Part shown: positions 1 to 64,000 of the stretch, one piece after another
Layout of the letters: every line of letters begins with the position of its first letter
Position numbering within the stretch: position 1 is the stretch's first letter
Assembly: GCA_039566865.1 (NCBI GenBank)
Contig: CM076951.1
Coordinates: 15,695,484 to 15,759,483, forward strand
Length of the DNA stretch: 64,000 nucleotides
Direction of reading: 5' to 3'
DNA from: Aurelia coerulea
Lineage: Eukaryota > Cnidaria > Scyphozoa > Semaeostomeae > Ulmaridae
The notes under the pieces: generated by a model
What the model was told of the DNA's origin: nothing
What the model saw: the letters and a program-made list of their open reading frames with translations, nothing else
The model's database searches: none
Position numbers and translations under genes: made by a program

Positions 1-198
1 CCAATTTTTGCAACAGGAAAAGAGCCAATAAAATACATTGGCAAATACAATACAACTGATGCAACTGAAAACGAGATGATGGCTGTCAGATGGAGAATTT
101 TTGAGTTTACTCATCAAATTGCAGTACACGACCAGAAGTCCGTTCCAAGTTGCCCCCGTTGCTTTGCAGAATTAGTTATGAGCGGCAATGAAGCCTAG
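1..198 (+). CDS. Rep (HUH/SF3) C-terminus, cut by window start
   Basis: The last 65 codons of the Rep described at 2607-4016, same frame and same stop. It holds the end of the helicase domain, including the ATGKEPI segment and the later arginine-rich RWRIFEF segment, then the short Cys-containing tail. It shows that at least one more unit lies upstream of the window. Confidence 0.9.
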   Translation, partial: PIFATGKEPIKYIGKYNTTDATENEMMAVRWRIFEFTHQIAVHDQKSVPSCPRCFAELVMSGNEA

Positions 199-271
199 AC
201 TTTTGCTTTTAGTTTGAGGACAACGATTAATGCGAGACTTTCTATCAGTTCAATTTTTTGTCGGGTTGTCA

Positions 272-479
272 ACGAGTTACCACGAGTTACCATCACGAGT
301 TACCATTTTTGTTTACAGGCTTCAGTATGGGAAACGACGAGTTACCATTTCTTTTTTTAAAAATAATATAGTATATTATTTTGAAAAAAGAAATGGTAAC
401 TCGTCGTTTCTCATACTGAAGACTGTAAATATAAATGGTAACTCGTGATGGTAACTCGTGGTATCTCATGGTAACTCGA
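272..479. promoter_or_regulatory. Iteron-bearing palindrome, putative replication origin or TIR-TIR junction (copy 1)
   Basis: An imperfect palindrome with arms of about 100 bp centred on G371. The apex AATAATATAGTATATTATT is a perfect 19-bp palindrome. The left arm has CGAGTTACCA at 273, 283, 296 and 338; the right arm has its complement at 394, 436, 449 and 469 plus a degenerate copy at 459. Repeated short motifs beside a hairpin are how CRESS-DNA and other rolling-circle origins are organised, and the apex contains TAATATAGT, which resembles but does not match the TAATATTAC-type nick site. Alternatively the two arms are the left and right inverted repeats of a transposon joined end to end. 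Both readings can hold together. Origin function is inference. Confidence 0.7.
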
Positions 480-769
480 AACTTATAATAATAAATGTCC
501 ATGAAGCAATGGCATACAGTAGGTACCCGCGTATAAGGAGCAGCTTTCTCAGTTTCAACCAAATATTCAGTATCTGAGTTTCTTAAATGTATGTTTCTTA
601 TAGGTGGGTACCAACTGTAATACTTCTGCAACATACCAACGCACAATAATTTCACACAAAGAAGGCTTGAACTTCGATATAGAAATGTTATTCAACTAAT
701 CACCAGTAAGAGAAGATTACAAAGAACTTTTTCATACATAATATGAAGTCGATCTTTTTCAGTATATAT
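480..769. other. Non-coding spacer between palindrome and transposase 3' end
   Basis: About 290 bp in every unit between the palindrome and the transposase stop. It holds no reading frame I would trust. A 120-codon open frame on the minus strand runs from here into the palindrome and is probably accidental. It presumably carries the transposase 3' UTR. Confidence 0.6.
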
Positions 770-1846
770 TCAGTACTTAATGCGTTCTCCTTTACATTTT
801 ATAATCATTTTCATTCGTTTGTTCATTGATTCGATAATTTTGTCTATTGTTGCTGTTGGCACTTCATTCATGATTTGCTTTATCCTGCTTTCAAATTGTT
901 CAATCGTTTCTACTTTAATTTGCCTCTCAAGGGCATCGCGGTGAAGGGCTTGTTTAACAATTCCAAAGAAGTTTTCTATCGGATTTATATCAGGACTTCT
1001 TGGTGGTATAGGTAAAAGTTGCGAGTTTACTTGTTTCATTGCTTCTTTCGCAAGTTTGCTGTTTTGCGACGGATCGCCATCTTGAATCCAAACTCTCGAA
1101 TTTTTTCCCGCTGCTTCAACCATTTTGTTAAAATTTTCTGAAAGAAATTTCGCAAAGAACCTCCCATTCATATTTTCATATCTTTGTGCGCAAACAACTC
1201 CTTTGCCATGAGAAATAGCGACCACCATCTTTACATGTTTCCCGCCTGTTCCACACGCTTGCCCTTTAGATGTGCAGCCACGAATGAGCCCCTCACTTTT
1301 TGTACGCCAAACTCTTCCTCTAGGAGCCAAAGACTGATCAAGAGGGTTTCTTTTGTAAACGAAGCCTACGCCATCGAGGTAGAAAGCTATTTTGTTTGTC
1401 CAGACATCAAAGTGGTGCTCTCTTAACATCTGCTTGGCAAATTTTAATCGAGTTTTTTTATCGCGTTCACTTAATAGTCCCTTTTTCCTTGCTTGAAGGT
1501 AATTGTAGCCTTTTTGGTTTAAAAACCTAGAAACTGTTCTACGAGACACATCTTTCACATCAGCTCGTGCCATCATCCTTTTTACTGTCCAGTTTGGCTC
1601 TTGCCCGCGAAGTGTTTTTACAAGCCGCACAATTTTCCTTTTCTCCCTCACTGATAACTTAGGTGGCCGGCCACCGACGGACTTTAAATCCTCCTGTTTT
1701 CTCTTCCCCCCTGTCGATTCTTTCCAGATGTTGTATATATGCGACCGTGACACAGCAGTTTCTTTTACCAACTCTTTGATGCTGGAATTTTTCTTATACC
1801 GTATGTATGCTCTTATCTCTGGAGAGATTTTCCGAGGACGCACCAT
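770..1846 (-). CDS. Tc1/mariner (IS630 superfamily) DD34E transposase, copy 1
   Basis: Cut-and-paste transposase of 358 aa from the ATG at 1846; an upstream in-frame TTG at 1921 is not needed, and 358 aa is normal for the family. An N-terminal helix-turn-helix region (residues about 5-45, with SRSHIYNIW) is followed by a second DNA-binding region (60-110, with the GRPPKLS linker), then the DDE domain. The catalytic triad is D158 (FYLDGVGF), D256 (WIQDGDPSQNS) and E291 (SPDINPIENFF), with 34 residues between the second D and E. All three are present and the frame is uninterrupted, so the enzyme may be active. It is transcribed away from Rep, and its 3' end faces the palindrome. TGACGTCA, a CRE-like palindrome, lies at 1901-1908 just upstream. 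Family call is firm; activity is inference. Confidence 0.93.
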   Translation of the reverse strand: MVRPRKISPEIRAYIRYKKNSSIKELVKETAVSRSHIYNIWKESTGGKRKQEDLKSVGGRPPKLSVREKRKIVRLVKTLRGQEPNWTVKRMMARADVKDVSRRTVSRFLNQKGYNYLQARKKGLLSERDKKTRLKFAKQMLREHHFDVWTNKIAFYLDGVGFVYKRNPLDQSLAPRGRVWRTKSEGLIRGCTSKGQACGTGGKHVKMVVAISHGKGVVCAQRYENMNGRFFAKFLSENFNKMVEAAGKNSRVWIQDGDPSQNSKLAKEAMKQVNSQLLPIPPRSPDINPIENFFGIVKQALHRDALERQIKVETIEQFESRIKQIMNEVPTATIDKIIESMNKRMKMIIKCKGERIKY

Positions 1847-2606
1847 CTTTATATGACTGTTTTCTTCAACTGCAAAGTTTGCCTTTGCATCAAATTCATA
1901 TGACGTCAGATTAATTTTCAATTATAGACAATTTTGAAATCAAGCCTCGTTCTCGTAATATGAACTAATTGATTAATAATTGGACCTATTTTGTGGCTCA
2001 TGTGAGCTGTTCTAAGTCACTACGTATTTTGGCTTCTAGAGACTGTCTCTAGCATTTTTTACTGAAGGTATGCTTGGAAATATTTATCTCACATAGAAGA
2101 TACAGGAGAGATCATAATGAAAATCACATTATTTTGTTACATAATCTTTCTACTTAAACTCGGAACAAAAGGGATTATGATGCATCCACTAGGGACATCA
2201 ATTAACGGGCTAGAATTTACTTTTTAATGCTCAGAGTCAATGCACAATTGTATTCCAGTCATTAAGATATCCGGTCATCAGGCATAAACTTGCGATGTAG
2301 ATTGGAGGGGAGGGCATTAACGGATGCAATAAAGCTCAGTTTTTACAAAGTCGTTGGAAAGACACCCATGCACAGGATGTATCTACTATTTCTGTCTTGG
2401 TAGTAGTGTGTAGTTAACATGCCTGTGAGTTAGGCAGTCTGGTTGATTGTTCATCTAATTTTTATTGCATCCTAAGTATATTAAAGAGGAAACACATTTA
2501 AATGACTTGATACAGTTTAAAAGGGCAAACTCTATCCTGGATAAAATTAGTCTGCTCAAAACGCACAACGAGATTGACGAAAAGCTTTCTGCAGAATTTC
2601 TTGGTC
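1847..2606. promoter_or_regulatory. Divergent intergenic region between transposase and Rep (copy 1)
   Basis: About 760 bp between the two divergent starts, so it should hold both promoters. Visible items are TGACGTCA at 1901-1908 on the transposase side, the 17-bp palindrome at 2036-2052, and TATATTAAAG near 2477 and TTTAAAAGGG near 2517 as TATA-like candidates for Rep. Equivalent regions are 5665-6424 and 9480-10243. The third carries an extra AATA near 9,962. Promoter activity is inferred from position only. Confidence 0.5.
2036..2052. promoter_or_regulatory. 17-bp perfect palindrome CTAGAGAC-T-GTCTCTAG
   Basis: Two 8-bp arms around a single T, between the divergent genes. Repeated at 5854-5870 and 9669-9685. 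In the last, truncated copy only the first arm remains and the array ends there (13,498). Could be a dimeric protein site or a recombination/breakage point. Confidence 0.6.
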
Positions 2607-4016
2607 ATGTCTGAGACAAATGCGCCCAGTGTCAGTTTTCGAGAGGAGAGTGGTGGAGAATCTGGTTCAGGACTGGACCCGAGAGAGATAAGAAGGTGCT
2701 ACCTCATTACATACAGTCAGGTGGACAAAAGCAAATTTCCAACCAAAGAATCATTTACAGAGGCAGTCGTCAAGTCTTTTGCGGTCGGGAAATCTAAAGC
2801 GAAGCTAGTGCACTGGGTCTGCGTTAGAGAAGAACACGCCGAGGATGGGTTTCACTACCACATGGCCGTAAAATTTTCCGAGGGCAAGCGGTGGAAAAAA
2901 GCGAAAAAGCACTTGCGGACAAAGTACCAAATAAGTATAAACTTTACCGAGAGTGAGAAATACTACAACTATTATAGTGCGTACAAATATTTGATAAAAG
3001 AGGACCCCCAGCCGCTGCACAGTGAAGGACACCCTGATTTAACGTCAGCATCTTCACCAAAAACCTCAAAGTCAACAAAGGCTTTAATGTGCAAGAAACG
3101 CCAGAGATCTGCCGAATCAAGTGGAGGAGTTGGGCAGTCAGCATCGTTAAAACCTGTGAAAAGTCGTAGGCTCTCCAACTTCGAGGTAGCTGAGGCAATA
3201 ATTGCCAAAAATATCAGGGATGACAGAGAGCTGTATGCATTGGCCAACGAGCAGAAAATGGAGGGGAAAACAGACCTGGCCAGTTTCGTGCTTGGAAAAT
3301 CACAAAAGGCAATCAATGAGTTGATGTCTTCTACCTGGAAAATGAACGATGCCGCAGCAAATTTAGCTCGGAGCAAAACATCACGCATGGAGAGAGTGGA
3401 ACAAGCTCTTCACGGGAATTGTGTCGAGGGCTGCCAAGGTCAGTGGATTGTTTGTGCCAAAGAAATTTTGAGAAACAATCGCGTCAGTCTGTATTTTTTT
3501 GCTGCTGCACTTCGAGAGCTGCTTGAAAAAGGAAGAGGAAAGTATCGAAACCTCATGATTATAGGGCCTGCAAATTGCAGAAAGACCTTTATTTTAGATC
3601 CGCTGAATTCAATCTTTGATACTTTCACAAATCCTGCGAATGCAAGCTACGCCTGGCTGGGTGCTGAGACGAAGGAGGTGATATTTCTCAATGACTTTCG
3701 ATATTCCAATGAAATTATGGCCTGGAAGGATATGCTTCTTCTTTTAGAGGGTCAAACCCTTCACTTAGCGGCACCAAAGACGTCTTATGCTCAAGACATT
3801 CTCTTCAACCGAGACACGCCAATTTTTGCAACAGGAAAAGAGCCAATAAAATACATTGGCAAATACAATACAACTGATGCAACTGAAAACGAGATGATGG
3901 CTGTCAGATGGAGAATTTTTGAGTTTACTCATCAAATTGCAGTACACGACCAGAAGTCCGTTCCAAGTTGCCCCCGTTGCTTTGCAGAATTAGTTATGAG
4001 CGGCAATGAAGCCTAG
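2607..4016 (+). CDS. Rep-like replication initiator, HUH endonuclease + SF3 helicase, copy 1
   Basis: A 469-aa protein; I chose the ATG at 2607 over an upstream in-frame TTG. The N-terminal HUH endonuclease has motif 1 YLITYSQ (32-38), motif 2 FHYHM with both metal-binding histidines (83 and 85), and motif 3 YLIKED with the likely nicking tyrosine Y128 and K131. A basic linker (about 150-190) follows. The C-terminal superfamily 3 helicase has Walker A at 320-327, Walker B-like EVIFLNDF (357-364), ATGKEPI (408-414) and an arginine-rich RWRIFEF (434-440). Such proteins nick an origin and unwind it in rolling-circle replication of CRESS-type viruses and plasmids. In this copy Walker A reads GPANCRKT: the last glycine is arginine, which should weaken ATP binding. 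It lies in one unit with a DDE transposase. Confidence 0.88.
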   Translation: MSETNAPSVSFREESGGESGSGLDPREIRRCYLITYSQVDKSKFPTKESFTEAVVKSFAVGKSKAKLVHWVCVREEHAEDGFHYHMAVKFSEGKRWKKAKKHLRTKYQISINFTESEKYYNYYSAYKYLIKEDPQPLHSEGHPDLTSASSPKTSKSTKALMCKKRQRSAESSGGVGQSASLKPVKSRRLSNFEVAEAIIAKNIRDDRELYALANEQKMEGKTDLASFVLGKSQKAINELMSSTWKMNDAAANLARSKTSRMERVEQALHGNCVEGCQGQWIVCAKEILRNNRVSLYFFAAALRELLEKGRGKYRNLMIIGPANCRKTFILDPLNSIFDTFTNPANASYAWLGAETKEVIFLNDFRYSNEIMAWKDMLLLLEGQTLHLAAPKTSYAQDILFNRDTPIFATGKEPIKYIGKYNTTDATENEMMAVRWRIFEFTHQIAVHDQKSVPSCPRCFAELVMSGNEA

Positions 4017-4089
4017 ACTTTTGCTTTTAGTTTGAGGACAACGATTAATGCGAGACTTTCTATCAGTTCAATTTTTTGTCGGGTTGTCA

Positions 4090-4297
4090 ACGAGTTACCA
4101 CGAGTTACCATCACGAGTTACCATTTTTGTTTACAGGCTTCAGTATGGGAAACGACGAGTTACCATTTCTTTTTTTAAAAATAATATAGTATATTATTTT
4201 GAAAAAAGAAATGGTAACTCGTCGTTTCTCATACTGAAGCCTGTAAATATAAATGGTAACTCGTGATGGTAACTCGTGGTATCTCGTGGTAACTCGA
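4090..4297. promoter_or_regulatory. Iteron-bearing palindrome (copy 2)
   Basis: Same structure as 272-479, centred on G4189 with the same 19-bp apex. In the right arm it reads GAAGCCTG where copies 1 and 3 read GAAGACTG, which makes it more symmetrical. The outer degenerate motif reads TGGTATCTCG here, one mismatch from the iteron. Confidence 0.7.
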
Positions 4298-4587
4298 AAC
4301 TTATAATAATAAATGTCCATGAAGCAATGGCATACAGTAGGTACCCGCGTATAAGGAGCGGCTTTCTCAGTTTCAACCAAATATTCAGTATCTGAGTTTC
4401 TTAAATGTATGTTTCTTATAGGTGGGTACCAACTGTAATACTTCTGCAACATACCAACGCACAATAATTTCACACAAAGAAGGCTTGAACTTCGATATAG
4501 AAATGTTATTCAACTAATCACCAGTAAGAGAAGATTACAAAGAACTTTTTCATACATAATATGAAGTCGATCTTTTTCAGTATATAT

Positions 4588-5664
4588 TCAGTACTTAATG
4601 CGTTCTCCTTTACATTTTATAATCATTTTCATTCGTTTGTTCATTGATTCGATAATTTTGTCTATTGTTGCTGTTGGCACTTCATTCATGATTTGCTTTA
4701 TCCTGCTTTCAAATTGTTCAATCGTCTCTACTTTAATTTGCCTCTCAAGGGCATCGCGGTGAAGGGCTTGTTTAACAATTCCAAAGAAGTTTTCTATCGG
4801 ATTTATATCAGGACTTCTTGGTGGTATAGGTAAAAGTTGCGAGTTTACTTGTTTCATTGCTTCTTTCGCAAGTTTGCTGTTTTGCGACGGATCGCCATCT
4901 TGAATCCAAACTCTCGAATTTTTTCCCGCTGCTTCAACCATTTTGTTAAAATTTTCTGAAAGAAATTTCGCAAAGAACCTCCCATTCATATTTTCATATC
5001 TTTGTGCGCAAACAACTCCTTTGCCATGAGAAATAGCGACCACCATCTTTACATGTTTCCCGCCTGTTCCACACGCTTGCCCTTTAGATGTGCAGCCACG
5101 AATGAGCCCCTCACTTTTTGTACGCCAAACTCTTCCTCTAGGAGCCAAAGACTGATCAAGAGGGTTTCTTTTGTAAACGAAGCCTACGCCATCGAGGTAG
5201 AAAGCTATTTTGTTTGTCCAGACATCAAAGTGGTGCTCTCTTAACATCTGCTTGGCAAATTTTAATCGAGTTTTTTTATCGCGTTCACTTAATAGTCCCT
5301 TTTTCCTTGCTTGAAGGTAATTGTAGCCTTTTTGGTTTAAAAACCTAGAAACTGTTCTACGAGACACATCTTTCACATCAGCTCGTGCCATCATCCTTTT
5401 TACTGTCCAGTTTGGCTCTTGCCCGCGAAGTGTTTTTACAAGCCGCACAATTTTCCTTTTCTCCCTCACTGATAACTTAGGTGGCCGGCCACCGACGGAC
5501 TTTAAATCCTCCTGTTTTCTCTTCCCCCCTGTCGATTCTTTCCAGATGTTGTATATATGCGACCGTGACACAGCAGTTTCTTTTACCAACTCTTTGATGC
5601 TGGAATTTTTCTTATACCGTATGTATGCTCTTATCTCTGGAGAGATTTTCCGAGGACGCACCAT
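4588..5664 (-). CDS. Tc1/mariner DD34E transposase, copy 2
   Basis: Full-length 358-aa copy from the ATG at 5664, with the same protein sequence as the copy at 770-1846. The catalytic D, D and E and both DNA-binding regions are intact. Only silent differences such as cgtttc/cgtctc near 4,726 separate the two copies. Confidence 0.92.
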   Translation of the reverse strand: MVRPRKISPEIRAYIRYKKNSSIKELVKETAVSRSHIYNIWKESTGGKRKQEDLKSVGGRPPKLSVREKRKIVRLVKTLRGQEPNWTVKRMMARADVKDVSRRTVSRFLNQKGYNYLQARKKGLLSERDKKTRLKFAKQMLREHHFDVWTNKIAFYLDGVGFVYKRNPLDQSLAPRGRVWRTKSEGLIRGCTSKGQACGTGGKHVKMVVAISHGKGVVCAQRYENMNGRFFAKFLSENFNKMVEAAGKNSRVWIQDGDPSQNSKLAKEAMKQVNSQLLPIPPRSPDINPIENFFGIVKQALHRDALERQIKVETIEQFESRIKQIMNEVPTATIDKIIESMNKRMKMIIKCKGERIKY

Positions 5665-5853
5665 CTTTATATGACTGTTTTCTTCAACTGCAAAGTTTGC
5701 CTTTGCATCAAATTCATATGACGTCAGATTAATTTTCAATTATAGACAATTTTGAAATCAAGCCTCGTTCTCGTAATATGAACTAATTGATTAATAATTG
5801 GACCTATTTTGTGGCTCATGTGAGCTGTTCTAAGTCACTACGTATTTTGGCTT

Positions 5854-5870
5854 CTAGAGACTGTCTCTAG
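5854..5870. promoter_or_regulatory. 17-bp palindrome, copy 2
   Basis: Identical to the one at 2036-2052 and in the same place between the divergent genes. Confidence 0.6.
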
Positions 5871-6424
5871 CATTTTTTACTGAAGGTATGCTTGGAAATA
5901 TTTATCTCACATAGAAGATACAGGAGAGATCATAATGAAAATCACATTATTTTGTTACATAATCTTTCTACTTAAACTCGGAACAAAAGGGATTATGATG
6001 CATCCACTAGGGACATCAATTAACGGGCTAGAATTTACTTTTTAATGCTCAGAGTCAATGCACAATTGTATTCCAGTCATTAAGATATCCGGTCATCAGG
6101 CATAAACTTGCGATGTAGATTGGAGGGGAGGGCATTAACGGATGCAATAAAGCTCAGTTTTTACAAAGTCGTTGGAAAGACACCCATGCACAGGATGTAT
6201 CTACTATTTCTGTCTTGGTAGTAGTGTGTAGTTAACATGCCTGTGAGTTAGGCAGTCTGGTTGATTGTTCATCTAATTTTTATTGCATCCTAAGTATATT
6301 AAAGAGGAAACACATTTAAATGACTTGAAACAGTTTAAAAGGGCAAACTCTATCCTGGATAAAATTAGTCTGCTCAAAACGCACAACGAGATTGACGAAA
6401 AGCTTTCTGCAGAATTTCTTGGTC

Positions 6425-7831
6425 ATGTCTGAGACAAATGCGCCCAGTGTCAGTTTTCGAGAGGAGAGTGGTGGAGAATCTGGTTCAGGACTGGACCCGA
6501 GAGAGATAAGAAGGTGCTACCTCATTACATACAGTCAGGTGGACAAAAGCAAATTTCCAACCAAAGAATCATTTACAGAGGCAGTCGTCAAGTCTTTTGC
6601 GGTCGGGAAATCTAAAGCGAAGCTAGTGCACTGGGTCTGCGTTAGAGAAGAACACGCCGAGGATGGGTTTCACTACCACATGGCCGTAAAATTTTCCGAG
6701 GGCAAGCGGTGGAAAAAAGCGAAAAAGCACTTGCGGACAAAGTACCAAATAAGTATAAACTTTACCGAGAGTGAGAAATACTACAACTATTATAGTGCGT
6801 ACAAATATTTGATAAAAGAGGACCCCCAGCCGCTGCACAGTGCAGGACACCCTGATTTAACGTCAGCATCTTCACCAAAAACCTCAAAGTCAACAAAGGC
6901 TTTAATGTGCAAGAAACGCCAGAGATCTGCCGAATCAAGTGGAGGAGTTGGGCAGTCAGCATCGTTAAAACCTGTGAAAAGTCGTAGGCTCTCCAACTTC
7001 GAGGTAGCTGAGGCAATAATTGCCAAAAATATCAGGGATGACAGAGAGCTGTATGCATTGGCCAACGAGCAGAAAATGGAGGGGAAAACAGACCTGGCCA
7101 GTTTCGTGCTTGGAAAATCACAAAAGGCAATCAATGAGTTGATGTCTTCTACCTGGAAAATGAACGATGCCGCAGCAAATTTAGCTCGGAGCAAAACATC
7201 ACGCATGGAGAGAGTGGAACAAGCTCTTCACGGGAATTGTGTCGAGGGCTGCCAAGGCCAGTGGATTGTTTGTGCCAAAGAAATTTTGAGAAACAATCGC
7301 GTCAGTCTGTATTTTTTTGCTGCTGCACTTCGAGAGCTGCTTGAAAAAGGAAGAGGAAAGTATCGAAACCTCATGATTATAGGGCCTGCAAATTGCAGAA
7401 AGACCTTTATTTTAGATCCGCTGAATTCAATCTTTGATACTTTCACAAATCCTGCGAATGCAAGCTACGCCTGGCTGGGTGCTGAGACGAAGGTGATATT
7501 TCTCAATGACTTTCGATATTCCAATGAAATTATGGCCTGGAAGGATATGCTTCTTCTTTTAGAGGGTCAAACCCTTCACTTAGCGGCACCAAAGACGTCT
7601 TATGCTCAAGACATTCTCTTCAACCGAGACACGCCAATTTTTGCCACAGGAAAAGAGCCAATAAAATACATTGGCAAATACAATACAACTGATGCAACTG
7701 AAAACGAGATGATGGCTGTCAGATGGAGAATTTTTGAGTTTACTCATCAAATTGCAGTACACGACCAGAAGTCCGTTCCAAGTTGCCCCCGTCGCTTTGC
7801 AGAATTAGTTATGAGCGGCAATGAAGCCTAG
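6425..7831 (+). CDS. Rep (HUH/SF3), copy 2, one-codon deletion
   Basis: 468 aa, one residue shorter than copies 1 and 3: an in-frame codon is missing immediately before the Walker B strand, so ETKEVIFLND becomes ETKVIFLND. Walker A again reads GPANCRKT. Other differences are Glu to Ala after the HUH domain (LHSAGHPD) and Cys to Arg near the C-terminus (SCPRRF). The HUH motifs are intact. With both Walker motifs altered, this is the copy whose helicase is least likely to work. Confidence 0.88.
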   Translation: MSETNAPSVSFREESGGESGSGLDPREIRRCYLITYSQVDKSKFPTKESFTEAVVKSFAVGKSKAKLVHWVCVREEHAEDGFHYHMAVKFSEGKRWKKAKKHLRTKYQISINFTESEKYYNYYSAYKYLIKEDPQPLHSAGHPDLTSASSPKTSKSTKALMCKKRQRSAESSGGVGQSASLKPVKSRRLSNFEVAEAIIAKNIRDDRELYALANEQKMEGKTDLASFVLGKSQKAINELMSSTWKMNDAAANLARSKTSRMERVEQALHGNCVEGCQGQWIVCAKEILRNNRVSLYFFAAALRELLEKGRGKYRNLMIIGPANCRKTFILDPLNSIFDTFTNPANASYAWLGAETKVIFLNDFRYSNEIMAWKDMLLLLEGQTLHLAAPKTSYAQDILFNRDTPIFATGKEPIKYIGKYNTTDATENEMMAVRWRIFEFTHQIAVHDQKSVPSCPRRFAELVMSGNEA

Positions 7832-7904
7832 ACTTTTGCTTTTAGTTTGAGGACAACGATTAATGCGAGACTTTCTATCAGTTCAATTTTTTGTCGGGTT
7901 GTCA

Positions 7905-8112
7905 ACGAGTTACCACGAGTTACCATCACGAGTTACCATTTTTGTTTACAGGCTTCAGTATGGGAAACGACGAGTTACCATTTCTTTTTTTAAAAATAAT
8001 ATAGTATATTATTTTGAAAAAAGAAATGGTAACTCGTCGTTTCTCATACTGAAGACTGTAAATATAAATGGTAACTCGTGATGGTAACTCGTGGTATCTC
8101 GTGGTAACTCGA
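7905..8112. promoter_or_regulatory. Iteron-bearing palindrome (copy 3)
   Basis: Centred on G8004 with the same apex and iterons. It carries the GAAGACTG variant in the right arm, as copy 1 does. Confidence 0.7.
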
Positions 8113-8402
8113 AACTTATAATAATAAATGTCCATGAAGCAATGGCATACAGTAGGTACCCGCGTATAAGGAGCGGCTTTCTCAGTTTCAACCAAATATT
8201 CAGTATCTGAGTTTCTTAAATGTATGTTTCTTATAGGTGGGTACCAACTGTAATACTTCTGCAACATACCAACGCACAATAATTTCACACAAAGAAGGCT
8301 TGAACTTCGATATAGAAATGTTATTCAACTAATCACCAGTAAGAGAAGATTACAAAGAACTTTTTCATACATAATATGAAGTCGATCTTTTTCAGTATAT
8401 AT

Positions 8403-9479
8403 TCAGTACTTAATGCGTTCTCCTTTACATTTTATAATCATTTTCATTCGTTTGTTCATTGATTCGATAATTTTGTCTATTGTTGCTGTTGGCACTTCAT
8501 TCATGATTTGCTTTATCCTGCTTTCAAATTGTTCAATCGTCTCTACTTTAATTTGCCTCTCAAGGGCATCGCGGTGAAGGGCTTGTTTAACAATTCCAAA
8601 GAAGTTTTCTATCGGATTTATATCAGGACTTCTTGGTGGTATAGGTAAAAGTTGCGAGTTTACTTGTTTCATTGCTTCTTTCGCAAGTTTGCTGTTTTGC
8701 GACGGATCGCCATCTTGAATCCAAACTCTCGAATTTTTTCCCGCTGCTTCAACCATTTTGTTAAAATTTTCTGAAAGAAATTTCGCAAAGAACCTCCCAT
8801 TCATATTTTCATATCTTTGTGCGCAAACAACTCCTTTGCCATGAGAAATAGCGACCACCATCTTTACATGTTTCCCGCCTGTTCCACACGCTTGCCCTTT
8901 AGATGTGCAGCCACGAATGAGCCCCTCACTTTTTGTACGCCAAACTCTTCCTCTAGGAGCCAAAGACTGATCAAGAGGGTTTCTTTTGTAAACGAAGCCT
9001 ACGCCATCGAGGTAGAAAGCTATTTTGTTTGTCCAGACATCAAAGTGGTGCTCTCTTAACATCTGCTTGGCAAATTTTAATCGAGTTTTTTTATCGCGTT
9101 CACTTAATAGTCCCTTTTTCCTTGCTTGAAGGTAATTGTAGCCTTTTTGGTTTAAAAACCTAGAAACTGTTCTACGAGACACATCTTTCACATCAGCTCG
9201 TGCCATCATCCTTTTTACTGTCCAGTTTGGCTCTTGCCCGCGAAGTGTTTTTACAAGCCGCACAATTTTCCTTTTCTCCCTCACTGATAACTTAGGTGGC
9301 CGGCCACCGACGGACTTTAAATCCTCCTGTTTTCTCTTCCCCCCTGTCGATTCTTTCCAGATGTTGTATATATGCGACCGTGACACAGCAGTTTCTTTTA
9401 CCAACTCTTTGATGCTGGAATTTTTCTTATACCGTATGTATGCTCTTATCTCTGGAGAGATTTTCCGAGGACGCACCAT
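8403..9479 (-). CDS. Tc1/mariner DD34E transposase, copy 3
   Basis: Third full-length 358-aa copy, start ATG at 9479, intact D, D, E triad, same translation as copies 1 and 2. It shares a unit with the Rep that has the canonical Walker A, so the unit from about 8,004 to 11,826 is the one in which both proteins look intact. Confidence 0.92.
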   Translation of the reverse strand: MVRPRKISPEIRAYIRYKKNSSIKELVKETAVSRSHIYNIWKESTGGKRKQEDLKSVGGRPPKLSVREKRKIVRLVKTLRGQEPNWTVKRMMARADVKDVSRRTVSRFLNQKGYNYLQARKKGLLSERDKKTRLKFAKQMLREHHFDVWTNKIAFYLDGVGFVYKRNPLDQSLAPRGRVWRTKSEGLIRGCTSKGQACGTGGKHVKMVVAISHGKGVVCAQRYENMNGRFFAKFLSENFNKMVEAAGKNSRVWIQDGDPSQNSKLAKEAMKQVNSQLLPIPPRSPDINPIENFFGIVKQALHRDALERQIKVETIEQFESRIKQIMNEVPTATIDKIIESMNKRMKMIIKCKGERIKY

Positions 9480-9668
9480 CTTTATATGACTGTTTTCTTC
9501 AACTGCAAAGTTTGCCTTTGCATCAAATTCATATGACGTCAGATTAATTTTCAATTATAGACAATTTTGAAATCAAGCCTCGTTCTCGTAATATGAACTA
9601 ATTGATTAATAATTGGACCTATTTTGTGGCTCATGTGAGCTGTTCTAAGTCACTACGTATTTTGGCTT

Positions 9669-9685
9669 CTAGAGACTGTCTCTAG
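9669..9685. promoter_or_regulatory. 17-bp palindrome, copy 3
   Basis: Identical to 2036-2052. Confidence 0.6.
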
Positions 9686-10243
9686 CATTTTTTACTGAAG
9701 GTATGCTTGGAAATATTTATCTCACATAGAAGATACAGGAGAGATCATAATGAAAATCACATTATTTTGTTACATAATCTTTCTACTTAAACTCGGAACA
9801 AAAGGGATTATGATGCATCCACTAGGGACATCAATTAACGGGCTAGAATTTACTTTTTAATGCTCAGAGTCAATGCACAATTGTATTCCAGTCATTAAGA
9901 TATCCGGTCATCAGGCATAAACTTGCGATGTAGATTGGAGGGGAGGGCATTAACGGATGCAATAAATAAAGCTCAGTTTTTACAAAGTCGTTGGAAAGAC
10001 ACCCATGCACAGGATGTATCTACTATTTCTGTCTTGGTAGTAGTGTGTAGTTAACATGCCTGTGAGTTAGGCAGTCTGGTTGATTGTTCATCTAATTTTT
10101 ATTGCATCCTAAGTATATTAAAGAGGAAACACATTTAAATGACGTGACACAGTTTAAAAGGGCAAACTCTATCCTGGATAAAATTAGTCTGCTCAAAACG
10201 CACAACGAGATTGACGAAAAGCTTTCTGCAGAATTTCTTGGTC

Positions 10244-11653
10244 ATGTCTGAGACAAATGCGCCCAGTGTCAGTTTTCGAGAGGAGAGTGGTGGAGAATCT
10301 GGTTCAGGACTGGACCCGAGAGAGATAAGAAGGTGCTACCTCATTACATACAGTCAGGTGGACAAAAGCAAATTTCCAACCAAAGAATCATTTACAGAGG
10401 CAGTCGTCAAGTCTTTTGCGGTCGGGAAATCTAAAGCGAAGCTAGTGCACTGGGTCTGCGTTAGAGAAGAACACGCCGAGGATGGGTTTCACTACCACAT
10501 GGCCGTAAAATTTTCCGAGGGCAAGCGGTGGAAAAAAGCGAAAAAGCACTTGCGGACAAAGTACCAAATAAGTATAAACTTTACCGAGAGTGAGAAATAC
10601 TACAACTATTATAGTGCGTACAAATATTTGATAAAAGAGGACCCCCAGCCGCTGCACAGTGAAGGACACCCTGATTTAACGTCAGCATCTTCACCAAAAA
10701 CCTCAAAGTCAACAAAGGCTTTAATGTGCAAGAAACGCCAGAGATCTGCCGAATCAAGTGGAGGAGTTGGGCAGTCAGCATCGTTAAAACCTGTGAAAAG
10801 TCGTAGGCTCTCCAACTTCGAGGTAGCTGAGGCAATAATTGCCAAAAATATCAGGGATGACAGAGAGCTGTATGCATTGGCCAACGAGCAGAAAATGGAG
10901 GGGAAAACAGACCTGGCCAGTTTCGTGCTTGGAAAATCACAAAAGGCAATCAATGAGTTGATGTCTTCTACCTGGAAAATGAACGATGCCGCAGCAAATT
11001 TAGCTCGGAGCAAAACATCACGCATGGAGAGAGTGGAACAAGCTCTTCACGGGAATTGTGTCGAGGGCTGCCAAGGCCAGTGGATTGTTTGTGCCAAAGA
11101 AATTTTGAGAAACAATCGCGTCAGTCTGTATTTTTTTGCTGCTGCACTTCGAGAGCTGCTTGAAAAAGGAAGAGGAAAGTATCGAAACCTCATGATTATA
11201 GGGCCTGCAAATTGCGGAAAGACCTTTATTTTAGATCCGCTGAATTCAATCTTTGATACTTTCACAAATCCTGCGAATGCAAGCTACGCCTGGCTGGGTG
11301 CTGAGACGAAGGAGGTGATATTTCTCAATGACTTTCGATATTCCAATGAAATTATGGCCTGGAAGGATATGCTTCTTCTTTTAGAGGGTCAAACCCTTCA
11401 CTTAGCGGCACCAAAGACGTCTTATGCTCAAGACATTCTCTTCAACCGAGACACGCCAATTTTTGCAACAGGAAAAGAGCCAATAAAATACATTGGCAAA
11501 TACAATACAACTGATGCAACTGAAAACGAGATGATGGCTGTCAGATGGAGAATTTTTGAGTTTACTCATCAAATTGCAGTACACGACCAGAAGTCCGTTC
11601 CAAGTTGCCCCCGTTGCTTTGCAGAATTAGTTATGAGCGGCAATGAAGCCTAG
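10244..11653 (+). CDS. Rep (HUH/SF3), copy 3, canonical Walker A
   Basis: 469 aa. The only complete Rep in the window whose Walker A reads GPANCGKT, the standard SF3 form (GxxNxGKT). Walker B has its full EVIFLND and the HUH motifs are as in copy 1. The single-base difference (cgg here, cag elsewhere in the antepenultimate part of the loop) makes this the likely ancestral or functional state. With the intact transposase at 8403-9479 it forms the best candidate for an autonomous unit. Confidence 0.9.
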   Translation: MSETNAPSVSFREESGGESGSGLDPREIRRCYLITYSQVDKSKFPTKESFTEAVVKSFAVGKSKAKLVHWVCVREEHAEDGFHYHMAVKFSEGKRWKKAKKHLRTKYQISINFTESEKYYNYYSAYKYLIKEDPQPLHSEGHPDLTSASSPKTSKSTKALMCKKRQRSAESSGGVGQSASLKPVKSRRLSNFEVAEAIIAKNIRDDRELYALANEQKMEGKTDLASFVLGKSQKAINELMSSTWKMNDAAANLARSKTSRMERVEQALHGNCVEGCQGQWIVCAKEILRNNRVSLYFFAAALRELLEKGRGKYRNLMIIGPANCGKTFILDPLNSIFDTFTNPANASYAWLGAETKEVIFLNDFRYSNEIMAWKDMLLLLEGQTLHLAAPKTSYAQDILFNRDTPIFATGKEPIKYIGKYNTTDATENEMMAVRWRIFEFTHQIAVHDQKSVPSCPRCFAELVMSGNEA

Positions 11654-11726
11654 ACTTTTGCTTTTAGTTTGAGGACAACGATTAATGCGAGACTTTCTAT
11701 CAGTTCAATTTTTTGTCGGGTTGTCA

Positions 11727-11934
11727 ACGAGTTACCACGAGTTACCATCACGAGTTACCATTTTTGTTTACAGGCTTCAGTATGGGAAACGACGAGTTAC
11801 CATTTCTTTTTTTAAAAATAATATAGTATATTATTTTGAAAAAAGAAATGGTAACTCGTCGTTTCTCATACTGAAGCCTGTAAATATAAATGGTAACTCG
11901 TGATGGTAACTCGTGGTATCTCGTGGTAACTCGA
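11727..11934. promoter_or_regulatory. Iteron-bearing palindrome (copy 4)
   Basis: Centred on G11826. GAAGCCTG variant, as in copy 2. It precedes the truncated last unit. Confidence 0.7.
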
Positions 11935-12224
11935 AACTTATAATAATAAATGTCCATGAAGCAATGGCATACAGTAGGTACCCGCGTATAAGGAGCGGCT
12001 TTCTCAGTTTCAACCAAATATTCAGTATCTGAGTTTCTTAAATGTATGTTTCTTATAGGTGGGTACCAACTGTAATACTTCTGCAACATACCAACGCACA
12101 ATAATTTCACACAAAGAAGGCTTGAACTTCGATATAGAAATGTTATTCAACTAATCACCAGTAAGAGAAGATTACAAAGAACTTTTTCATACATAATATG
12201 AAGTCGATCTTTTTCAGTATATAT

Positions 12225-13302
12225 TCAGTACTTAATGCGTTCTCCTTTACATTTTATAATCATTTTCATTCGTTTGTTCATTGATTCGATAATTTTGTCT
12301 ATTGTTGCTGTTGGCACTTCATTCATGATTTGCTTTACCCTGCTTTCAAATTGTTCAATCGTTTCTACTTTAATTTGCCTCTCAAGGGCATCGCGGTGAA
12401 GGGCTTGTTTAACAATTCCAAAGAAGTTTTCTATCGGATTTATATCAGGACTTCTTGGTGGTATAGGTAAAAGTTGCGAGTTTACTTGTTTCATTGCTTC
12501 TTTCGCAAGTTTGCTGTTTTGCGACGGATCGCCATCTTGAATCCAAACTCTCGAATTTTTTCCCGCTGCTTCAACCATTTTGTTAAAATTTTCTGAAAGA
12601 AATTTCGCAAAGAACCTCCCATTCATATTTTCATATCTTTGTGCGCAAACAACTCCTTTGCCATGAGAAATAGCGACCACCATCTTTACATGTTTCCCGC
12701 CTGTTCCACACGCTTGCCCTTTAGATGTGCAGCCACGAATGAGCCCCTCACTTTTTGTACGCCAAACTCTTCCTCTAGGAGCCAAAGACTGATCAAGAGG
12801 GTTTCTTTTGTAAACGAAGCCTACGCCATCGAGGTAGAAAGCTATTTTGTTTGTCCAGACATCAAAGTGGTGCTCTCTTAACATCTGCTTGGCAAATTTT
12901 AATCGAGTTTTTTTATCGCGTTCACTTAATAGTCCCTTTTTCCTTGCTTGAAGGTAATTGTAGCCTTTTTGGTTTAAAAACCTAGAAACTGTTCTACGAG
13001 ACACATCTTTCACATCAGCTCGTGCCATCATCCTTTTTACTGTCCAGTTTGGCTCTTGCCCGCGAAGTGTTTTTACAAGCCGCACAATTTTCCTTTTCTC
13101 CCTCATTGATAACTTAGGTGGCCGGCCACCCACGGACTTTAAATCCTCCTGTTTTCTCTTCCCCCCCTGTCGATTCTTTCCAGATGTTGTATATATGCGA
13201 CCGTGACACAGCAGTTTCTTTTACCAACTCTTTGATGCTGGAATTTTTCTTATACCGTATGTATGCTCTTATCTCTGGAGAGATTTTCCGAGGACGCACC
13301 AT
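12225..13302 (-). pseudogene. Tc1/mariner transposase, copy 4, frameshifted
   Basis: One extra C in a run of Cs at about 13,161-13,167 (seven instead of six) shifts the frame after residue 46, between the N-terminal helix-turn-helix and the GRPPKLS linker. Read from the ATG at 13,302 the protein leaves frame at once; the DDE domain stays open downstream (12,225-13,133). A second change turns Ser-Val into Ser-Met at the start of the second DNA-binding region, and there is an Ile to Val near the C-terminus. It lies in the terminal unit that has lost Rep. Confidence 0.92.
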
Positions 13303-13498
13303 CTTTATATGACTGTTTTCTTCAACTGCAAAGTTTGCCTTTGCATCAAATTCATATGACGTCAGATTAATTTTCAATTATAGACAATTTTGAAATCAAG
13401 CCTCGTTCTCGTAATATGAACTAATTGATTAATAATTGGACCTATTTTGTGGCTCATGTGAGCTGTTCTAAGTCACTATGTATTTTGGCTTCTAGAGA

Positions 13499-13757
13499 CA
13501 ATCGTGGCCAAAAGGTTAGTGGACAGCCGTCAAAGAAGGCCTAAATGCGACCTCTTTAGAGTTATACCCTTCTCTTGGTTTAGAAACCCCTCCCCCCGAG
13601 GTCAATGTTGTGATTTTCCATAAGCATATGGTTCGTGAACTGATTCTGCTGTCTATCTGTTCCAACAACATTGACTTGGGGGGGGGGGGAGGGGGGGCTT
13701 GATGTTCGAGAAACCTAGGTTTCGGTCTATCGTCCAATAACTTTTGGCCACGATTGG
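13499..13757. mobile_element. Foldback MITE at the array edge
   Basis: Starts exactly where the array stops. The ends are inverted: AATCGTGGCCAAAAG at 13,500 and its complement CTTTTGGCCACGATT at about 13,741-13,755. The inner parts also pair (GAGGTCAATGTTGTG near 13,600 against CAACATTGACTTGG near 13,664), so nearly the whole element can fold into one hairpin. GTGGCCAAAAG is a terminus seen in Tc1-like elements (family knowledge). No TA target duplication is visible. Long C and G runs sit inside the arms. Confidence 0.75.
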
Positions 13758-14204
13758 ATCTCCGTTGGATGATGATAAGGTTAACTTTGGAAGTTTCACC
13801 TTTTCGAAAACGTTTTCTTGTTGTGTTTGATGTGATACGGGTTGCTCATGTACCGCTCTCTCCTTGAGCGCGAGAGCGATTCGACATAGTGTTTCCCCGG
13901 GGGGGGGGGGGCCACTCCTATAGTTTCCTATAGTATCATGCTCGTACAAAGGTTCAACATATGCACCCTAAACGCTGACCTGTTTTAGCGAAATATATAC
14001 CCTAATCGCGGAAAATTTTCTTCAAAACATACCCTTTCTCGCGTCAAAATAGAGCTTCTCAATTTCATGTACCCTAATCGCTGACAAGCCAGTTAATTGG
14101 TAATATTGCCGGTGTGATTTGAAGAGGAGTACCCTGAGTACCAGACTCTCTAAACGACTCTAAACCTGCTAAATCTGTCTTTGGGATTCATGATCCAATA
14201 AGAT
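13758..14204. other. Unassigned intergenic DNA
   Basis: No gene seen. It contains a G12 run near 13,899 and repeated ATACCCT/TACCCTAATCGC motifs between 13,968 and 14,080, a degenerate short tandem pattern. A similar phrase (acaccctttcccgcg) occurs at 41,723, suggesting a dispersed repeat. Confidence 0.4.
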
Positions 14205-14537
14205 TATCTGACTCAACTTAGAGTGGTTCTTAGTAAGTTATGCTTTCACAAATTCAGGCACAATTTTAGGGATTCCATAAATCCAATGTGTCCTACAAAC
14301 GATGATATTGAGACTACGGAACACTTTTTGTTGCTCTGCCCCTCCTTTGATGTTGAACGTCGAAATCTTCTCGCTAGAGTGTTTGATTTGCTGCGACCAT
14401 TTGGACATATCGATCTTTCAAATGAGGTTTTGACACAACTTTTATTATATGGTGATAAAGACCTTCCAAAGGACCTCAACAGAAATATACTCGAGCTGAC
14501 TCTGCATTACATCCACGCAACTGGTCGCTTCAGTTGA
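14205..14537 (+). pseudogene. LINE ORF2 C-terminal fragment
   Basis: A 104-codon frame with the C-terminal signature of non-LTR retrotransposon ORF2: CPTNDDIETTEHFLLLCP, followed by an arginine-rich helix and a hydrophobic tail. The C-x(n)-H-x4-C pattern after the reverse transcriptase is common in CR1/L2-type LINEs. Everything 5' of it is missing and it has no start of its own. It ends about 110 bp before ORF1 of the next LINE and is a different copy from that one. Confidence 0.75.
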
Positions 14538-14646
14538 GATCACCGTAAATCTAGTTAAATGAGTGACGCGACGTCTGAGCGTCGGTCGCTATTTTGGTGC
14601 TATCAATTTAAATGATTGAAAATAAGAACTTTAGTAAACTATAACC

Positions 14647-16128
14647 ATGCAAGACAGTGTTTTTGTGAAGGCTATTCACGAAGCAATCGATAAAATCAGG
14701 ACAAAGGATAGACAAAGGCCTCATGATGGAAATATCATCAAAGTTGCTGCGAACCAGAGTGGCCTAGCTCCAGAGCAAATTCAAAAATATCTCACGCTAC
14801 TGGTAAAAAAGGCGTGGTTTACATAGAACGCACTTCAAAAGGCGAAGATTCCTATTACTTCGATGTCGACAAGTTTACCAATGATGAAGACATTTCAGAA
14901 ATAGATTCATCTTCGAATGATATTGAATCTGGTCTCGATAAAATACTTACTTCTGAAGATATGCTAAAAGCTGCCGAGAACCATATGCCAGATGCCACAC
15001 CAAAGCCTGTAGAGAGATCCGAATTTCTGCAATTTCTGGATTTGATTGAGAAACTCACCAATGACAATCGCGATTTACAAGCAAAGGTTTCCAATGGACA
15101 GGATAAAATCAAAAAATTAATTTCGGAAAATTGCGAGCTAAAATTGGAAAACTATCAGCTCAAGCTGGATGTCAACACGAATTCCCCAACGGAAGTTTTT
15201 CTCAGCAACCAGAATAAAGTGATCTCGGGGGACTGCAATCCTAAAAAGAGTGTATCAAGCCAACCTTTCGTTTCCAATAACAATGCGGGCATTGTTATTG
15301 GAAATGAAAAGTTCAACAACCGGCAAGCGATGCAAAAGAAAAAGAAACGACCAAACAAAAAGCAAAGAGCAAGACAACTGAAATCCCAGATGAGTTCGAA
15401 TAATGGTGATGCTAAAAATTGTGAAACGAGAAGCAAACATCAGAACAATGCAGGCAATGTTACTGAGAGTGAAAAATCTAGCGAAGCGACTAAGAATGAT
15501 AATGGTAATGGTAATTGTAGCGATGGCAACGGTAGAGGCATGAGTGAAACTGTACGAAATGAAAGGAGGAGCGAAGGCGATGCCCATGTGACAAGTGTCA
15601 GGAAAGGAGATAGAAAAGATACCACCATTTTTGTTGGGGATTCCATGATAAAAAAACCTAAATGGCTGGGACTTAAAGAAGAGATGCGGGTCATCCATAA
15701 ATATATATGTCAAATCCTTTCGAGGTTGTACAGTTGAGGATATGAAAAGCTATGTCGAGCCGTCGATTGCGAGAAAACCTGACAGGATTATTTTGCATGT
15801 TGGTACGAACGATCTTGGGAAAGAAAAAAGGTCAGATCTAGATATTGCTACAGAGGTAATTAACTTGGCGAAACACATTCAAAGCCATGGTATTAAAGTA
15901 ATCGCTTCCGGCCTAGTGCCCAGATACGATCATCTTGAGCCCAAACGAGTAAAGGTCAACTTTATTTTAAGGGACATGTGTAACGATGAAAATATGCCTT
16001 ATGTAGATAATAGTAACATTGACCCCTCCAAGCATTTAAACCGGAGTAAGCTACATTTAAACGGTACAGGTGATGGAATTTTAGCTGATAATCTTTTTAA
16101 CGCAACAACATTAACACATGATAATTGA
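14647..16128 (+). pseudogene. LINE ORF1 with SGNH esterase domain, two frameshifts
   Basis: Three frames make up the protein. Part one (14,647-14,823) starts at ATG and is helical. After a frameshift in a poly-A run near 14,810, part two (14,814-15,735) has an acidic stretch, a coiled coil (about 15,040-15,180), a Lys/Arg-rich nucleic-acid-binding segment (about 15,330-15,400) and an Asn/Gly/Ser-rich linker. Then comes the first esterase block, TIFVGDSMIKK (GDS, nucleophile Ser). A second frameshift near 15,705 leads into part three (15,742-16,128) with HVGTNDLG (block III GxND) and KLHLNGTG (block V histidine). SGNH esterases of this kind are known in ORF1 of CR1-group LINEs. The frameshifts make it non-functional. 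Confidence 0.85.
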
Positions 16129-16242
16129 CTTCAAAGTAGAACAGAGGGTGCTAGTTTGACTCCTCCGAGCTATGGTTCTACTGCTGCCTCCCCAAATGTT
16201 TCCTCTCAGAACAGCAGAAATGCACTAGGTCACAGAAAAGGG

Positions 16243-17254
16243 ATGGTGGTTGCGTCTCTGAATGTGAACAGCCTTCTCTTGCATATTGATGAGATTCGTT
16301 CTGTCATTAAGGATCTAGGCATACACATTTTGGCTATTAACTAGACGAAGCTCGATAAAAAAAATGTTGATGACGATCTTGTCAGTGAGTGAGTGAGTAA
16401 TTGTATTTAACGTGCCTAGCCTGCGAAAGTCTCGAGATGACTTGTTTCCAGCAGGGGACACGGGTTATACATAACCTTTCACTTTTTAGGCACATACACT
16501 TGCTATTCTCGCAAGGTATGGGTTTCTGCGCTTGGCGCAGGGGGGCCCATTAGGGCGACCCCGGTCCTTCCTCTCGATGTGACCACACCTCGTGATTCCT
16601 TTGCCTTTGCCTGGAATTACACAGAGTTAGCAGCTCTCCTCACACTTTCGCAGCAAGTATGACCCTGGTGGGATTCGAACCCACGACCTTGCGGTTGTGA
16701 GTCCGGCGCCTTAACCACTGGGCCAACCTCGCCAGCCTGCGCTGGGCCAACCTTGCCAGTATTGATGGCTTTTCCATTAGGAGATGCGATCCCAATCGCA
16801 GCGGTGGCGGAGTTGCCATTTATATTAATGATGCCCTTATTGATAAATTTACAGTTCGGGACGATATTCCAAAGTCCTCCCTCGAGGCACTGTGTATAGA
16901 ACTGAAGCCAGTCCGCTCAGCACCTTTTGTTGTGCTGGCTTGGTATCGTCCTCCTGATGTGTCGAATGAGGTTTTTGATGACCTCGAGAAAACCTTGCAG
17001 TTTCTTGACAAGGAAGGGAAAGAGATCATCATTTTGGGTGACACTAATTGTGACATCTTGCCTAACTATTCTTCTTCGCAACTTAGCAAGGACATCAATC
17101 TCCCATCGCACTCAAATCGATTATTACAAATGTATAAACTTTTCGGTTTTCACCAGCTGATAGAGACTGCCACTAGAGATAGAGACTGCCACTACTACAT
17201 CCTCTACCCTAATAGATCATGTTGCTACTACAAACAAATCAAATATTGTCATAT
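16243..17254 (+). pseudogene. LINE ORF2, AP endonuclease part
   Basis: The likely ATG is at 16,243, followed by VVASLNVNSLLLHIDEIR, the APE-type endonuclease start with its catalytic Asn. A TAG at 16,342-16,344 stands where the family has Glu of the NETK motif, a nonsense change at a catalytic position. After the SINE the domain goes on with GGGVAIYI (about 16,806), VLAWYRPP (about 16,932) and IIILGDTNCD (about 17,028), the GDFN-type motif. A small tandem duplication (agagactgccact, twice near 17,163-17,190) shifts the frame before the DNA transposon interrupts the domain. Confidence 0.87.
16387..16751 (-). mobile_element. tRNA-derived SINE inside the LINE
   Basis: On the minus strand there is a tRNA-like head with A box TGGCCCAGTGG (16,717-16,727) and B box GGTTCGAATCC (16,671-16,681). 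The anticodon-loop region between them would read CAC. The element continues leftward about 280 bp and ends in a TCACTCACTCACT tail. It is flanked by a 9-bp target duplication with one mismatch, CTTGTCAGT (16,378-16,386) and CTTGCCAGT (16,752-16,760), and splits the endonuclease reading. A partial repeat of the 5' end (gctgggccaacc) lies at 16,741-16,752. It is not a functional tRNA gene: the acceptor arm does not pair well and it sits in an ORF. Confidence 0.88.
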
Positions 17255-17904
17255 ATCACCGTAGCGCGAGCCTGTAAATTTGAGGTGCCGGTATATCTGA
17301 GGTTTGCCGGTAAATATGAGGTGTCGTGGGACTACTCAAACACCTGGGTTATTGTTTAAGAAGCCATTCAAATTAAACAATGCAGTATAGAAATCGCTCA
17401 TTGTACAAGACACATTACTCTTTTGTGGTCACCGCTGTTGACCGCTTTTTGTCGGGGGGTAAGGTTGGTAACAGACAGGTTCAGCAATACCTTTGTCCTT
17501 GGAATATTTACTCTTCAAAGAACGTTTAGCAATTCTAGCTAAACAAGATTCATAATTTGTTTCATTTAATTTAGAAGCCAAATTAAAATGCATTCTCCAA
17601 TCTACAGCCGAATTTATATAAATCCTATAAGAGTTTTTCATAAGAAACTCTTATGAGCGCTCAGCTCTCAGATCACTAAAAAAGCAAAACAAACTTGAGC
17701 AGCATAATTTGCATCTTTTTTTCGTAATCTTCATATATAAAATGAGAGTTGAGAAACGTTGGAGAATCTTTCACGATATCGATTTACGAAACGGTAGCTT
17801 TCACGTTCCTATTTAACGCCTGTCTCAGAACGTCTCAAAGATTTGAGAAAATTGAAAAATCGACAAACGATATACGAGGAAAGAGAAAAAGAAGCTTAAA
17901 AAGA

Positions 17905-18500
17905 TGGGATAAGCTATAAGGTTTCTGAAAAATGCCACAGGATTTTGCGACGAAAGTGAGTAAGAAACTAAACCAATACTAAGGAAGGGTTGTTAAGTTC
18001 TATCTTTCGAAATTTTGAAAGATGTCTCATAATTTTATCAAAATTTAAAAACCGCAAATAGTATGCAACGAAAATGAATAAAAAAAATTAACCCATAGTA
18101 AGGAAGGGTTATTAAGTTCCAACTTTCGAAATTTTGAAAGATGTCTCATAATTTTATCAAAATTTAAAAGCCGCAAATAGTATGCGACGAAAGTGAATAA
18201 CAACCTTAACCCATAGTAAGGAAGGGTTATTTGGTTCTACCTTTCGAGATTTTGAAAGATGTCTCATAATTTTATCAAAATTTAAAAGCCGCAAATAGTA
18301 TGCGACGAAAGTGAATAACAACCTTAACCCATAGTAAGGAAGGGTTATTTGGTTCTACCTTTCGAGATTTTGAAAGATGTCTCATAAACCGCAAATTATA
18401 TGTAACGAAAATGAATAAAAAATTTAACCCATAGTAAAGAAGGGTTATTAGGTTATATCTTTCGATATTTTTGAAGGTTGTCTCATAATTTTATCAAAAT
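17905..18500. repeat. 118-bp minisatellite, about 5 copies
   Basis: The landmark aggaaggg(tt) recurs at 17,982, 18,101, 18,219, 18,337 and, as agaaggg, 18,437. Spacing is 118-119 bp, then 100 bp where the last copy has a deletion. Each unit carries tttgaaagatgtctcataa and a gcgacgaaagtgaat phrase. It lies within the 2.7-kb DNA transposon. Confidence 0.9.
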
Positions 18501-18514
18501 TTAAAAATTTATTA

Positions 18515-19500
18515 TTTCACTCGTGAGGTACTTAGTAATATCTAAAGATTGGAAAGGCTTGGAAAGGTTTGATACTAGGAAACGAGGGACAGTAGTGAGC
18601 ATGAAGATTGTTATAGAACCTCTAAGAAACTCGCAAGAAACTCTGAGTACTCAAAATCTGATAATCTTAAGAAAGTTTCAGTACTAGCCCAAATTCTTAG
18701 TTTCTTATGGAAATATACCGTATGTACGTACTTACGATAGATTTTATTGCATTCTGCAAAGTAAGGAACATTAGGCCAACACGTATTTTGATAAGAAACT
18801 GCTTACACGTATTTTTATAAGAAACTGCTTACACGTATTTTTATAAGAAACTGCCCATAAGAAAACTCAACTCTCATATCGGCTAAAGATTAACAAACTC
18901 CAGTACTGGGAAAATGTAAGTTAAGAAACTATTTACTTTGATAAAGGAAATCCTTGAAATATTTTTACTTTACTTTCACTTGTTTCCTGTATCATATTAC
19001 TCGTAAGGTACTTGAGTAATGTCTAAACATCGGAAAGGCCTTAATTAAAGACCTTATTTTGAAATGTTCACGAGGGCACAGGTAGTGAACATGAATATTG
19101 TTATGAAACCTCTGAGAAACTCGTAAGAAACTCTGAGTACTGAAAATATGATAATTTTAAGAAACTTTCAGTACTGGGCCAAATTCTTAGTTTCTTTTGT
19201 AAAAAATACGTGTATATGAAACTCAACTCTAGGATTTCCAAAAATTTGAGAAACTCCGTTTATCACATTTTGACTTGTTTCCTGTATCGTACTAACGAAA
19301 ATTGGAAGGTACTTGTCTGAGTGATGTTCATCGGAAAGGCTTCAAAAACTTCGTTTTGAAAGGTTCAGGAGAAGGCACGGGAAAGTGCACATGAAGATTA
19401 TTATGAAACCTGTAAGAGATTCTGGAAACTCCTAAGAATCTGTAAGAACCTTAGGAACTTATAACTCCGATAATCTTAGTAAACTTTCAGTATTTTCCCT
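18515..19500. repeat. Three diverged copies of a 200-bp module
   Basis: Related blocks begin near 18,515, 19,005 and 19,300. Each runs: aggtacttgagtaatgt, a ggaaaggc phrase, a gaaggcac or gagggcac phrase, tgaagattgttatgaaacct, agaaactc, then a gataatcttaagaaa phrase. Between the first and second lies a 26-bp tandem triplet (18,780-18,857, cacgtattttataagaaactgctta type). All within the DNA transposon. A related block lies inverted at 29,130-29,330. Confidence 0.75.
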
Positions 19501-20007
19501 AATGCTTAAAAAAGGAAGAAAAACAGCGCTCGAAAATCATAATCTTCATCAACCCAGATACAAAACGGTATTGCAATGGAACGAAGTATTTGAGCAATAA
19601 GACAGTTTACTTTCGACTGATAACTTTTAGATGTAGCAAATCCATACCAAAGGAAACCAAATGAAATTGGATTCTTCTCGCAGATTTCCTTACGCAGCAA
19701 AAATCCTAACCCCTACCCTTCGAAGTTAAATCCTAGCGTTTGCTTTCCCGAACGCTGTCAGAAAGAAAAGATTATATGCGGCAGAAATCCTCAGACCGTT
19801 GACCCGACCCTCGGAAAAACCTATTGTTTCCTTTGAAACCAGACCTTGTGTCTCACCTTTGTCTAATTCACAATAGATTATGACTACTTGTCGCCTAAGA
19901 AGAATACCTTTGATCTTGCCGACCTCATATTTACCGGCAAACCTCAGATATACCGGCGCCTCAAATTTACCGGCTCGCGCTACGGTGGACTCTCAATATT
20001 GTAGTAT

Positions 20008-22194
20008 CAGGCGTTCACCATATTGGCCTCAGCGACCATTATTTGGTCTATTGTGTCAGAAAATTTCGTGGTTCTCTAAAGAAGCAGCATAAGAGTATTT
20101 CAACAAGGAGTATGAAAAATTTTGACAAAACTGAATTTTTGAATGACTTGCTTTCAGTGGATTGGAAGGGTATTGTTTCCAATACTGACGACATTAATGT
20201 CGTCGTTGAACATTGGTCCAATATATTTTCACTTATTTTAGAGAACAAATGCTCCTATGCGCAATAAACGGGTGTCCGAAAGATTTTCCCCTTGGCTCAC
20301 AAAAGAGTTTCGGAAGTTGTCTGCCAGTCGCGATAAGCTTCGTAAGCAAGCCGTGCGTTCTAAATCTGAAATTCTACAGCAGGCATATAGGCAGTTGAGA
20401 AACAAGGTCAATAAATTAAACCTTGACTTGAAACGTCAGTTTTTTTACAAATAAGATTACCTCTTATCAGGGAAAGTTATTAACCAGGTTATAAACAACA
20501 AATCTAAGACCACAAATATCTCATCTCTCAGTATTGATGGAAATACAGTCCTAGGTGGTAAAGGTATCGCAGAATCAATGAATGAATTTTTCTGCAATGT
20601 TGGCAATAGACTCAGCAGCAAAATACCGCACAAGGAAAATCCTCTTTTAGAAAATGAATATTCAGTTAACGATAAGAAATCCCGGTTTCATTTCCAGCCG
20701 ATAGGTATTCCGCAGGTTGAAAAGGCTCTAGGCAAATTCAAATCATCGATGGGATTTGGTACTAATGGTATTGCTAATTTCTTTCTGAAAGCTGGTCTTC
20801 CGGTCATAGCTGAGTCCCTTTGCGACATTTTCAATCTATCTCTAGCAACTGGGAGCTTTCCCAATTCATAGAAGGTTGCGAGAGTTGCCCCTTTATTCAA
20901 AAGTGGGCAAAAAGATGATCGCTCTAACAACATACCAATATCGGTGCTCCCTTTCTTGTCTAGAGTATTCGAAAAGCTGGTTTACAACCAGGTTTACGAA
21001 TACTTTGATAGAAACAAGCTCCTTTTCTCGAACCAGTCTGGCTTCAGGCCTTTGCACTCTGTGGTTACTTGTTTATTAAATAGCACTGACGATTGGTATG
21101 TGAATATGGATAACGGGAAATACACTGTGATGGTATTTATCGACTTAAAAAAGCTTTTGATACCGTTGATCATCAAATTTTATCTGCAAAACCGACGTCA
21201 ATTCTGCAAGGTCAATGGCACATCCTCAAGTTTACTAAAGGTTGATTGCGGAGTGCCACAGGGTTCATGTCTTGGCCCACTCCTTTTTCTAATTTATATT
21301 AACGATCTCCCTATGTCTCTCCGTATATGCAATGTGACAATGTATGCTGATGACACAAGTATTTCACATTCTGCGAAAAATATCAACGAGTTGAATGACA
21401 CACTGAATAGCGATCTCGATCGGCTAAAGGAATGGTTACAAGGGAACAAACTGTCACTAAATGTCGTAAAGACACAGGCGATGGTTGTAGGTTCTCGACC
21501 AAACCTAAAAAAGATTGCTGACAATAAAGTAGAGACCCCATCATTTGTTATTGATGGCGCTGAAATTGACATCGTTAAACATGTAAAATATTTAGGAGTC
21601 CAACTTGATGATAGCCTCGTTTGGGATCGGAACACGAAAGTATTATGTAGCAAACTGTCTCGTGCTCTAGGATTTTTGAAATATGCCAAAAAATTCGTAC
21701 CCAAGGATACCTTAATCAAAATGTATCATGGCATCGTAGAGCCACATTTCTGCTATTGCTGTTCTGTTTGGGGAGGCTGCAGTAAAACCTGATTGCAAAC
21801 CATACCAAAATTGCAAAATCGAGCTGCAAGAATTGTCACCAATAGCAGCTATGATGTATCCGCCTCCAATTTGATCAAGGAACTAAATTGGCCAACGGTT
21901 ACGGAAATGATAAAATGCGAGACAGCTACTATTACATACAAAGCATTGTCAGGTCTTGCACCCGGCTATCTTTCAAACCTTTTCAAGAAAAACTCTGCGT
22001 GTGATATCAGTATGAATTTGCGGAATGCCATTGCCGATGTCCTTGTTCCAAGGATGAAAACTTGCAATGGGCAGAAAGCGATATCTTTCCGGGGTGCAAA
22101 GACTTGGAATGAATTGCCTTTGGATGTCAAACAAGCACCCTCTCTTAGCATTTTTAAAAGTATGCTGAAGAGTAATTTGCCTCTCTCAGGCTAA
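20008..22194 (+). pseudogene. LINE ORF2, linker and reverse transcriptase part
   Basis: Coding resumes with the end of the endonuclease (GLSDHYLVYCVRK, about 20,027). It goes through a helical linker to RT motifs: an SSMGFGTNGI-like motif 1 region (about 20,743), VARVAPLFKSG (about 20,876, just after a TAG at 20,869), FSNQSGFRP (about 21,026), motif A VMVFIDLKK (21,130), GVPQGSCLGPLLF (21,252) and the catalytic MYADDTS (about 21,342). At motif A a base change in an A run shifts the frame away from the expected AFDTVDHQ, and the segment between motif A and the next motif is internally deleted. A further stop stands at 21,790. The end (SFRGAKTWNELPLDVKQ) is the usual C-terminal block of this LINE group. 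Not functional. Confidence 0.9.
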
Positions 22195-22365
22195 CTCCTA
22201 TGTTTTTCATTTGTTTTATTATTTAGATTATAAATATAGGTAATTTGATAATAAAATTTTTAGTAACATTTTAAAGTTTGGCACGGCCCTCTGTAAAGCA
22301 ATCCTCTCGATTGAAGGGGCCACCGTGTAAAAATAATGAAAAATGAAATGAAATGAAAAATAGTT
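22195..22365 (+). other. LINE 3' UTR with hairpin and short-repeat tail
   Basis: After the ORF2 stop comes an AT-rich stretch, then a conserved-looking stem (cggccctctgtaaagcaatcc ... gattgaaggggcc, 22,283-22,323) and a tail of aaatgaaatg repeats. A stem followed by a simple-repeat tail is the 3' recognition signal in CR1/L2-like LINEs. Confidence 0.7.
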
Positions 22366-22885
22366 AAACGTCGCCAAACCACTAAGTCCATTTTCGTAAA
22401 GTTTCTTGTCGTAGAATCCTGTCCATATTTTCCTTTGCAAGCCTGTTTCACATTGAATGTTAGGCTTATATTAGAAATCCAGACCCGATAGCGGTGTCTC
22501 GAGCCATGGGGACCTTGGGTGGGGAGCAGTGACGGGGACGGTTGTTGTCGTTGTTGTTTCCTCGGCCGGCGTTCCAATTGTTCACTATTATATTTTGGCC
22601 TGACATCTAATGTGAGACCGGCTCAAATATTTATTTGTAAAATGTTTTTATAATTAGCATTTCTATCTGTATTAGTTGTAGCGTAAGTATAGTAGTTTGT
22701 AGTAGTTGTATTTTAGTTTATATTAATTCCAGGGGGTAGACATGACATTTTGCACCTCCTGGTCCCCGTCCTTGTAGTGTGGTATAGTAGATTGTAGGTA
22801 GTGTTTAAGTAATTTTGTTGTAAATTTTTATATTGAATATATATAAAAAACCACTCTAAAATATTATTTTATAGATGCTACCACA
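22366..22885. other. Unassigned DNA after the LINE
   Basis: About 520 bp without a convincing gene. It includes a GTT/TTG-rich patch near 22,538-22,556 and a gtagtagttgta-type patch near 22,672-22,720. Possibly older retroelement 3' sequence. Confidence 0.35.
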
Positions 22886-23296
22886 GTGGCTTGGCCAAGG
22901 TAAATTAAGTGGGGATATTGAAATGAGAGGGTCTGGGGGCGAAGCCCTCAGGAAATTTTTTGGGACACGCCCTTTACTTTGGCTGAGAATTCATCTCCTA
23001 ATATCGTGCTTACCAATAGCAACAAGGTAACTTTGTTAGTTTTGTGACATTTATCCTATACATTGTCCATTATAAGTAGAGCAGTAGGAAAAGTTTTGGA
23101 GAAACATCTTTTACTTTGGCTTAGAAAGCATCTCCCAACATCATGCTTGCCATTAGTGGCAAGAAAACCTTTTTAGTTTTGTGACATTTATCCTGTACAT
23201 CGGAGCACGAGGAAAATTTTTGAAGATGCATCCTTTACTTTGGCATAGAATGCATCCCCTCATTCCATTTTTGCCAGTGCCAAAATGGAAGCTTTG
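22886..23296. repeat. Diverged tandem repeat, about 125-137 bp, 3 copies
   Basis: The phrase ttactttggc recurs near 22,974, 23,111 and 23,235, each followed by agaa..catct/ccc..at..tgc..gcca and gttttgtgacatttatcc. The copies differ noticeably. Confidence 0.75.
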
Positions 23297-23434
23297 TAGT
23301 CCGTGAGCTAAGACCCCCGACCTGGCATCCCCCCCACCACAGCCAAATTTTATGTTTTTCCTACACTTCAAAGCATGCTGATTACGAATATGCATGTTAA
23401 CATTGAATAAACTGGGACGCAGGTCTCGTTTTTT
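23297..23434. repeat. Left TIR of outer element, outer half
   Basis: Inverted match to 39,824-39,960, including CCCCCCCACCACAGCC and the stretch from aaattttatg to gaataaactggga. Homology stops at the run of Ts before 23,435. Confidence 0.85.
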
Positions 23435-23459
23435 GATTACAAAGTCCAACTTTGTAATC
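23435..23459. repeat. Hairpin GATTACAAAGT-CCA-ACTTTGTAATC
   Basis: Perfect 11-bp inverted repeat with a 3-nt loop at the left end of the Harbinger-type element. Its first 13 bp are the terminal repeat shared with 36,012-36,024. Confidence 0.8.
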
Positions 23460-23829
23460 TAAGAGGGGGCTCCAGGTCAGTCAGAAAGTCAGAAAGAAAG
23501 AAAGAAAGAAAGAAAGAAAGTCCGTCACGCTCGTTAAAGCAATTGATTAACGTTTTATCTCTGCTAATTTGCCCTGAAATAAAGAAAGCGCACAGAAAGC
23601 GCATACAAGACAGAAGTTTCCCGCGATCCGATAGTAACATTTGACGTCGGCTTATTTCATGTTAGACAGATTTGACACCATAAGATGGATAAATCACCTT
23701 GATGTTTACCCTGGCACAACAACAAATTTACGCAGAATTGGCACGTTCTTGAATTCATTAGCAGCTTAATTACGTTAAAACAATCGTTTTCTAGAACGAA
23801 CGCATCATTAGCCACTTATTGATAGTATT
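23460..23829. other. Non-coding 5' region of the Harbinger-type element
   Basis: Holds the GAAA microsatellite and about 300 bp with no gene. If the nesting model is right it was once continuous with 30,627 onward, upstream of the Myb-like gene. Confidence 0.45.
23483..23520. repeat. (GAAA)n microsatellite
   Basis: About eight GAAA units with slightly irregular first copies. Confidence 0.95.
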
Positions 23830-24211
23830 CAACAGAGGGGAATTTGGTTTTAGGCCAATCAACGACTTTGCTTATATCAGAAAGAACCAATCATATTGCT
23901 TTCTTAAACAATAGGAACAATAGAGGTCTTGACGTCACAGATGACAAGAAAATTATAAACAAACCTCCTCGCAGCTTCTCGCTGCAAAACCACCGACACT
24001 AAAATCGATGCGATGCACTACATTTTAGCGCTCTACCGAGAGTATCATGACTTTTTCACATTATTTATGAGTTAATCTAAGTTCTTACCAAGAACATTTT
24101 TATCATCTGCCCCAAGACAGAAAAAAACGCCAATGAAAAAGTAGGCATTTTCAACGCTTTTTGCTTAGGCCCATAGTCGCGCCTCAGGTGGCGATGGTCA
24201 TTTCGAAACGT
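23830..24211. repeat. 382-bp TIR, left arm
   Basis: Pairs with 30,245-30,626. It contains the CRE-like TGACGTCA (near 23,931), an ATTGG box and a CpG-rich inner part, so it may double as promoter. Confidence 0.9.
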
Positions 24212-24510
24212 GGTTCGTGCCGCAAAGGACATGTTTCAACGTAATTCTTGAAGAGGATGCCAAAATTTGCTGAGAGATATTAGCTATTCCTTTTTATGTA
24301 ATGATTTTGCTCTCGAAGAATTTACAATTTTCATCATGATGAGATTGGTAGCCGGAATAGGCCCATCTTCCTTCGTCCCCTGTACGAAAATTTGGCGCGA
24401 AATTTCATCGCATCACATAAGTGACGCCATCGTAGTTTGCTTCGTTGTTGCCAAAATTAATTTTTGACTGAGATGAAGGAAGATGCCTAACGTCACCAAA
24501 AATTTCGAAA

Positions 24511-24753
24511 ATGCCAAGATACAAAGGTTGTGGAAATCCCCTGCACAAAGTCTGGTCACTCGACAACGCTGACCCTCGCTCAATAAATTTGAAAACACAA
24601 CGATTAGGAGCCATTCTGAGTGCTTTTAATAAATTGAAAAATGTCAGCAATAGAAAGCAAATTAATCCGTCAATTTGTGTTAATTGTCTGAAGACATGCA
24701 GAAGAAGACGAGACTTCACCAGGAAACTTGACAATATAGAGTCACTTGACAAG
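24511..24753 (+). CDS. Exon 1 of the large element-encoded protein
   Basis: 81 codons from ATG, ending at a good donor (GACAAG|GTAACC). It is basic, with cysteines CGNP near the start and CVNCLKTC at residues 57-64, possibly a small zinc-binding DNA-recognition module. The phase is 0 and fits the acceptor at 26,035. The exon sits just inside the left TIR, where the start of a transposon gene is expected. The join is inferred from splice sites and phase. Confidence 0.65.
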
Positions 24754-24831
24754 GTAACCAAGCTTTCACTTTATTTGCCATAAATTAAGGAACATGCATG
24801 GGTAGCATCCTATTGTTCATTTACTGTAGTA

Positions 24832-25277
24832 CAGTAAGGCCCCGCATTTAAGAAACTACCTGAAAGAAACTTTTAGGCTACTGAAAAATAATTAGACCCC
24901 TTATAAGAAACTCTTGAGGCTCAAACACAAAAAAAAGTTTCTTGTATTTTGAATGATACTAGGTCTTGGTCTGATGGTCTGGGGGCATTGCAATTCATGC
25001 AGAGTTCATAAGACATTGCTATTAAGATATCTTAAATTTAACATATTTTTACCTAAATTTTGACTGATTTTCAGGAAAATCATTGATGACATACAAATAG
25101 GGCCAATAAATCGATAAATAACCATACTCCGTTATAACCTATTTTCCAGGACTTTCCAGAAAATAAATTAGGAAACTTAAGAAACTGACAGCCTAAAAAA
25201 TGAAAAATATCATAGATATAAGAAACATTTTAGGCTAAGGTGTGAAAAATTGGTTTCTTAAATGCGGGGCCTTACTG
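24832..25277. mobile_element. TA-flanked MITE (pogo/Tc1-mariner type) in the intron
   Basis: Inverted ends CAGTAAGGCCCCGCATTT... and ...AAATGCGGGGCCTTACTG of about 27 bp, flanked by TA at 24,830-24,831 and 25,278-25,279. CAGT ends with a TA duplication are typical of mariner/pogo-derived MITEs. It has no coding capacity and lies in the intron of the surrounding gene. Confidence 0.88.
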
Positions 25278-25279
25278 TA

Positions 25280-26035
25280 TCACATCTAAGTTTTTGTGCA
25301 ACTTTTAGAGTATTTTATTTTTAAAATTTCATTACTGGAATGGCAAAGAGCAGAGCAGAGCACTTTTGGAGACAACGTGTTGTGAATTTTTAATGTATCA
25401 AAATTGAATACAAAATCATGTACTAGAAGTGTTTTGTTTTTCAAAGAGTTACACTTAAGCTTTGCCTGAATTTCTCCCACACTCTGCTCCATTTTTTTTC
25501 AAATTTGGAAAATGTTTGCACCCTACACCCCTACTGTATGTAGTGCTACTATATGCTCCTGAAGGGACACAAAAAAGGAAGCCAAAAATCCAAGAGAAAG
25601 TATGAAGATCATGAACAGAAATCTACAAAAGTGTGAAATACAGTATAAGACAGGAAGACTTAATCTGGGAACACTACGAATGAAAATAGCAAAACAGGCC
25701 AAAACATACACACCAAACAGGCAAGAGCTGAAAACTCTTAGCCCCAAATTTCTGGGATGAGCTTCAAAAAGGGTACCTACAGTAGAATTAAAGAAGCTTA
25801 TCCCAATGTTGTGACATTTTGCAGTTTACTCATGGGGATAAGAGACACAGTACTTCTATACCCAATGCTTTTGCTATTAAATAAAAATTAATCAGAGCTT
25901 GAACGTTTTGTTTCATAAATTCCTGAAAATTGTAAAATTTCACATCACAAAATTCTTTGCATTATTTTCTCATCATTCATCATAACCTACAATGTCACAA
26001 CATTTCAATTACCTGTGAATTCTCCCTTTCCTTAG
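25280..26035. other. Remainder of the intron
   Basis: AT-rich, no gene. It ends in a pyrimidine tract and acceptor (ctccctttccttag) at 26,035. Confidence 0.55.
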
Positions 26036-28267
26036 CTTGACAATGTGCTGGCCAAATATATTGAAGATAAGCAACCTGATACTGATCAACATACATTGCC
26101 CGCATTAACATCAGACAGTCAGTTAAGTCAGGGAAGTAGCATTAAGTCAGCTAGTCAGTCAACAGAAAGTGTATCATTATCAGAGCCCAATGTATATAGT
26201 CAATCCACAGAAAGCACAATCACATTGAGCTCCCCAAGCCAGAAGTATTGGTGCAGTTCTCAAAGTGAATCATTATCCCAAGAACAGTTAATGCCAATGC
26301 ATAATGACAAGGTAGAATCTGCATCACAAACAGATCATGATATTATTGTTCTTGGCAGGGTGGAATATCAAGATTTGCTTGTAAAAGCAGCAAATGTACC
26401 ATTTGATATGAGAAGTGAGGTAACAAAATTGAGTCAGAAATGCTACCAACTTTTTGGCAATTCAGCTCAGCCAGAAATGAATCCTGATAAGATGGAAAAA
26501 ATTTGCCTTGAGGCTGGTGCGATCAACTTGTTCAGCTCTATTTATGAATCAATGGTTACTGAAAGGCAGTCCAGTGATAGAAAAAAGTTAAACAGGAGTA
26601 GAACTGTAGTTATTATTTACATGCTATTGTATGGGTTATCACAGAAAAACAACTGGTTCCAGATTGCCTTAGCAAGAACATTAACTGAACATGGAATTTC
26701 AGAGCATGGTCTTACCTCACTGAAAAACCTTGGAATAGCTGCCCATCCAAGAACAGTGAAGTCTGCTTCAAAAGCATCATCAGATTCTCACCTTGAAACA
26801 GTTGTGAACTTTCTAAATGATGCACAAAACAAAAGGCAGTTGGTAGCACTCTTTATAGATGACTACCACAACATACATACAATGCACCGTGCAAGTAAAC
26901 AGCAGCAGACACAAACAGTACACATGGCAACTTTGTTACTGAAAGTTTTCCCGAATGTTGAAGCAATTGACCATAAAGCTAACACCAATGCAAATGACAT
27001 AATTCCAGCAAATCCAGCAAAGCTAAAAGAAGTCCTCACAAAGTCACTACCAGCATTATCAAAAACTTATGCAGAACAAATGCCTGACTGGATTACAGCC
27101 AAGTATTTCAATCCAGAGTCTGAAAGGAGAAGGCTTCTCATACATGACTATCAGCACTCTGAAATACAAGATATGAGATCTATGAAACATTGCAAGCTGG
27201 TGGATTGTATTGAGCTCCCGTTAAAGTCATATTCTGATTTCCTGAAAGCATTGAAATATATGCTTGAAAATGGTCTTGCTTCTTACTTAAGTGAATTTGA
27301 TGTCCCTTTTATTGGTGACTGGCCTGCCCAATTTTATGTGAGGCAGATAGTGTATTCTCCACCTGTTGATTGGCCAGTTGTTCAGAATATTGTTCCATTC
27401 ATAGGACCCCTGCATGTTTCTCTTAATGCCAGGGAATGCGTTGTTCGAAGTTTTCTGAATGTCTTTAGTGAGCTGTATTCTTTCTTGTTTGGTAAGAGGG
27501 CAAAGCTGGCCAATAAACCTCAACCTTGGAGAATTTCTCTCCTTCTTGAAGTAATTTATGGTGGATGGAGTTTGATTAGAGATTTGATTATGCCTGTGTT
27601 TACACAATGTAAGAGTGTAGAGTATCTCTGCCTCCTGAATCTGCTTGACAACTATTGCCCTCTTGTGTTGAGCATATATTCTGTTGTTTTCAAAAGCAAC
27701 TTTTGTGAGCAATTCTATGGGTCTGTGTTTAGATGTTGGGTGATGATGATGAAGTTTGAAAGACGGCACTATGACAAAGCTCTCCTGGTTGCAGTTTCAA
27801 TGCATCAAAACTTAAAAGAAGGCAGCCATCCAATGCATGACAGAATGACAAAAGCACTAAACGCATTTGATGAGTACCCAGTGGAAAATTATCATTCCCG
27901 ATTAAGGGCAAGAACAAGGAACTGTGATGCTGCAAATCAAGTGCAACTAAAAGCTCGCGAATTGGATGCCTGCAAGCATGAGCTTGATTCTTTCAAAATT
28001 TGGTGCGAACCAAAGAGAAACTTCAGTTACAGCCCAAGGAAAATTCAATTTTTGAAACGTAAAGCTTCAGAGTGGCTGGTCAGTAAATTCCAAAAGATTC
28101 TACAGTATCCCAATCTGGCTGTTAGAATGCAAGAAACGAAGGGGAAGAAGAAAAGAGCAGTGGAGAAATGGAAGCTGCCAACATTGTTTGGAGATGAGCC
28201 ACAAAAGTGCAATGTTCTTCCAGTTGGTTTTTTCCCTGGAGAAGACACACAACCTGACCCAAACAAG
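26036..28267 (+). CDS. Large element-encoded protein, main exon (possible DUF6589-like transposase)
   Basis: About 744 codons open from the acceptor; frame and phase continue exon 1 (SLDK|LDNV). After a Ser/Gln-rich low-complexity stretch (about 30-100) comes a globular region. Landmarks, counted from the codon at 26,045, are LFIDDYHNIH (269-278), FIGDWPAQFYVRQ (422-434), VPFIGPLHVSLN (450-461), LLDNYCPLVLSIYS (533-546) and FDEYPVENYHSRLRART (608-624), then a basic C-terminus. This resembles proteins I associate with the DUF6589 group, repeated in cnidarian and fungal genomes; I cannot check that here. D272/D273, D425 and E614 are possible members of an RNase-H-like triad. It ends at TAA 28,268 unless spliced at CAA|GTAAAT. 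The frame is intact over 2.2 kb. Confidence 0.7.
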
Positions 28268-28270
28268 TAA

Positions 28271-28800
28271 ATTTCAAATCTTTTTAGCCCATAACAATTT
28301 CCCATACACAATACAGAAGTCATGCAATAATCTAAGCCTTGTTCTATTTTCACAAAAAAATGTTCCATTTTAAAAAAGAATTTTATATTTACTTTATCTT
28401 CATATCATTTACATAGCAAAACGAATATGGTGCAATATTGAGTAACATCTGGCACAATAGCCTAATCCAAATATGTGTGTTTTCAGATAAATGAGCCAAA
28501 GAAAAGCTTGGTAATTCAGTTATAATTAGTATAATTCAGGTTTGAAAAAGAAACAGTTAGAGTCAGAGACTCTTTATACAACTAGATACTGAGTAAAAGA
28601 ATATATTCAGACAAAAATGTATTCAGAAGTAGTTTTGGTATTTCAAGGGAACAATGTATCTCATATTTTTCAATGTTTCAAATGTGAGAAACACTATACA
28701 GTACTTCTATAGTTTTATGCATAGGGATAACAAAGTAGCACTTATTTTTGTCACCTAATAGTAGCAATGACAAGAAATTTAATAATTATTGCATATATGG
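28271..28800. other. AT-rich spacer or intron
   Basis: No gene seen. It may be an intron ending at the ggttcag acceptor at 28,805, but the reading phases of the two sides do not agree for the most obvious donor. Confidence 0.4.
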
Positions 28801-28805
28801 TTCAG

Positions 28806-29000
28806 TGTGAGGATGGATACATCTCAAAATCCAAAAAAACCCTTCTCTGGTCTCCAGATTTTGCAATACTTGAAGTTGATACCAGTCAGCGAAGATGTGG
28901 GGGACTAAGTGTACCCTCTAAAAAGCATGAGTTTTTACCTAGACCAATAATCCAAATGGCAGATGAATTCAAAACCAATGTTGATATGTATGACCTCTAG
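28806..29000 (+). CDS. Possible further exon of the element gene
   Basis: 64 codons open after an acceptor-like ttcag, with a coding-like composition (WSPDFAILEVDTSQRRCGG, then a MADEFKTNVDMYDL end) and a TAG stop. I do not recognise it. Joining to 28,266 would need a different donor or leave the frame, so it may instead be a separate or decayed exon. Confidence 0.35.
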   Translation, partial: CEDGYISKSKKTLLWSPDFAILEVDTSQRRCGGLSVPSKKHEFLPRPIIQMADEFKTNVDMYDL

Positions 29001-29428
29001 GTTTGTAATACCCTGTTTTATGGGTTTAATGAAAATAAGAAATAAGACCCAATTTTGGATGATTTGGTTTGATGAGTCCTCATGTTTACTACCTGTGTGC
29101 TGTCCTGAACATTTCAAAATGTAGTTTTAGAAGCAATTTTGATGTTTAGACATTCCTCAAGTACCTCTTGAGTAATATGATACAGGGAATAAGTGGAGAT
29201 GAAGTTAAAATATGTTAAGGATTTCCTTCGTTAAAATAAATAGTTTCTTTAGTTATATTTTCTCTTGTACTGAAGTTGCTAAATTTTTGGGAATCTGACA
29301 GTCTAGTTTCTTGTAAGCATTCCTAACAAAAAGATAGTACAAGTACAGGAGACAGCACACAGGAAACAGACCTTTTCGTATAAGCTCTAGCACTCAGGGG
29401 GCTTGGGCTTATTTGTTCATGAAGTGAA
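29001..29428. other. Non-coding, contains a dispersed-repeat fragment
   Basis: Between about 29,130 and 29,330 the minus strand resembles 18,900-19,050 of the 2.7-kb DNA transposon (aagaaactattta, aaggaaatcctt, cctgtatcatattactc, aggtacttgag, aatgtctaaacat in the same order). The rest is AT-rich and unassigned. Confidence 0.6.
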
Positions 29429-29962
29429 ATGACAAAGTTTTTTTGTATTCATTGTGGAATTAAAATTCAATTTTACAAGTCACAAGCATTGTTTTTGGTT
29501 TCATTTTCTACTGCAAAACTGGATATAGAAGCCTTTCATTCCTCGTATGCTTTGAAATGTGATTCCTTCGACAGGAAATGTGACAAACCTGGTGGCTGTT
29601 GCCTTCAAAGTCCGATGTGGCGCCTTTTCAGAGGATGTGGGCACTCTTTCCACATTGAATGTCTGCTCCCCGACATCAGCGTTTGCAAGATTTGCAAAGT
29701 GAACCTTGCTGCCAAGATTGAGAAACTATCGAAGAGTTGCAATGATGCCGTTTTTTCGATTGATCACGATGAAGTCATGGGCCCTTCAGATGATGACGAG
29801 AAGAATGAAGACGATGACGAGTTTCCTAACATTGAAAACGAAGAGCTGGAATCACTGACACTGGGCCTAACAGATGACGACCGCAATTCTGATGATCGCC
29901 AAGTAGAAGAAATACGAAAAAGAATCTTTTCGTGGAGACCAGCAGCATGTCCAACTGTCTGA
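29429..29962 (+). CDS. RING-like zinc-finger protein with acidic tail
   Basis: 177 codons from ATG. Cysteine/histidine ligands run from about residue 45 to 91: CDSFDRKCDKPGGCC, then FRGCGHSFHIECLLPD and VCKICK. The C-x-H-x2-H-x2-C ... C-x2-C order is that of RING-H2 or related cross-brace fingers, used for protein contacts or E3 ubiquitin ligase function. A strongly acidic stretch (about 110-145, DDDEKNEDDDE) follows. The first 40 residues look less coding-like; an acceptor (ggatatag, 29,548) just before the cysteine-rich part suggests it is a 3' exon of the upstream gene. It lies immediately inside the right TIR. Function in the element is unknown. Confidence 0.6.
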   Translation: MTKFFCIHCGIKIQFYKSQALFLVSFSTAKLDIEAFHSSYALKCDSFDRKCDKPGGCCLQSPMWRLFRGCGHSFHIECLLPDISVCKICKVNLAAKIEKLSKSCNDAVFSIDHDEVMGPSDDDEKNEDDDEFPNIENEELESLTLGLTDDDRNSDDRQVEEIRKRIFSWRPAACPTV

Positions 29963-30244
29963 TGTCTGTTTGCAACTTGTGTTCTTTACAAACCTCGTTT
30001 CGTTTCATGTTTCGATGTTGTTTGACTGCAGATGAGTGAATGACCAAAGGCCAGTTCCCGCTTTTTTTGTCGATGTCACGTCACTTAATATCCTTCTCTT
30101 CTTCGTTCGCATGCGCAAAAATCCATCGATCCCAAAATAGAACAATCCAAATAAGATATCAAATTTCGTTTGCCATGTTAATCGTGCAAAGTTTTACCAT
30201 TTCTTGATTTCTATGTCACGGCGTCTGTCTGAAACCATGACCGT
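29963..30244. other. 3' flank of the RING-like frame
   Basis: Spacer up to the right TIR, with no gene seen. Confidence 0.4.
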
Positions 30245-30626
30245 ACGTTTCGAAATGACCATCGCCACCTGAGGCGCGACCATGGGCCTAAGCAAAAAGC
30301 GTTGAAAATGCCTACTTTTTCATTGGCGTTTTTTTCTGTCTTGGGGCAGATAATACAAATGTTCTTGGTAAGAACTTAGATTAACTCATAAATAATGTGA
30401 AAAAGTCATGATACTCTCGGTAGGGCGCTAAAATGTAGTGCATCACATCGATTTTAGTGTCGGTGGTTTTGCAGCGAGAAGCTGCGAGGAGGTTTGTTTA
30501 CAATTTTCTTGTCATCTGTGACGTCAAGACCTCTATTGTTCCTATTGTTCAAGAAAGCAATATGATTGGTTCTTTCTGATATAAACAAATTCGTTGATTG
30601 GCTTAAAACCAAATTCCCCTCTGTTG
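30245..30626. repeat. 382-bp TIR, right arm
   Basis: Inverted partner of 23,830-24,211. It includes the complementary CRE-like GTGACGTCA near 30,519. It ends 39 bp before the Myb-like start codon, so it may now act as that gene's promoter. Confidence 0.9.
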
Positions 30627-30665
30627 GTGAAATGAGGTTCTGGCAAAAACGTGCAAGAATCAAAC

Positions 30666-33424
30666 ATGGCGGATGAAGAAGCTGTGATGCTCTGTACCTC
30701 TGGCCCAAAGGGAAAGCCAAAAAGAGGGTAAGTGAGGGCAGGTTGCTATAATGGCATAGTTTATGCTTGAATTTTGATCATCTTAAGATTTGCTAGGTAC
30801 AGAGCCTCGTCCATCGAGGGCTTGTGGCTGTGCTGGTTAGGCCAAGAAGGCCACCGGCCGGGAGTGCCAAGCCAACAAGGTTCTCTTCTGAAATACCATC
30901 AACAACCCATGATACTTTTTTAACCCTATCCAGACTGGGCTTTTTGAGCTACTAGAAGACTGGGGGGGGGCTCATTCAGCCCCCCCTCTCTAAAAACGCC
31001 ATTCCTTCACTTACGAAGACGAAACTCACCATGCAGGTAGCCGTACTTATGATCTATCATTTCTGGTAAAAAAATTTCTAAAAATAGATATGACGTCATA
31101 ATTATTCAAGACCAACTGGCACGTGTCCACGAAAAAAATGAAAAAAACAACTTTTTTTTTAATCTTTATAATTTTCTAAGAATGATTCATGAAACCAAAT
31201 TATGCCTATCAAAGCATTGTTAGAAAGTGAAAATATACTTATAAAGTGAAAAATTTGATTTTCGCAAATTCAAGATGGCGTACAAAGAGAATAAAAATCT
31301 TGTTTTTCTGAAAAATGACAAATCCAGCCATATTAGAGAATTTCTCCATAGTTTACAATGAAAACTACTTCGATGATAAGTGATCGTTGCATACTTCATT
31401 TTTACTTTTGAAATTTTTGTTTTGATTATTGCAAAAAATGCTGACATCAGCATTTTTTCCCAGTAGTAAGCAAATGAGTTGGAAGGAAGAAGGAAGGGGG
31501 GAAAGGGGGGTTGAGGATAGTTATTTGGTGGAATTTTGATAATATCTTGACAAACTAAACACTTTCAAGTCAAAAAAGTCTCACTGTAAAACAGATTCTC
31601 AAGATATGCATGAAAACTGACCGTTAGTAGTACTATGTGATACCCCCGGGGAATCTTATACCGTTTGCGGCCAATGATACACAAAATTCAAACAAAATTA
31701 CACAGCTTAGGTGGAAACAACCCTGTTGATCAGTTTTAATCTATTTATTACCGCTGTAAAACATTTGGTGTCGAAATATCCTTGCAGAAAGTCCGCGAAC
31801 TAATTTTTGCCATTTTCCTAAAGATGACGTCATTGATGAGGTCACGTGACACATAATTGTTCTATTGTTCTTGGAAAAAATTAAAGAGACCTTATAGATT
31901 ATAAGTTCACAAATGAAAAAGGATATTATCAAAGGACTATGAGGTGATCTGGAATTATATCCATAAGCAGCTTACCTAAAAGTTGGCCCCGACCACTCTG
32001 AAAAAAACAGCCACCCCCGGCCCCCTAAATTTTTTTTTCAAAATTTCACACAAATTCACACTTCAAAAGGATAGAAACTAAAAGTCAAAAAATCATTTCC
32101 TGGTTCGTTGAACCAATTTGGAGCAGTGCTCAGTTAAGTAGGTGGGGGGGCTGAATGAGCCCCCCCCCCCCCAGTCTGGATAGGGTTAAGGGAATGGACA
32201 ACACTGAAAGACTCACGTTAAGGCTCCAGAATTGATAAATTGGATAGCACAGTGTTGCAATTACGTATTTCCTCTGTTTTTCAATTAAATCAAAGGGAGG
32301 TAAAACAATCTAACTAATAATATGATCACTATCCTATGCTTGTTCTCCTCAAAGAAGAGAATGCTTCCACTCCGATAAAATAACACAATGACTTGTCTAT
32401 TTTTCACATTTAACCTGCTAGATGTATATGCAATGCAAATGCGGTTGGTAGTATTAGATATTAGATAAATTAAAACTACAATTTTAATTTGGCATTATGC
32501 AACCCTACTACTGCTAATGATTGATGTCATGTTTTAATATAGACAACTTTCAGTGTAGTGGAGAATTCTGTTTCAATATTTTGTTGTATTGAATTTTCTT
32601 TGCAAGCCAGTTTGCTGTTTCTCTAGTTTCTTTCATTTGAACAATTTTTAATAATTTTATGCCAGAATCATAGACCTGACACCAGTTACTTTCATTTTTG
32701 TAGAAGCCCGATGATTTGGACTGATGAAAAAGATACAATTCTTGGTAGAGAACTTCTGCTTGCTGATCCATTCCAGTTTAAGGAAAAAACCCGGGAAAGA
32801 GGCCAAGGGTGGCAGGCTATTGCAGACAAGCTTAACAATATAACTGAAACATCATTTTCGGTGTCAGCTAGGGCTGTCAGGGAGAGATTTACCCTTTTGC
32901 AGAGTAGATGGAAGAAGAAGGAGAGAATGGAATTGAATGGCAGTGGCATTTCGCCAGAGGTTACAGAGCTAGATATTTTGCTCGAGGAAATTATCTTAAA
33001 AATTAAAGAACACGAGATGACCTTTGATAAAAAGAACGAGAAGCAAGAGCAAGAAAAAGAGGCTGCCCAAGACATGTGTCAAGCAGCAATGGAAACCTTT
33101 CAGGAAACAAAAAAAAGAAAGAATGCAGATGATGGTGAAAGTAAGAAAAAAAGTAGAGCAAGTGGTAGTGAAACAGTGCAGTTTCTAAGAGAAAAAATGA
33201 AGGATGAATATGAAATGAGGCAGAAGGAATTAGAACTTAAGCGTTTAGATCAGGAAAAACAGGCTGAATAGCAGAAACAAGCACTGGAGCAGAACAATAA
33301 CATGATGCAACTATTACAACAGTCTATGCAACAAGGTCAGCAGCAAATGCAGTTAACATTCATGCAAAACCAACAGGCACAATCACAAGCCTTCCTATCA
33401 ATCATTGAAAAGTTATCAAAATAG
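30666..33424 (+). pseudogene. Harbinger Myb/SANT-like DNA-binding protein, 2 exons, in-frame stop
   Basis: Exon 1 (30,666-30,727) starts MADEEAVML and ends at GG|GTAAGT. Exon 2 begins at 32,704 after ttttgtag, and the phases match to give ...KRGSPMIWTDEKD. The Myb/SANT-like trihelix region follows: WTDEKD, then WQAIADKL, then VRERFTLLQSRWKKKER. A long charged coiled coil comes next. A TAG at 33,269-33,271 interrupts it, but the same frame remains open for 50 more Gln-rich codons to 33,424, so the stop looks like a recent nonsense change (CAG or similar to TAG). In Harbinger elements this protein binds the ends and carries the nuclease to the nucleus. Its partner nuclease is at 34,297-35,373. 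Confidence 0.85.
30924..32185. mobile_element. TTAA-flanked MITE (piggyBac-like) in the Myb intron
   Basis: Inverted ends CCCTATCCAGACTGGG (30,924) and CCCAGTCTGGATAGGG (to 32,185), directly flanked by the duplication TTAA at 30,920-30,923 and 32,186-32,189. CCCT ends plus TTAA are the piggyBac signature; Kolobok also uses TTAA. Subterminal GGGGGGCTCATTCAGCCCCCC blocks repeat the inversion. It is 1,262 bp long with no transposase. Confidence 0.9.
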
Positions 33425-34296
33425 CTCCTATGTGTCCTATGTGATGACATTTATTTCACCTTGAAATATATTTTGTGTTTGATTGAAATTTAGTTTTGGG
33501 TTATTCAATTATGATGCCCAGTTAGTTGAGTTACCACTTGCAATGGAGGTTTAAGATTTTGTTCAAAGTAGATGCAGAAAGACTCAAAAATGTCCTCTAC
33601 TGTTATTAAATTTCATAATTATGGACTTAAGGAATGCAATTCCTGAAATTTGGGTTAAAGGGGACCTATGAAATTAATATTTTTACTGCTGAATGTTGAA
33701 ACTGAAATGAATTGATGAAGAAGAGTTTTGGGATTTTGCTAAATTCCTTTTCATTTTTCATCTATCCACTATGTTGTAAAGATACTTTTAGCTTGTGACA
33801 TCAATATGTTTGCATTTTAAAAATGTCTTTGCATACCCCCAGTCTTTAAAATTGTGGACTTTAACCACTCACTGTTTGCCTGGCTCAGTTTTCTATCTAA
33901 GATAGCATTCTCTCTTTGATCAAAGTGAGCTATTGTGTAAACCTTTCTTGGAGTTTTTCAAACAAGGTGATGTCATAAATTATCCATAGAAAATAGTGGA
34001 TAATAAATCTTAAACTCGAAACAAGGCATTGGAAAATTCTCAACAATATTCTTGATTCGTACTTCTAACTGTACTAAACATTTTATTGTTTAGTCTCTTT
34101 CAAGGAACCTGTTACTTTTATTTGTTGAAAACAATCTTTGTTCACCTGTGAAGTTCTTGGAATAAGAGTTGATATTTATGTTCATAATATATTATATTTC
34201 ATCTTAATATTCATAATATATTTGCATTGAATATTTACCATGAAATAATTTTCAATGTAATTCTTGAATTATTGTTCATTCCAAATCTAAACATAG
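33425..34296. other. AT-rich spacer between convergent Harbinger genes
   Basis: 872 bp without a gene. It should contain both 3' UTRs. Short ttcataatatatt repeats lie near 34,180-34,220. Confidence 0.5.
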
Positions 34297-35373
34297 TTAG
34301 CTCAAATACTCTTCAACACTTGGTGGTTCAACTCCAAACACATTTGATGTGAGGTTTTTGTACAAGCAAGTTCTTATATTGTGCATTATTGCATTGACCT
34401 TATACATTTTGCCAACAGCACTTAAACCTATTTTAAGGTTCTTCTTAAAATCCAAGAATTTAAAGTAGGTTAAAATATCTCCAAAAATCCACTCCACTGA
34501 TACTCTTGCAGCACTCATGGCTTTGTTGAAATGCTTTTGCTCTTCTGTTAGATGTGCTCCCTTGAAAGGACCTTGCAAATGCTGACGTAAAGGGTAAGCA
34601 GGATCTCCATAGATGCAGAGCAGTCTGCCATCTGCTGAGTAAGAGAACTGTTCCATTCTCCCTAGTATGCCTGAAGCTGCAAGAAGGGCACAGTCATGTC
34701 TGCATCCCTCCATTGGCCCATATAAATTAGCAATTAAACCATTTGGTGTGACCACACTTTGAAATTTAATAGAATGAATTCTCTTGTGGCCATTATAAAG
34801 GATCTTCTGATGTCTCCCTGGGCGACAAATAAGTCTAACAGTTCCATCCACAAAGCCCCAGCAACAGTCAAGTGGGGCTCCTTGGTCGTGGATCGCCTCT
34901 GCATACTCCTGCAGCTTTACAGGGGACAACCAAGGCTGATCAAAGCTTTCAATTTTCTCTCTAAAATTTGTATGAATCAAATTGAGGATATTATTTGAGA
35001 CCATACTAAGTTCGGGCACAGATCTTGCAAAGCGCTGCATCATGTCTCCATACCGACACGGGTAAGCAAACCTTTTTAAAAAGATACAGAATGCTTCAAG
35101 TTTAGGTATTTTACTCCTATTGTAGCATACAACATTTTCAGGAATAGCAGTAAGATCTGCTAAATTGTAGATATCATTCTTGTAGAATCTGAATTCTGCT
35201 TTACACTCTGCATCTGACATTTTGTCCAAGTCAAATTCTTGGCTCTTCCAGTATGGAAAATCTGGATTGTGCGATGTGTTGCAGTCATATAAAAGCAAAA
35301 ACTCTGTGTCATCAATAAAGTTTGCATAGTTAGCATAGAGGAGCATTTCCCGGGCATCTCGAAAGCTAGCCAT
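34297..35373 (-). CDS. Harbinger-type DDE nuclease (transposase)
   Basis: 358 aa from the ATG at 35,373 (MASFRDAREML); the frame is open further upstream but that part looks non-coding. The N-terminal half is helical (with a YNRSKIPKLEAFCIFLKR-type HTH). Then comes the DDE_Tnp_4 nuclease fold, with D176 in GFVDGTV, D257 in IYGDPAYPLR and E294 in VEWIFGD, plus HKRIHSIKFQSV and the GCRHDCALL segment typical of the HARBI1/PIF family. All three acidic residues are present and there is no stop. It works with a Myb-like partner; the one here has a premature stop, so the element may be only partly competent. Confidence 0.92.
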   Translation of the reverse strand: MASFRDAREMLLYANYANFIDDTEFLLLYDCNTSHNPDFPYWKSQEFDLDKMSDAECKAEFRFYKNDIYNLADLTAIPENVVCYNRSKIPKLEAFCIFLKRFAYPCRYGDMMQRFARSVPELSMVSNNILNLIHTNFREKIESFDQPWLSPVKLQEYAEAIHDQGAPLDCCWGFVDGTVRLICRPGRHQKILYNGHKRIHSIKFQSVVTPNGLIANLYGPMEGCRHDCALLAASGILGRMEQFSYSADGRLLCIYGDPAYPLRQHLQGPFKGAHLTEEQKHFNKAMSAARVSVEWIFGDILTYFKFLDFKKNLKIGLSAVGKMYKVNAIMHNIRTCLYKNLTSNVFGVEPPSVEEYLS

Positions 35374-36011
35374 CTTGATTTTTCTGTTTCCCGCCAAATT
35401 CTTTTTCAGGGCCTCGTTCTGTTCTTTCCCGTTGCAATGCTTAACAACACATTTCGCGGAGAGAACGTCGTTCTCGACCCAGGCTCCAGATGATGGCAAG
35501 GCCGTCCTCTTTGTTGCCGTCGTGATTTGCTTAAGCTCCCTATTGACTGGGGGAAGGGATGCGATCACACAAAACCAAAACTTCTTCATGCATATGATTC
35601 TGCACATAGGTTATTTTCGTCAATGCTTGTCTCAAACTAAATGCCCAGGAATAGAAACGTTCTGCAGGGTTCTGCATAAACATAAGTAATTTTGCGTTAT
35701 CGTAAATCTGACATGACACAGATGCGCCAATAGTTTCATGCAGAGACTAAGCAAACTAGGGGTAATGACTTTTGATTTTTTGCGTATCATCCTCGTTTGA
35801 CATAAAGATCAAAATATTGCTTTTCAGGCGATTCTTGTCCTTATACAAGGCGCTTGATTTTCTGTTGAAGGCGACTTTAGCAGCAACACTCATCTCTCTG
35901 ACTGTAGCTAAAACAGCATAAAAGATCATTTGGCTAAAACAGCATAAAAGATCATTTGGGGTTATGAAGAAATCAATATTCAGATTTTCTTATGCTTGCT
36001 TAGCTCAGGAC
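35374..36011. other. 5' region of the Harbinger nuclease and right end of the element
   Basis: No further gene. A 27-bp direct duplication (gctaaaacagcataaaagatcattt, twice) lies at 35,906-35,958. It ends at the GGACTTTGTAATC terminus. Confidence 0.5.
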
Positions 36012-36030
36012 GGACTTTGTAATCATCCAA

Positions 36031-36184
36031 AAGGATCTTATGTTTCTAAAATAAAATAAGTACTTTTTGTTGTATAGGCACATCTTAAATCCTGACGTGA
36101 GAGGGCCCACTATTTTACTTTTCGCTAGTAGTTAGCACCATATTAACAAAAATTTGCCCAAATATGAAGCAAAATGCTTTCCAG
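36031..36184. repeat. Left TIR of outer element, inner half
   Basis: Inverted match to about 39,690-39,838: tctaaaataaaataagtac, catcttaaatcctgacgt, agttagcacca and gcccaaatatgaagcaaaat occur in the same order on the opposite strand. Confidence 0.88.
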
Positions 36185-36639
36185 TGTCAAAACTACAAAG
36201 ACTCAAGTTATCATATCTTTTAGGGTAGTATCCAAAAACTGTGACGTCACATCCCCTCGCTTTGTGATATCAAGCATCCATGTCTGAAAATGATGAAATT
36301 TTTCGTTAAAGCTTTTGGCTTTTTCTTTGGTATCTGAGTGTGTTTTGATCGATGAATCAACATGAAATGATGTGTTTTTTAAGTAATCAAAATAGACAGT
36401 TTTACACGATGGGAACGAAGAGAAGCTTGAGATAGTATGAAAGAGTATCTCTCATACATCACCTTAATATCTCAATAAATATAATCTTTAATCATCATCT
36501 TCACTGTCACTGCTTGCTTCCTCTGCTTCTTCTTCCGCGCTAGCGTCATCATCGGACGTATTTCTTCAATGTTTTCGAGTAAGATATCTGCAATTTTCGT
36601 AGGTATTATCTCCCCTTCACAACAACATGGCTCAAGTTT
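36185..36639. other. Non-coding, outer element 3' region
   Basis: No gene. Includes GTGACGTCACA near 36,240 and a CTTCTTCC-rich patch near 36,520. Confidence 0.45.
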
Positions 36640-38484
36640 TCAATCAACTAGCATCCAGCCATTTTTTTCACTGGCTTCTTGGGGATCAAATATTGCAATA
36701 TTAGCTCCTTTCCAAATTGCAACCTTATAATTCGTGCGTTTGATGTGCTTCCTCAAACACCTCCTTAGCTTTGCCAAGTCTACATTTTTCATAGCATCGA
36801 GTTTGTCACTGTTTTGTCCAAATCTCTTCTTGACAATCTTCGCTCGAACTTCGCCTATATCTTTCATTCTTTTTTATCCATACATACATGCTGCAGATAC
36901 ATTTCTCCAGGCCTTTACGTTCCAGCACTGACCCACTTTGCAAAACACACCTTCAGACTTCAAATTTTATCTAATATCTTTGTTGACTTAAATTTGCCAA
37001 TTCCTTTGAAAGCACTTGTTCTGTCACATCTTGTGATAGCATGGAGTGCCAGAAGTGCTGTGCACCGTTTCTCGGTAAAATCGTCAGCTACTTTTGTGAT
37101 GTCAAGTCCGATTGTTTCCATTTCCTGGGTCAAAAAGAAGTGTGACTCTGGTGGTTGTTGCAAAATGCAGCAGAATGAAGAATATACTCTACCACTGTCT
37201 GGACTGCGGACACAGACTTCCTCAAATCCGTTGTCTGCTGCATAAATGCAATATAAAACAACTCTTGTACCTTTTCCTTCTTAGTTTGACATTATGCAAG
37301 GTATCTAGGTAGGTAGGTATCATATTTACTTCATAATCTCGATTTTGGCAACCTCCCTGTCATCTTCTGAGCTTAGCTAGACTGCTTTGCCTGCATTTAT
37401 TAAAATGACTGATTTGTTCAATAATTTGGAATTGAAATCATCTCCCTCCCAGGTCTGCTCAATGACATTAATTAGCTGTCTCTTGTTCTCTTCGTTTGTT
37501 AGAAACTCTGCCCAACTTTCAGGCCATCTTGTGTTAATCCCCTTGATTATTCTCTTCTCACCACAACCTCTTCTTTCTCACTCTTGTGATGTGACTGAGC
37601 GTGGAAAATACATAAGTGCTAAAAATAACACTTTCTTTCAATGATGTACTGATATCAAATATAATTTCGCCTATCCCTTTGAATGTATTTTTCAACTGTT
37701 TAAGATTGTAGAAAGTTGCATTACCATCTTTAATATACATTGTCATTGATTTGTTTCGAATCTCTGCATTCTCAATTTATTTTGTTAGTTAATGGAAACT
37801 TTGGCTCTTATCTTGGCTCTTTGCCAAAAATCCATCTGGTGTTCCAATAAACAATGGGTACAGGCATCAAAGGGTAGCTTATCAGTTCTTTGAGATCAAC
37901 TGTTTCATCTTTGTCTTTGCAACTTGATAAGTAGCTGTAAGGCGACGTTTCTTTGCTTTCTTTGATGTCTTAACGTGGTCTTCATGTTCATATCACGGGC
38001 CGTTTTAGCTTTTTGCGTTTGATAGGCCCAAAGAATCTCTCATTTTTCACAAGCCTAACATTGATAAATTCCTCTTTGGTTGCTTTGCCAGTTTTTTCCC
38101 GGGTTCATCTTTGCCTGGGTTACTTCATCTGACGCAACTGCACCAGAAGCTATCGAGTACAGTTTTGATTCATCATCAACTTCAAAAGGATTCATCCAAC
38201 TTTCAAACTTTTTTACCACTTTTTTTACCGCTTTCTCAGTTTTCCTAACTTGTGAGAGTCTACACTCTTGGTGCTTCCGCAAATTGATAGAGTCTGCATC
38301 TAGCATGGCTGCCATTGATAGAATAGCTTCTAAATACCTGGTCCTCTCTTGCGTTGTCTTTGCCCATCTTTGGTAGGCTCCATAATTTGAGAGTATTCCA
38401 GAGACTCATGTTCCACTGCCGCCCGCTCCTCCGTGTGACTTTCCATGTGACTTTCCATTCCATGGCACCAAAACCGATGAACAA
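36640..38484 (-). pseudogene. Decayed transposon-encoded protein of the outer element
   Basis: Minus-strand pieces in order, separated by stops and frameshifts. 38,484-38,260 is the N-terminus. 38,315-38,055 has MAAMLDADSINLRKHQECRLSQ and WMNPFEVDDESKLYSIASGAVAS. 37,746-37,558 has MYIKDGNATFYNLK and FKGIGEIIFDIS. 37,163-36,960 has CTALLALHAITRCDRTSAFKG. 36,867-36,640 has LRKHIKRTNYKVAIWKGA and ends NGWMLVD. I recall proteins with these blocks (LHAxTGCDTxSAFxGxGK, then NYQAAIW) as a large repeat-derived family in cnidarians and other animals, often with EEADTR and SEDTDV motifs in between. I cannot name its enzymatic role. Too broken to be functional. Confidence 0.7.
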
Positions 38485-38914
38485 ATGACAAGGGAAATGA
38501 AAGATAGGTGTGATTTATTCGCCATCCTCACACCCATCGGCGTAGGGGGAAATAAGATTTGGGCGGGCTGCCCGATAAAAAATCCATTGTTTAAGAAAAT
38601 TTTGCCCGACTTAAGGCGGATTTCTGCCCGATTATGGCTGATTTTTAATCCTGTCTCCTACGCCTATGCTCACACCAATCCAGGGAAGTTCAAGCAAGCC
38701 CTTGTGATGTAGCATTTGCGCTGCACGCGAACTGCGGCAGCAGCAAGCATGTTTTGTTGGTATTTTTTGTGCATTTTGGAGATACAATTGTCAACTGAGC
38801 CTTCGGTGATAGTGTTTCGGGATTTTAGGTCACTACACTATTTCGCTCACGGCTTATCCCCAGCAACCTTGGCCAAAGGTCCAGGATGTGAGACTGAGCA
38901 CAAGCCACACATGG
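38485..38914. other. Outer element 5' region, no intact gene
   Basis: A short plus-strand frame here is not convincing. A block from about 38,520 to 38,680 (ggcgtagggggaaataag ... tcctacgcctatg) is flanked by inverted ggcgtagg/cctacgcc and may be a small insertion. Confidence 0.4.
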
Positions 38915-39454
38915 TCTAGATAGCATAGGTTCCAAATCTTTAAAAAGCCTGGTGTAAAATTCAGTTACTTATTTCTTTGAACTGAATGATTTCAAAGAAA
39001 CTTCAGCTATTTCTCTGTAATTCTACCGTTGGACTTTTGTGAAATCTTCAATATTTTCAGAATTAGAGTGTTTTTCTTCTTTTTCAAGAATTCAAGAAAA
39101 ATTCTCAAAAAAACTTAAAACCATCGTAGTTTCTAAACTGTTTGAAGCAACATGAAATCATTTCAAAGAAAACCATAGTTTATGAATGTCTACAATATGG
39201 TATCAAGCAAAAGTCTGTCACTTTTCTGGTTTATGATTTTGAAATTTGATGACGTCACACCCTCAAATGAGTTGAAATGTAACATACGCTGAAATTTCAA
39301 AAAATATTGGAAATTTCTGAAAAGTCCAACGGTAGAATTAAAGATGAATAACTAAAGTTTGTTTCAAGCCACTCAGTCAGAAGAAATAGATCACAGAATT
39401 TTACACCCACATTTTTAAGTCGAATTAAAGATTTGGAAGCTATGCTGGTCTAGA
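38915..39454. mobile_element. Foldback MITE with arms of about 200 bp
   Basis: The left arm (from TCTAGA at 38,915) and right arm (to TCTAGA at 39,454) are inverted, diverged copies. They share TTCCAAATCTTTAA, GTGTAAAATTC, and AATTCTACCGTTGGACTTTT near 39,020 with its complement near 39,330. The small centre includes TGACGTCA near 39,250. No coding capacity; it is inserted in the outer element. Confidence 0.8.
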
Positions 39455-39689
39455 TAGGACAGCTAAAGTTGGGCTGTTTTTTCATGTTTTCAACAACGCA
39501 CTTCTTCTTTGAACTTTCATAACCCTCTATCATCTGTTTGATCGCTTCGTTTGACATCAAGCAATCAAGATTGGCCTGATTCCTCATCTCACTGAATACT
39601 CATAGCTTTTCTATGGAATGTAGGGGAAGATCAATAAACTGCTCACTGTCGTCGTGCAACATGGCATATTTTTGCAGCAGCATGCACTA
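39455..39689. other. Spacer in outer element
   Basis: No gene or clear repeat seen. Confidence 0.4.
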
Positions 39690-39960
39690 GTCAGCATTTT
39701 GCTTCATATTTGGGCAACTTTTCGTTGTGGTGCTAATTAATAGCGGGAAGTAACATATTTGGACCTCTGACGTCAGGATTTAAGATGCGCCTATAAAATA
39801 AAAAGGTACTTATTTTATTTTAGAAAAAACAAGACCTTCGTCCCAGTTTATTCAATGTTAACATGCATATTCGTAATCAGCATGCTTTGAAGTGTAGGAA
39901 AAACATAAAATTTGGCTGTGGTGGGGGGGTGCCAGGTTGGGGCTCTTAGCTCACGGACTA
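39690..39960. repeat. Right TIR of outer element
   Basis: The only uninterrupted terminal repeat. Its inner half pairs with 36,031-36,184 and its outer half with 23,297-23,434. Confidence 0.85.
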
Positions 39961-40233
39961 TTGACATTTATCAGAAAATTCTTACCCAACCTATGCCAAG
40001 CCGATTTCTCTTCGGTTTTAAAGAATCTCGAGAACCATTCGAAGTAAGTGGTGGGGCAATGACCCCCATACCCATACCCCCCGTGGCCATGCCACTGTAC
40101 TGCCATGATGTTGATAATGTTAAAATGGTGTTACAACTTACAGATGCTATTTCATGCTCCCAAATTCCTACCCCATCTTATGCTGGTCTGCTTTTTCAAG
40201 TTCTTTGACTCGTTACAAATTCTATTTGCTGCG
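39961..40233. other. Unassigned spacer
   Basis: No gene seen. CCCATACCC repeats near 40,064-40,080. Confidence 0.4.
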
Positions 40234-40241
40234 ATTAGCAG

Positions 40242-40771
40242 CAGGGACCGCGCAGCCATTGGGCTAGGGGGGGGGCTAAAGCCCCTCCACTCTTTTCAAA
40301 GATAAGCCTAAAAATTTTCACACATATGGAATTTTCAATATTTTCATACACGCAACTGCTGCATTTGCTGAGAGACCTTCTCAATGGCTAGATTTCATAA
40401 AGAACGAGCAAACACAATGTCCCCCTTAGAAATTGCTAACGATTTCGTTAAAAATTAGAATAGGCATCCAACTTTGGCGCATTTACTCTCACAGATCTTC
40501 AGTGGTAATAGTTTTTAGAGTTGAGAAGGCCTTGCTGTTAATTTTGTTGGTTGTAACGATGTCTCTTTTCATGGTAATTGAAATCTTTTTGAACCAAACT
40601 GTATACAGTATAAATATGGACGTAGGCAAGTCTTTTATTGAAAAGGGCGCTTTCCAACATTCTAAAGGGCGTGGTCTCAAAATTCTCCGGGGGCCTGCCC
40701 CCGGACCCCTATTTTTACTCGCTTCGCTCGCCGTTCAGCCCCCTCAATTTGAAACCGCTGCGCGGTCCCTG
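40242..40771. mobile_element. hAT-type MITE
   Basis: Inverted ends CAGGGACCGCGCAGC and GCTGCGCGGTCCCTG, flanked by an 8-bp duplication with one mismatch, ATTAGCAG (40,234-40,241) and ATTAACAG (40,772-40,779). CAGGG ends and an 8-bp duplication are the hAT pattern. The 530-bp inside has GC-rich subterminal blocks (ggggggggctaaagcccc; ggcctgcccccgg) and no transposase. Confidence 0.9.
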
Positions 40772-40779
40772 ATTAACAG

Positions 40780-41769
40780 CCATTTAGACGAGTTTGAATC
40801 TGAAATTTGGGCGATGTGTGGCAGATCCAAACAAAAGGACAAGCAGACAATCGCAGACAATATGAAGACTCATTGGTGCTTGTGATTGGATGGAACAACA
40901 AGATGGATTTGACAGAGCAGAGCTGTTTGTGATGGGATAAAACACAACAATTGCAGTGCGTCATTGGAAAGGTATTTATACCTCCAGCGTCGTTTTGGCA
41001 ATCAAAACAATTATCATTAAACAATGTTCGAATCTTGAACGACAGACTCGCCATTGTTTTGATTGGCAAAGGAATGCAAGGATACTCCTGCATGCCTCAC
41101 TGCACTTGCATAATCAAACTACATAATTTGAATCAGTAATGTGAAGACTACAATTTTCTATTGTTATTTCACCCTATCAAAGACAATACCAACTTCTGTG
41201 AACCAATCAAATCTTTTGTAGCTTCATGGATACATTCAGGATCAAAGCAAAACATTAGATGTAGCCACTTAGCCACGAATCAACATTCTAGCCTTTGAAC
41301 AGGAGCTTAATATGTGGGATGCAGAGCAGGTGAACAAAAATGTTGCTGCATGCATGGTCGGAGCACAAGATTTAATATTTGAACTGAGAGTGATATCATA
41401 TTAACTTGCACTGGAGTTTGAGTCATGCTAAGCTGTCTTGATATATGCAAACAGTTGGATTGTTCTCAAACTCGAAACTTCCCGTGCAAAACTGTCCCTA
41501 TGGGGGCACATAACTAGTCTTATACTAACTACTCTTCTAAGCTGCACTCACTTAATTCTATTAACAGCTAGTTTAGAATTTTTTATTAGAATATCATTGC
41601 ACAGGAGTTTAGGAACTTATCAAATGCAAAATAAGACACCCTTTTTTGAAATTATGGTCGATTTGGCACCCCTAAACACGAGCCCGCGCGGGCCCGTGCC
41701 TACTTTGAAGAAAGACACCCTTTCCCGCGTTTCTTTGTATGCGCATGATAACACATCGGGTACCAAGTG
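40780..41769. other. Unassigned DNA
   Basis: About 1 kb with no convincing gene. A hairpin at about 40,995-41,073 pairs TTTTGGCAATCAAAACAATT with ATTGTTTTGATTGGCAAAG. A patch at 41,635-41,780 (ggcacccctaaacacg ... acaccctttcccgcg) resembles 13,968-14,040. Ends in a C10 run next to the retroelement fragment. Confidence 0.45.
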
Positions 41770-41779
41770 CCCCCCCCCC

Positions 41780-42067
41780 CCGGGAATGTTTCTTCTGTTT
41801 CTTCTTCAAACTCGCTCCGATCTACAATTTCCTTCTCGATGGCTGCTTCTTCTAAAAGGTTAGTGATTTCTTTATCGAGTGCTGCAATTTTTGTTCGTTT
41901 TTTCTCTAATGTGTTTTTAAGCGTTTCTAGTTTTGGTTTAATTCGAGCGGGGTTTCTTGATCAAACGGCCGTAAAATATCTTTCGCTTTCCCGATAGTCT
42001 TGCGTGCTACGAGTCGATGGCCATTTCTGGCTTGCAGTTTCTTCTTTAGGGCTTCCTTGTCAGCCAT
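41780..42067 (-). pseudogene. LTR retroelement gag N-terminus (BEL/Pao-like), truncated
   Basis: On the minus strand, ATG at 42,067 opens MADKEALKKKLQARNGHR and continues basic for 46 codons to a TAG. One frame over, the reading runs on as a heptad-like coiled coil (LETLKNTLEKKRTKIAALDK, then an acidic SEFEEETEET end). This fits a single frameshift near 41,938. A basic start followed by a short coiled coil with L-xx-LD-xx-I spacing is how many BEL/Pao gag proteins begin (family recollection). The rest of gag-pol is absent. It begins 24 bp after the primer-binding site. Confidence 0.65.
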
Positions 42068-42090
42068 ACTTTTACTTTTATCTGTCCTTG

Positions 42091-42108
42091 TCCCGGTTCA
42101 GGGCACCA
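42091..42108 (-). other. Primer-binding site of the LTR element
   Basis: The minus strand reads TGGTGCCCTGAACCGGGA, starting with the TGG complementary to a tRNA CCA end, 3 nt after the LTR. The tRNA species was not determined. Confidence 0.75.
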
Positions 42109-42111
42109 AAA

Positions 42112-42448
42112 TGTTAATTAGTTGACTGAGCATCTTCGAATTAGTTTAAGACGCGCACAGAAGGACCTGCGTTCTTCATAAGATGAGACAAGGACAAATT
42201 AAACGACGAAAAATATAGCTTATTGAGTTCAACACGATGTCTCTAAACTTGATTTAAACGATAAAGCGATGATGTATATTGCAATGAGATGACGACTTGA
42301 ACCTTAACGTTCGATAGTTCATTTGAATTGTTGTGCGTTTGTGCGTGACTTGACTTTCTTGATTGCTTCTCTCCGATGTTCTAAACGTTGTGACAAGAAG
42401 GCGTGTCTCGTCACAGGGTGTTCAAAAATATGAAAACAAAATCCAACA
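42112..42448 (-). mobile_element. 5' LTR of the BEL/Pao-like element
   Basis: 337 bp bounded by TGTTGG...TTAACA on the minus strand (TGTT/AACA ends) and followed by the PBS and gag start, which defines it as a 5' LTR. No second LTR is in the window. It abuts the satellite array within a few bases. Confidence 0.78.
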
Positions 42449-42454
42449 GGCCTA

Positions 42455-45400
42455 GCCAATATAATATAATGCTATAAAAGAAGTTGCTGGCAGAACTAAA
42501 GTTTTTAAGAACGATGAGCGCAAAACTTTTTATAATATGAATTGTAGCTAATAAAGTGAGTTTATCCACAAATTTTGTGTTTATATTTTGTTTTCTTTCA
42601 GAAAATAAACATTTAATTAATCGATGTTTGTTGATGAGTTGAAGCTAAAATAAGACTAAAGAAAGAACTAATGTTTATAGTAATGTTTCCAAGAATGATT
42701 GCTGCAGTACTAATTTAGTGCTTTATAGAAGTAGCTGGGAGAACTCAAGTCTTAAAGAACTATGAGCGCAATACTCTTTATAATATGAATTGTAGCTAAT
42801 AAAGTGAGTTAATCCACACTTTTTGTCTTTATATTTTCTTTTCTTTGAGAAAATAAACACTTAATTAATCGATGTTTGTTGATGCAGTAAAGCTAAAATT
42901 AGACCAAAGAAAGAAATAATGTCTATTGTAATGTTTCCAAGAATGGTTGCTGCAGCACTAATATACTGCTATAAAAGAATTAGCTGGCAGAACTAAAGTT
43001 TTAAAGAACGATGAGCGCAATACTCTTTATAATATGAATTGTAGCTAATAAAGTGAGTTAATCCAAAATTTTTGTGTTTATATTTTGTTTTCTTTAAGAG
43101 AATAAACATTTAATTATTCGATGTTTGTTGATGCAGTAAAGCTAAAATAAGACTAAAGAAAGAACTAATGTCTATAGTAATGTTTCCAAAAGTGGTTGCT
43201 GCAACACTAATATAGTGCTATAAAAGAAGTAGCTGGCAGAACTAAAGTTTTAAAGAACGATGAGCGCAATACTCTTTATAATATGATTTGTAGCTAATAA
43301 AGTGCGTTAATCTATACTTTTTGTGGTTATATTTTGTTTTCTTTGAGAAAATAAACATTTAATTAATCGATGTTTGTTGACGAGTAAAGCTAGAAAAAGA
43401 CAAAAAAAGAACTAATGTCTATAGTAATATTTCCAAGATTGGTTGTTGCAGCACTAATATAGTGCTATAAAAGAAGTAGCTGGCAGAACTAAAGTTTTAA
43501 AGAACGATGAGCGCAATACTCTTTATAATATGATTTGTAGCTAATAAAGTGCGTTAATCTATACTTTTTGTGGTTATATTTTGTTTTTTTAGAGAAAATA
43601 AACATTTGAATAATCGATGTTTGTTGATGCAGAAAAGCTAAAATAATACTAATGAAAAGACTAATGTCTATAGTAATGTTTCCAAGAATGGTTGCTGCAG
43701 CACTAATATAGTGCTATAAAAGAAGTCGCTGGCAGAACTAAAGTTCTAAAGAACGATGAGCGCAAAACTCTTTATAATATGAATTGTAGCTAATAAAGTG
43801 AGTTAATCCACAATTTTTGTGTTTATATTTTGCTTTCTTTGAGAAAATAAACATTTAATTAATCGACGTTTGTTGATGCAGTAAAGCTAGAAAAAGACTA
43901 AAGAAAGAACTAATGTCTATAATAATGTTTCCAAAAATGGTTGCTGGAACACTAATATAGTGCTATAAAAGAAGTTGCTGGCAAAACTAAAGTTGTAAAG
44001 AACGATGAGCGCAAAACTCTTTATAATATGAATTGTAGCTAAAAAATTGAGTTGATCCACAATTTTTGTCTTTATATTTTGTTTTCTTTGAGAAAATAAA
44101 CACTTAATTTATCAATGTTTGTTGACGAGTAAAGCTAGAAAAAGACTAAAAAACAACTAATGTCTATTGTAATGTTTCCAAGAATGGTTGCTGCAGCACT
44201 AATATACTGCTATAAAAGAATTAGCTGGCAGAACTAAAGTTGTAAAGAACGATGAGCGCAAAACTCTTTATAATATGAATTGTAGCTAATAAAGTGAGTT
44301 AATCCACAATTTTTGTGTTTATATTTTGTTTTCTTTGAGAAAATAAACATTTAATTAATCGATGTTTGTTGATGAGTTAAAGCTAAAATAAGACTATAGA
44401 AAGAACTAATGTTTATGGTAATGTTTTTTAAGAATGGTTGCTGCAGTACTAATATAGTGCTATATAAGAAGTAGCTGGCAAAACTAAAGTTTTAAAGAAC
44501 GATGAGCGCAATACTCTTTGTAATATGAATTGTAGCTAATAATGTGCGTTAATCCACACTTTTTGTATTTATACTTTGTTCTCTTTGAGAAAATAAACAT
44601 TTAATTAATCGATGTTTGCTGATGAGTTAAAGCTAAAAAAAGACTAAAAAAGAACTAATGTCTATAGTAATGTTTCCAAGATTGGTTGTTGCAGCACTAA
44701 TATAGTGCTATATAAGAAGTAGCTGGCAGAACTAAAGTTTTAAAGAACGATGAGCGCAAAACTCTTTATAATATGAATTGTAGCTAATAAAGTGCGTTTA
44801 TCCATACTTTTTGTGTTTATATTTTTTTTTTTTAGAGAAAATAAACATTTGAATAATCGATGTTTGTTGATGCAGAAAAGCTAAAATAATACTAATGAAA
44901 AGACTAATGTCTATAGTAATGTTTCCAAGAATGGTTGCTGCAGCACTAATATAGTGCTATAAAAGAAGTCGCTGGCAGAACTAAAGTTCTAAAGAACGAT
45001 GAGCGCAAAACTCTTTATAATATGAATTGTAGCTAATAAAGTGAGTTAATCCACAATTTTTGTGTTTATATTTTGCTTTCTTTGAGAAAATAAACATTTA
45101 ATTAATCGACGTTTGTTGATGCAGTAAAGCTAGAAAAAGACTAAAGAAAGAACTAATGTCTATAATAATGTTTCCAAAAATGGTTGCTGGAACACTAATA
45201 TAGTGCTATAAAAGAAGTTGCTGGCAAAACTAAAGTTGTAAAGAACGATGAGCGCAAAACTCTTTATAATATGAATTGTAGCTAAAAAATTGAGTTGATC
45301 CACAATTTTTGTCTTTATATTTTGTTTTCTTTGAGAAAATAAACATTTAATTAATCGATGTTTGTTGATGAGTTAAAGCTAAAATAAGACTAAAGAAAGA

Positions 45401-48400
45401 ACTAATGTTTATGGTAATGTTTCCAAGAATGGTTGCTGCAGTACTAATATAGTGCTATATAAGAAGTAGCTGGCAGAACTAAAGTTTTAAAGAACGATGA
45501 GCGCAATACTCTTTGTAATATGAATTGTAGCTAATAATATGCGTTAATCCACACTTTTTGTATTTATACTTTGTTCTCTTTGAGAAAATAAACATTTAAT
45601 TAATCGATGTTTGCTGATGAGTTAAAGCTAAAAAAAGACTAAAAAAGAACTAATGTCTATAGCAATGTTTCCAAGATTGGTTGTTGCAGCACTAATATAG
45701 TGCTATATAAGAAGTAGCTGGCAGAACTAAAGTTTTAAAGAACGATGAGCGCAAAACTCTTTATAATATGAATTGTAGCTAATAAAGTGCGTTAATCCAT
45801 ACTTTTTGTGTTTATATTTTGTTTTTTTTAGAGAAAATAAACATTTAAATAATCGATGTTTGTTGATGCAGAAAAGCTAAAATAATACTAATGAAAAGAC
45901 TAATGTCTATAGTAATGTTTCCAAGAATGGTTGCTGCAGCACTAATATAGTGCTATAAAAGAAGTCGCTGGCAGAACTAAAGTTCTAAAGAACGATGAGC
46001 GCAAAACTCTTTATAATATGAATTGTAGCTAATAAAGTGAGTTAATCCACAATTTTTGTGTTTATATTTTGCTTTCTTTGAGAAAATAAACATTTAATTA
46101 ATCGATATTTGTTGATGCAGTAAAGCTAGAAAAAGACTAAAGAAAGAACTAATGTCTATAATAATGTTTCCAAAAATGGTTGCTGCAACACTAATATAGT
46201 GCTATAAAAGAAGTTGCTGGCAGAACTAAAGTTGTAAAGAACGATGAGCGCAAAACTCTTTATAATATGAATGGTAGCTAATAAAGTGAGTTCATCCATA
46301 CTTTTTGTGTTTATATTTTTTTTTTTTGGAGAAAATAAACCTTTAAATAATCGATGTTTGTTGATGCAGAAAAGCTAAAATAATACTAAAGAAAGAACTA
46401 ATGTCTATAGTAATGTTTCCAAAAATGGTTGCTGGAACACCAATATAGTGCTATAGAAGAAGTTGCTGGCAAAACTAAAGTTGTAAAGAACGATGAGCGA
46501 AAAACTCTTTATAATATGAATTTTAGCTAAAAAATTGAGTTGATCCAAAATTTTTGTGTTTATATTTTGCTTTCTTTGAGAAAATAAACATTTAATTAAT
46601 CGATATTTGTTGATGCAGTAAAGCTAGAAAAAGACTAAAGAAAGAACTAATGTCTATAATAATGTTTCCAAAAATGGTTGCTGCAACACTAATATAGTGC
46701 TATAAAAGAAGTTGCTGGCAGAACTAAAGTTGTAAAGAACGATGAGCGCAAAACTCTTTATAATATGAATGGTAGCTAATAAAGTGAGTTCATCCATACT
46801 TTTTGTGTTTATATTTTATTTTTTTTTGGAGAAAATAAACATTTAAATAATCGATGTTTGTTGATGCAGAAAAGCTATAATAATACTAAAGAAAGAAGTA
46901 ATGTTTCCAAAAATGGTTGCTGGAACACTAATATAGTGCTATAAAAGAAGTTGCTGGCAAAACTAAAGTTGTAAAGAACGATGAGCGAAAAACTCTTTAT
47001 AATATGAATTGTAGCTAAAAAATTGAGTTGATCCAAAATTTTTGTCTTTATATTTTGTTTTCTTTGAGAAAATAAACATTTAATTTATCAATGTTTGTTG
47101 ACGAGTAAAGCTAGAAAAAGACTAAAAAAGAACTAATGTCTATAATAATATTTCCAAGATTGGTTGTTGCAGCACTAATATAGTGCTATAAAAGAAGTAG
47201 CTGGCAGAACTAAAGTTGTAAAGAACGATGAGCGCAATACTCTTTATAATATGAATGATAGCTAATAAAGTGCGTTTATCCATACTTTTTGTGTTTATAT
47301 TTTGTTTTTTTTTTAGAGAAAATAAACATTTAAATAATCGATGTTTGTTGATGCAGAAAAGCTGAAATAATACTAATGAAAAGACTAATGTCTATCGTAA
47401 TGTTTCCAAGAATGGTTGCTGCAGCACTAATATAGTGCTATAAAAGAAGTCGCTGGCAGAACTAAAGTTCTAAAGAACGCTGAGCGCAAAACTCTTTATA
47501 ATATGAATTGTAGCTAATAAAGTGAGTTAATCCACAATTTTTGTGTTTATATTTTGCTTTCTTTGAGAAAATAAACCTTTAATTAATCGATGTTTGTTGA
47601 TGCAGTAAAGCTAGAAAAAGACTAAAGAAAGAACTAATGTCTATAATAATGTTTCCAAAAATGGTTGCTGCAACACTAATATAGTGTTATAAAAGAAGTT
47701 GCTGGCGGAACTAAAGTTTTAAAGAACGATGAGCGCAAAACTCTTTATAATATGAATTGTAGCTAATAAAGTGAGTTAATCCACAATTTTTGTGTTTATA
47801 TTTTGTTTTCTTTGAGAAAATAAACATTTAATTTATCGATGTATGTTGACGAGTAAAGCTAGAAAAAGACTAAAAAAGAACTAATGTCTATAGTAATATT
47901 TCCAAGATTGGTTGTTGCAGCACTAATATAGTGCTATAAAAGAAGTAGCTGGCAGAACTAAAGTTGTAAAGAACGATGAGCGCAATACTCTTTATAATAT
48001 GAATGATAGCTAATAAAGTGAGTTTATCCATACTTTTTGTGTTTATATTTTGTTTTTTTTAGAGAAAGTAAACATTTAATTAATCGATATTTGTTGATGC
48101 AGTAAAGCTAAAAAAAGACTAAAAAAGAACTAATGTCTATAGTAATGTTTCCAAGATTGGTTGTTGCAGCACTAATATAGTGCTATAAAAGAAGTAGCTG
48201 GCAGAACTAAAGTTGTAAAGAACGATGAGCGCAATACTCTTTATAATATGAATGATAGCTAATAAAGTGCGTTTATCCATACTTTTTGTGTTTATATTTT
48301 GTTTTTTTTAGAGAAAATAAACATTTAAATAATCGATGTTTGTTGATGCAGAAAAGCTGAAATAATACTAATGAAAAGACTAATGTCTATAGTAATGTTT

Positions 48401-51400
48401 CCAAGAATGGTTGCTGCAGCACTAATATAGTGCTATAAAAGAAGTCGCTGGCAGAACTAAAGTTCTAAAGAACGATCAGCGCAAAACTCTTTATAATATG
48501 AATTGTAGCTAATAAAGTGAGTTAATCCACAATTTTTGTGTTTATATTTTGCTTTCTTTGAGAAAATAAACCTTTAATTAATCGATGTTTGTTGATGCAG
48601 TAAAGCTAGAAAAAGACTAAAGAAAGAACTAATGTCTATAATAATGTTTCCAAAAATGGTTGCTGCAACACTAATATAGTGCTATAAAAGAAGTTGCTGG
48701 CAGAACTAAAGTTTTAAAGAACGATGAGCGCAAAACTCTTTATAATATGAATTGTAGCTAATAAAGTGAGTTAATCCACAATTTTTGTGTTTATATTTTG
48801 TTTTCTTTGAGAAAATAAACATTTAATTTATCGATGTATGTTGACGAGTAAAGCTAGAAAAAGACTAAAAAAGAACTAATGTCTATAGTAATATTTCCAA
48901 GATTGGTTGTTGCAGCACTAATATAGTGCTATAAAAGAAGTAGCTGGCAGAACTAAAGTTGTAAAGAACGATGAGCGCAATACTCTTTATAATATGAATG
49001 ATAGCTAATAAAGTGCGTTTATCCATACTTTTTGTGTTTATATTTTGTTTTTTTTTAGAGAAAATAAACATTCAATTAATCGATATTTGTTGATGCAGTA
49101 AAGCTAAAAAAAGACTAAAAAAGAACTAATGTCTATAGTAATGTTTCCAAGATTGGTTGTTGCAGCACTAATATAGTGCTATATAAGAAGTAGCTGGCAG
49201 AACTAAAGTTTTAAAGAACGATGAGCGCAAAACTCTTTATAATATGAATTGTAGCTAATAAAGTGCGTTAATCCATACTTTTTGTGTTTATATTTTTTTT
49301 TTTTTTTTAGAGAAAATAAACATTTGAATAATCGATGTTTGTTGATGTAGTAAAGCTAAAATTAGACTAAAGAAAAGATCAAATGTCTATAGTAATGTTT
49401 CCGAGAATGGTTGCTGCAGCACTAATATACTGCTATAAAAGAAGTAGCTAGCAGCACTAAAGTTTCAAAGAACGATGAGCGCAATACTCTTTATAATATC
49501 AATTGTAGCTAATAAAGTGAGTTAATCCACACTTTTTGTGTTTATACTTTGTTCTATTTGAAAAAAATAAACATTTAATTAATCGATGTTTGTTGATGAG
49601 TAAAAGCTAAAATAAGACTAAAGAAAGAACTAATGTCTATAATAATATTTCCAAGATTGGTTGTTGCAGCACTAATATAGTGCTATAAAAGAAGTAGCTG
49701 GCAGAACTAAAGTTGTAAAGAACGATGAGCACAATACTCTTTATAATATGAATTATAGCTAATAAAGTGCGTTAATCCATACTTTTTGTGTTTATATTTT
49801 ATCTTTTTTGGAGAAAATAAACATTTAAATAATCGATGTTTGTTGATGCAGAAAAGCTAAAATAATACTAAAGAAAAGACTAATGTCTATAGTAATGTTT
49901 CCAAGAATGGTTGCTGCAGCACTAATATACTGCTATAAAAGAAGTAGCTAGCAGAACTAAAGTTTCAAAGAACGATGACCGCAATACTCTTTATAATATC
50001 AATTCTAACTAATAAAGTGAGTTAATCCACAATTTTTGTGTTTATATTTTGTTTTCTTTGAGAAAATAAACATTTAATTAATCGATGTTTGTTGATGAGT
50101 TAAAGCTAAAATAAGACTAAAGAAAGAACTAATGTTTATGGTAATGTTTCCAAGAATGGTTGCTGCAGTACTAATATAGTGCTATATAAGAAGTAGCTGG
50201 CAGAACTAAAGTTTTAAAGAACGATGAGCGCAATACTCTTTGTAATATGAATTGTAGCTAATAATGTGCGTTAATCCACACTTTTTGTATTTATACTTTG
50301 TTCTCTTTGAGAAAATAAACATTTAATTAATCGATGTTTGCTGATGAGTTAAAGCTAAAAAAAGACTAAAAAAGAACTAATGTCTATAGTAATGTTTCCA
50401 AGATTGGTTGTTGCAGCACTAATATAGTGCTATATAAGAAGTAGCTGGCAGAACTAAAGTTTTAAAGAACGATGAGCGCAAAACTCTTTATAATATGAAT
50501 TGTAGCTAATAAAGTGCGTTAATCCATACTTTTTGTGTTTATATTTTGTTTTTTTTAGAGAAAATAAACATTTAAATAATCGATGTTTGTTGATGCAGAA
50601 AAGCTAAAATAATACTAATGAAAAGACTAATGTCTATAGTAATGTTTCCAAGAATGGTTGCTGCAGCACTAATATAGTGCTATAAAAGAAGTCGCTGGCA
50701 GAACTAAAGTTCTAAAGAACGATGAGCGCAAAACTCTTTATAATATGAATTGTAGCTAATAAAGTGAGTTAATCCACAATTTTTGTGTTTATATTTTGCT
50801 TTCTTTGAGAAAATAAACATTTAATTAATCGATATTTGTTGATGCAGTAAAGCTAGAAAAAGACTAAAGAAAGAACTAATGTCTATAATAATGTTTCCAA
50901 AAATGGTTGCTGCAACACTAATATAGTGCTATAAAAGAAGTTGCTGGCAGAACTAAAGTTGTAAAGAACGATGAGCGCAAAACTCTTTATAATATGAATG
51001 GTAGCTAATAAAGTGAGTTCATCCATACTTTTTGTGTTTATATTTTTTTTTTTTTGGAGAAAATAAACCTTTAAATAATCGATGTTTGTTGATGCAGAAA
51101 AGCTAAAATAATACTAAAGAAAGAACTAATGTCTATAGTAATGTTTCCAAAAATGGTTGCTGGAACACTAATATAGTGCTATAGAAGAAGTTGCTGGCAA
51201 AACTAAAGTTGTAAAGAACGATGAGCGAAAAACTCTTTATAATATGAATTGTAGCTAAAAAATTGAGTTGATCCAAAATTTTTGTGTTTATATTTTGCTT
51301 TCTTTGAGAAAATAAACATTTAATTAATCGATATTTGTTGATGCAGTAAAGCTAGAAAAAGACTAAAGAAAGAACTAATGTCTATAATAATGTTTCCAAA

Positions 51401-54400
51401 AATGGTTGCTGCAACACTAATATAGTGCTATAAAAGAAGTTGCTGGCAGAACTAAAGTTGTAAAGAACGATGAGCGCAAAACTCTTTATAATATGAATGG
51501 TAGCTAATAAAGTGAGTTCATCCATACTTTTTGTGTTTATATTTTATTTTTTTTTTGGAGAAAATAAACATTTAAATAATCGATGTTTGTTGATGCAGAA
51601 AAGCTAAAATAATACTAAAGAAAGAACTAATGTCTATAGTAATGTTTCCAAAAATGGTTGCTGCAACACTAATATAGTGCTATAAAAGAAGTTGCTGGCA
51701 AAAATAAAGTTGTAAAGAACGATGAGCGAAAAACTCTTTATAATATGAATTGTAGCTAAAAAATTAAGTTGATCCAAAATTTTTGTCTTTATATTTTGTT
51801 TTCTTTGAGAAAATAAACATTTAATTTATCAATGTTTGTTGACGAGTAAAGCTAGAAAAAGACTAAAAAAGAACTAATGTCTATAGTAATGTTTCCAAGA
51901 TTGGTTGTTGCAGCACTAATATAGTGCTATAAAAGAAGTAGCTGGCAGAACTAAAGTTGTAAAGAACGATGAGCGCAATACTCTTTATAATATGAATGAT
52001 AGCTAATAAAGTGCGTTTATCCATACTTTTTGTGTTTATATTTTGTTTTTTTTAGAGAAAATAAACATTTAAATAATCGATATTTGTTGATGCAGAAAAG
52101 CTGAAATAATACTAATGAAAAGACTAATGTCTATAGTAATGTTTCCAAAAATGGTTGCTGGAACACTAATATAGTGCTATAAAAGAAGTTGCTGGCAAAA
52201 CTAAAGTTGTAAAGAACGATGAGCGAAAAACTCTTTATAATATGAATGGTAGCTAAAAAATTGAGTTGATCCAAAATTTTTGTGTTTATATTTTGCTTTC
52301 TTTGAGAAAATAAACATTTAATTAATCGATATTTGTTGATGCAGTAAAGCTAGAAAAAGACTAAAGAAAGAACTAATGTCTATAATAATGTTTCCAAAAA
52401 TGGTTGCTGCAACACTAATATAGTGCTATAAAAGAAGTTGCTGGCAGAACTAAAGTTGTAAAGAACGATGAGCGCAAAACTCTTTATAATATGAATGGTA
52501 GCTAATAAAGTGAGTTCATCCATACTTTTTGTGTTTATATTTTATTTTTTTTTTGGAGAAAATAAACATTTAAATAATCGATGTTTGTTGATGCAGAAAA
52601 GCTAAAATAATACTAAAGAAAGAACTAATGTCTATAGTAATGTTTCCAAAAATGGTTGCTGCAACACTAATATAGTGCTATAAAAGAAGTTGCTGGCAAA
52701 AATAAAGTTGTAAAGAACGATGAGCGAAAAACTCTTTATAATATGAATTGTAGCTAAAAAATTAAGTTGATCCAAAATTTTTGTCTTTATATTTTGTTTT
52801 CTTTGAGAAAATAAACATTTAATTTATCAATGTTTGTTGACGAGTAAAGCTAGAAAAAGACTAAAAAAGAACTAATGTCTATAGTAATGTTTCCAAGAAT
52901 GGTTGCTGCAGTACTAATATAGTGCTATAAAAGAAGTAGCTTGCAGAACTAAAGTTGTAAAGAACGATGAGCGCAATACTCTTTATAATATGAATGATAG
53001 CTAATAAAGTGAGTTAATCCACAATTTTTGTGTTTATATTTTGTTTTTTTTAGAGAAAATAAACATTTAAATAATCGATATTTGTTGATGCAGAAAAGCT
53101 GAAATAATACTAATGAAAAGACTAATGTCTATAGTAATGTTTCCAAGAATGGTTGCTGCAGCACTAATATAGTGCTATAAAAGAAGTCGCTGGCAGAACT
53201 AAAGTTCTAAAGAACGATCAGCGCAAAACTCTTTATAATATGAATTGTAGCTAATAAAGTGAGTTAATCCACAATTTTTGTGTTTATATTTTGCTTTCTT
53301 TGAGAAAATAAACCTTTAATTAATCGATATTTGTTGATGCAGTAAAGCTAAAAAAAGACTAAAGAAAGAACTAATGTCTATAATAATGTTTCCAAAAATG
53401 GTTGCTGCAACACTAATATAGTGCTATAAAAGAAGTTGCTGGCAGAACTAAAGTTTTAAAGAACGATGAGCGCAAAACTCTTTATAATATGAATTGTAGC
53501 TAATAAAGTGAGTTAATCCGAAATTTTTGTGTTTATATTTTGTTTTCTTTGAGAAAATAAACATTTAATTTATCGATGTATGTTGACGAGTAAAGCTAGA
53601 AAAAGACTAAAAAAGAACTAATGTCTATAGTAATATTTCCAAGATTGGTTGTTGCAGCACTAATATAGTGCTATAAAAGAAGTAGCTGGCAGAACTAAAG
53701 TTGTAAAGAACGATCAGCGCAATACTCTTTATAATATGAATGATAGCTAATAAAGTGCGTTTATCCATACTTTTTGTGTTTATATTTTGTTTTTTTTAGA
53801 GAAAGTAAACATTTAATTAATCGATATTTGTTGATGAGTTAAAGCTAAAAAAAGACTAAAAAAGAACTAATGTCTATAGTAATGTTTCCAAGATTGGTTG
53901 TTGCAGCACTAATATAGTGCTATATAAGAAGTAGCTGGCAGAACTAAAGTTTTAAAGAACGATGAGCGCAAAACTCTTTATAATATGAATTGTAGCTAAT
54001 AAAGTGCGTTAATCCATACTTTTTGTGTTTATATTTTTTTTTTTTTAGAGAAAATAAACATTTAAATAATCGATGTTTGTTGATGTAGTAAAGCTAAAAT
54101 AAGACTAAAGAAAAGATAAATGTCTATAGTAATGTTTCCAAGAATGGTTGCTGCAGCACTAATATACTGCTATAAAAGAAGTAGCTAGCAGCACTAAAGT
54201 TTCAAAGAACGATGAGCGCAATACTCTTTATAATATCAATTGTAGCTAATAAAGTGAGTTAATCCACACTTTTTGTGTTTATACTTTGTTCTATTTGAGA
54301 AAATAAACATTTAATTAATCGATGTTTGTTGATGAGTAAAAACTAAAATAAGACTAAAGAAAGAACTAATGTCTATAATAATATTTCCAAGATTGGTTGT

Positions 54401-57400
54401 TGCAGCACTAATATAGTGCTATAAAAGAAGTAGCTGGCAGAACTAAAGTTTTAAAGAACGATGAGCACAATACTCTTTATAATATTAATTGTAGCTAATA
54501 AAGTGCGTTAATCCATACTTTTTGTGTTTATATTTTATCTTTTTTGGAGAAAATAAACATTTAAATAATCGATGTTTGTTGATGCAGAAAAGCTAAAATA
54601 ATACTAAAGAAAAGACTAATGTCTATAGTAATGTTTCCAAGAATGGTTGCTGCAGCACTAATATACTGCTATAAAAGAAGTAGCTAGCAGAACTAAAGTT
54701 TCAAAGAACGATGACCGCAATACTCTTTATAATATCAATTGTAACTAATAAAGTCAGTTAATCCACAATTTTTGTGTTTATATTTTGCTTTCTTTGAGAA
54801 AATAAACCTTTAATTAACCGATGTTTGTTGATGCAGTAAAGCTAGAAAAAGACTAAAGAAAGAACTAATGTCTATAATAATGTTTCCAGAAATGGTTGCT
54901 GCAACACTAATATAGTGCTATAAAAGAAGTTGCTGGCAGAACTAAAGTTTTAAAGAACGATGAGCGCAAAACTCTTTATAATATGAATTGTAGCTAATAA
55001 AGTGAGTTAATCCACAATTTTTGTGTTTATATTTTGTTTTCTTTGAGAAAATAAACATTTAATTAATCGATGTTTGTTGATGAGTTAAAGCTAAAATAAG
55101 ACTAAAGAAAGAACTAATGTTTATGGTAATGTTTCCAAGAATGGTTGCTGCAGTACTAATATAGTGCTATATAAGAAGTAGCTGGCAGGACTAAAGTTTT
55201 AAAGAACGATGAGCGCAATACTCTTTATGATATGAATTATAGCTAATAAAGTGCGTTAATCCATACTTTTTGTGTTTATATTTTATCTTTTTTGGAGAAA
55301 ATAAACATTTAAATAATCGATGTTTGTTGATGCAGAAAAGCTAAAATAATACTAAAGAAAGAACTAATATCCATAGTAATATTTCCAAGATTGGTTGTTG
55401 CAGCACTAATATAGTGCTATAAAAGAAGTAGCTGGCAGAACTAAAGTTGTAAAGAACGATGGCGCAATACTCTTTATAATATGAATGATAGCTAATAAAG
55501 TGCGTTTATCCATACTTTTTGTGTTTATATTTTGTTTTTTTTAGAGAAAATAAACATTTAATTAATCGATATTTGTTGATGCAGTAAAGCTAAAAAAAGA
55601 CTAAAAAAGAACTAATGTCTATAGTAATGTTTCCAAGATTGGTTGTTGCAGCACTAATATAGTGCTATATAAGAAGTAGCTGGCAGAACTAAAGTTTTAA
55701 AGAACGATGAGCGCAAAACTCTTTATAATATGAATTGTAGCTAATAAAGTGCGTTAATCCATACTTTTTGTGTTTCCTTTTTTTTTTTTTTAGAGAAAAT
55801 AAACATTTGAATAATCGATGTTTGTTGATGCAGTAAAGCTAAAATAAGACTAAAGAAAAGACAAATGTCTATAGTAATGTTTCCAAGAATGGTTGCTGCA
55901 GCACTAATATACTGCTATAAAAGAAGTAGCTAGCAGCACTAAAGTTTCAAAGAACGATGAGCGCAATACTCTTTATAATATCAATTGTAGCTAATAAAGT
56001 GAGTTAATCCACACTTTTTGTGTTTATACTTTGTTCTATTTGAGAAAATAAACATTTAATTAATCGATGTTTGTTGATGAGTAAAAGCTAAAATAAGACT
56101 AAAGAAAGAACTAATGTCTATAATAATATTTCCAAGATTGGTTGTTGCAGCACTAATATAGTGCTATAAAAGAAGTAGCTGGCAGAACTAAAGTTGTAAA
56201 GAACGATGAGCACAATACTCTTTATAATATGAATTATAGCTAATAAAGTGCGTTAATCCATACTTTTTGTGTTTATATTTTATCTTTTTTGGAGAAAATA
56301 AACATTTAAATAATCGATGTTTGTTGATGCAGAAAACCTAAAATAATACTAAAGAAAAGACTAATGTCTATAGTAATGTTTCCAAGAATGGTTGCTGCAG
56401 CACTAATATACTGCTATAAAAGAAGTAGCTAGCAGAACTAAAGTTTCAAAGAACGATGACCGCAATACTCTTTATAATATCAATTGTAACTAATAAAGTG
56501 AGTTAATCCACAATTTTTGTGTTTATATTTTGCTTTCTTTGAGAAAATAAACCTTTAATTAATCGATGTTTGTTGATGCAGTAAAGCTAGAAAAAGACTA
56601 AAGAAAGAACTAATGTCTATAATAATGTTTCCAGAAATGGTTGCTGCAACACTAATATAGTGCTATAAAAGAAGTTGCTGGCAGAACTAAAGTTTTAAAG
56701 AACGATGAGCGCAAAACTCTTTATAATATGAATTGTAGCTAATAAAGTGAGTTAATCCACAATTTTTGTGTTTATATTTTGTTTTCTTTGAGAAAATAAT
56801 TATTTAATTAATCGATGTTTGTTGATGAGTTAAAGCTAAAATAAGACTAAAGAAAGAACTAATGTTTATGGTAATGTTTCCAAGAATGGTTGCTGCAGTA
56901 CTAATATAGTGCTATATAAGAAGTAGCTGGCAGAACTAAAGTTTTAAAGAACGATGAGCGCAATACTCTTTATAATATGAATTGTAGCTAATAAAGTGCG
57001 TTAATCCATACTTTTTGTGTTTATATTTTATCTTTTTTGGAGAAAATAAACATTTAAATAATCGATGTTTGTTGATGCAGAAAAGCTAAAATAATACTAA
57101 AGAAAAGACTAATGTCTATAGTAATGTTTCCAAGAATGGTTGCTGCAGCACTAATATACTGCTATAAAAGAAGTAGCTAGCAGAACTAAAGTTTCAAAGA
57201 ACGATGACCGCAATACTCTTTATAATATCAATTGTAACTAATAAAGTGAGTTAATCCACAATTTTTGTGTTTATATTTTGCTTTCTTTGAGAAAATAAAC
57301 CTTTAATTAATCGATGTTTGTTGATGCAGTAAAGCTAAAAAAAGACTAAAGAAAAGACTAATGTCTATAATAATGTTTCCAGAAATGGTTGCTGCAACAC

Positions 57401-60400
57401 TAATAAAGTGCTATAAAAGAAGTTGCTGGCAGAACTAAAGTTTTAAAGAACGATGAGCGCAAAACTCTTTATAATATGAATTGTAGCTAATAAAGTGAGT
57501 TAATCCACAATTTTTGTGTTTATATTTTGTTTTCTTTGAGAAAATAAACATTTAATTAATCGATGTTTGTTGATGAGTTAAAGCTAAAATAAGACTAAAG
57601 AAAGAACTAATGTTTATGGTAATGTTTCCAAGAATGGTTGCTGCAGTACTAATATAGTGCTATATAAGAAGTAGCTGGCAGAACTAAAGTTTTAAAGAAC
57701 GATGAGCGCAATACTCTTTGTAATATGAATTGTAGCTAATAATGTGCGTTAATCCACACTTTTTGTATTTATACTTTGTTCTCTTTGAGAAAATAAACAT
57801 TTAATTAATCGATATTTGTTGATGCAGTAAAGCTAGAAAAAGACTAAAGAAAGAACTAATGTCTATAATAATGTTTCCAAAAATGGTTGCTGCAACACTA
57901 ATATAGTGCTATAAAAGAAGTTGCTGGCAGAACTAAAGTTGTAAAGAACGATGAGCGCAAAACTCTTTATAATATGAATGGTAGCTAATAAAGTGAGTTC
58001 ATCCATACTTTTTGTGTTTATATTTTTTTTTTTTTGGAGAAAATAAACCTTTAAATAATCGATGTTTGTTGATGCAGAAAAGCTAAAATAATACTAAAGA
58101 AAGAACTAATATCCATAGTAATATTTCCAAGATTGGTTGTTGCAGCACTAATATAGTGCTATAAAAGAAGTAGCTGGCAGAACTAAAGTTGTAAAGAACG
58201 ATGAGCGCAATACTCTTTATAATATGAATGATAGCTAATAAAGTGCGTTTATCCATACTTTTTGTGTTTATATTTTGTTTTTTCAGAGAAAATAAACATT
58301 TAAATAATCGATGTTTGTTGATGCAGAAAAGCTGAAATAATACTAATGAAAAGACTAATGTCTATAGTAATGTTTCCAAGAATGGTTGCTGCAGCACTAA
58401 TATAGTGCTATAAAAGAAGTTGCTGGCAGAACTAAAGTTGTAAAGAACGATGAGCGCAAAACTCTTTATAATATGAATGGTAGCTAATAAAGTGAGTTCA
58501 TCCATACTTTTTGTGTTTATATTTTAATTTTTTTGGAGAAAATAAACATTTAAGTAATCGATGTTTGTTGATGCAGAAAAGCTATAATAATACTAAAGAA
58601 AGAACTAATGTCTATAGTAATGTTTCCAAAAATGGTTGCTGGAACACTAATATAGTGCTATAAAAGAAGTTGCTGGCAAAACTAAAGTTGTAAAGAACGA
58701 TGAGCGAAAAACTCTTTATAATATGAATTGTAGCTAAAAAATTGAGTTGATCCAAAATTTTTGTCTTTATATTTTGTTTTCTTTGAGAAAATAAACATTT
58801 AATTTATCAATGTTTGTTGACGAGTAAAGCTAAAAAAAGACTACAAAACAACTAATATCCATAGTAATATTTCCAAGATTGGTTGTTGCAGCACTAATAT
58901 AGTGCTATAAAAGAAGTAGCTGGCAGAACTAAAGTTGTAAAGAACGATGAGCGCAATACTCTTTATAATATGAATGATAGCTAATAAAGTGCGTTTATCC
59001 ATACTTTTTGTGTTTATATTTTGTTTTTTTAGAGAAAATAAACATTTAAATAATCGATGTTTGTTGATGCAGAAAAGCTGAAATAATACTAATGAAAAGA
59101 CTAATGTCTATAGTAATGTTTCCAAGAATGGTTGCTGCAGCACTAATATAGTGCTATAAAAGAAGTTGCTGGCAGAACTAAAGTTGTAAAGAACGATGAG
59201 CGCAAAACTCTTTATAATATGAATGATAGCTAATAAAGTGAGTTCATCCATACTTTTTGTTTTTATATTTTAATTTTTTTGGAGAAAATAAACATTTAAG
59301 TAATCGATGTTTGTTGATGCAGAAAAGCTATAATAATACTAAAGAAAGAACTAATGTCTATAGTAATGTTTCCAAAAATGGTTGCTGGAACACTAATATA
59401 GTGCTATAAAAGAAGTTGCTGGCAAAACTAAAGTTGTAAAGAACGATGAGCGAAAAACTCTTTATAATATGAATTGTAGCTAAAAAATTGAGTTGATCCA
59501 AAATTTTTGTCTTTATATTTTGTTTTCTTTGAGAAAATAAACATTTAATTTATCAATGTTTGTTGACGAGTAAAGCTAAAAAAAGACTACAAAACAACTA
59601 ATATCCATAGTAATATTTCCAAGATTGGTTGTTGCAGCACTAATATAGTGCTATAAAAGAAGTAGCTGGCAGAACTAAAGTTGTAAAGAACGATGAGCGC
59701 AATACTCTTTATAATATGAATGATAGCTAATAAAGTGCGTTTATCCATACTTTTTGTGTTTATATTTTTTTTTTTTTGGAGAAAATAAACCTTTAAATAA
59801 TCGATGTTTGTTGATGCAGAAAAGCTAAAATAATACTAAAGAAAGAACTAATATCCATAGTAGTATTTCCAAGATTGGTTGTTGCAGCACTAATATAGTG
59901 CTATAAAAGAAGTAGCTGGCAGAACTAAAGTTGTAAAGAACGATGAGCGCAATACTCTTTATAATATGAATGATAGCTAATAAAGTGCGTTTATCCATAC
60001 TTTTTGTGTTTATATTTTGTTTTTTTAGAGAAAATAAACATTTAAATAATCGATGTTTGTTGATGCAGAAAAGCTGAAATAATACTAATGAAAAGACTAA
60101 TGTCTATAGTAATGTTTCCAAGAATGGTTGCTGCAGCACTAATATAGTGCTATAAAAGAAGTTGCTGGCAGAACTAAAGTTGTAAAGAACGATGAGCGCA
60201 AAACTCTTTATAATATGAATGGTAGCTAATAAAGTGAGTTCATCCATACTTTTTGTGTTTATATTTTAATTTTTTTGGAGAAAATAAACATTTAAGTAAT
60301 CGATGTTTGTTGATGCAGAAAAGCTATAATAATACTAAAGAAAGAACTAATGTCTATAGTAATGTTTCCAAAAATGGTTGCTGGAACACAAACATAGTGC

Positions 60401-63400
60401 TATAAAAGAAGTTGCTGGCAAAACTAAAGTTGTAAAGAACGATGAGCGAAAAACTCTTTATAATATGAATTGTAGCTAAAAAATTGAGTTGATCCAAAAT
60501 TTTTGTCTTTATATTTTGTTTTCTTTGAGAAAATAAACATTTAATTTATCAATGTTTGTTGACGAGTAAAGCTAAAAAAAGACTACAAAACAACTAATAT
60601 CCATAGTAATATTTCCAAGATTGGTTGTTGCAGCACTAATATAGTGCTATAAAAGAAGTAGCTGGCAGAACTAAAGTTGTAAAGAACGATGAGCGCAAAA
60701 CTCTTTATAATATGAATTGTAGCTAATAAAGTGAGTTCATCCATACTTTTTGTGTTTATATTTTAATTTTTTTGGAGAAAATAAACATTTAAGTAATCGA
60801 TGTTTGTTGATGCAGAAAAGCTATAATAATACTAAAGAAAGAACTAATGTCTATAGTAATGTTTCCAAAAATGGTTGCTGGAACACTAATATAGTGCTAT
60901 AAAAGAAGTTGCTGGCAAAACTAAAGTTGTAAAGAACGATGAGCGAAAAACTCTTTATAATATGAATTGTAGCTAAAAAATTGAGTTGATCCAAAATTTT
61001 TGTCTTTATATTTTGTTTTCTTTGAGAAAATAAACATTTAATTTATCAATGTTTGTTGACGCAGTAAAGCTAGAAAAATACTAAAAAACAACTAATATCC
61101 ATAGTAATATTTCCAAGATTGGTTGTTGCAGCACTAATATAGTGCTATAAAAGAAGTAGCTGGCAGAACTAAAGTTGTAAAGAACGATGAGCGCAAAACT
61201 CTTTATAATATGAATTGTAGCTAATAAAGTGAGTTCATCCATACTTTTTGTGTTTATATTTTAATTTTTTTGAGAAAATAAACATTTAAGTAATCGATGT
61301 TTGTTGATGCAGAAAAGCTATAATAATACTAAAGAAAGAACTAATGTCTATAGTAATGTTTCCAAAAATGGTTGCTGGAACACTAATATAGTGCTATAAA
61401 AGAAGTTGCTGGCAAAACTAAAGTTGTAAAGAACGATGAGCGAAAAACTCTTTATAATATGAATTGTAGCTAAAAAATTGAGTTGATCCAAAATTTTTGT
61501 CTTTATATTTTGTTTTCTTTGAGAAAATAAACATTTAATTTATCAATGTTTGTTGACGAGTAAAGCTAAAAAAAGACTACAAAACAACTAATATCCATAG
61601 TAATATTTCCAAGATTGGTTGTTGCAGCACTAATATAGTGCTATAAAAGAAGTTGCTGGCAGAACTAAAGTTGTAAAGAACGATGAGCGCAAAACTCTTT
61701 ATAATATGAATGGTAGCTAATAAAGTGAGTTCATCCATACTTTTTGTGTTTATATTTTAATTTTTTTGGAGAAAATAAACATTTAAGTAATCGATGTTTG
61801 TTGATGCAGAAAAGCTATAATAATACTAAAGAAAGAACTAATGTCTATAGTAATGTTTCCAAAAATGGTTGCTGGAACACTAATATAGTGCTATAAAAGA
61901 AGTTGCTGGCAAAACTAAAGTTGTAAAGAACGATGAGCGAAAAACTCTTTATAATATGAATTGTAGCTAAAAAATTGAGTTGATCCAAAATTTTTGTCTT
62001 TATATTTTGTTTTCTTTGAGAAAATAAACATTTAATTTATCAATGTTTGTTGACGAGTAAAGCTAAAAAAAGACTACAAAACAACTAATATCCATAGTAA
62101 TGTTTCCAAGAATGGTTGTTGCAGCACTAATATAGTGCTATAAAAGAAGTTGCTGGCAGAACTAAAGTTGTAAAGAACGATGAGCGCAATACTCTTTATA
62201 ATATGAATGATAGCTAATAAAGTGCGTTTATCCATACTTTTTGTGTTTATATTTTGTTTTTTTAGAGAAAATAAACATTTAAATAATCGATGTTTGTTGA
62301 TGCAGAAAAGCTGAAATAATACTAATGAAAAGACTAATGTCTATAGTAATGTTTCCAAGAATGGTTGCTGCAGCACTAATATAGTGCTATAAAAGAAGTC
62401 GCTGGCAGAACTAAAGTTCTAAAGAACGATGAGTGCAAAACTCTTTATAATATGAATTGTAGCTAATAAAGTGAGTTAATCCACACTTTTTGTGATTATA
62501 TTTTGCTTTCTTTGAGAAAATAAACCTTTAATTAATCGATGTTTGTTGATGCAGTAAAGCTAGAGAAAGACTAAAGAAAGAACTAATGTCTATAATAATG
62601 TTTCCAAAAATGGTTGCTGCAACACTAATATAGTGCTATAAAAGAAGTTGCTGGCAGAACTAAAGTTTTAAAGAACGATGAGCGCAAAACTCTTTATAAT
62701 ATGAATTGTAGCTAATAAAGTGAGTTAATCCACAATTTTTGTGTTTATATTTTGTTTTCTTTGAGAAAATAAACATTTAATTAATCGATATTTGTTGATG
62801 CAGTAAAGCTAGAAAAAGACTAAAGAAAGAACTAATGTCTATAATAATGTTTCCAAAAATGGTTGCTGCAACACTAATATAGTGCTATAAAAGAAGTTGC
62901 TGGCAGAACTAAAGTTGTAAAGAACGATGAGCGCAAAACTCTTTATAATATGAATGGTAGCTAATAAAGTGAGTTCATCCACAATTTTTGTCTTCATATT
63001 TTGTTTTCTTTGAGAAGATAAACATTTAATTTATCGATGTATGTTGACGAGTAAAGCTAGAAAAAGAATAAAAAAGAACTAATGTCAATAGTAATATTTC
63101 CAAGAATGGTTGTTGCAGCACTAATATAGTGCTATAAAAGAAGTAGCTAGCAGAACTAAAGTTTCAAAGAACGATGAGCGCAATACTCTTTATAATATCA
63201 ATTGTAGCTAATAAAGTGAGTTAAACCACACTTTTTGTGATTTTAGTTTGTTCTCTTTGAGAAAATAAACATTTAATTAATCAATGTTTATTGATGCATT
63301 AAAGCTAAAATAAGACTAAAGAAAAGACAAATGTCTATAGTAATGTTTCCAAGAATGGTTGCTGCAGCACTAATATACTGCTATAAAAGAAGTAGCTAGC

Positions 63401-64000
63401 AGCACTAAAGTTTCAAAGCACGATGAGCGCAATACTCTTTATAATATCAATTGTAGCTAATGAAGTGAGTTAATCCACACTTTTTGTGTTTATACTTTGT
63501 TCTATTTGAGAAAATAAACATTTAATTAATCGATGTTTGTTGATGAGTAAAAGCTAAAATAAGACTAAAGAAAGAACTAATGTTTATATTAATGTTTCCA
63601 AGAATGGTGGCTGCAGTACTAATTTAGTGATATATATGAAGTAGCTGCCAGAACTCAAGTTTAAAGAACGATGAGCGCAAAACTCTTTATAATATGAATT
63701 GTAGCTAATAAAATGAGTTAATCCACAATTTTTGTGTTAATATTTTGTTTTCTTTGAGAAAATAAACATTTAATTCATCGATGTTTGTTGATGCAGTAAA
63801 GCTAGAAAAAGACTAAAGAAAGAACTAATGTCTATAATATTGTTTCCAAAAATGGTTGCTGCAACACTAATATAGTACTATAAAAGAAGTTGCTGGCAGA
63901 ACTAAGGTTTTAAAGAACGATGAGCGCAAAACTCTTTATAATATGAATTGTAGCTAATAAAGTGAGTAAGCCCACAATTTTTGTGTTTATATCTTGTTTT
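42455..64000. repeat. 248-bp AT-rich satellite with higher-order structure
   Basis: The landmark ATGAGCG recurs at 42,514, 42,762, 43,011, 43,260, 43,507 and 43,756 (steps of 247-249 bp) and onward to the end of the window, about 87 units. Each unit holds the palindrome GCACTAATATAGTGC directly followed by TATAAAAG, then CTGGCAGAACTAAAG, GAACGATGAGCGCAAAACTC, TTTATAATATGAATTGTAGC, an AATAAAGTG stretch, a T-rich run, GAGAAAATAAACATTTAATT and ATCGATGTTTGTTGATGCAG. Variant units (for example GCGAAAAACTC with AAAAAATTGAGTTGATCC, or GATAGCTAATAAAGTGCG) alternate in blocks. A marker recurs at 58,331, 59,077, 60,073 and 62,310, i.e. 3, 4 and 9 units apart. No coding. Confidence 0.97.

Follow-up and report, generated by a model that had tools for sequence, protein, structure and literature searches.

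DNA transposons, rolling-circle replicons and tandem repeats are usually treated apart, and the element described here links them. Among the closest described systems, the Tc1-like element Bari1 of Drosophila forms head-to-tail arrays that, in the passages of the account cited here, are still without a settled explanation and for which rolling-circle-like concatemers from a circle have been proposed (PMC8834629). For Teratorn and its relatives, in which piggyBac and herpesvirus sequences are combined, the cited part of the source proposes the transposition of one concatemer unit flanked by two transposon copies (PMC10175614). According to the excerpts cited, a geminivirus-like transposon of Tuber melanosporum (Liu et al. 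2011) carries a Rep-like ORF and transposase ORFs between terminal inverted repeats (TIRs) (PMC3198968), coral CMITE arrays consist of tandem MITEs with highly similar sequence between copies (PMC2872659), and the rotifer Terminons are eukaryotic elements able to carry Rep proteins and to form head-to-tail arrays (PMC6431247). Moreover, the cited portions of the sources mention no transposase for tapeworm densovirus insertions (PMC6880638) and describe no transposase partner for Hydra DENSOV_HM and planarian PIVE, which are likened to the present element by their description (PMC3198968).

The locus compared here with these systems is a head-to-tail array of five bodies in Aurelia coerulea, which reaches into the window (the whole stretch of 64,000 nucleotides that was analysed) with its right part, while its left part lies outside, starting at C9:15689637, 5.8 kb upstream. 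Its units are spaced 3818, 3815 and 3822–3823 bp apart and are 99–100% identical in 300-nt samples and 99.4–100% identical over whole units.

Genes and candidate origin of the repeat unit

The original prediction, that every complete 3.8-kb unit pairs a DD34E transposase with a divergently arranged HUH/SF3 Rep, was confirmed by open reading frames, conserved residues and predicted structure. The 5' ends of the two genes face each other across about 0.65 kb, and their 3' ends face each other across a palindrome. On the plus strand, the window start (C9:15695484) falls inside a Rep match (C9:15694239-15695678), the 3' end of which, belonging to the unit that begins upstream, occupies positions 1–198. 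Three complete Rep frames follow at positions 2574–4016 (first ATG at 2607), 6392–7831 (first ATG at 6425) and 10211–11653 (first ATG at 10244). On the minus strand, open transposase frames lie at positions 770–1921, 4588–5739 and 8403–9554, the first and third having the same translation, and a fourth copy has a shorter open frame of 302 aa at 12225–13133. Both genes had been noted to stay open in several copies, and in this sense the frames are open; however, 'open' does not mean intact for every Rep copy, because two of the three complete Reps in the window, namely the first and second, are substituted inside Walker A, the consensus motif being found in the third, for which a structure model was also obtained.

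The transposase residues D183, D281 and E316 do not vary among eight copies drawn from several families, and D281 is separated from E316 by 34 residues. The third copy matches the Pfam families DDE_3 (2e-12) and HTH_Tnp_Tc3_2 (2e-10), and a profile of the transposase hits Sleeping Beauty SB100X (E 5e-15) and Tc3 (E 1e-7) among PDB entries. By its DD34E spacing and HTH domain, the enzyme belongs to the Tc1/mariner superfamily.

Regarding Rep, H94/H96 and Y133 are kept in at least 90% of 32 proteins, and the Walker A residues are also conserved. A profile search against PDB sequences gave no match and only the fold comparison did, the predicted fold matching geminivirus-type Rep and AAV/E1 helicase. 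The protein has the HUH nuclease and SF3 helicase of CRESS-DNA virus and rolling-circle Reps, and the structure model predicts a geminivirus-type HUH nuclease joined to a parvovirus/papillomavirus-type SF3 helicase. The canonical HUH motif III has a lysine three residues after the catalytic tyrosine; the lysine is absent at this distance from Y133, the likely catalytic tyrosine, and this counts against the explanation favoured below. Pattern or tblastn searches found no relatives of Rep in viral contigs, phage records, or bacterial or archaeal genomes. Helitrons encode a RepHel protein with an SF1 helicase and have no TIRs; a Helitron was rejected here, since the best fold matches of the helicase part are SF3 and the ends are TIRs with TA. 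Besides the two genes, the window family has two ORFs of at least 100 aa, one antisense of 138 aa and one of 120 aa, neither with a Pfam match, and no capsid gene is present among the unspliced ORFs of this length in this family.

As had been proposed, each unit contains one palindrome, with a single centre. The copies, which are candidate Rep origins, lie at positions 272–469 (centre at 362–380), 4090–4287, 7905–8102 and 11727–11924 (centre at 11817–11835), the arms of the first and last being placed by register. The palindrome is AT-rich, has 91-nt arms that are 93–95% complementary, and is surrounded by CGAGTTACCA iterons between the Rep and transposase 3' ends. Of 14 regions examined 3' of Rep, nine contain repeats and palindromes, and five show no clear iteron excess. 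The 14 are not independent families, several being close relatives, and five of the 14 (C22:4.63M, C9:14.2M, C6:15.1M, C5:9.47M and C17:3.5M) consist simply of the 0.94 kb that follow Rep, where no transposase is shown. In most families, the sequence of this region resembles a Rep origin. Two other readings of the region were rejected. A geminivirus-type nonamer-like TAGTATTA at every origin is contradicted by its presence in only four of the 14 regions (those of the C4 family and of the C20:6.09M family, the latter including two sister loci) and its absence from the window family. Likewise, the palindrome does not represent joined transposon ends, because the array edges, with their end modules, fall in the other intergenic region.

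End modules, array edges and junction scars

The palindrome had been regarded as the only cis element, a view that was not borne out, a gene-less end module (M) having been overlooked. M is 217–303 bp long, has Tc1-type ends and lies between the two gene starts. Arrays follow the pattern M-(body-M)n. In the window, the last body ends exactly at position 13498 and is followed by a 258-bp M (13499–13756) that forms the right end of the array, with the ends CAATCGTGGCCAAAAG and CTTTTGGCCACGATTG around an inner C-run/G-run stem and an outer flank of GAT, not TA. M is too short to enclose the transposase gene between its two TIRs, and the transposase instead lies between Ms.

In chosen arrays, not the full set, 35 edges were examined, and six that are truncated or without a clear outer M end were set aside (C4 right, C1:4.14M right, C22 left, C14 left, C5 left and C17 left). 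TA, the Tc1/mariner target, flanks 25 of the 29 intact edges, the four without it including both edges of the window array. Solo Ms, of which 10 of a sample of 12 were read, have TA on both sides in all ten cases, two of these sharing flanks. TIRs with a TA target duplication, as in Tc1/mariner elements, are thus present at these edges and solo Ms, and the predicted chromosomal integration by the transposase is therefore strongly supported.

Internal Ms nearly always lie between AGA/GGA and TCT/TCC, the exceptions being two in the C4 array with TA on the left; moreover, one unit has a deletion at the right end of M. In sister arrays, M sits exactly between AGAGA and TCTCT; the unit junctions of the window at positions 2031–2054, 5849–5872 and 9664–9687 lack M and read AGAGA-CTG-TCTCT. 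Loss of M from internal junctions, those of the window included, has left differing scars. All four internal Ms of the window array are missing, which gives the structure M-(body)5-M, and three of its four scars are identical (CTG), which agrees equally well with repeated excision and with one excision that was later copied.

Pairing of the genes, proposed mechanism and alternatives

In the 574-Mb genome, a related DD34E transposase match lies no more than 3 kb from 69 of the 89 Rep matches scored, always on the opposite strand and never on the same one. These counts are lower bounds, as they derive from the best 89 of 686 Rep candidates and the best 107 of 588 and 112 of 565 transposase candidates. 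The pairing count used all 89 Rep matches and 93 of 225 transposase matches; those left out were duplicates, members of Rep-less arrays, or matches far from any Rep, none of which, by eye, lies within 3 kb of a Rep match. Thus, the pair is not restricted to this array with each gene otherwise alone, the outcome that had been set as the refutation of the original prediction. Of the 20 Rep matches without a listed transposase, four (C1:4.12M) have one in the fetched DNA and 16 have none shown; some transposase arrays, in turn, lack Rep. The pair is therefore the rule, although it is not universal. Six families with 38–57% identity retain it in the same arrangement, and both genes co-diverge in the five families tested.

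The explanation we favour, to which we assign a probability of roughly 0.7, is that of a replicon of the rolling-circle type that forms concatemers and integrates them with its own transposase, which acts on the outer Ms. The element would be a small circular replicon that also transposes, with units of about 3.7–4.7 kb in most arrays; its body would comprise the two enzyme genes and an iteron/palindrome origin between their 3' ends, and the non-coding M would be present once per circle. We infer that Rep nicks the origin and that its helicase drives rolling-circle replication, generating head-to-tail concatemers. The DD34E transposase would then act on two Ms of a concatemer, cutting at their outer ends, and paste the product, M-(body-M)n with n ranging from 1 to at least 12, at TA, a step strongly supported by the edges and target duplications. 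The same transposase probably mobilises single Ms, giving solo copies at TA, and internal Ms would later be excised from integrated arrays, leaving end-joining scars, both steps being supported; the window array would be such a case, with its four internal Ms gone. Bodies without Rep but with M, origin and transposase persist in arrays, which is consistent with this scheme and expected if Rep works in trans. Counting against the scheme are the four intact edges without TA, the deviating flanks of some internal Ms, and the five regions 3' of Rep in which iterons are not clearly enriched.

Alternatively, single M-body-M elements may have inserted first and been amplified later by unequal crossing-over or slippage between Ms, with no part for Rep in the arrays, which we consider unlikely. 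As direct repeats at both ends, Ms would permit growth by unequal exchange; three n = 1 insertions and the Rep-less units within arrays also favour this account, as does a private substitution common to the third and fourth Reps of the window array, and the C4 array is a mosaic of at least three unit variants that fits recombination as well as concatemers. However, the youngest family, whose Ms are 98–100% identical genome-wide (best 40 of 385 candidates scored), has multi-unit arrays (2–6 transposase copies) at about nine sites, counted by eye among the best candidates. Moreover, within each of the C12 and C19 arrays the units differ by 0 bp in either gene, and they show array-private variants, and late amplification leaves the conserved Rep and the recurrent iteron region without a role.

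It is considerably less probable that circles recombined with a resident solo M in a Campbell-type integration, in which TA would stem from the old M insertion and the transposase would never move the body. In its favour, there are young solo Ms flanked by TA on either side, and the result would be indistinguishable at most of the edges. Nevertheless, the left-edge M of the C12 array has the inside flank TAGGTCAGAAG, next to a site without M, while its right-edge M has the native AGA flank, and a single crossover at one M of a circle would fail to produce both. Furthermore, edge Ms differ from internal Ms no more than internal Ms differ among themselves (0–3 substitutions per half, C-run length aside, in 13 Ms of one family), and the homology available is only about 0.3 kb. 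Near-identical units could also have been stacked wrongly during assembly, which is very improbable given that arrays have private variants, distinct junction scars and their own TA flanks, and that single insertions show the same structure. A single chance landing of a Tc1-like element and a Rep-bearing viral relic, amplified with flanking DNA, can be dismissed, for although 16 of the 89 scored Rep matches have no transposase shown and members of either protein type are also known alone from other genomes, six diverged families keep the pair in one arrangement, with co-diverging genes in the five tested.

Comparison with known systems

The short movable end modules apparently allow entire chains of copies to be inserted into chromosomes, which would account for the head-to-tail arrays. 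The steps can be read in one element, from its TA-bounded composites, its solo end modules, the excision scars and an origin-like region, and this bears on Bari1-type arrays and on the spread of ssDNA-virus-like Reps in eukaryote genomes. Since the end module is a MITE carried as part of a complete element, it offers a concrete MITE source; moreover, the near-identity of the scored end modules suggests recent activity and, therefore, that the element is testable in living hosts. Whether it represents a class of eukaryotic integrative rolling-circle plasmids, circular part of the time, with a transposable cassette as a detachable integration module and entering chromosomes as ready-made multimers, is in our judgement an even bet. 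If so, such a plasmid would be the source of both solo MITEs and long tandem repeats, and comparable elements might be built around other transposases, e.g., piggyBac in coral CMITE arrays.

No published element with a Rep, a Tc1-type transposase and MITE-like ends was found among the best-matching open-access PMC titles and abstract openings. The cited passages on Bari1 concern two clusters and mention no Rep, whereas the present element has a Rep and an origin-like region and forms TA-bounded composites at many loci (PMC8834629). CMITEs have TTAA/piggyBac ends, with no Rep or transposase described in their spacers in the part of the source cited (PMC2872659), and Terminons are giant telomeric retroelements for which the cited text mentions neither a Tc1-type transposase nor TA-bounded ends (PMC6431247). 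The Tuber melanosporum transposon is fungal, with interrupted ORFs, 37-bp TIRs and no obvious target duplication, and its account, as far as cited, mentions neither arrays nor a separate end module (PMC3198968). The transposition proposed for Teratorn follows the same logic as M-(body-M)n; however, the cited description is of a 180-kb herpesvirus with piggyBac, while the present element lacks the piggyBac and herpesvirus gene set, has units of about 4 kb with a Tc1-type transposase, Tc1-type ends and a Rep of the rolling-circle type, forms arrays, and yielded no capsid gene (PMC10175614). With the Sleeping Beauty/Tc3 branch of Tc1/mariner (IS630), the element has in common the DD34E triad, HTH domain, TIRs and TA target duplication, but here the TIR-bounded module is gene-less, the transposase lies outside it beside a replication initiator, and multimers are integrated.

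Pairing of the two genes across the genome

Rep matches, of which the best 89 of 686 candidates genome-wide were scored, lie mostly in tandem arrays whose spacing (~3.7–4.7 kb) differs by family. A transposase match, always on the opposite strand, lies within 3 kb of 69 of these 89 Rep matches, a count that drew on 93 of 225 transposase matches; 16 have no partner shown. The original prediction that the pairing is no one-off is borne out by these neighbours. For five families, fetched DNA confirmed the presence of both genes, the pair of a sixth family being based on match positions and one fetched stretch (L034). Moreover, pairwise identities of Rep and of transposase correlate among the five families (r 0.82, the best of 120 relabellings) and, thus, the two genes diverged together. 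A version of the youngest-family unit at C17:1592105-1606465 occurs in three copies with a spacing near 5.68 kb, ~1.2 kb more than its relatives.

The end module and its insertion marks

Alignment of units to array edges places these edges between the starts of the two genes, which rules out the palindrome as the array edge. The end module M, located there, measures 217–303 bp in 51 cases (some loci overlap). Its inverted ends resemble one another across the families seen (variants of CAATC..GG.CAAAA), and in several families it also has an inner stem of the form C-run/CAATGTTG...CAACATTG/G-run. Internal Ms mostly have AGA (33 ends) or GGA (5) on their left and TCT (35) or TCC (4) on their right. 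Exceptions are the inner side of the left-edge M of the C12 array, two internal Ms on C4 (L017:3913 and L017:8960) with TA instead of AGA on the left, as if M had re-inserted or the flank had been lost, and a C4 unit (L018:3236) with a deletion of ~313 bp from the outer end of M on the right side, which resembles a possible leftover of an aborted transposase reaction.

Among 35 array edges examined, six are truncated or have no clear outer end, and TA is present at 25 of the 29 intact ones, the exceptions being both edges of the window array and the right edges of the C5 and C18 arrays. Since TA occupies 6.7% of positions in the host DNA beside the arrays, this frequency is far above chance (8e-26). 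TA borders nine insertions at either end, and three of these consist of a single unit. Such an edge pattern would be expected if a Tc1/mariner transposase inserted M-(body-M)n in one piece. In C12, the left-edge M lies at a TA ~10 bp from a site without M, whereas the flank of the right-edge M is the native one; one homologous crossover with an M already in place would not yield this arrangement.

All scored youngest-family Ms (the best 40 of 385 candidates) are 98–100% identical, and 12 of them are solo, in that a comparison by eye showed no scored Rep or transposase match within ~10 kb. For ten of the 12 solo Ms both ends were read, and in every case TA flanks M left and right. To judge from these flanks, M is also mobile on its own. 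The distinct solo sites number nine; two solo Ms (stretches L074/L075 and L078/L079) share near-identical flanks, the insertion having been copied along with its surroundings or lying within another repeat.

Some internal junctions are devoid of M. Four in the C2 array carry the scars CGAC, G, C and G, and others show no scar, one C or small deletions, and the C10 array mixes spacings of ~3735 and ~4016 bp, a difference close to one M. Of the junctions of the window array, three have the sequence AGAGA-CTG-TCTCT and one AGAGA-TCTCT, at the exact spot where M is found in the sister arrays C10:9.06M and C20:8.80M. Differing scars within one array mean that M was excised more than once, at a time when the array, or the concatemer behind it, was already there; the three identical CTG scars could stem from one excision that was then copied. 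Integration of the element by its transposase, as originally predicted, is backed by the TA edges and the solo Ms.

Candidate origin and growth of the arrays

Fourteen regions 3' of Rep were compared, nine of them known gaps between the Rep and transposase 3' ends and five consisting of DNA after Rep only. In nine of the 14, a 9-mer occurs 4–11 times over the two strands, more often than in any of 200 shuffles; the other five show no such excess, one of them (C22:4.63M) with a weak repeat. The repeats are limited to the 3'-end gap in all four whole units checked, and in several families they are inverted in order around an AT-rich centre. They are common to the close relatives on C4, C5, C10 and C17 and different in more distant ones, as initiator-binding sites are. 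This iteron gap is read as a candidate Rep origin. A 120-aa frame that overlaps the palindrome in every unit (window 4111-4473 and copies) has no Pfam match and is probably a chance product of the palindrome.

Arrays on C14 and C22 and at C10:9.06M and C20:8.80M (stretches L031, L032, L058 and L059) contain units that have lost most of the Rep gene and keep M, the repeats and the transposase. Such arrays fit a Rep acting in trans, on which they perhaps depend, and other array mechanisms would allow them too.

The part assigned to the transposase (TA insertion of composites, solo M moves and scars) is supported by sequence marks at many loci. A rolling-circle stage is suggested by the conserved initiator, the origin-like region, the head-to-tail order and the identity private to each array, with units 0 bp apart in both genes inside the C12 array and inside the C19 array. 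The main rival is array growth by unequal exchange between terminal Ms, for which the mosaic C4 array leaves room. As regards the initiator of the proposed rolling-circle stage, two of the three complete Rep copies of the window carry a substitution inside Walker A, which points to a possible partial decay of the window array; there are Rep copies elsewhere that have the consensus motif.

Surroundings, relatives and known hybrid elements

The right third of the window (42462-64000) is filled by a 249-bp satellite of ~86 copies (89% matches). A 118-bp tandem array (3.7 copies, 92%), adjoined by a related 100-bp pair, lies at 17946-18488, and broken frames at 14814-17264 are retroelement-like remains, with a GDSL-like hydrolase domain barely over the cut-off and an endonuclease-reverse-transcriptase domain under it.

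Protein searches (E 0.001 or better) returned 728 Rep and 753 transposase relatives. The best 120 of each have five contig sizes in common, as compared by eye (2671645, 1693682, 13745, 3919 and 3803 bases), and these shared sizes suggest that other assemblies contain contigs on which the two genes occur together. No Rep relatives were found in the viral contigs, phages and prokaryote genomes searched.

No published account of the combination of Rep, Tc1-type transposase and end module was found among the open-access papers listed, and other sources may contain one. Several related systems appear in passages of published work. A truffle transposon in which Rep and transposase ORFs occur together with TIRs is described by Liu et al. 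2011 (PMC3198968), who also mention parvovirus-like repeats in Hydra and planarians. Rotifer Terminons, some of which have Rep proteins, can be arranged head to tail in arrays (PMC6431247), coral CMITEs form arrays with spacers of similar sequence (PMC2872659), and the head-to-tail Bari1 array, termed enigmatic, has been proposed to originate from a circle in a rolling-circle-like manner (PMC8834629). A review of Teratorn (PMC10175614) proposes a composite in which a herpesvirus concatemer is flanked by piggyBac copies, the same logic as M-(body-M)n here. The element is filed as a variant among transposon-replicon hybrids, not as something wholly new.
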